Positions 1 to 23,987 of a stretch of 23,987 bases of DNA are shown in pieces. Positions within the stretch are counted from its first letter, which is position 1, and each line of letters starts with the position of its first letter. Below the pieces are notes generated by a model. The model saw nothing but the letters and a program-made list of their open reading frames with translations, searched no databases and was not told the origin of the DNA. The translations under genes and the position numbers were made by a program. The DNA lies in the IMG/VR virus record IMGVR_UViG_3300027608_003751, positions 1-23,987 of that record; one strand, 5' to 3'. Source of the DNA: a virus.

Positions 1-246
1 GCTGTCTTCGAGCATTATGTCGCTAATCCACTTACCTTTTTTGTCGATAGCAAACATTAATTTGCAAAGGCCATCTTTGCCGAATTCTTCGTAAACCCGG
101 CTGGTAATTAAATCCAAAAGGTGGGAGCGATACATGGTCTCGGCGCTTACGGCGTTCGACATGTATTCACTCAACCAAAGTGCTAGTTCTTCTCTAGAGG
201 GTTCATCATCTTCAAACTCTGAGTTGTGTTCGAGATTTTCGTCCAT
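1..246 (-). CDS. Hypothetical protein, cut by the window edge
   Basis: An open frame starts at ATG 246-244 and runs off the left edge after 82 codons without a stop. The ATG follows AAAGGACTAAAG, a good Shine-Dalgarno at normal spacing. The visible product starts MDENLEHNSEFEDDEPSREE, so it has a very acidic N-terminus, followed by a region predicted to be helical (ELALWLSEYMSNAV, HLLDLITSRVYEEFG) and a small strand-like end. I recognise no family. It has its own near-consensus promoter overlapping the end of the DUF932 gene, so it can be expressed separately from the operon upstream of it. Confidence 0.75.
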   Translation of the reverse strand, partial: MDENLEHNSEFEDDEPSREELALWLSEYMSNAVSAETMYRSHLLDLITSRVYEEFGKDGLCKLMFAIDKKGKWISDIMLEDS

Positions 247-264
247 CTTTAGTCCTTTGTTGTT

Positions 265-292
265 CTTATATTTTACTCAGACTAAGTGTCAA
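265..292 (-). promoter_or_regulatory. Sigma70-like promoter TTGACA-16-TATAAG with spacer palindrome
   Basis: On the minus strand, a perfect -35 TTGACA (292-287) is followed after 16 bases by TATAAG (270-265), 19 bases before the ATG of the leftmost gene. The -35 overlaps the TGA stop of the DUF932 gene. An imperfect 13-bp palindrome (ACTCAGACTAAGT, 275-287, 10 of 13 positions symmetric) fills the spacer and touches the -35, so it could be an operator. This promoter is unlike the TAGACATCTG class found further right. Confidence 0.7.
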
Positions 293-1314
293 GCCAGCGA
301 AAGAATAATTTCCTGAGCTTTAATCTTTCTCAAAGTGACCCATGAGTTGTTATCCATTGACGCCATTGCTCGTTCTTTTGGGGCAGCATCTCTGAAGTGG
401 TCGAGATATTCCACGATGGCGTTATATGTAGACCACCCATTAAAACCAAAGCCGCCGCCATTTTTATCATTTGCGTAAACACCTCTAACTAAAGACAGAG
501 TGTTCTCTCTATTTTTCTTTTGTCTGTCAGTCTCACCCGTGGCCGCCGGGAATACTCCATTAAGAACTTTTGCGAGGCTCTGAGAGTGTGGAGCAACCGG
601 GATTGATAATAGTTTTTCTGCTGTTTCTCGAAACGATTTCGCCCAGTCAGTAGAGAACTCCAAGACCTTTTGTGCTTCTTCCATTGCTATGTCGGCGTTA
701 CGAGTGTGCCGCGCCGTGAATACTCTGTTCGCTGACTTAATTCCGGCCATGACTGTATTTTTACAAACCGCCCTGACGCTGGTATTAGCAAAAGTAATCG
801 GAGTACGCCCGTTATGTCCGTTTCGTACTAAGAGATATCTCTCTATCTTGTCATTGATACCTGTTGGGTCGATAATCAGTTGCCCCAAATCGATTGATGA
901 GAAGAACTCTCGCCCACCATCAAGAACGCCGCAAGTATCTATGATGGCTTCACCCTTACTTGCCCCCACAACTGCTAAGGCTCTTTCTAGACACTCAATA
1001 TTCTGTTGGACTACATAGCGAGTCCCTACGGTAGAGAGCCCATCAAAGGTGCCATCCGGATTCACCCGTACAGTGGCACGACTGTCATCAATAAGGATGG
1101 CTTTGCCGTCCGGATTACGCATTGGTTCGCCGGAATCATCACAGACTGCCACCCGTGTAGTTACAACATCAAAGTCAGCCTGCGCAGCTCTGAGCATCTC
1201 TGGGGCTGTCTGGAGCCCCGACATCCGAACCCCCAATTTGTGCCAAGGGACTTCTCTGTCAGCAAAAGCCATACGAGCAGTGCCGTCTTTGTTAATTTCT
1301 AACCCGTGAGCCAT
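289..1314 (-). CDS. DUF932 / phage-plasmid-like protein
   Basis: The 341-residue product starts MAHGLEINKDGTARMAFADREVPWHKLGV. A start with 'MAH', followed by a 'PWHxLG' motif, is the signature of the phage/plasmid-like DUF932 family (TIGR03299), and the length is normal for that family. I chose ATG 1314-1312 rather than the in-frame ATG 45 bases upstream because GAGAGG lies 9 bases before it and because family members begin here. The extra upstream residues would also run through a palindrome at 1336-1355. DUF932 proteins are common on phages and mobile elements, and their biochemical role is not established. A relation to recombination or replication has been suggested only by context. The C-terminus (WSTYNAIVEYLDHFRD) is family-like. 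Confidence 0.85.
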   Translation of the reverse strand: MAHGLEINKDGTARMAFADREVPWHKLGVRMSGLQTAPEMLRAAQADFDVVTTRVAVCDDSGEPMRNPDGKAILIDDSRATVRVNPDGTFDGLSTVGTRYVVQQNIECLERALAVVGASKGEAIIDTCGVLDGGREFFSSIDLGQLIIDPTGINDKIERYLLVRNGHNGRTPITFANTSVRAVCKNTVMAGIKSANRVFTARHTRNADIAMEEAQKVLEFSTDWAKSFRETAEKLLSIPVAPHSQSLAKVLNGVFPAATGETDRQKKNRENTLSLVRGVYANDKNGGGFGFNGWSTYNAIVEYLDHFRDAAPKERAMASMDNNSWVTLRKIKAQEIILSLA

Positions 1315-1335
1315 TGTGTCTTGCCTCTCTATGTG

Positions 1336-1355
1336 TTCAGATAAATCTATCTGAA
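1336..1355. promoter_or_regulatory. Perfect 8+8 bp palindrome, GATA-N4-TATC core (site a)
   Basis: TTCAGATAAATCTATCTGAA is an 8-bp inverted repeat with a 4-base centre, 22-41 bases upstream of the DUF932 start. On the minus strand its core reads GATAGATTTATC, identical to the core of the palindrome at 5442-5455. It may be a DNA operator. In the transcript it would be an 8-bp hairpin just before the Shine-Dalgarno, so post-transcriptional control is also possible. Confidence 0.6.
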
Positions 1356-1395
1356 ACAAGCATAGCCCTGAGTGGCTGGCTACGGCGTAAACAGT

Positions 1396-1665
1396 TTATT
1401 TGCTTGGCATAAATACAGTCGTGCCGATTACTAAATCAGTTCCATAAGTTTTCATAGCCGTATCGGTTGCCTTCTGGATATTGCCAGAACACTTCTGTTC
1501 AGCAATCCCCCAGAGAGTGTCGCCCTCTACTACGAGATGACCAGAGTTATCGCACGAGAACTCCTCTTTAGTGATGGATATCGTTGTCAATCCCAGAGCA
1601 ACACCCAGAACCAGTATGACCAGAAACTGAATTGTTTTTCTATTGGCAATAAGGTTGCTGTTCAT
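1396..1665 (-). CDS. Small membrane-anchored LysM-domain protein
   Basis: The 89-residue protein has a short basic N-terminus (MNSNLIANRKTIQ), one hydrophobic helix at about residues 13-32 (FLVILVLGVALGLTTISI), and a C-terminal LysM-like module with the typical 'VEGDTLWGIAEQKC' start. LysM domains bind peptidoglycan N-acetylglucosamine, so the protein is expected to sit in the cytoplasmic membrane with the LysM part in the cell wall. The layout resembles small cell-division inhibitors of the YneA type and small phage LysM proteins; which role applies here is unknown. The start ATG shares one base with the upstream stop (TAATG), implying translational coupling. The two Cys residues flanking the LysM core could form a disulfide. 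Confidence 0.75.
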   Translation of the reverse strand: MNSNLIANRKTIQFLVILVLGVALGLTTISITKEEFSCDNSGHLVVEGDTLWGIAEQKCSGNIQKATDTAMKTYGTDLVIGTTVFMPSK

Positions 1666-1964
1666 TACGCACCTACCTTTTGGACTTCAGAGAAACCGAC
1701 ATTTTCGCAACGATAGACCTTGTCGTCAATCTCAATCTCATCACCGACACTCAAGGCAGTGTGAGTGCGATTAGGTGAGAGCAACGGCTCAACAATATCC
1801 CAGACCCAACCCGTGTAGAGATTAAGGTCAGCGAAAACCTTTTCACAAAATGCGATGTGGTCTTCTGGCAAAATCGTAACGCTGTTAAACGAAACAGACG
1901 AAACCACTCGCCCACTTTCCAAATAATCACCGAACGCCTTAAGAGTAATAGTTACCTTGCTCAT
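1665..1964 (-). CDS. Hypothetical protein, 99 aa
   Basis: First gene of the operon driven by the promoter at 1993-2022. The ATG at 1964 follows the shared leader GAAAGGGGATACATA. The product alternates beta-strand-like stretches (VTITLKAFGDYL, VVSSVSFNSVTIL) with a C-terminal segment (LSVGDEIEIDDKVYRCENVGF) that resembles a small beta-barrel. I recognise no family. Its stop overlaps the start of the LysM protein gene by one base, so the two are probably made together. Confidence 0.75.
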   Translation of the reverse strand: MSKVTITLKAFGDYLESGRVVSSVSFNSVTILPEDHIAFCEKVFADLNLYTGWVWDIVEPLLSPNRTHTALSVGDEIEIDDKVYRCENVGFSEVQKVGA

Positions 1965-1992
1965 TATGTATCCCCTTTCTTGAGATGAATAA

Positions 1993-2022
1993 ATTGTATC
2001 TGACCCCTACAACAAATGTCCA
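1993..2022 (-). promoter_or_regulatory. TAGACATCTG-class promoter, copy 1
   Basis: Minus strand -35 TGGACA (2022-2017), 18-base spacer, -10 TACAAT (1998-1993). The box beyond the -35 (TGGACATTTG) differs by two bases from the other copies. It is followed by the near-invariant leader CATCTCAAGAAAGGGGATAC and the ATG at 1964. Confidence 0.75.
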
Positions 2023-2051
2023 GTCAGTGCTGTGTAGATAGCCCCGCCCCA

Positions 2052-2312
2052 TTACCTTCCAAGTTTGATTCGGACTTCCTGATGCTTTGGGCAATCATCG
2101 TATGGATTTTCCTCGTGAGAATTATCCTCACACCCACACCAGCCAAATATCGCTATTTGTTTTTCGTGAGTGAGAGTGCTTGCTTCGTCATAAGAATACG
2201 AGCGCTGTGATGGGTCGCTTGCGCAATCATTACATAGTTGCCCGTCAGCGTGTGGACAGAATCCCCAGCGCGCCACAAACCCGTCAAGGCTTTCGTCAAA
2301 AGTTGTATTCAT
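2052..2312 (-). CDS. Small Cys-rich hypothetical protein
   Basis: The 86-residue protein contains CPH, CNDC, CGC and CPKH groups (six cysteines plus several histidines), which could bind one or two zinc ions. It is rich in acidic residues. No known family is recognised. The ATG follows GGAGAGGAGAAC, a strong Shine-Dalgarno, and lies three bases after the upstream stop. It is the last gene of the four-gene operon transcribed from the promoter at 2994-3023, and the next promoter (1993-2022) lies just beyond it. Confidence 0.7.
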   Translation of the reverse strand: MNTTFDESLDGFVARWGFCPHADGQLCNDCASDPSQRSYSYDEASTLTHEKQIAIFGWCGCEDNSHEENPYDDCPKHQEVRIKLGR

Positions 2313-2315
2313 TAT

Positions 2316-2507
2316 TTAGTTCTCCTCTCCAGTAGTCCAAGCCAAAACTTCGTGTGCTATTGACGAGACATCAAGACCGTAGTAGTCAATGATGAGTTGG
2401 TTAGCCGTAGTCTCTGCTGTCTCTTCATCGGGCGCTTCCACATTTACGGTCATCACAAAATAATCAGCAACGAACTGAACTGTGTAGTATTTTGTTTTTA
2501 TTTTCAT
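2316..2507 (-). CDS. Hypothetical protein, 63 aa
   Basis: The product starts MKIKTKYYTVQFVADYFVMTVNVEAPDEETA and looks like a small alpha/beta fold with two amphipathic strands. An in-frame start 36 bases upstream exists inside the preceding gene. I chose the ATG at 2507 because it forms a TAATG overlap with the upstream stop and has GAGG before it, the arrangement seen across this operon. No family recognised. Confidence 0.7.
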   Translation of the reverse strand: MKIKTKYYTVQFVADYFVMTVNVEAPDEETAETTANQLIIDYYGLDVSSIAHEVLAWTTGEEN

Positions 2508-2752
2508 TACTCTGCCTCGCTTTTCGCTAATTTCTTTTTCCAATTCTTAGCGCAACTGTGGCAATATGGAATTGGTTTGAGTTTTTGTCCTCTGTCCTCA
2601 AATATCCACTCACCCATCGGCGCACCACTTCGCTTACTCATATCTTCAACGAGTTGCCCAATCGTGTCATAAACATAAATTCCACGATTATCGCAAGTAT
2701 GACATTCTGCTCGCCAACCAAAACCAAAAAGAACAGGCTCTTTCTTAATCAT
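2507..2752 (-). CDS. Small zinc-ribbon-like hypothetical protein
   Basis: The 81-residue protein carries two CxxC knuckles (CHTC near residue 17 and CHSC near residue 64) separated by a helical stretch (TIGQLVEDMSKR). This is a typical four-Cys zinc-ribbon arrangement. The C-terminus is very basic (NWKKKLAKSEAE), so nucleic acid or protein binding is plausible. The ATG directly abuts the upstream TAA, and the stop overlaps the next start, so it is translated as part of the operon. Confidence 0.72.
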   Translation of the reverse strand: MIKKEPVLFGFGWRAECHTCDNRGIYVYDTIGQLVEDMSKRSGAPMGEWIFEDRGQKLKPIPYCHSCAKNWKKKLAKSEAE

Positions 2753-2965
2753 TTACAGCCCCAGCGCGTCGCACGCATCTTTTGTCATCTTGCGACTAGC
2801 GTCAATCACATCACCAAGCAAACTAACTTGCTGTTGTCTTGCTTCTTTTGTTGTGACAAGCCCACGCCGAGTTTGTTCAGCGAGTTTGCCTAACTGATTA
2901 ACTAACTCCAGCAATCCATCTTGAGCATCGCGTAACTCTTGCACCACTTTAGTTTCTGTGTTCAT
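2753..2965 (-). CDS. Hypothetical helical protein, 70 aa
   Basis: First gene of its operon. An open frame reaches 16 codons further upstream, but those codons cross the promoter at 2994-3023, and the ATG at 2965 directly follows the shared leader GAAAGGGGATACACA. The product (MNTETKVVQELRDAQDGLLE...) is almost entirely heptad-like helix, consistent with a short coiled coil (LLELVNQLGKLAEQTRRGLVTTKEARQQQ). No family recognised. Confidence 0.72.
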   Translation of the reverse strand: MNTETKVVQELRDAQDGLLELVNQLGKLAEQTRRGLVTTKEARQQQVSLLGDVIDASRKMTKDACDALGL

Positions 2966-2993
2966 TGTGTATCCCCTTTCTTGAGATGGGTCA

Positions 2994-3023
2994 ATACTAG
3001 GTCGCCTATACAACAGATGTCTA
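2994..3023 (-). promoter_or_regulatory. TAGACATCTG-class promoter, copy 2
   Basis: Minus strand TAGACA (3023-3018) with the conserved TCTG extension, 18-base spacer, -10 TAGTAT (2999-2994). The leader CATCTCAAGAAAGGGGATAC leads to the ATG at 2965. A 13-bp perfect hairpin (3031-3071) begins eight bases upstream of the -35. Confidence 0.75.
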
Positions 3024-3030
3024 GCCAGTT

Positions 3031-3168
3031 ATTTAACACCGATAAGGTCGCGGGGCTCATCGGTGTTAAATCTCTGCTTGCGTTTCAGAGAATCAGTGTG
3101 GGGCTCGGCAGGTGAAAGGGGGTAAGACACCGAGCCCCACGATATGTCTCAGTCAGTCAAGACTGAGA
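3031..3168. other. Cluster of four perfect hairpins, candidate structured RNA or termination region
   Basis: Four consecutive perfect inverted repeats fill this gap. Arms are 3031-3043/3059-3071 (13 bp), 3071-3076/3086-3091 (6 bp), 3098-3108/3130-3140 (11 bp, GC-rich) and 3147-3154/3161-3168 (8 bp, 6-base loop). No stem is followed by a clear T-run on either strand, so none is a canonical intrinsic terminator. The loop of the first hairpin contains GGGGCTC (3052-3058), which is complementary to GAGCCCC (3132-3138) in the third stem. A pseudoknot or an alternative fold is therefore possible. The strand of any RNA is unknown. Leftward read-through from the gene at 3175 would enter it. Confidence 0.55.
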
Positions 3169-3174
3169 GCGAAC

Positions 3175-3381
3175 TTAATTGAGTAGCCAATCTAGGGTGC
3201 TATTCAGATTGACAAATATAAACCAAAGCAAAAGAATTACCGAAACAAATAATTGAGGGGTAATCTTTTTTGTTCTTATGAATATCTTTATATTCTTAAG
3301 CGCCCACCAGATAAGAACTACCCATAGCGATATGGCGAATACAAAAACTCCGATAATAAAAATTGTCCAGTTATCAATCAT
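3175..3381 (-). CDS. Small two-helix membrane protein
   Basis: The 68-residue protein has two strong transmembrane segments, about residues 6-28 (TIFIIGVFVFAISLWVVLIWW) and 44-60 (LFVSVILLLWFIFVNL), joined by a basic loop (KNIKIFIRTKKITPQ). The basic loop suggests that it faces the cytoplasm. Size and topology would fit a class II holin or another small phage membrane protein, but nothing specific proves that, and the lysozyme-like gene is more than 5 kb away. The ATG overlaps the upstream gene's end by 8 bases. Four hairpins follow its stop. Confidence 0.7.
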   Translation of the reverse strand: MIDNWTIFIIGVFVFAISLWVVLIWWALKNIKIFIRTKKITPQLFVSVILLLWFIFVNLNSTLDWLLN

Positions 3382-3823
3382 TTAAGTCTCCATTAAATTC
3401 AGTAGGGTCTTCTTTATCAAAGAACCAGTCATCAGAATTAAAGCGATTCTTTTTGGGTGTTCGCAGTCTGATGACCGAGAATCGTAATCTCAGGTTTCGT
3501 GGTTGAGCCTCTATCCATTTACAAGCCTCAGCGCCGTTAGCAAAAACTCCATAGTGCCTATCACTACCTGATAGCAAGAGAATTACGGGAGTCGTGAATT
3601 CTTGAGTGATAAAGTCTCGGCGTTTATTTTGTTCGCTATCGCTTTGTTCTTTGCGAATCACTATCTCTCTTTTGACTTGAGAGATATCTTTTTCGTTTTG
3701 TTGCTGAGAGAGTTCTATATCTACTAGGTATTCATCAAGTTCCTCATCAGTCATCATAGAGAGAAAGACCTCAAAAGAATCTCTGATATTTATTGTTGGG
3801 TCAGTCTTTTTTTCTGATATCAC
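3374..3823 (-). CDS. Hypothetical protein with central coiled coil, GTG start
   Basis: The 149-residue protein starts at GTG 3823-3821, whose bases overlap the upstream TGA in a GTGA four-base overlap. Residues 20-75 are charged and helical (MMTDEELDEYLVDIELSQQQ onward), and the C-terminal half has an alpha/beta look with YGVFANGAEACKWIEAQPRN and a final acidic tail. The 'YGVFANGAEAcKWIE' stretch resembles small phage proteins of unknown function. I assign no function. Confidence 0.7.
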   Translation of the reverse strand: MISEKKTDPTINIRDSFEVFLSMMTDEELDEYLVDIELSQQQNEKDISQVKREIVIRKEQSDSEQNKRRDFITQEFTTPVILLLSGSDRHYGVFANGAEACKWIEAQPRNLRLRFSVIRLRTPKKNRFNSDDWFFDKEDPTEFNGDLND

Positions 3824-3987
3824 TTTGACTTCCTTGACGGGTGGGCAACAACTGATGAGACATTAAGTAGTGAGCCTTTTTCAAGTAGTCCTCTGACAAG
3901 TTGTTCAGTAGTCCACAAATTTTCTAAGCCATCTTTGTTTTTGTTTTGCGAAACAATAATTGTAAATGTCTCTAATTCTCCACTCAC
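3820..3987 (-). CDS. Small hypothetical protein, 55 aa, GTG start
   Basis: This short gene begins at GTG 3987-3985, about eight bases after AAAAAGGGGGAT, a strong Shine-Dalgarno, with an in-frame TAG two codons upstream that fixes the start. The product begins MSGELETFTIIVSQNKNKDG and ends with a basic SRKSK. Its TGA stop overlaps the next GTG start by four bases (GTGA). It is the first gene of the operon driven by the promoter at 4036-4064. No family recognised, but context and coding signals make it real. Confidence 0.65.
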   Translation of the reverse strand: MSGELETFTIIVSQNKNKDGLENLWTTEQLVRGLLEKGSLLNVSSVVAHPSRKSK

Positions 3988-4035
3988 TGACTATCCCCCT
4001 TTTTAGTTTTGTTGGTTGCTTCTTGAATTATGTCA

Positions 4036-4064
4036 ATCATATCGGTTAGTTCTACAGATGTCTA
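4036..4064 (-). promoter_or_regulatory. TAGACATCTG-class promoter, copy 3
   Basis: Minus strand TAGACA (4064-4059) plus TCTG, 17-base spacer, -10 TATGAT (4041-4036). Its leader is longer than and different from the other copies, but still ends in AAAAAGGGGGAT before the GTG at 3987. Confidence 0.75.
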
Positions 4065-4072
4065 GTCGGTGA

Positions 4073-4092
4073 TACCCGTAAGACACCCATAG
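4073..4092. repeat. Two 9-bp direct repeats, period 11, upstream of promoter copy 3
   Basis: The plus strand reads TACCCGTAA (4073-4081) and CACCCATAG (4084-4092), an 11-base period. The same pair occurs as perfect copies at 4838-4857 upstream of another promoter of the same class. Here the first repeat begins 8 bases from the -35, versus 18 bases there. Candidate activator site. Confidence 0.5.
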
Positions 4093-4100
4093 CCTACTGC

Positions 4101-4256
4101 CCTTTTTTCATTTCGGACTTTGGAAAATTTGATTTGGAAAAATATCTAACCCCTTTTTTTCATTTCGGACTTTGGAAAATTTGATTTGAGAAATTATGTA
4201 ATGCCTTTTTTTCATTTTGGACTTTGGAAAATTTTAGTTGGAAAAATATCTAACCG
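4101..4256. repeat. Three tandem 52-bp AT-rich repeats
   Basis: Three head-to-tail units of exactly 52 bp (4101-4152, 4153-4204, 4205-4256) share TTTTTTCATTTCGGACTTTG followed by GAAAATTTGATTTGGAAAAA with a few substitutions. Each unit contains the box TTGGAAAA once or twice. No open frame spans them and no unique spacers occur, so this is not CRISPR. Iterons of a replication origin, a protein-binding array or bent DNA are possible. Confidence 0.75.
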
Positions 4257-4327
4257 CATTTTTTTAGTTCGGGCTTTTTCTGTAATCGTATTTTTTTAGT
4301 TCGGGCTTTTTCTGTAATCGTATTTTT
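4256..4327. repeat. Two and a quarter tandem 32-bp repeats
   Basis: A second array abuts the 52-bp units. The 32-bp unit (4256-4287, 4288-4319, partial 4320-4327) begins with GCATTTTTTTAGTTCGGGCT or GTATTTTTTTAGTTCGGGCT. Its T-run plus TTCGGGCTTT core resembles the TTTCGGACTTT core of the 52-bp unit, suggesting common origin. Confidence 0.75.
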
Positions 4328-4347
4328 TGGGGTTAGTAGTTGCTCGT

Positions 4348-4533
4348 TCACTTCCACTCCTCTACTGCTAAGCCACACTCAGCGCAACTATGCTCAAGCA
4401 ATTCTGCTATGTGCCAAGTTGCGATAGGGTGCTTCTCGTTGCCTTCGGGGTCAGTGTCAGATAGTGAGTAGCCGTGTTCATAACAATAAATGTCAGCGAA
4501 CCACGAGTAGCCTACAGTGAATTTATCTCTCAC
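4348..4533 (-). CDS. Small Cys/His-containing hypothetical protein, GTG start
   Basis: The 61-residue protein starts at GTG 4533-4531, overlapping the upstream TGA by four bases (GTGA). It contains CYEHG near residue 17 and HSCAEC near residue 48, which together could bind one zinc. The rest is rich in aromatic and acidic residues. It is the second and last gene of the operon from the promoter at 4790-4819 and is followed by the tandem-repeat array. No family recognised. Confidence 0.68.
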   Translation of the reverse strand: MRDKFTVGYSWFADIYCYEHGYSLSDTDPEGNEKHPIATWHIAELLEHSCAECGLAVEEWK

Positions 4534-4760
4534 GATTGAAACTCCTTTTCAAGTTCAGTCATAATCTTCAGGTGGTCTTGGTATCGTGCTTCAATAAAGG
4601 CAATCGTGAGTGGCTCTAGATACTTCCAGATAGACGCTTCTAGTTCAGTGATGATGTTTTCTAGAGCGACACTTTTGTTGAACCACCTAAGTTGCTTAAA
4701 GAAGTTTAGGTCTTCGCTTTGCTCTATGTAGTTATCAAATGTAGTTTCTTTGATGTTCAT
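4530..4760 (-). CDS. Hypothetical helical protein, 76 aa
   Basis: First gene behind promoter copy 4. The ATG at 4760 follows the shared leader GAAAGGGGATACATA. The product is acidic and predicted to be mostly alpha-helical (NYIEQSEDLNFFKQL, ALENIITELEASIWKYLE, HLKIMTELEKEF). No family recognised. It is translationally coupled through GTGA to the Cys/His protein. Confidence 0.7.
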   Translation of the reverse strand: MNIKETTFDNYIEQSEDLNFFKQLRWFNKSVALENIITELEASIWKYLEPLTIAFIEARYQDHLKIMTELEKEFQS

Positions 4761-4789
4761 TATGTATCCCCTTTCATTGAGATGATTTA

Positions 4790-4819
4790 ACTATAGTAAG
4801 GCACTACTACAGATGTCTA
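4790..4819 (-). promoter_or_regulatory. TAGACATCTG-class promoter, copy 4
   Basis: Minus strand TAGACA (4819-4814) plus TCTG, 18-base spacer, -10 TATAGT (4795-4790). Leader CATCTCAATGAAAGGGGATA leads to the ATG at 4760. Confidence 0.78.
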
Positions 4820-4837
4820 GTTGTGTATGTATGTATT

Positions 4838-4857
4838 CACCCGTAGCACACCCGTAG
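4838..4857. repeat. Two perfect CACCCGTAG repeats, period 11
   Basis: CACCCGTAG at 4838-4846 and 4849-4857 lies 18 bases upstream of the -35 of promoter copy 4. The spacing of one helical turn, and the recurrence upstream of promoter copy 3, suggest a dimeric activator site. Confidence 0.5.
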
Positions 4858-4888
4858 CACTTGCGAACTACTGATGTGCCACGAGGGC

Positions 4889-4924
4889 GATGATGACGAT
4901 GATGATGTGTCGCGATGATGATGA
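4889..4924. repeat. GATGAT/GATGAC trinucleotide-like run
   Basis: A low-complexity stretch of GATGAT and GATGAC blocks interrupted by GTGTCGC lies immediately after the stop of the gene at 4925-5233. No gene is visible in 4858-4924. Confidence 0.6.
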
Positions 4925-5233
4925 CTATTTCTTTTGCCACTCAACTTTGTTCGCAACTTTTATATTTCGTTGAAGAAGGATTGATGACTGACTCAACTTG
5001 TTATGTTGTAATTTCCATATTGTCTCACCTTGTCTGAATCCTTCATCAGTTTTGATAGCACCAAGCAAGCAAGAGTAGGAAGGCATATAAAAGAAACCTT
5101 CAACAACTGCGATTGGACTATACGACTTCGCAATTACGAAATCATAACTAATGTCATTGTGAGTAATCGGACTAGAGAGTTCGTAAATGAATCCTAATCC
5201 ATCATTTGTCTTGCGTATTTTTTTGGCTAACAT
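4925..5233 (-). CDS. Hypothetical protein, 102 aa
   Basis: A monocistronic gene behind promoter copy 5. The ATG at 5233 follows GAAAGGGGATAAAAAATA. The product has a basic N-terminus (MLAKKIRKTNDG) and then a run of strand-like segments (LGFIYELSSPIT, YDFVIAKSYSPIAVVEGFFY). Its C-terminus is basic (ANKVEWQKK). No family recognised. Confidence 0.7.
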   Translation of the reverse strand: MLAKKIRKTNDGLGFIYELSSPITHNDISYDFVIAKSYSPIAVVEGFFYMPSYSCLLGAIKTDEGFRQGETIWKLQHNKLSQSSILLQRNIKVANKVEWQKK

Positions 5234-5265
5234 TATTTTTTATCCCCTTTCATTGAGATAACTAA

Positions 5266-5295
5266 ATCATAGTGAGACACTTCATCAGATGTCTA
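5266..5295 (-). promoter_or_regulatory. TAGACATCTG-class promoter, copy 5
   Basis: Minus strand TAGACA (5295-5290) plus TCTG, 18-base spacer, -10 TATGAT (5271-5266). Leader ATCTCAATGAAAGGGGATA leads to the ATG at 5233. The upstream CACCCGTAG repeats are absent here. Confidence 0.78.
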
Positions 5296-5340
5296 AGTGA
5301 TTATTCGTGAGCGTGATTACAAATAATCGAGATGCCACTT

Positions 5341-5455
5341 GTCGAATCGAATCGACATCGGGGTCAGCCCCGCCAAACTTTTTGGCGCACCCCAGTGGTG
5401 GTGGGGGTGCGTATTCCAAATTTTTTTGGTCGCCAAACTCCGGATAGATTTATCC
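5341..5455. other. Palindrome-dense noncoding stretch
   Basis: Six perfect short inverted repeats follow one another. Arms are 5341-5345/5352-5356 (GTCGA), 5359-5363/5368-5372 (CGGGG), 5371-5377/5381-5387 (CGCCAAA), 5386-5393/5404-5411 (CGCACCCC), 5416-5420/5425-5429 (CCAAA) and 5442-5446/5451-5455 (GGATA). The stretch is locally much richer in GC than its flanks. A 65-codon TTG-start frame on the minus strand crosses it, but has no ribosome site. Between 5296 and 5607 I see no convincing gene. A structured RNA, a terminator region protecting the leftward promoter, or an origin or attachment region are all possible. Confidence 0.55.
5442..5455. promoter_or_regulatory. GATA-N4-TATC palindrome (site b)
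   Basis: GGATAGATTTATCC is a 5+5 bp inverted repeat with centre GATT. Its 12-base core equals the minus-strand core of the palindrome at 1336-1355. It lies about 140 bp upstream of the winged-helix gene's -10. Confidence 0.5.
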
Positions 5456-5545
5456 AAACCCTCAACTTTTCCGCCCAATGACCGCCTCAATTCCTCCAAG
5501 GTTTTAGGTAGCAAAACTAAAATATACAGAAGGAGCCTTATTTCG

Positions 5546-5562
5546 GTTTAATTTATCTAAAG
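5546..5562. promoter_or_regulatory. Half-conserved GATA-N4-TATC site (site c)
   Basis: GTTTAATTTATCTAAAG keeps the right half of the palindrome (ATTTATC). Its last 13 bases, AATTTATCTAAAG, recur exactly at 5919-5931, so the winged-helix gene is bracketed by these copies. It ends 29 bases before the -10 at 5592. Confidence 0.45.
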
Positions 5563-5591
5563 TTTGGGTAGGAACTTGGGTATTTAGTTCG

Positions 5592-5597
5592 TATAAT
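5592..5597 (+). promoter_or_regulatory. -10 element for nearly leaderless mRNA
   Basis: A perfect TATAAT ends 10 bases before the ATG at 5608. Transcription would start about 1-5 bases before the ATG, leaving no room for a Shine-Dalgarno, and none is seen. No good -35 is present at 16-18 bases, so the promoter may need an activator or rely on the -10 alone. Confidence 0.6.
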
Positions 5598-5607
5598 CCA
5601 AATAAGT

Positions 5608-5919
5608 ATGACTTCTATTGTAAACATGAAAACCCCCGTTGCATACGGTTCGTCGACGTATGTTGTGTTGTGCTATTTGAAGATGAAGAGATGTCCAGTG
5701 TCTGTAGATGACTACCGTAAGTTCTGCTTACATAAATCTAAGCCATCAGACATAGTTCGTTCTTTTGACGTATTGGTTCGTCACAGCTTTGCTAAATACA
5801 CCCTAGATAACAAAATCATTATTACAAGCCTTGGTATCGAATACCTTTATCTAGTCGCCCGAAAAGTGGAATCAGGCTGTACCGGCACTAAAAATAAAGA
5901 AGACGCTATTTTGGGATAA
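5608..5919 (+). CDS. Winged-helix DNA-binding protein candidate
   Basis: This 103-residue protein is the only rightward gene within about 9 kb of leftward genes. The secondary-structure pattern fits a winged helix: helix 1 about residues 17-27 (TYVVLCYLKMK), helix 2 about 32-41 (VDDYRKFCLH), recognition helix about 45-58 (KPSDIVRSFDVLVR), then a beta wing (KYTLDNKIIITSLGIEYL). The tail is charged (VESGCTGTKNKEDAILG). It is probably a transcription regulator. It has its own TATAAT promoter, would be translated from a nearly leaderless mRNA, and is bracketed by copies of a GATAnATnTATC palindrome that could be its own operator. This is the layout of an independently expressed accessory gene ('moron') or a phage repressor. 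The regulatory role is inferred. Confidence 0.7.
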   Translation: MTSIVNMKTPVAYGSSTYVVLCYLKMKRCPVSVDDYRKFCLHKSKPSDIVRSFDVLVRHSFAKYTLDNKIIITSLGIEYLYLVARKVESGCTGTKNKEDAILG

Positions 5920-5931
5920 ATTTATCTAAAG
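5915..5931. promoter_or_regulatory. GATAAATTTATC perfect palindrome (site d)
   Basis: GATAAATTTATC (5915-5926) is a perfect 12-bp palindrome overlapping the TAA of the winged-helix gene and the TAG of the convergent gene. With the following TAAAG it repeats the sequence at 5550-5562. Confidence 0.55.
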
Positions 5932-6474
5932 CAGCGAATTTTGCAGCTCAGATAATTCTGAACCCAACCATTCTTTGAACCCAATTGGGTCGGGAGTCAA
6001 TACTGATATTCCTGTACTGAATATGTTGCTAGTTGGGTCAGCGATAATGGCGATTTGTACGGGCGGGATAATTTCTCCGTCGTGGACAGATTCGGCCCAC
6101 TCGTTGAATTTTCTTTTTCGTTGGCCTGTTGGGTCATCCCAATTTCCTGTAGTCCAGCCCTCTAGAACGGTAGTCCAACCATCCACCAGAGTGTCGTAGA
6201 AGCCCCTGTGGTCGTCGCTTTTGACCCATTGGCGTGTAATTAGCCAGTCGGGCTCAGACATCTCTTCTCCGTTCTCGTCTACACGCAAATGCTCGCCGAT
6301 GAAGTATTTGGCTGTTTGTCCATTGGTTGTCACCATCATTACAGATGACGATGATTCGTCCATATCTCTACAGACAGCGCAGAGATAGTCGCTTTTCGTG
6401 GTGCTCCAACCGTAGTCATCACTATCGGTGTTTATGGCTTCACTACAGCCACAGCACTTATTTGGCTGAGTCAT
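5926..6474 (-). CDS. Hypothetical protein with N-terminal zinc knuckles
   Basis: The 182-residue protein starts MTQPNKCCGCSEAINTDSDDYGW and has CCGC at residues 7-10 and CAVC near residue 32, a four-Cys zinc-ribbon pair. The rest is an acidic, Trp-rich region (DGWTTVLEGWTTGNWDDPTG) and a C-terminal helix (FKEWLGSELSELQNSLL). No family is recognised. The ATG lies 17 bases inside the upstream gene, so the two are coupled. Its TAG stop overlaps palindrome d between it and the convergent winged-helix gene. Confidence 0.72.
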   Translation of the reverse strand: MTQPNKCCGCSEAINTDSDDYGWSTTKSDYLCAVCRDMDESSSSVMMVTTNGQTAKYFIGEHLRVDENGEEMSEPDWLITRQWVKSDDHRGFYDTLVDGWTTVLEGWTTGNWDDPTGQRKRKFNEWAESVHDGEIIPPVQIAIIADPTSNIFSTGISVLTPDPIGFKEWLGSELSELQNSLL

Positions 6475-6694
6475 ATTCTGTTAGGTCAAATTGAGTTTCT
6501 GTTACCGGCATTAAATTTGCAGAAGAGTTGCCAAAAAGGCATGGTTCGGATGATGCCATTGCCTGAATTAGGTCGTTGATTTGAATATTGCTATTTGTTT
6601 CTTTTTTGATTACGCGGCCCTTTTCCAGTGTTTCCTTATCTAAAAGCTTGGATACATCCAAATGACCCATTAATGAATCTGCACCTACACTCAC
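6458..6694 (-). CDS. Hypothetical protein, 78 aa, GTG start
   Basis: The frame is open for 20 more codons upstream, but the GTG at 6694-6692 has GAGGAGG four bases before it and overlaps the upstream TGA as GTGA, the junction used repeatedly in this phage. The upstream ATG has no ribosome site and lies deep inside the previous gene. The product begins VSVGADSLMGHLDVSKLLDK (with V read as Met), is mixed helical and charged, and ends ETQFDLTEYDSAK. No family recognised. Confidence 0.65.
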   Translation of the reverse strand: MSVGADSLMGHLDVSKLLDKETLEKGRVIKKETNSNIQINDLIQAMASSEPCLFGNSSANLMPVTETQFDLTEYDSAK

Positions 6695-6867
6695 AGTACC
6701 TCCTCGGGCTTTTGTTTTCTTATCAAGTATTCCTGTTTTTCTTTTTCTAACCATATTTCAGCGTGAACCTGAGCAGCATGATTCTTGCTGCTTCGGTTTA
6801 GTTGCTTTTGCTTTTCTAACCATTTGAGTGTCGCTCGTTGTTTTGATGGGCGCTTTTTACCTGGCAT
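6691..6867 (-). CDS. Small basic hypothetical protein, 58 aa
   Basis: The start is ATG 6867-6865, preceded by AAAAGGAGAGCAACTG, a strong Shine-Dalgarno with six-base spacing. A longer frame from 6900 lacks such a site and runs towards the tRNA. The product (MPGKKRPSKQRATLKWLEKQ...) is strongly basic and helical with 'WLEKQKQ' and 'WLEKEKQ' repeats, so nucleic acid binding is possible. It is the first protein gene after the tRNA and is coupled to the next gene by GTGA. Confidence 0.68.
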   Translation of the reverse strand: MPGKKRPSKQRATLKWLEKQKQLNRSSKNHAAQVHAEIWLEKEKQEYLIRKQKPEEVL

Positions 6868-6904
6868 CAGTTGCTCTCCTTTTGTGTTGCTTACTACCAT
6901 ATCG

Positions 6905-6977
6905 TGGGCCCGGTGGGGTTCGAACCCACGGCCAAGGCATTATGAGTGCCCTGCTCTAACCGCTGAGCTACAGGCCC
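6905..6977 (-). tRNA. tRNA with CAT anticodon, probably tRNA-Ile2
   Basis: The 73-base cloverleaf folds fully on the minus strand. The acceptor GGGCCTG/CGGGCCC has one G-T pair. The D stem is GCTC/GAGC, the anticodon stem GGGCA/TGCCT has loop CTCATAA, the variable loop has five bases, and the T stem GTGGG/CCCAC has loop TTCGAAC. The discriminator is A73 and CCA is not encoded. Anticodon CAT fits Met or the minor Ile tRNA whose C34 becomes lysidine. The C4-G69 and C5-G68 acceptor pairs, the known TilS determinants in E. coli, and an overall resemblance to bacterial tRNA-Ile favour tRNA-Ile2 reading AUA. An elongator Met tRNA is not excluded. Confidence 0.92.
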
Positions 6978-7009
6978 TCTTTTACGAATTCCATAGGTGT
7001 GAAGTAATA

Positions 7010-7462
7010 CTATCTAATTGCCTCGGACCATTCGGCATCAGACGGTGCTTGATTAACATTAAACGGTGTCTGATTAACAATTGAATACTTCTTGTAATGC
7101 GGTGTGGTAGCTGCATATTCTGGGTTTAAAGTCTTGAGCCATCCTCTAACAGATTTCATTAACACGCCAGATTGCCCTGTTGCCTCACAGGTTTGAGCTG
7201 CTTTTGCTTCGTATTTAGATATGACTTCATACATTTTGTTTCTTTGTTCTTCCGTGGTGTCGTTGCACGGTGTCATGTAGTAGCGCAATCCGCCAAACTT
7301 TTCCTTAATTTGCAGAATTTGATAATTGGGGTCGATTGCGGTTAATTCTTTGTCACAGTCGACAACAATTTGATACCAGCCCTCATCGACATTGATGTAC
7401 TTACCAAAAGATGAGGGTATTTTTTCTTTTAGCGCTTCTACTTGAAGTTGCAGTTCGTTCAT
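7010..7462 (-). CDS. Hypothetical phage protein with KEKFGGLRYY motif
   Basis: The 150-residue protein contains 'IKEKFGGLRYYM' near residue 52, and further on 'KAAQTCEATGQSGVLM' and 'GWLKTLNPEYA'. The order KEKFGxLRxY, then an A-x-x-TCExxG segment, is familiar from uncharacterised proteins of many phages. The CE..G part looks like a degenerate zinc knuckle. I cannot assign a function. Its ATG shares one base with the upstream TAA (TAATG). The tRNA gene follows its stop by 32 bases, so the tRNA may be cotranscribed and processed from this mRNA. Confidence 0.75.
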   Translation of the reverse strand: MNELQLQVEALKEKIPSSFGKYINVDEGWYQIVVDCDKELTAIDPNYQILQIKEKFGGLRYYMTPCNDTTEEQRNKMYEVISKYEAKAAQTCEATGQSGVLMKSVRGWLKTLNPEYAATTPHYKKYSIVNQTPFNVNQAPSDAEWSEAIR

Positions 7463-7710
7463 TATTGTTTGAATCTTTTGTCCATTGCGTCTTTTAGGTC
7501 TTTGTATAATTTTGACGCTTTCTTTTGATTTATCTCTTCAACATCCTGTAGACCGTCAATCATTATTTTCATAAACGCTGATGTTTCTTTGAACTGACCA
7601 TCTTCCAGTACTAGTTCGTGAAGTTCTCTCTTCTTTTCGTTTGACGCCAAAAGATACAGTTTGATGTGCTCTCCATTCGGGCGCATTTTTGTAAAAAATC
7701 TGTATTTCAT
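7462..7710 (-). CDS. Hypothetical protein, 82 aa
   Basis: The product starts MKYRFFTKMRPNGEHIKLYLL and shifts from strand-like to helical (VEEINQKKASKLYKDLKDAMDKRFKQ). It ends basic. The ATG follows AAAAAAGGCATATT, a fair Shine-Dalgarno. Upstream, a run of about ten T on the minus strand (7729-7738) follows the previous stop and may weaken read-through. No family recognised. Confidence 0.7.
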   Translation of the reverse strand: MKYRFFTKMRPNGEHIKLYLLASNEKKRELHELVLEDGQFKETSAFMKIMIDGLQDVEEINQKKASKLYKDLKDAMDKRFKQ

Positions 7711-7747
7711 AATATGCCTTTTTTAAAAAAAAAATTTTAGGGTTGCT

Positions 7748-7912
7748 TCATTTTTCTTCTGAGATTATATTTTTGTTTTTATTTGGAGTTACCCTCGGGG
7801 ATTTTCCGCCGAGAGATTTGTCGATTTCCAAAATTTGTTTATCGATTAAAGCAATTGACTTATCAATGTCTCGTATTTGTTTTTCTAATTTCTTAGTATC
7901 GTCATCTTGCAT
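7748..7912 (-). CDS. Small coiled-coil protein, 54 aa
   Basis: This short frame starts at ATG 7912-7910, after GAAAGTGAGATTTA, and ends at TGA 7750-7748. The N-terminal 35 residues (MQDDDTKKLEKQIRDIDKSI onward) are a clean heptad repeat with Ile/Leu at core positions, so a short dimeric coiled coil is expected. The C-terminal 20 residues are basic and rich in Lys/Asn. It sits in line with its leftward neighbours, 20 bases after the upstream stop. No family recognised. Confidence 0.62.
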   Translation of the reverse strand: MQDDDTKKLEKQIRDIDKSIALIDKQILEIDKSLGGKSPRVTPNKNKNIISEEK

Positions 7913-7932
7913 TAAATCTCACTTTCAGTGAA

Positions 7933-8196
7933 TTATTTTCTGACTAAATCATACTGTTTAATGGCATCCAAAGGGGGACCCTCAAGTATCAAGCCGCCGG
8001 GAGCTCCACAGGCATGAAGTAATGCATCCCTCAGCACGTCGGCAAGAATTCTCTCTTTTTGCCATTCGCGAATCCACGCATCCCTGTCTAATCTGGCGGT
8101 GACTATTTCTTTTTGTAATTTTTGAATATATTCCAGCTCAGTAAGGCCCTGTTCAACATAGATTTCCCCAATGTCAGATTCCCCTGATTCACTCAT
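7933..8196 (-). CDS. Hypothetical helical protein, 87 aa
   Basis: The ATG at 8196 overlaps the end of the nuclease-like gene by eight bases (ATGAGTGA), the same junction type seen elsewhere here. A TTG four codons earlier is an alternative. The product begins MSESGESDIGEIYVEQGLTE and has a long amphipathic helix (LEYIQKLQKEIVTARLDRDA...) with Trp and charged residues, then a Gly/Pro-rich segment (CGAPGGLILEGPP). No function assigned. Confidence 0.65.
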   Translation of the reverse strand: MSESGESDIGEIYVEQGLTELEYIQKLQKEIVTARLDRDAWIREWQKERILADVLRDALLHACGAPGGLILEGPPLDAIKQYDLVRK

Positions 8197-8659
8197 CGCC
8201 GTTTTCAACCACGTCGTAAGATTTGTTAGATAAGAGGTCAGCCACTTCGTTGGGCATAATCAAAAACCCCTTTGCCGGGTTGTCTGCGCCGCCAAAATCC
8301 CGTTTGGTATTTTGGTTGTACTTATATGGATTTAGCCGTAAAAACCTTTTGAGCCGAGCGACAGAGATAACCACAAACCCGCCTTCTGGGGAGAATATAT
8401 AAACCCACCACTTAGCTGTGGTTACGTTTATCCCACTTTTTACCCAAATTTTATTGCCATCACTATCAACTGCGCCTTTGGGATTTTGCTCTGTTTCAAC
8501 AACCATTCTTCCATTTCTATATCGGTCGCTTTTTACTTCAACAGAACCGCCAGACAGTGCTTCCATAAAACCATCAACAAGCATTTCGCCGTCTTGGCCG
8601 TAAGCCAAGTCTTTTTTAAAATTAAATTCTCGACCAGGAATATCGAATTGTGCGCTCAT
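8189..8659 (-). CDS. PD-(D/E)XK-like nuclease candidate
   Basis: The 156-residue protein shows the pattern of restriction-endonuclease-fold phage enzymes: a helix containing 'AYGQDGEMLVDGFM' (candidate first acidic residue), then 'GGSVEVKSDRYRNGRMVVE' with the hallmark E-V-K (about residues 41-43), and a Trp-rich strand region (GINVTTAKWWVYIFSPEGGFVVISV). Such proteins act as Holliday-junction resolvases, restriction-like or repair nucleases. The exact substrate cannot be read from sequence. The start ATG has AGGA about eight bases upstream. The next gene overlaps its end, suggesting coupled expression. Confidence 0.6.
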   Translation of the reverse strand: MSAQFDIPGREFNFKKDLAYGQDGEMLVDGFMEALSGGSVEVKSDRYRNGRMVVETEQNPKGAVDSDGNKIWVKSGINVTTAKWWVYIFSPEGGFVVISVARLKRFLRLNPYKYNQNTKRDFGGADNPAKGFLIMPNEVADLLSNKSYDVVENGDE

Positions 8660-8681
8660 AGGAACATCCTATACGAACGCT

Positions 8682-9257
8682 TTATGGTTTCTTTTTAGGG
8701 CACCTTGTTTTATCCCAAGTGCATGGGTCCCATGGGCCCCATCCTGAGTATTGATAAAGCAAATAGCCTGCCTTGAGGTTTATTAATGGGTCTAATAGTG
8801 GTTCCTGGGTGCAGATGTCTAAATCTAAACAAACCCTTGCCCATTTGTTTCTTGATAAATCATAGTTAACGCCGTTAATTTGAAGCAGTCCTGTGTCGGA
8901 GCGATGGTTCCACTCAGAGACACCTGTGATGTTGCAGTTCTTGTCGACGATATCCCCACCCTTGCGATTTGGACAACCACCGCTTTCTCTCAGAATTATT
9001 TCCTTCAGTTTTTCATGGGTCTTTTCAGGCCATCCAGCCTGACTAGCCAACTGCGACAACCAATCAACCTGACCATGAGTAAAGGTGATTTTTGAGGTAA
9101 AACTGTAATCTAATCTTTCAATATTTTTGTGGGTAATTTGATTGCTCTCGTCATTTTTGCCTTCTAAATATTCAGGGGCATTTGCTTGAGATGTAGGGGT
9201 TTGAATCCCTAAGACAAAAAAGAGTAAAGAAGTAACCCAACCTGCAAAGATTCTCAA
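8682..9257 (-). CDS. Secreted lysozyme/lytic transglycosylase-like protein
   Basis: The start is TTG 9257-9255 with AGGAGTCAAAA upstream. Residues 1-27 form a signal peptide (hydrophobic WVTSLLFFVLGIQT, likely cut after ANA). The mature part has the SLT/lysozyme-like fold signature: 'EIILRESGG' with probable catalytic Glu91, 'SDTGLLQIN' (121-128) and 'LLDPLINLKAGYLLYQYSGWGPWDPCTW'. It would cleave the glycan strands of peptidoglycan outside the membrane. Six Cys (95, 108, 143, 149, 179, 186) suggest disulfides, fitting an exported enzyme. Possible roles are a secreted endolysin, wall remodelling during infection, or a virion-associated hydrolase. It has its own near-consensus promoter (9334-9362), so it may be expressed separately from its neighbours. 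Confidence 0.85.
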   Translation of the reverse strand: MRIFAGWVTSLLFFVLGIQTPTSQANAPEYLEGKNDESNQITHKNIERLDYSFTSKITFTHGQVDWLSQLASQAGWPEKTHEKLKEIILRESGGCPNRKGGDIVDKNCNITGVSEWNHRSDTGLLQINGVNYDLSRNKWARVCLDLDICTQEPLLDPLINLKAGYLLYQYSGWGPWDPCTWDKTRCPKKKP

Positions 9258-9333
9258 TTTTGACTCCTAGTGTCGGTTGATAGGGCAACAAGCTTTTAGT
9301 AAATGGCTTGCCTATGTATTTATGAGTAACTCT

Positions 9334-9362
9334 ATTATATCAAAGTAATATCTCTGACACAA
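9334..9362 (-). promoter_or_regulatory. Near-consensus extended -10 promoter for the lysozyme-like gene
   Basis: Minus strand TTGTGT (9362-9357), 17-base spacer, perfect TATAAT (9339-9334) preceded by TGA, giving a TGnTATAAT extended -10. It lies about 75 bases before the TTG start. It is among the strongest promoter-like sequences in the window and unlike the TAGACATCTG class. Confidence 0.72.
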
Positions 9363-9410
9363 AATTGTCTTTGTATCCTTTGTTTATAAGGGTTTCTCGG
9401 GCTTTACAAA

Positions 9411-9743
9411 CTAATCAGAAAGCATTTCTCGTAAGAATTTATTAATATCCTCGAGCTTCACCGTTAGTGTAATTTCCCCATTTGGATTAATACTTTTTAC
9501 ATCTAAATTCATTGAGGCACACAACAGGCCTGCAAAATTCAATGTTGTGTCGTCGAATTCTTCTTCTTCTTCGGGCTTTGCCTCAGAATCTCCAAAAAGG
9601 AAATACATCATTGCAGCTATATGGGAGCTAATCTGCAGAGTGGCGTCACTAGTGCTTAGTGCTTGTACGGCTTCTATGCCGTCTTCTTTTGTCTTACCCA
9701 AAACTAGGCCTTCTTTTGATTTAATTACTTTGTTTTTTGCCAT
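9411..9743 (-). CDS. Hypothetical acidic protein, 110 aa
   Basis: The product starts MAKNKVIKSKEGLVLGKTKE, has a helical middle (LQISSHIAAMMYFLFG), a strongly acidic linker (EAKPEEEEEFDD) and a C-terminal strand-helix unit (GEITLTVKLEDINKFLREMLSD). The Shine-Dalgarno (AGGG) is weak. It is divergent from the SSB gene, with a 100-base intergenic region between them. No family recognised. Confidence 0.65.
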   Translation of the reverse strand: MAKNKVIKSKEGLVLGKTKEDGIEAVQALSTSDATLQISSHIAAMMYFLFGDSEAKPEEEEEFDDTTLNFAGLLCASMNLDVKSINPNGEITLTVKLEDINKFLREMLSD

Positions 9744-9766
9744 AAAAGAACCCTAGCACCCAGTAG

Positions 9767-9795
9767 TTGCGGACGTGCGAATAAGCTGATATGGT
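9767..9795 (+). promoter_or_regulatory. Promoter for the SSB gene
   Basis: TTGCGG (9767-9772), 17-base spacer, TATGGT (9790-9795) preceded by TGA (extended -10). The expected start is near 9802, about 40 bases before the SSB ATG. Confidence 0.55.
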
Positions 9796-9802
9796 TTATG
9801 TG

Positions 9803-9817
9803 CTGACAAGTTGTCAG
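9803..9817. promoter_or_regulatory. Perfect 7+7 bp palindrome at the SSB transcription start
   Basis: CTGACAAGTTGTCAG has 7-bp arms around one central base and begins about eight bases after the -10, where a repressor would block initiation or clearance. In the mRNA it would form a 5' end hairpin. Candidate operator. Confidence 0.55.
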
Positions 9818-9843
9818 TATTTACGTAGAACCAAGGAGAAGAA

Positions 9844-10308
9844 ATGAACCCAACACCAACCGTGATTACGGGGAACGTCACAAGCGAACCCGAACTCACA
9901 TTTACCAGCAGCGGACAGGCTCGCCTGTCTTTTTCCGTAGCATCAAATTATGTATGGTACGACCAAGCTGGAGAAAAGCAAGAGAAAGTATCATTTTTCA
10001 ATGTTGTTGCATGGCGTTACACCGCCGAGAATGCAGCAAAAACACTTGAAAAGGGAATCGGAGTAATTGCGATTGGCAGACTTGAGCAACGCAGCTACGA
10101 AGACAAAGAAGGCAACAAGCGTTCAGCTATTGAGTTGGTCGCTGATGAGGTGGCAATTGCTTGTCGCAGTATTGACGCGGTAACACGTCGTGCGAAGCAA
10201 GAGGGTGGAGCTCAGGCTCCAGCCAGGCCGTCACAGGCAGCAAATCAACAACGCCGTTCAAAGCCAGCACTACAAACAGTGGGCGCAGAGGAATCTGAAC
10301 CTTTCTAA
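9844..10308 (+). CDS. ssb: Single-stranded DNA-binding protein (SSB)
   Basis: The 154-residue protein has an N-terminal OB fold (residues 1-108): 'TVITGNVTSEPELTFTSSGQ', 'RLSFSVASNYVW', 'KVSFFNVVAWR', 'AENAAKTLEKGIGVIAIGRL', then 'RSAIELVADEVAIA', all in the usual SSB order. A flexible Gln/Pro/Ala-rich linker follows (about 110-147). The acidic tip ends EESEPF, matching the D/E-rich ..PF tail by which bacterial SSBs recruit repair and replication partners. It coats single-stranded DNA during phage replication and recombination. The ATG follows AAGGAGAAG. It is the only gene of its rightward unit, closed by a hairpin terminator at 10338. Confidence 0.95.
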   Translation: MNPTPTVITGNVTSEPELTFTSSGQARLSFSVASNYVWYDQAGEKQEKVSFFNVVAWRYTAENAAKTLEKGIGVIAIGRLEQRSYEDKEGNKRSAIELVADEVAIACRSIDAVTRRAKQEGGAQAPARPSQAANQQRRSKPALQTVGAEESEPF

Positions 10309-10337
10309 TAGTGTTGTAAGTTTCAATTAAACCAAAA

Positions 10338-10386
10338 CCCCCTTGTTAATTCTCTTCTGAGAAAGAGAGACAGGGGGATTTTTGTT
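10338..10386 (+). terminator. Intrinsic terminator after SSB
   Basis: CCCCCTTGT pairs with ACAGGGGG (10370-10377), with a further AG/CT-rich inner stem, and is followed by ATTTTTGTTTT. An A-rich stretch on the left side may let it work for the convergent gene as well. Confidence 0.8.
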
Positions 10387-10394
10387 TTACGGAT

Positions 10395-10640
10395 TTAATT
10401 TTTTACGACTTTACCGAATTGCCTAAAGGTCTGAACGACTCCAGAATTTCTTAATTCTTCCTCGCAATCAGTAATTGTTACCCAATCTGGGGCGACAAAA
10501 TTAGGGTCTTTTTTAATCTCTTTTGCGTAGGCTTCGCGAACCAGAACCCATAGCTTCTTTTCCCATTCTGTTTCGCTAAAATCATCTTCACCGTCACCAA
10601 AATATTTTGATTTGTATGTTTTGCCCTTGTCTTTAGCCAC
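10395..10640 (-). CDS. Hypothetical protein, 81 aa, GTG start
   Basis: The gene starts at GTG 10640-10638 with AAAAGGAGGCTTTC immediately upstream, an ideal Shine-Dalgarno. The product is charged: basic MAKDKGKTYKSKYFGDG, then helical SETEWEKKLWVLVREAYAKEIKKD, and a basic end FRQFGKVVKN. Alone between a rightward SSB and a rightward AT-hook gene, it shares the SSB terminator region at its 3' end. No family recognised. Confidence 0.7.
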   Translation of the reverse strand: MAKDKGKTYKSKYFGDGEDDFSETEWEKKLWVLVREAYAKEIKKDPNFVAPDWVTITDCEEELRNSGVVQTFRQFGKVVKN

Positions 10641-10716
10641 GAAAGCCTCCTTTTGTCTATGTTCTAGCCTAGCAGGTTGGACTTGACTAAGAATTTTAGA
10701 TTTTCTTTTAAAAAGG

Positions 10717-10744
10717 TTGTTTTCTCATTTTGTCTTAATATAAT
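10717..10744 (+). promoter_or_regulatory. Promoter for the AT-hook-like gene
   Basis: TTGTTT (10717-10722), 16-base spacer, perfect TATAAT (10739-10744), 38 bases before the ATG at 10783. The region 10641-10716 must also carry the promoter of the divergent gene, which I cannot identify. Confidence 0.68.
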
Positions 10745-10782
10745 TACTACTACCTACAGTTAATAATTAAAAAGGAGCAATA

Positions 10783-11010
10783 ATGTCTGAGTACAATAAA
10801 TTGAAGTCAAGCGGATTGGGCCGAGGTAGGCCAAAACTAAGCGCCGCAGAAAAAGAAGCAAGGGCAGAACTTACCGCAATAAGGCAAGAAGCAAGACGTC
10901 GTGCCCACATCGTGTTACAACACAAACACGCTAAGGAATATAATCAAATTTTTGATTCTGAATTAAGCGTTTTGTCCGGCAGTCTTCGCAAATCAAAAAA
11001 TACAAAATAG
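10783..11010 (+). CDS. Small basic protein with AT-hook-like motif
   Basis: The 75-residue protein starts MSEYNKLKSSGLGRGRPKLS, where GRGRPK is an AT-hook-like core (RGRP) expected to bind the minor groove of AT-rich DNA. A basic helix follows (AAEKEARAELTAIRQEARRRAHIVLQHKH), and the C-terminus is again basic (RKSKNTK). A nucleoid-associated or transcription-modulating role is plausible in this AT-rich genome, but it is inferred from the motif only. It has a clear Shine-Dalgarno (AAAAAGGAGCAATA) and its own promoter, and it converges on the long leftward operon. Confidence 0.7.
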   Translation: MSEYNKLKSSGLGRGRPKLSAAEKEARAELTAIRQEARRRAHIVLQHKHAKEYNQIFDSELSVLSGSLRKSKNTK

Positions 11011-11016
11011 CTTTGA

Positions 11017-11241
11017 CTATTGTGTTTTTGGTGATTCGTCTGAAGATTCTGTCTCTTTTGCTAAAGATTCAGGAGCGTCTTTTGGGGAATTAACTAATTC
11101 TCCAGTTTTGAAACGTCGCTTCTTGGCGTAAACCTCTACAGCGAAATCAAGCATTGCATCTAAATCACTATTTCTTTCTTTTTGGTTAGATGCTAAAACC
11201 GCCATTTGTGACGAAAGCTCGTCGTCGCTAAAAGGCAGCAT
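11017..11241 (-). CDS. Hypothetical acidic protein at the end of the long operon
   Basis: The 74-residue protein begins 30 bases after the stop of the giant multidomain protein, with GGAAAATCTCAATT before its ATG. The first half is helical (SDDELSSQMAVLASNQKERN, DAMLDFAVEVYAKKRRF) and the second half is a disordered Ser/Glu/Pro tail (SLAKETESSDESPKTQ). It may assist the giant protein (for example as a chaperone or packaging partner), but this is inferred only from position. Confidence 0.65.
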   Translation of the reverse strand: MLPFSDDELSSQMAVLASNQKERNSDLDAMLDFAVEVYAKKRRFKTGELVNSPKDAPESLAKETESSDESPKTQ

Positions 11242-11271
11242 AATTGAGATTTTCCATCAGAAGATAGTACA

Positions 11272-14200
11272 TCACCGTTTAACGGTCTCATCTGCGCGAC
11301 GAAGGTTTTTAATATCTACATGTAGTTCGTCTTCGGCATAGGTTTGAAGATTCCCTAAGAATCCTTCACTGTGTGTTAGTACATCAGAGCGACTAATTCT
11401 GTATTCAACCACATCACCCTTGAAGGTGCTTAAGCCGCCTTTTCGTGTAGTTACAGAAACAACGCCCGTATTTGGGCGACCACCCGCACCTGCTGTACGC
11501 CAAACCGAAAACTCTTCAGGGAATCCTGCTCTTTCTAAAGACTCCTGTGCCTGTCTCTGAATTTCTGAGGAAACAGTACGAGCATTTTTCATTGTTACTG
11601 CCATGTTGGTTGGTTTCATGTTGTCAAGCATGGAACCGGGTTCGTCGTAGCCCAATGCAACCTCATGTACTACTTTGGCAAAATCAGGAGTTCCACTTTC
11701 TCCAACTTCTTTGAGAATTTTCTGTTCTGCTTTTGTGAGCTTAATGGCGTCTGGCAAAATTTTTCTACCAGAACTTAATCTTGAATTGTTGGCTCTTCTG
11801 TTGGCTCTATTAGTTTTACCAGAACTCAGTTTTGAATCTATTCCTGTCTTGAGTCCTCTTTGTAGTCGGGGTAGTCGGGGTATTCCTGGTTGTTTTTGTG
11901 ATTGTGCCGCTTGTCTTTCTCTCCATTGTTTAATCTGCTGTCGTGATAAATCAAATTTTTCAATTGCGCCTTCCATGCTCCCACCGTTTATGAAAAATTC
12001 TCTAAGTTCCTCACTAATTTGAGCAAGGAAAAATTTTTTCTCAATTCTTTCTCTTTGCAATTTTGATAATTCCTCATCTTCATTTACAATTTTGCGGATT
12101 ATTTTAATGTCTTTTTTTAGTGTTTTTCCAATCTGGGTGATGTTCAGTCCATTTTTAAATAGTTCACGAACCTGTGGTATAAAAATCGACCAATAACGCT
12201 GACTTCCGTCCCTTCTCGCTATTAGTTTTGGTTTTGTTTCCTCGTTGGCAAGCAACACGTCGGCTACTGCCGAGATATCCATTTTGGTGAGCCTCGCAAC
12301 CTCGGTGATTCTTAAACCGTCATTAAATAGTTTAATTATTTTTTCTTCTTTTTTTTGTCTTCTAGTCTTTTCTCTAGTTAGTCTTAATTTTCTTGCTTTA
12401 GCAGATTCTGAAATATTTTCAAGTTTTATCAGTTTTTCTCTTGAGATATTGAATTTTTCCATAATTTCTTCAAACGGCATATCGTTTTTGATGGCTTCAA
12501 TAATTCTCTGTTGTCGAGGAGACTTCGGATTGTATTTCCTGTATGGCAAATTATATTGCCGTGCCAAAAATAAGACGGCTTGAATAGTGACATTGTGTTT
12601 TTTTGCAATATAAGAAAGTGTTTTTCTTTTATCTTTATAGTCTTCTACGATAGACAGTTGAACTTCTAACGGGTAGTCTGCTTCTTTAAACCGACCGACC
12701 TTTGGTATCTTTGACTTCACATACACCCGTCTCTTTGCAGGTGTTTGTAGATTTGTGTCTGTATTCGGGTCTCGGGTCGCCGCCAAGTTTTCAATTGGTA
12801 AAAACCGAGGTTCGGTGTCAGTGTTTTTGCCAGAACTTAATCTTGAATTATTGGCTCTTCTGTTGGCTCTGTTGGTTTTACCAGACGACAGTTTCGGTTT
12901 ATTTTCTGTTTTCAACGTTCCATCTGCGTTGTGCGTGTTGGTTTCCTTGCCTTTATTTCTTGCTACGCGCCTAAGGCGACTCTCCTCTAAGTACTCAGGA
13001 GATAAGAGTCTTTCCTTGGATGCTTTTTCTCGTTCTGTTCTTCTAGCCATCTCTGCAGGACTAATCTTTGAAAATTCGCGATATGCGGCTTGGTTTTCTT
13101 TTTCTTCTTTACTAATTTCTTCGTCATCGTCGTAGTCGTCATCTACTTCAGAAACAATAATTGGTTTTTCTTTAAATTTCCCATTTTTATCCCATGGTAA
13201 TTTAGACTCACTACCATCTCCCTTTTTTACTGCGGCTTCATATGAGTCAATTCGGCGTTGAAGTCTTTGCTTGCCCATCTCGCTGAGTTCAGGGGTATTC
13301 ATTCCAGAACTTAATCTTGAACGTCTAAGAGTCGCTTTATTAAGGGCATTCCATTGTCTATCTGAGAGCTTTCCATTCCTTCTGAATTGCTCAACAACAC
13401 TTTTTGAGAAATCATCGGTTCTTTGAGATGCGATAGCTATGATTTCGCGTTTTTCTTCATCAGAAAGATTTATTCGTGGCTGGCTTCCAGATGAAAGTTT
13501 CAGTTTACCGTTTTCTATGGGGACGCCCTGCTTTATTAGCGCATCGATAAGTTCTTCTGCGCCCATAGAATTAAATTCTTCATCAGGCAATCTTGCTGTT
13601 TCTATATAATAGTCGGCATCACTAATTAAGTTGCTGAGTTCAGAATGATTTAGTTTTATCTCCGTACGGAACCTGCCTCGAACCTCAGAGCCATCAATCT
13701 CACTGTCTAGCCTAGACAAGTGGTCAAACCAAAAACGATTGGTTACCTGAACAAGTATTCTATTGTTTGGCTTTTCCTCGGAAAGAGATAAAAGTTCTTT
13801 TTCGTCAACCTTAAAATTCTTTTTGATTAGGGGGTATTTTTTTGTGTTTGAATCAGGTTTTGCTTTAACGGGATTAATGTCTGCCGCAAGAAACTCTTTA
13901 AATTGTTCCTCACTTAAAACAAACCCATCACTGACTGACCCTAACTTTTCTGTCTGAATTTGTCTATCCAACAACCAATCAATAGCTGCAGATATTGTTT
14001 TTTCAGAAAACGTGCGCACCTCATCGTTTTCTAGACGACGAGGTTTCCCGGTTGTGCTATCTATTACCCTCATTCGTACAAATCGTTTACCCGATGGTAC
14101 GTCTCTGAGTCGGGCTTCGCCCGTAAACCCAATTTCCATATTTTTGTATGTCTGAAACTGTATGTATTTATTACTCCCATTCCATATGTCCTTTATGGGC

Positions 14201-17200
14201 TCGGTTGCGCCAGAGCTAAGACTTGGGCCACCACTTTCTTCATCAGAAAGATTCATGCGTGGCTGGCTTCCAGATGAGAGTTTTGATTTATCTCTATTTT
14301 CGGGAAGTTTACGTATATACCTGTTTATAAAATTTGCGCCCTCTTCGCTATATCGCTGCCTGCGTAGGTCGACGTTATATCGAGAAACTGCTTCATCTAC
14401 AAGTTTTGTTGCTATACCCTTACCTTGATGTTTGGGGTCAATAAAGATGTTGATATTCCCGCGTCTTTCTACAATTCGTGGGTCATCTGGGTCTACAAGA
14501 GCAAATGGATAATGATTTAAGATGCCAATAACTTTCCCTGAATCATCTCTATAAAGCAGGCAATCAACCCATGTTGAATCATCAACTACGCCTTTAAAAT
14601 ATGAAATTCCCGGCGGACCATCGTCTGGGTACTGTTTGGCTTGAGACCGAAATGGCCACACAGGGCCATCTAATTCGTTTTTTCTATCTTTCCAGACTTT
14701 TCCTTTATACGTAGGAGCGCCATCGTATTTGCCAGAAGATAATTTTGAGTGATAACCAAATTCAAGAAGTGAATTACCTTCATTAAATAATTCTTTTGCT
14801 TTTACTTTCTTAGTCACTATTTCGTAGTTATCTTTTAACCAACTATCTCCGTGTATTTTTGCATATTCGGGGAGAATCGTTACCCAGTCGCCTTCTTTAA
14901 TGTTTTTGCCCCTTGGGACCGCCCTATATATGGTTAATTCAGAGTCTGGTTTATTGCGGAGTTTTCTAAAAATAGCAACAGCTTTTTGAGCTAAATCCGG
15001 GAATGCGCCCCCATAAAGGTTCGCTCCATTTGGACCATAGATATCTTCTGGATATATGGCGCCATTAGCCAGGTTATGTAGGGGTGCCCCACTTGACGCA
15101 TCAGGAGATTCGTGGCGGCCCTTGTACGAAGTGGTGCCACTAGATAGTCTGCCAAAACCAAATTCTTTTTTCTCCACTTCTTTTGGAACTGTGGATTTTT
15201 TAGGAGACGTTTCGGAAATCCAATTATTTTTTTCTTGTTCAAAATCAATAATTTTTTGTTGATGGTTTTCTAATTTATCTTTGATTTTTTGGTCGCGCCA
15301 ATTTTTATCAAAAATATCGCTGCTCCAATTTTTTTCAATTGCTTTATCAATAATTTTTGACATCAACTCTGATGTGGCTGCCGCATCAGCGTCTGCTGTA
15401 TGGTGTTTTTTCCCGAGGTCTATGTTGAGATATTCGGTCAAAGCCTTTAGGCTACTTGACGGAATTTTTTCACCAGTTTTCCCGTCAGTAGTCCAAGGTG
15501 CGTCTTGATTTTCTTTTGTCCATTTAGGAATTACTAAATCGGATACAACTTTCGTATCTACCCAGCCCTTTGGTCTCCACTCGATGCCTGATGATGTCAG
15601 TGCATCTTCTAGTACCGTTTTATCAAATACTGCATTTTGAACTCCAAAAATTGCATCAGGACCCACAAATTCAATTAATTTTCTATGCGCATCAGCTATC
15701 GATGTTTGAGATGACAGCCATTCGTCGGTAAGCGGTTCTCCATCTTTGTTTTTAAGATTTTTTCTCGACCAATCCCCAAGCTCTTCTCCCGGGTTCATAA
15801 AAATATTTAGTCGACCAATCTCCTTGCCGCCTTTGGTCTTTGTTACACCAAACTGCACTGGAGCGCCATTACCGGACGATTGTCGAAATTCGTCAGAAAC
15901 CAATCCAGTAGTTTCGTAGTCAAAGAAATTTATTTCTAAATTATCGTAAACTTCTTTGAATTCTTTCCAGTTTTTTACATCCGCAAACACGTCTTCAGCG
16001 CCATCAAGGAATGGACCATAGCTAGGGTGTCTTGGGTACGTTGGTCTTTCGGGTTTCTCAGCTTTTGAACCTGATGACAATTTTGTTAACTTACGATTTT
16101 TCCTACCCGAACTTAAAATATTTTTTTCTCTTCTTATGTTCGCCTTACTGTCTTTCCACGCATCAACGCCTTTATCTCCGGCCAAGATTGTTTCTATATC
16201 TTGTCTTAATTTTTTATTTATTGCTTTAAGTTTTAGTTGCTCATTAGGGTGCATGTAAGCAAGCATCCCTTCTGCAAACATTTCTTTTCTGCTCACGTGC
16301 CCATAAGACGTAATCGTCCTTGGCTCGTTTGGTGAATCTTCTAGTGGTTTTTTTGTTGAATGAAGATTCATGTTTCCATTATCGGAATTGTACTCAAGTG
16401 CAATTTTGATTTTTTCGGTAAAATCTGAATCTTGAGGATTAATCAAAGATTTAGGCGACCGTTTTTTATTTTCAGAACTTTCAATATTTGCTAAAAGCAT
16501 CTCGGAGTGATACCAGTGAGCCCATTCGTGTAAAATAGTTCCGGAGATGCTTCTGTCTATTACGGTGTCGGAGTCAGATGGTAATTTAGATGTTTGAAAG
16601 CTGCTTGAAATTGGTTCATTCGTTTGCCATGATTTTTTATCAACCACATTGATTGGATTAAAAGTCACCATCTCAAAATCAAGATGATTGCTCGCAGCAA
16701 ATTGTGGCTCCCCAGGTGCATCTGGGTACATTTTTTTGAGCGCATCATACAATGGCTTTACCGCATCGCGATTGTTGTATGTTTCCGCACTTTTTCTGGT
16801 CATTACCGTATATGTTGGTGAGCCGTAATTTCTTACGGCCCAAGAAAAAATAGGCGATTCGTCAAGAGCAGTTTTGAGTGCTTGTTTTAATTGCTTAGTT
16901 GAACTTTCCGAGTAATCAATTTCCAACCAAGGCTTTCCAACCCCCCATCTAGATTCAAGATATTTTTCTATAGTCTCTTTGTCGACACCGAATCCATCGG
17001 CCAGCATTTGAGAATAAGTCTGATATGAGTCGGGGACGAGGATGTTTGAAATCTGCTCATTGCTTAATCCATCCAACCATTTGGGGCCGTTTTTTTTACT
17101 AATTAATTTGCCATCCAAAGAACTTTCGCCATATTTAATTTTCTGGCGAATTTTTTTTCTTTCTTTTATTTTTTGATTATTCAAATTTATTTTTGGTCTA

Positions 17201-17520
17201 GCTCTTTGGGTTTCAATAATTGGTCTATCTCGCCCACCGCTCAGCCCGACCCATACAGGGTTGGTTGTGCCTTCGTCTGCCCAGCCATCTCTGTCAATGT
17301 CGCGACGATTTCCTGTTGGTCTCTTGTATCCGCGCACACCACCAGTGGGTATGTCAATTCTTCCAGAACCAATCGTTCTTCTGTTTTTACCAATATTTGG
17401 CCTGCTCGCCAGGCCTCTACCAATTCTTTTACCGAGTCTAGATGCCACGCTTTTTATCTGCTTGCTATGTCTTTCGTCTCGTGGCGAGTAGTCAAGCTTT
17501 ATGATAATTGGTTCGAACAT
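11272..17520 (-). CDS. Giant polyvalent-type protein: peptidase, exonuclease, two ART-like, GNAT, five HTH, punctuated by LSSG
   Basis: The ATG at 17520 follows AGGTGTACCACT; the product has 2082 residues. In order: a basic N-terminus and Ca-loop-like DIDRDGWADEG (74-84); a zincin metallopeptidase with HEWAH (331-335) and a downstream EMFAEG (413-418); a DEDDh exonuclease (about 500-730: FDYE 533-536, NAVFD 629-633, H707, D712); an ADP-ribosyltransferase-like domain (about 815-925: IYRAVPRG with R866, EFGY 920-923); a GNAT acetyltransferase (about 945-1070: HQGKGIA 1031-1037); an unknown domain (1105-1341); a helical module (1346-1402); an acidic linker; five HTH units (about 1616-1868); and a second ART-like end (R2008, SVTT 2022-2025, EDE 2063-2065). 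LSSG recurs at 469, 481, 792, 927, 1081, 1101, 1342, 1403, 1544, 1561, 1898 and 1915. It resembles phage polyvalent proteins, which are thought to enter the host with the DNA. Confidence 0.85.
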   Translation of the reverse strand: MFEPIIIKLDYSPRDERHSKQIKSVASRLGKRIGRGLASRPNIGKNRRTIGSGRIDIPTGGVRGYKRPTGNRRDIDRDGWADEGTTNPVWVGLSGGRDRPIIETQRARPKINLNNQKIKERKKIRQKIKYGESSLDGKLISKKNGPKWLDGLSNEQISNILVPDSYQTYSQMLADGFGVDKETIEKYLESRWGVGKPWLEIDYSESSTKQLKQALKTALDESPIFSWAVRNYGSPTYTVMTRKSAETYNNRDAVKPLYDALKKMYPDAPGEPQFAASNHLDFEMVTFNPINVVDKKSWQTNEPISSSFQTSKLPSDSDTVIDRSISGTILHEWAHWYHSEMLLANIESSENKKRSPKSLINPQDSDFTEKIKIALEYNSDNGNMNLHSTKKPLEDSPNEPRTITSYGHVSRKEMFAEGMLAYMHPNEQLKLKAINKKLRQDIETILAGDKGVDAWKDSKANIRREKNILSSGRKNRKLTKLSSGSKAEKPERPTYPRHPSYGPFLDGAEDVFADVKNWKEFKEVYDNLEINFFDYETTGLVSDEFRQSSGNGAPVQFGVTKTKGGKEIGRLNIFMNPGEELGDWSRKNLKNKDGEPLTDEWLSSQTSIADAHRKLIEFVGPDAIFGVQNAVFDKTVLEDALTSSGIEWRPKGWVDTKVVSDLVIPKWTKENQDAPWTTDGKTGEKIPSSSLKALTEYLNIDLGKKHHTADADAAATSELMSKIIDKAIEKNWSSDIFDKNWRDQKIKDKLENHQQKIIDFEQEKNNWISETSPKKSTVPKEVEKKEFGFGRLSSGTTSYKGRHESPDASSGAPLHNLANGAIYPEDIYGPNGANLYGGAFPDLAQKAVAIFRKLRNKPDSELTIYRAVPRGKNIKEGDWVTILPEYAKIHGDSWLKDNYEIVTKKVKAKELFNEGNSLLEFGYHSKLSSGKYDGAPTYKGKVWKDRKNELDGPVWPFRSQAKQYPDDGPPGISYFKGVVDDSTWVDCLLYRDDSGKVIGILNHYPFALVDPDDPRIVERRGNINIFIDPKHQGKGIATKLVDEAVSRYNVDLRRQRYSEEGANFINRYIRKLPENRDKSKLSSGSQPRMNLSDEESGGPSLSSGATEPIKDIWNGSNKYIQFQTYKNMEIGFTGEARLRDVPSGKRFVRMRVIDSTTGKPRRLENDEVRTFSEKTISAAIDWLLDRQIQTEKLGSVSDGFVLSEEQFKEFLAADINPVKAKPDSNTKKYPLIKKNFKVDEKELLSLSEEKPNNRILVQVTNRFWFDHLSRLDSEIDGSEVRGRFRTEIKLNHSELSNLISDADYYIETARLPDEEFNSMGAEELIDALIKQGVPIENGKLKLSSGSQPRINLSDEEKREIIAIASQRTDDFSKSVVEQFRRNGKLSDRQWNALNKATLRRSRLSSGMNTPELSEMGKQRLQRRIDSYEAAVKKGDGSESKLPWDKNGKFKEKPIIVSEVDDDYDDDEEISKEEKENQAAYREFSKISPAEMARRTEREKASKERLLSPEYLEESRLRRVARNKGKETNTHNADGTLKTENKPKLSSGKTNRANRRANNSRLSSGKNTDTEPRFLPIENLAATRDPNTDTNLQTPAKRRVYVKSKIPKVGRFKEADYPLEVQLSIVEDYKDKRKTLSYIAKKHNVTIQAVLFLARQYNLPYRKYNPKSPRQQRIIEAIKNDMPFEEIMEKFNISREKLIKLENISESAKARKLRLTREKTRRQKKEEKIIKLFNDGLRITEVARLTKMDISAVADVLLANEETKPKLIARRDGSQRYWSIFIPQVRELFKNGLNITQIGKTLKKDIKIIRKIVNEDEELSKLQRERIEKKFFLAQISEELREFFINGGSMEGAIEKFDLSRQQIKQWRERQAAQSQKQPGIPRLPRLQRGLKTGIDSKLSSGKTNRANRRANNSRLSSGRKILPDAIKLTKAEQKILKEVGESGTPDFAKVVHEVALGYDEPGSMLDNMKPTNMAVTMKNARTVSSEIQRQAQESLERAGFPEEFSVWRTAGAGGRPNTGVVSVTTRKGGLSTFKGDVVEYRISRSDVLTHSEGFLGNLQTYAEDELHVDIKNLRRADETVKR
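11767..11829 (-). repeat. Internal repeat R1, copy 2 (KTNRANRRANNSR between two LSSG)
   Basis: Codons 1898-1918 of the giant gene encode LSSG-KTNRANRRANNSR-LSSG, identical at the protein level and nearly identical in DNA to 12829-12891. The two copies bracket the five-HTH segment exactly. Confidence 0.85.
12829..12891 (-). repeat. Internal repeat R1, copy 1
   Basis: Codons 1544-1564 encode the same 21 residues as 11767-11829, with only a few silent differences. It is about 1.06 kb away in direct orientation. Confidence 0.85.
13453..13500 (-). repeat. Internal repeat R2, copy 2 (KLSSGSQPRINLSDEE)
   Basis: Codons 1341-1356 repeat codons 1080-1095 with one change (Met to Ile). DNA is about 90 percent identical by eye. 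The pair brackets the unknown domain at residues 1105-1341. Confidence 0.85.
14236..14283 (-). repeat. Internal repeat R2, copy 1 (KLSSGSQPRMNLSDEE)
   Basis: Codons 1080-1095, directly after the GNAT domain. It is a direct repeat of 13453-13500. Confidence 0.85.
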
Positions 17521-17582
17521 AGTGGTACACCTATTGTATGTCCTGTCGACCTAGGGCCGATATAACAAGGTTTAATAATTAC

Positions 17583-17924
17583 TTATTGAGCAACAGGGAA
17601 TCTTTGTCCACACTCAAGACATATTGTTGCCCATGGGTAATATCTCACTTGGTGGTTGGGATGTGGACAGTCCAGGACGTTTGCGGCTTCCTTATTTAGG
17701 GCATCCCTAATCCACGAAGAAAGAGTGACCCCAACTTTATTAGATGCGTTTTTCCACCTATCTCGGTCGTGTTCGGTTGCGCGAATAAGGACTTGCTTGT
17801 CGGCCGGTGCGTCGTCGGATTTTTGCATTGGGGAAACGGACATGGAGGTGTTTTCTGCGACATGGTTCATTGCGGAAATCAAATTTGAGTCTTTGTTTTC
17901 TATATTGTCTTGTTCGTTATTCAT
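17583..17924 (-). CDS. Ribbon-helix-helix-like protein with C-terminal zinc knuckle
   Basis: The start ATG 17924 overlaps the upstream gene's end by eight bases (ATGAATAA) and follows AGGAACAGGAAG. A longer frame upstream lacks this site. The 113-residue product has a disordered N-terminus, then 'VLIRATEHDRDRWKNASNKVGVTLSSWIRDALNKEA', the strand-helix-helix pattern of RHH (Arc/MobC-like) DNA-binding proteins, and then 'CPHP...ICLECGQRF', a probable Cys/His zinc site. RHH proteins bind operators or relaxosome-type sites as dimers. Its place directly upstream of the giant gene suggests it could regulate or accompany it; this is inferred. The 62-base gap to the giant gene contains no clear promoter. 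Confidence 0.7.
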   Translation of the reverse strand: MNNEQDNIENKDSNLISAMNHVAENTSMSVSPMQKSDDAPADKQVLIRATEHDRDRWKNASNKVGVTLSSWIRDALNKEAANVLDCPHPNHQVRYYPWATICLECGQRFPVAQ

Positions 17925-18543
17925 CTTCCTGTTCCTCATCCTCAACAATTTCTGCATCATGTATTTCGTTTTTTTCCAAGATTTGATTTATGACGGATTC
18001 TGGCAAAACACCAGAAATACCCATCAATTGCAACAGTTGTTTGGCTTCAGCTTCGGGGTCGAATCTGTTAGCAGCCAATTTTAGACTGTCAGAGCCAGCA
18101 AGCGTTGCTTTAATCGATTCAGTTGTCGATGATTTAACGTCCATTTGAACGTTGATGTTTGCTTGGTCCATCCCCAGGAGCTTGGTTCTTCTATCCATAA
18201 TCCCCAAAACTTGCTGTATTGCCTTGAGGTCCGGTTCAACTGACTGTTCTGTTCCATCATCCATAACCACACGTCTATGTTGGGTTAGTGGCCAAATAGC
18301 CTGCTGAAGGTTGTCTAGTCGTTCTAGTTCTAGTCTCAAAACCTCAGGATACGCTAAAAGTGTTTCACTATTCATCTTTTGCAATTGTCTTTGTATTGCA
18401 CGAGATACGACCGTTGTTGATACCCCAAAACGACGGGCTATCTCAGATGTCGAGGTTCCGGCTTGACGTAGTTTGAAAATACGTAAATCTCTGTCACTAA
18501 TAAACTCCCTTGTGGAGATTTTATTAGATTTTTCATCACTCAT
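17917..18543 (-). CDS. HTH protein resembling phage terminase small subunit
   Basis: The 208-residue protein begins with a clear HTH (about 19-55: 'LRIFKLRQAGTSTSEIARRFGVSTTVVSRAI'). It then has 'LRLELERLDNLQQAIWPLTQHRRV...PDLKAIQQVLGIMDRRTKLLGMD' (about 70-125). That helical pattern, with a leucine-rich segment, a 'PDLKAI...I.DRR.KLLG' segment and an acidic C-terminus, is typical of phage small terminase or DNA-recognition proteins. Those proteins recognise the packaging site and hand DNA to the large terminase. The large subunit is not in this window, so the call rests on pattern alone. A general HTH regulator is the alternative. The start overlaps the primase-helicase stop as ATGA. Confidence 0.6.
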   Translation of the reverse strand: MSDEKSNKISTREFISDRDLRIFKLRQAGTSTSEIARRFGVSTTVVSRAIQRQLQKMNSETLLAYPEVLRLELERLDNLQQAIWPLTQHRRVVMDDGTEQSVEPDLKAIQQVLGIMDRRTKLLGMDQANINVQMDVKSSTTESIKATLAGSDSLKLAANRFDPEAEAKQLLQLMGISGVLPESVINQILEKNEIHDAEIVEDEEQEDE

Positions 18544-20249
18544 ACAATTATCTTAGACGCTTCGAGCACCTCAAAAGGGAAACGTTTGCCACGTTTAATT
18601 TTTACTGGCCAAGGCCGTTCATCACGAGCGCCTCTAAAATGCCTAATGTCGTAAACATATGGGTCGGGGGATGTTGGGTCGGGTTGAAGGGAGATTCCGA
18701 ATTCTGGCCACCTTGACCACACTGCGGAACCAAATGGTCTCAGGTCTCTAGATGACATAGTTGTACCTAGTGGCGCGTGGTGCTCAAGCCAAAGAGCGCA
18801 TTTATATACGGTTCGAATTGTGTCCAGATATTTCGCCAACTCAACAGCAAGGGCTTCTGATGTTCTTCCACCTGGGTCAACGAATGCTTTATATAGCGGC
18901 CCTATTAACAGAATGTCTGGCTTTACTCTGTCAATAGCTTCTTCCAAAATGGCCCTGTCTGATGCTTTAAGTAGGTCCATACCTGCTGGTTTTGTTAAAA
19001 TAGATGCAGTCACCTTTGGTACTCTGCCCATGCTCATTGCGTTATTCAAAATAGAAGAAGACATTCTTCTAATAATTCTCTCTGGGTTTTCTAGGTCAAC
19101 AGTAAGAGTCACTACTGGCTTCATTGGCTGAAAAGTAAAGGGATGCACACCAGATGAAGAACATAAGGCAATTTGACGAGCAAGCATTGTTTTACCAACG
19201 CCTTCAGCTGCAACAACAATAACTCTCTCACCCCTTTCTACTAAATTTGGTATGACCCAATCATAACTGTCTGAACCCGTTTCATTAATAAAATCATTCC
19301 ACTGAATGAGTCTGCCTGGGTCGCCTGGGTCGACAATTGTCGATGCAGCAATAATTAACGATGATTTAGAAATTTTTTGTTGAGAATCCAAATCTGCTCT
19401 ATCCAGTACTTCTTTGAGCCGATGGATGGCAAGGTCTTTTGGATTTAGTTGAGACTCATCAACTTCTTTGCTCTCTGGTTCAAAAGCTATTAAGTCGGAA
19501 AGCGATAAGCCCTCATTTAGGTGGTCGGTTACATCTTTTGCTTTTGGTGAAATCCATATTTGAGCATCACAACCTGCTTTTAACAATTCCTCAAGAACCG
19601 TTTGAGCGTGTTGCTTGCCTGGTAAATCATTGTCTGTAATAATTTCAACTAAAGCACCCGACAATGCATCGGTATGTATGTCTAGCCACTTACCTGCCCC
19701 ACCGGGCATCGTGGTGGCGCAAAGACCCATCTCAATAAGCGTGTTAGCGTCTTTTTCTCCCTCAACAACCCAAATAGGTTCACCTTTTGCTTTTGCCGCC
19801 AAAACTGCAGGAAGATTATATAAAACTTTTGGCGTCTCGCCTAAAGAATAAATCCATTCTCCATTTTCGTCTGGTTTTCTTTGTCTAAAAGTTTTAACGC
19901 CGTCTTGATTGACGAAACGTACTTTCTGGAATAATAAATGACCATGCTCATCAGTGAAATCGTAAGCGGCAACAAATTTTAATTTCTCTTTCCTTTCGGT
20001 TCGCTCCTCTTTTGGTGGCATTAATTCATGAACCTTGAGTCCTACGGCAGTACATATTTGATTTACATCACATCCACCGCCCCTATGGCAAGTCACCAGC
20101 ACTCGACCATCCGAGCCTTCCGCTATGGATAAAGATGGATTATTATCGTCATTCCTGCATGGACATTTAGCCTGCCAACCGGAACCTGTTTGTCTCACCG
20201 ACGACAGTCGTGTCAGAAAATTTTCTGCTATTGGGCCTGGTGTTGGCAT
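18540..20249 (-). CDS. Primase-helicase (zinc finger, TOPRIM, RecA-like ATPase)
   Basis: The 569-residue protein combines three modules. Residues 24-66 hold a CHC2-like zinc finger (C29, C31, C54, C60; 'CPCRNDDNNPSLSI', 'VTCHRGGGC'). Residues 158-235 are a TOPRIM domain, with VEGEKDAN (Glu163) and the acidic DND at 206-208. Residues 330-540 are a RecA-like/AAA_25 ATPase with Walker A AEGVGKT (348-354), Walker B DILLIG (445-450) and 'LEHHAP' (489-494). Such fusions synthesise primers and unwind the fork in phage replication. It abuts WhiB upstream (4 bases from that stop to its start) and overlaps the HTH gene by ATGA. The polymerase is not in the window. Confidence 0.88.
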   Translation of the reverse strand: MPTPGPIAENFLTRLSSVRQTGSGWQAKCPCRNDDNNPSLSIAEGSDGRVLVTCHRGGGCDVNQICTAVGLKVHELMPPKEERTERKEKLKFVAAYDFTDEHGHLLFQKVRFVNQDGVKTFRQRKPDENGEWIYSLGETPKVLYNLPAVLAAKAKGEPIWVVEGEKDANTLIEMGLCATTMPGGAGKWLDIHTDALSGALVEIITDNDLPGKQHAQTVLEELLKAGCDAQIWISPKAKDVTDHLNEGLSLSDLIAFEPESKEVDESQLNPKDLAIHRLKEVLDRADLDSQQKISKSSLIIAASTIVDPGDPGRLIQWNDFINETGSDSYDWVIPNLVERGERVIVVAAEGVGKTMLARQIALCSSSGVHPFTFQPMKPVVTLTVDLENPERIIRRMSSSILNNAMSMGRVPKVTASILTKPAGMDLLKASDRAILEEAIDRVKPDILLIGPLYKAFVDPGGRTSEALAVELAKYLDTIRTVYKCALWLEHHAPLGTTMSSRDLRPFGSAVWSRWPEFGISLQPDPTSPDPYVYDIRHFRGARDERPWPVKIKRGKRFPFEVLEASKIIV

Positions 20250-20250
20250 T

Positions 20251-20646
20251 TTACTGAACCTCAGACAATGCGGTTGGTCTCTTAAGACTCTTGGGTTGAC
20301 GAATTAATGCTTCTCCGTTGGCATTTCTATTACCCAATCCAGGTATAAATATTTTTCCATCCCGAGTAAGCCGAACATTGGTTTGAACACGTACTGCTGC
20401 ACGTTGCAGTTCAGTTTTGCCACCCCATATGCCCCATGGTTCGTGTCTTAATGAATATTGCAAACATTCTTCACTGACATCGCAGGTTTTGCAAATCGCA
20501 ATTGCTTTTCGTGTTTTTTCTTTTCTTTCGCGAAATTCCTGAACCTTTGCTCCCCTGACGTGATGAGGGAACCATAACTCCGTGGGATGTCCAACACATT
20601 TGCCGTTTTTCGGTGGATTATTAAAAGGTTCTTTGTTATTATCCAT
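20251..20646 (-). CDS. whiB: WhiB-family iron-sulfur transcription regulator
   Basis: The 131-residue protein has the four WhiB cysteines (C17, C52, C55, C61; spacing C-x2-C-x5-C for the last three), expected to hold a [4Fe-4S] cluster, and the GIWGG turn at 72-76 that contacts sigma factor region 4 in WhiB proteins. It carries a basic C-terminus that can bind DNA (RNANGEALIRQPKSLKR). WhiB proteins work with the host's main sigma factor. Phage-encoded ones (for example in mycobacteriophage TM4) act on host genes and phage regulation. The Shine-Dalgarno is AAAGGGAG. It is the gene immediately upstream of the primase-helicase in the long leftward operon. Confidence 0.93.
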   Translation of the reverse strand: MDNNKEPFNNPPKNGKCVGHPTELWFPHHVRGAKVQEFRERKEKTRKAIAICKTCDVSEECLQYSLRHEPWGIWGGKTELQRAAVRVQTNVRLTRDGKIFIPGLGNRNANGEALIRQPKSLKRPTALSEVQ

Positions 20647-20668
20647 CGACTAACTCCCTTTGATGTGA

Positions 20669-21082
20669 TTATGATTTCATTAGCCTAGCCACATCCCCCG
20701 AAGAAAGAAAAATTATTGCATAATTTATTTCTAAATTTCCGTTGACGTCGCTGGAAATGATGTCAACGGAATCAAGAGGAACTCCAAACCTGGAAGAGAG
20801 TAAAGCCCGTGTTTTACTTAATGTGATTTCATCAGATGCCATTAATGGCGACGTATCGATATATGGTCCCCTATTGGTGAGCGAGAGAGCATTGATTTCT
20901 TTTTGTCTTACATCTACCCTGAGACACCATGCGCAAGCAAGACTCGGTGTTGATGACGCCCTGGGTCTTACTTCGGTGTGCCCACATTCAAGTAGGTGTT
21001 TATACTTGACTTTACCCCAAGCACCCTCGCGGCTCACCTCGACTATCTTTCGTCTAGGGGCGCGACGATGCTCCGTAGTCAT
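20669..21082 (-). CDS. Zinc-ribbon hypothetical protein ending with an LSSG segment
   Basis: The 137-residue protein has a zinc-ribbon-like CGH (residues 33-35) and CAWC pair, with a basic N-terminus (MTTEHRRAPRRKIVEV). This layout is frequent in small actinophage proteins. Its C-terminal part has 'SKTRALLSSRFGVPLDSVDI' and 'YAIIFLSSGDVARLMKS'. LSSG near the end is the same tetrapeptide that punctuates the giant protein, but here it lies in a probable strand-turn-helix and may be chance. No function assigned. An AT-rich inverted repeat precedes the start. Confidence 0.7.
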   Translation of the reverse strand: MTTEHRRAPRRKIVEVSREGAWGKVKYKHLLECGHTEVRPRASSTPSLACAWCLRVDVRQKEINALSLTNRGPYIDTSPLMASDEITLSKTRALLSSRFGVPLDSVDIISSDVNGNLEINYAIIFLSSGDVARLMKS

Positions 21083-21123
21083 AGCGCTAATTTCTTTTTT
21101 GAAAAAGAGAAATTATTGAATTT

Positions 21124-21342
21124 TTAAAACCCAAAAAATCTGCGCAAAAAACTTTTCTTTTTTGCAGGCAGAGCCACCTTGATTGGAGCCTGAACTGGCG
21201 CTGGCAACTTGACCTCTGGAGCAACTGGTGCGCTCTCTTTTGGTTTTGAAGCCGCAGGTGCCTTAGCTGCTTTAGGGGTAGCTTTTTTCTTTGGGGTTGA
21301 TTTTTTCTTTTGTGTTGTCATGGGCAAGAGCTTAGTACACAA
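21124..21342 (-). CDS. Lys/Pro/Ala-rich basic protein with amphipathic tail, TTG start
   Basis: I chose the TTG at 21342 because AAGGAG lies five bases before it; the ATG seven codons later has no ribosome site. The 72-residue product is a low-complexity Lys/Ala/Pro repeat (KKKSTPKKKATPKAAKAPAA) like the tails of bacterial histone-H1-like proteins. It then has Pro/Val spacers and ends KKKSFLRRFFGF, a cationic amphipathic end that could insert into or bind membranes. DNA condensation is one role, membrane targeting another; both are inferred. It is the first gene of the long leftward operon. Confidence 0.7.
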   Translation of the reverse strand: MCTKLLPMTTQKKKSTPKKKATPKAAKAPAASKPKESAPVAPEVKLPAPVQAPIKVALPAKKKSFLRRFFGF

Positions 21343-21360
21343 AAATACTCCTTAGTGGAT

Positions 21361-21371
21361 GTGCTCAGCAC
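21361..21371. promoter_or_regulatory. Palindrome between divergent genes
   Basis: GTGCTCAGCAC is a perfect 5+5 bp palindrome around one base, enclosed by a further imperfect GGAT/ATCC pair (21357/21379). It lies in the 71-bp region between the leftward operon and the rightward genes, a typical place for an operator. No strong -10/-35 pair is evident for either direction. Confidence 0.4.
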
Positions 21372-21413
21372 GACCATCCCCTGTGGAAGGGCTAATTGGC
21401 TTAATCTGGGCTT

Positions 21414-22052
21414 GTGGATGACTATGATAACTCCCTGAGCAAAATGGCCCTAGTCATGACGGCTGCTCAATTAGCCAAGTCAAATACTGTTAAGGAGGAC
21501 GGAATAGGGGAGGACTTGAGTATGAACTTTTTTGGCTGGGTTGATGACCGTCTGGTTATTGTGTGCCAAATGAAAAGGGAGCTTATGAGCCTTTCTACCG
21601 ATAAAAGGCTGCATATAGCGGCTGAGTTATGTTCGGTCCTCAGACGGTACTGGGGGGTGAATTCAATAGCCATGGTCGCAGAGGGCTATTGCTCGGCTAA
21701 CCAAACCAGAACTAAGGATATGGAGCTTTCTATGGCTTTTCTTGACCCCAATATAGGAGTAAAAGAATGCATAACTGTTAGTCATGCTGGTGTTGAAGAA
21801 GATGGTAGAGCCCCATCCTACGTGAGCATGGTGGCAATTCCATATTCTTATGGCTTAAATAAAAGTATTGATTGGTCCGAGATTTTGGTTTACCCAAACG
21901 GGCCAGATGCTCAGCTAAGAAACGGACTTTATCCGAGAATGTTGCAATCAGTTTTAGCAGAAAAAGTTATTGATGATTTACCTAAAGAATCTTATGATGA
22001 GCTAAGAATGCTAATTAAACATAACGGATTCTATGTACAGGAATTTAATTAA
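21414..22052 (+). CDS. Hypothetical protein, 212 aa
   Basis: The frame opens at GTG 21414, but a second start (ATG at 21444, ten codons in) is possible. Neither has a good Shine-Dalgarno, and a TATGAT at 21423-21428 could even produce an mRNA that begins between them. The product is acidic with an alpha/beta look: 'KRLHIAAELCSVLRRYWGVNSIAMVAEGYC' and 'ECITVSHAGVEEDGRAPSYVSMVAIPY'. No family is recognised. The rightward order here is this gene, the zinc-ribbon protein and the ribonucleotide reductase. Confidence 0.75.
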   Translation: MDDYDNSLSKMALVMTAAQLAKSNTVKEDGIGEDLSMNFFGWVDDRLVIVCQMKRELMSLSTDKRLHIAAELCSVLRRYWGVNSIAMVAEGYCSANQTRTKDMELSMAFLDPNIGVKECITVSHAGVEEDGRAPSYVSMVAIPYSYGLNKSIDWSEILVYPNGPDAQLRNGLYPRMLQSVLAEKVIDDLPKESYDELRMLIKHNGFYVQEFN

Positions 22053-22062
22053 TGTATATAAT
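22034..22062 (+). promoter_or_regulatory. Promoter for a leaderless mRNA
   Basis: TGTACA (22034-22039), 17-base spacer, perfect TATAAT (22057-22062), overlapping the end of the upstream gene. Only GGGGT separates the -10 from the ATG at 22068, so the transcript would start at or next to the A of the start codon. Confidence 0.65.
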
Positions 22063-22067
22063 GGGGT

Positions 22068-22394
22068 ATGCCGTTCTACGACTCTCCTTCATTTAGGGAT
22101 AGGGCTAGCGCAGGATTGATACGTAATAGCGGTTCGGGGATACAACAAAACACCCCCTGTCCGATTTGCGGACATCCAACTGGAGATTGCGTCGGAGAAT
22201 CTGAGCCACCAAAAATTATAGCCGGCTATGGCGCAACAGAAGAACTTAAAGAAATTCAAAATTTCTTAGTTGAAGAAGACATATTGCAAACAGTGCAAAT
22301 AACTCCATTTACAAGTGTTAAGGTAATCCTTCACGCAAAAGGGAAATACATACCATACAAAGAAGCCGAGAGTTTGGGTCTAATCAAAAAATAA
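22068..22394 (+). CDS. Small protein with CPICGHPTGDC zinc knuckle
   Basis: The 108-residue protein starts MPFYDSPSFRDRASAGLIRN. It has a compact knuckle CPICGHPTGDC at about residues 31-41, then a small alpha/beta part (EELKEIQNFLVEEDILQTVQ, TSVKVILHAKGKYIPYKEAESLGLIKK). It looks like small phage proteins of unknown function. Transcription probably starts at its own start codon, giving a leaderless mRNA, which bacteria such as actinobacteria translate well. It is followed after 81 bases by the ribonucleotide reductase gene. Confidence 0.72.
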   Translation: MPFYDSPSFRDRASAGLIRNSGSGIQQNTPCPICGHPTGDCVGESEPPKIIAGYGATEELKEIQNFLVEEDILQTVQITPFTSVKVILHAKGKYIPYKEAESLGLIKK

Positions 22395-22475
22395 TTTGAT
22401 TAATTTTAGACCATTTTAGTATTCTGATTTCGGTTAATATCGATAGACCATTTAAACCACTTAAGGAAAATTATT
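22395..22475 (+). other. Leader region of the reductase gene
   Basis: Non-coding, with a TTGATT (22397-22402) and TATTCT (22421-22426) pair at 18-base spacing as a weak promoter, and a repeated TAGACCATTT at 22407-22416 and 22444-22453. I see no terminator and no room for a cobalamin riboswitch. Confidence 0.35.
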
Positions 22476-23987
22476 ATGACATTACTTGACCAAGAATTTG
22501 TAGATTCGTATTCTCAAAAATTACCACCATGGGGTTTTAACGGCATGGGGGAAATTGTTTTCCTTAGAACATATAGTCGCAAAAAAAGTAATGGAAATAA
22601 CGAAACATGGGTTGAAACTCTTCAAAGAGTTATTAATGGTGCGCATGAAATAGGTGTTGATTACACCAAGGAAGAAGCGGAAAAACTATTTGACCACTGC
22701 TTCAATCTTCGTTGTTCTTTTTCTGGACGCTCTTTATGGCAGCTAGGAACACCTCTCGTCCAAAAATTTAATGCCACATCGCTTAACAATTGTTATTTCA
22801 CCAATATTGAAAAAATTGAAGATTTTGAGCTTTTGTTTGAGTATTTAATGCTTGGTGGTGGTGTCGGTTTTTCTGTAGAGCGTTCAAAGATTCACGATTT
22901 ACCAAAAGTTAAGTCAGGGGTTGTAATCACCCAAGAACGCAGCAATGACGCAGACATTATCGTTCCTGATTCGCGTCAAGGTTGGAAACGTCTTCTTCAT
23001 GCTGTATTGAAATCGTATTTTGATACCGGTAAATCATTTTCGTATTCAACTATTTTGATTCGTGAATATGGAGCTCCTTTGAATACTTTTGGTGGTACCG
23101 CATCCGGTCCTGGCGCGCTCATTGATGGAATTTCAGATATCTGCAAGGTCTTGCAGAACCGTGAAGGTAAAAAACTTCGTTCTATTGATGTGTTGGACAT
23201 CTGCAACATCATTGGACGTATTGTCGTTTCTGGTTCTTCACGACGTTCAGCGCAAATCGCCATGGGTGACCCAGACGATGTGTTGTTTATCCGCGCTAAA
23301 AACTGGGCATCAGGCAACATTCCTGCCTGGAGAGCAAATTCGAATAACTCAATTTACGCAGACCATTATGACGAAATAATGAGTGAGCTATGGAAGGGCT
23401 ACGACGGCACTGGGGAGCCCTACGGACTACTAAATCGCCGTCTTGCCCGCAAATATGGTCGCCTCGGTGAAATAAAAATTGATAATTCAATTGAGGGCTT
23501 TAATCCCTGCGCTGAGATTGCTCTTGCTGATGGGGAATCATGTAACTTAGCAACCATATTTTTGTCAAATATTGAGTCACTTGAGCAATTTAAAGAAATC
23601 TCCCGTTTGCTTTACAAGACACAAAAACAAATTACTCGTATGGCGTACCCGTACGAGAAGACAACAAGTATCGTAAGCAAGAACGCAAGACTTGGACAAT
23701 CTGTGACTGGGATACTTCAATGCTCGGAAGAACAGATTTCGTGGCTGTCTCCTGCGTATGAATACTTGCAGGAATTTGACAAGCAGTACTCCGCTGAGCG
23801 TGGATGGCCTGAGTCTGTTCGCTTGACCACGGTTCAGCCCTCTGGAACGCTTTCGCTCCTTCCTGGTGTGACTCCTGGAATCCACCCTGCATTTGCTCCC
23901 TTCTACGTTAGACGAGTTCGTTTTGGCTCTTCTGACCCACTTGTCGATGCGTGTCGTAAGCGTGGATACAAAATCCAGTGGGACATA
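22476..23987 (+). CDS. Class II (B12-dependent) ribonucleotide reductase, partial
   Basis: The frame starts at ATG 22476 after TTAAGGAAAATTATT and is still open at the right edge after 504 codons. Signatures match the monomeric adenosylcobalamin-dependent ribonucleoside triphosphate reductase. C106 is in 'LNNCYFTN'. 'GGGVGFSV' lies at 127-134 and 'SGSSRRSAQIAMGD' at 252-265. NPCAEI (343-348) contains the thiyl-radical Cys345 and Glu347, with C356 eleven residues later. That spacing equals Cys408 and Cys419 of the Lactobacillus leichmannii enzyme. 'QPSGTLSLLPGVTPGIHPAF' follows. It reduces ribonucleotides to deoxyribonucleotides, using B12 as radical source and needing no oxygen or second subunit. 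The missing C-terminus should carry the CxxC redox pair. Confidence 0.93.
   Translation, partial: MTLLDQEFVDSYSQKLPPWGFNGMGEIVFLRTYSRKKSNGNNETWVETLQRVINGAHEIGVDYTKEEAEKLFDHCFNLRCSFSGRSLWQLGTPLVQKFNATSLNNCYFTNIEKIEDFELLFEYLMLGGGVGFSVERSKIHDLPKVKSGVVITQERSNDADIIVPDSRQGWKRLLHAVLKSYFDTGKSFSYSTILIREYGAPLNTFGGTASGPGALIDGISDICKVLQNREGKKLRSIDVLDICNIIGRIVVSGSSRRSAQIAMGDPDDVLFIRAKNWASGNIPAWRANSNNSIYADHYDEIMSELWKGYDGTGEPYGLLNRRLARKYGRLGEIKIDNSIEGFNPCAEIALADGESCNLATIFLSNIESLEQFKEISRLLYKTQKQITRMAYPYEKTTSIVSKNARLGQSVTGILQCSEEQISWLSPAYEYLQEFDKQYSAERGWPESVRLTTVQPSGTLSLLPGVTPGIHPAFAPFYVRRVRFGSSDPLVDACRKRGYKIQWDI

Follow-up and report, generated by a model that had tools for sequence, protein, structure and literature searches.

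The locus lies in a virus record that is 23,987 bases long and has a G+C content of 42% (IMGVR_UViG_3300027608_003751, referred to as G000), which was analyzed at its full length and is called the window below. A block of mostly small leftward genes occupies positions 289 to 5233 on the minus strand, with a DUF932 gene at its end, and is served by five promoters; a PHROGs search gave no match for 9 of the 10 small block proteins scanned. In addition to the DUF932 protein, the window encodes a WhiB-family protein, an SSB, and a primase-helicase, and the closest annotated relatives of these proteins come from Arthrobacter phages and other actinobacteriophages at about 30 to 35% identity. Megablast of the window against 50,697 phage records returned no matches. 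A 53-kb relative, G001, matches the window at 92 to 95% across most of its length; its major head protein is encoded toward one terminus, and the small-gene block occupies the other. Because of the WhiB gene and these relatives, the host of the window phage is probably an actinobacterium; that it lives in freshwater is a guess by analogy with Nanopelagicales phages (PMC10202952). The place and content of the block make it plausible that its genes are early.

All five promoters lie on the minus strand, where the first-pass annotation had located them, and each contains the T(A/G)GACAT(C/T)TG box. P2022 comprises the box TGGACATTTG (2013 to 2022, with family conservation spanning about 2025 to 2004), a −10 hexamer TACAAT (1993 to 1998), a likely +1 at 1986, and the 22-nt leader ATCTCAAGAAAGGGGATACATA (1965 to 1986), which includes a Shine-Dalgarno sequence and precedes a 99-aa gene (1665 to 1964). 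The remaining four sites have the box TAGACATCTG. P3023 (box 3014 to 3023, −10 TAGTAT at 2994 to 2999, likely +1 at 2987) has a 22-nt leader (2966 to 2987) ahead of a 70-aa gene (2753 to 2965); P4819 (box 4810 to 4819, −10 TATAGT at 4790 to 4795, likely +1 at 4783) has a 23-nt leader (4761 to 4783) ahead of a 76-aa gene (4530 to 4760); and P5295 (box 5286 to 5295, −10 TATGAT at 5266 to 5271, likely +1 at 5259) has a 26-nt leader (5234 to 5259) ahead of a 102-aa gene (4925 to 5233). P4064 (box 4055 to 4064, −10 TATGAT at 4036 to 4041, +1 probably near 4029) is the exception to the shared leader, its 42-nt leader containing AAAAAGGGGGATA and leading to the GTG of the gene at 3820 to 3987. The interval from TRGACA to the −10 is 17 bp in P4064 and 18 bp in the other four, in agreement with the annotated spacer. 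All five have a −10, and its earlier description as TATGAT-like is loose, only TAnnnT being invariant. Immediately upstream of P3023 is a terminator-like inverted repeat with 21-nt arms (3026 to 3076).

The window holds five full sites, whereas 1000 simulations under an order-2 Markov model averaged 0.005 and never gave more than 1. Two additional bare boxes, at 8812 to 8821 (minus strand) and 23194 to 23203 (plus strand), were treated as chance because they fall within ORFs and lack the promoter layout; the second sits in a ribonucleotide-reductase-like region. An unbiased 7-mer test of the window alone scored 14.4, not above its shuffles (14.6), so the strength of the motif comes from the full motif and from the relatives.

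Copies and base-level anatomy in close relatives

Relatives were gathered from 2.9 million viral contigs, scanned by leader and by DUF932 protein. The same cassette was present in nine related viral contigs as 54 to 58 distinct copies, at up to 14 per 12.5 kb. The counts by contig are 14 in L136 (12.5 kb), 10 in L127, 8 each in L132, L092, and L138, 5 each in L062, L133, and L135, and 3 in G001, where the box promoters are confined to the small-gene block at one end, supporting the annotated view of a promoter class common to such a block. The reversed pattern, used as a control, had no matches in the records of box-carrying relatives. As the first-pass annotation had expected, the motif is kept at orthologous places in close relatives, and it is almost never found elsewhere. 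P2022 has orthologs before MSKVTITLKAF in L132 and L092, P3023 in L132, P4064 in L132, L092, and L023, and P4819 and P5295 in L020 and L023; box differences among orthologous sites hit degenerate positions, as between TGGACATTTG and TAGACATCTG. A correctly spaced −10 lies next to 63 of the 64 TRGACATYTG boxes in the relatives, the lone exception being cut by a contig end, and boxes without a promoter are thus almost absent.

For base-level analysis, 44 distinct copies were chosen by the leader alone, using neither box nor −10. T−12, A−11, and T−7 are present in every copy; +1 is always a purine (ATC or GTC), −1 is always a pyrimidine, and the box occurs in 43 copies. These fixed bases are the signature of a start at the leader's first base, and transcription therefore probably begins there, 7 bases after the −10. 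All 44 copies also have the layout of a SigA-type promoter, with a TAnnnT −10 and a −35-like hexamer 17 to 18 bp above it. Positions −16, −5, and −3 carry only about 0.1 to 0.2 bit each, and such free positions between conserved ones point to selection on particular bases rather than recent duplication.

In the 18-bp class the conserved box is GACTRGACATYTGTTGTANNGG, extending from −39 to −18, with 15.9 bits at −36 to −27 and 10.8 bits at −26 to −18 (about 27 bits over −36 to −18) against 6.2 bits for the −10 hexamer. The box is therefore better conserved than the −10 and longer than a −35, both as first annotated, although its conservation reaches well past the four extra bases originally allowed. 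The 17-bp class, found mainly in L127, has ATACTGGG as its second box half. Conservation is poor in the sequence preceding the box. Weak −10 hexamers are frequent (TAGTAT, TATGGT, and TAGGCT), and one copy, L062 5431, combines the leader with a perfect TATAAT and no box, so the box is not indispensable. The leader forms a 19- to 26-nt 5′ end terminating at the start codon; start codons preceded by a Shine-Dalgarno sequence lie a median of 22 nt past +1 in 55 of 58 copies, and two of the three remaining copies precede a structured RNA. The leader sequence GAAAGGGG can pair with the actinobacterial anti-Shine-Dalgarno.

Among 396 Actinomycetota genomes the box was absent as a promoter class, with 0 to 3 matches each, like the reversed control; a host promoter class was rejected on this basis, for a genome set that may not include the true host. 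In 257 Gb of cellular DNA, matches to the cassette were single and scattered, 37 in all, and a looser pattern of box plus TATNAT gave 119 viral stretches, mostly single chance matches. The cassette offers base-accurate promoter prediction for the small genes of phages whose probable hosts are abundant actinobacteria that are difficult to culture, and it can serve as a simple key when searching for such phages.

Box replacement and a structured RNA in more distant relatives

Relatives at 62 to 75% DUF932 identity lack the window's box and have their own repeated promoters in the same register, which score 23 to 64 in the 7-mer test against shuffle maxima of 12 to 16. The box types are TTRGTTTCTGAYA (L143 and L144) and TTNGTATCTGTCCTG (L145 and L146), both of which have TYTG at −30 to −27 in common with the window's box; AGGTTGT..ACTACCGA (L151 to L153 and others), with start codons positioned for leaderless messages; AGGTTGT..ATAACCGA (L150, L166, and L168); ACTTGTYGGGTTGGGTAAG (L149); TGTTATC..TCCACCA (L154); ACTCTTACCCCCC (L167 and L178); and the DnaA-box-like TGTGGATAA (L173). 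In L165 another type was noticed by eye alone; it scored no better than its own shuffles. Orthologous units bear the local box type: the ortholog of the gene that follows L127 3742 carries the L143 type in L143 itself but the leaderless type in L153 and L159, and in L150 and L166 the ortholog of the gene downstream of L136 3085 carries the ATAACCGA type. Box type tracks the DUF932 tree, in which the window's type forms one clade (96/94) and the box labels require 15 changes compared with 23.2 when shuffled.

Three box promoters head no gene and are followed instead by an RNA of ~185 nt, with a 16-bp closing stem, inner pairs changed on both sides, and a U-run in most copies. A covariance model made from four copies also finds the RNA in L143 to L146 (E of 2e-8 or better), where it is located after those phages' own box types. 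The RNA has no match in Rfam or in annotated phages, and it is absent from the window, which is a fragment. Orthologous genes, and this new structured RNA, thus have their promoters swapped wholesale between related phages, suggesting that a private on-switch for takeover genes exists in each phage lineage. Swapping of a whole box set at orthologous genes provides a testable case of a phage rewiring a dispersed regulon, and the same question of rewiring stands for the ESAS elements of mycobacteriophages.

Resemblance to known phage promoter systems

The window's promoters had been annotated as a new class, which overstates the case: repeated phage promoters with this layout are already known, and what is new is the box sequence and its turnover. 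The nearest counterparts in layout are the ESAS/SAS elements of the cluster K mycobacteriophages TM4, Adephagia, and Pixie (PMC3203893, PMC11373665, PMC12699233), which are SigA-like promoters under a repeat whose consensus varies by subcluster (PMC3203893, PMC11373665). Like those elements, the sites described here stand in several copies ahead of small non-structural genes of an actinophage, have a SigA-like −35 and −10 at 17 to 18 bp overlaid by an extra conserved element, and are coupled to a conserved start-associated leader; the function of the element is unproven in both. ESAS promoters have a 17-bp imperfect inverted repeat pair, whereas the window's box appears essentially asymmetric, with no clear 17-bp inverted repeat; a weak dyad, CTAgACA-TY-TGTtgTAG, is readable in the consensus of the 18-bp class and none in that of the 17-bp class. 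Entire box sequences differ between lineages here, whereas in ESAS/SAS single positions differ, and cluster K phages are mostly temperate. The SAS sequence GGGATAGGAGCCC, which in cluster K lies within a few bases of start codons, had two matches in the window at 3 mismatches, against 2.85 expected, and none at the promoters.

In register, the sites resemble the middle promoters of phage T4, which are likewise dispersed in many copies and depend on a MotA box and sigma appropriation. The MotA box spans −35 to −26, 12 to 13 bp above the sigma −10, a register like that of TRGACATYTG (PMC2988021); the window's box lies at −36 to −27 or −35 to −26, 13 to 14 bp above the −10. The differences from T4 middle promoters are that the sequence is unrelated, the box is still −35-like, conservation continues to −18, and no MotA or AsiA homologue was identified here, the only candidates being a winged-helix protein and WhiB. 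The promoters are thus likened to ESAS/SAS by layout and to T4 middle promoters by register, and membership is shown in neither, because the SAS sequence is absent and no activator was identified. A search of open-licence literature turned up no description of such repeated promoters in phages of freshwater actinobacteria.

Probable role of the host sigma factor and candidate readers of the box

We consider it probable, at about 0.6, that a host sigma factor reads these promoters of the small-gene block and that an operator particular to the lineage, serving a trans-acting factor, overlies them. The host housekeeping sigma factor (SigA/RpoD) would read them through the TAnnnT −10 and the TRGACA −35, and a start 7 bases past the −10 at a purine would yield leaders of ~22 nt with a strong Shine-Dalgarno sequence. 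An operator of about 27 bits would extend from −39 to −18, covering the −35 and half of the spacer, the half next to the −35, and the factor acting on it, most likely encoded by the phage and working as an activator, would cause the dispersed small genes (and in relatives the structured RNA) to fire together during host takeover. A host sigma factor is expected because no protein with sigma-70 region 2 (PF04542) was found in 25 related records, which are partly fragments, whereas control genomes gave signals; a promoter recognized by a phage-encoded sigma factor was rejected on the same 25 records. An extra, phage-side factor is favored because box-carrying copies never have T as the second −35 base, the 396 actinobacterial genomes do not contain the class, and box sets are swapped between related phages. 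The first-pass proposal that the box binds more than a standard sigma factor is accordingly the best inference, favored but not proved by these points.

Since TRGACA is one base off TTGACA, the sigma optimum with T at the second −35 base, sigma alone could suffice. The sites would then be very strong host SigA promoters in which the extra consensus optimizes polymerase binding and no further factor takes part. TRGACA-N17/18-TAnnnT is indeed a near-standard promoter, and T4 early promoters, which are many dispersed host-sigma promoters serving takeover genes, also have an extra consensus yet are active without a viral factor (PMC2988021). Here, unlike in T4 early promoters, the extra consensus is in the −35-to-spacer region and is lineage-specific. 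We regard sufficiency of sigma as unlikely, given that the second −35 base is A or G and never T in box-carrying copies, that many −10s are weak, that actinobacterial genomes lack the class, and that a conserved sigma factor would not demand unrelated boxes in related phages.

Somewhat less likely again is that the box lets a phage repressor silence the block, for immunity or for late shut-off of early genes. Its position over the −35 and spacer is that of a blocking operator, and the promoters of L151 and its kin contain a dyad, GGTTGT...ACTACC. The box also resembles the stoperators of cluster A mycobacteriophages (consensus GGTGGMTGTCAAG), which are asymmetric and repeated and can overlap the −35; the window held 9 matches to that consensus at up to 3 mismatches, against 7.8 expected. 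Cluster A repressors bind asymmetric repeated sites (PMC9283540), and ESAS repeats vary among phage groups (PMC3203893). Yet boxes, unlike stoperators, do not occur outside promoters in the close relatives, no HTH_3 repressor scored over the cut-off in box-carrying records, no cassette-bearing prophage was found among cellular genomes, and a search of the 25 records for tyrosine integrases found none.

The idea that a phage WhiB protein on SigA region 4 defines the box, put forward in the first-pass annotation as a WhiB-assisted regulon, found no support and appears improbable. Wbl proteins bind SigA region 4 and the phage encodes one (20251 to 20646, minus strand), yet WhiB does not go together with the box: relatives whose boxes are quite different have one to three WhiB genes each, and WhiB was rejected as the box reader for lack of co-occurrence. 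Very improbable is an origin of the likeness in recombination that shuffles small genes rather than in regulation, since promoter-gene units do recur in different contexts among relatives but conservation is base-specific, with free positions between, and poor upstream of the box.

For the favored operator and its trans-acting factor, the candidate regulator is a 103-aa protein encoded divergently at the head of the block (5608 to 5919, plus strand), its connection with the box being one of association only. Structure prediction (mean pLDDT 82.6) and a fold search (VIA Z up to 11) point to a MarR/PadR-type winged helix, a fold that says nothing on its target, and the GATAAATYTATC palindromes flanking its gene may equally be what it binds. 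Members of its family are present in box-carrying records and, in strongly diverged form, in those behind L143, L145, L150, L153, L166, and L179; the family also occurs in some phages with ACTACCGA/ATAACCGA boxes, so its presence alone does not mark the box type. Tentatively, and with doubt, we suggest that each lineage may pair a diverged regulator of its own, for which this protein and its homologues are candidates, with a box of its own that has been rewritten at all the dispersed promoters, the one for the orthologous structured RNA included, such that co-infecting phages could not cross-activate or cross-silence each other's takeover genes. A 208-aa HTH protein (17917 to 18543) was set aside as unconnected to the box, its PHROG match being labelled RNase E. 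In L167, a LexA-like winged helix is encoded between the same GATAAATYTATC palindromes.

Structured RNA in related viral contigs

Related viral contigs carry a structured RNA of ~185 nt with covariation, found at 423-614 (+) and 3130-3317 (-) in L136, 7861-8049 (+) in L127, 250-440 (+) in L131, 12033-12224 (-) in L145, and 12063-12255 (-) in L143. It matched neither Rfam nor annotated phages and is new. Its predicted promoter is of whatever repeated type its own phage uses.

Operator-like palindrome

In most relatives, the operator-like palindrome GATAAATYTATC precedes the start of DUF932 by ~25-40 nt; it also flanks small regulator-like genes. Its occurrence (1340, 5443, and 5915 in the window, with a weaker copy at 5546; L143 2702 and 2783; L145 3830 and 3912; L167 2611 and 2996) is independent of the type of promoter box.

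Individual promoters and a 2082-aa protein

The sole natural promoter copy without the box, L062 5431 (-), has the common leader and a perfect TATAAT in AT-rich surroundings. Repeated promoters of one relative, L173 (5438, 8386, and others), contain the DnaA-box-like TTATCCACA, which is palindromic at some sites and there common to divergent promoter pairs. T-rich tandem repeats (window 4095-4320; 3 x 52 bp and 2 x 32 bp) lie directly upstream of the window promoter P4064. Window 11272-17520 (-) encodes a 2082-aa protein with weak matches to exonuclease, GNAT, and several HTH; its counterpart in the 53-kb relative G001 has 2419 aa.
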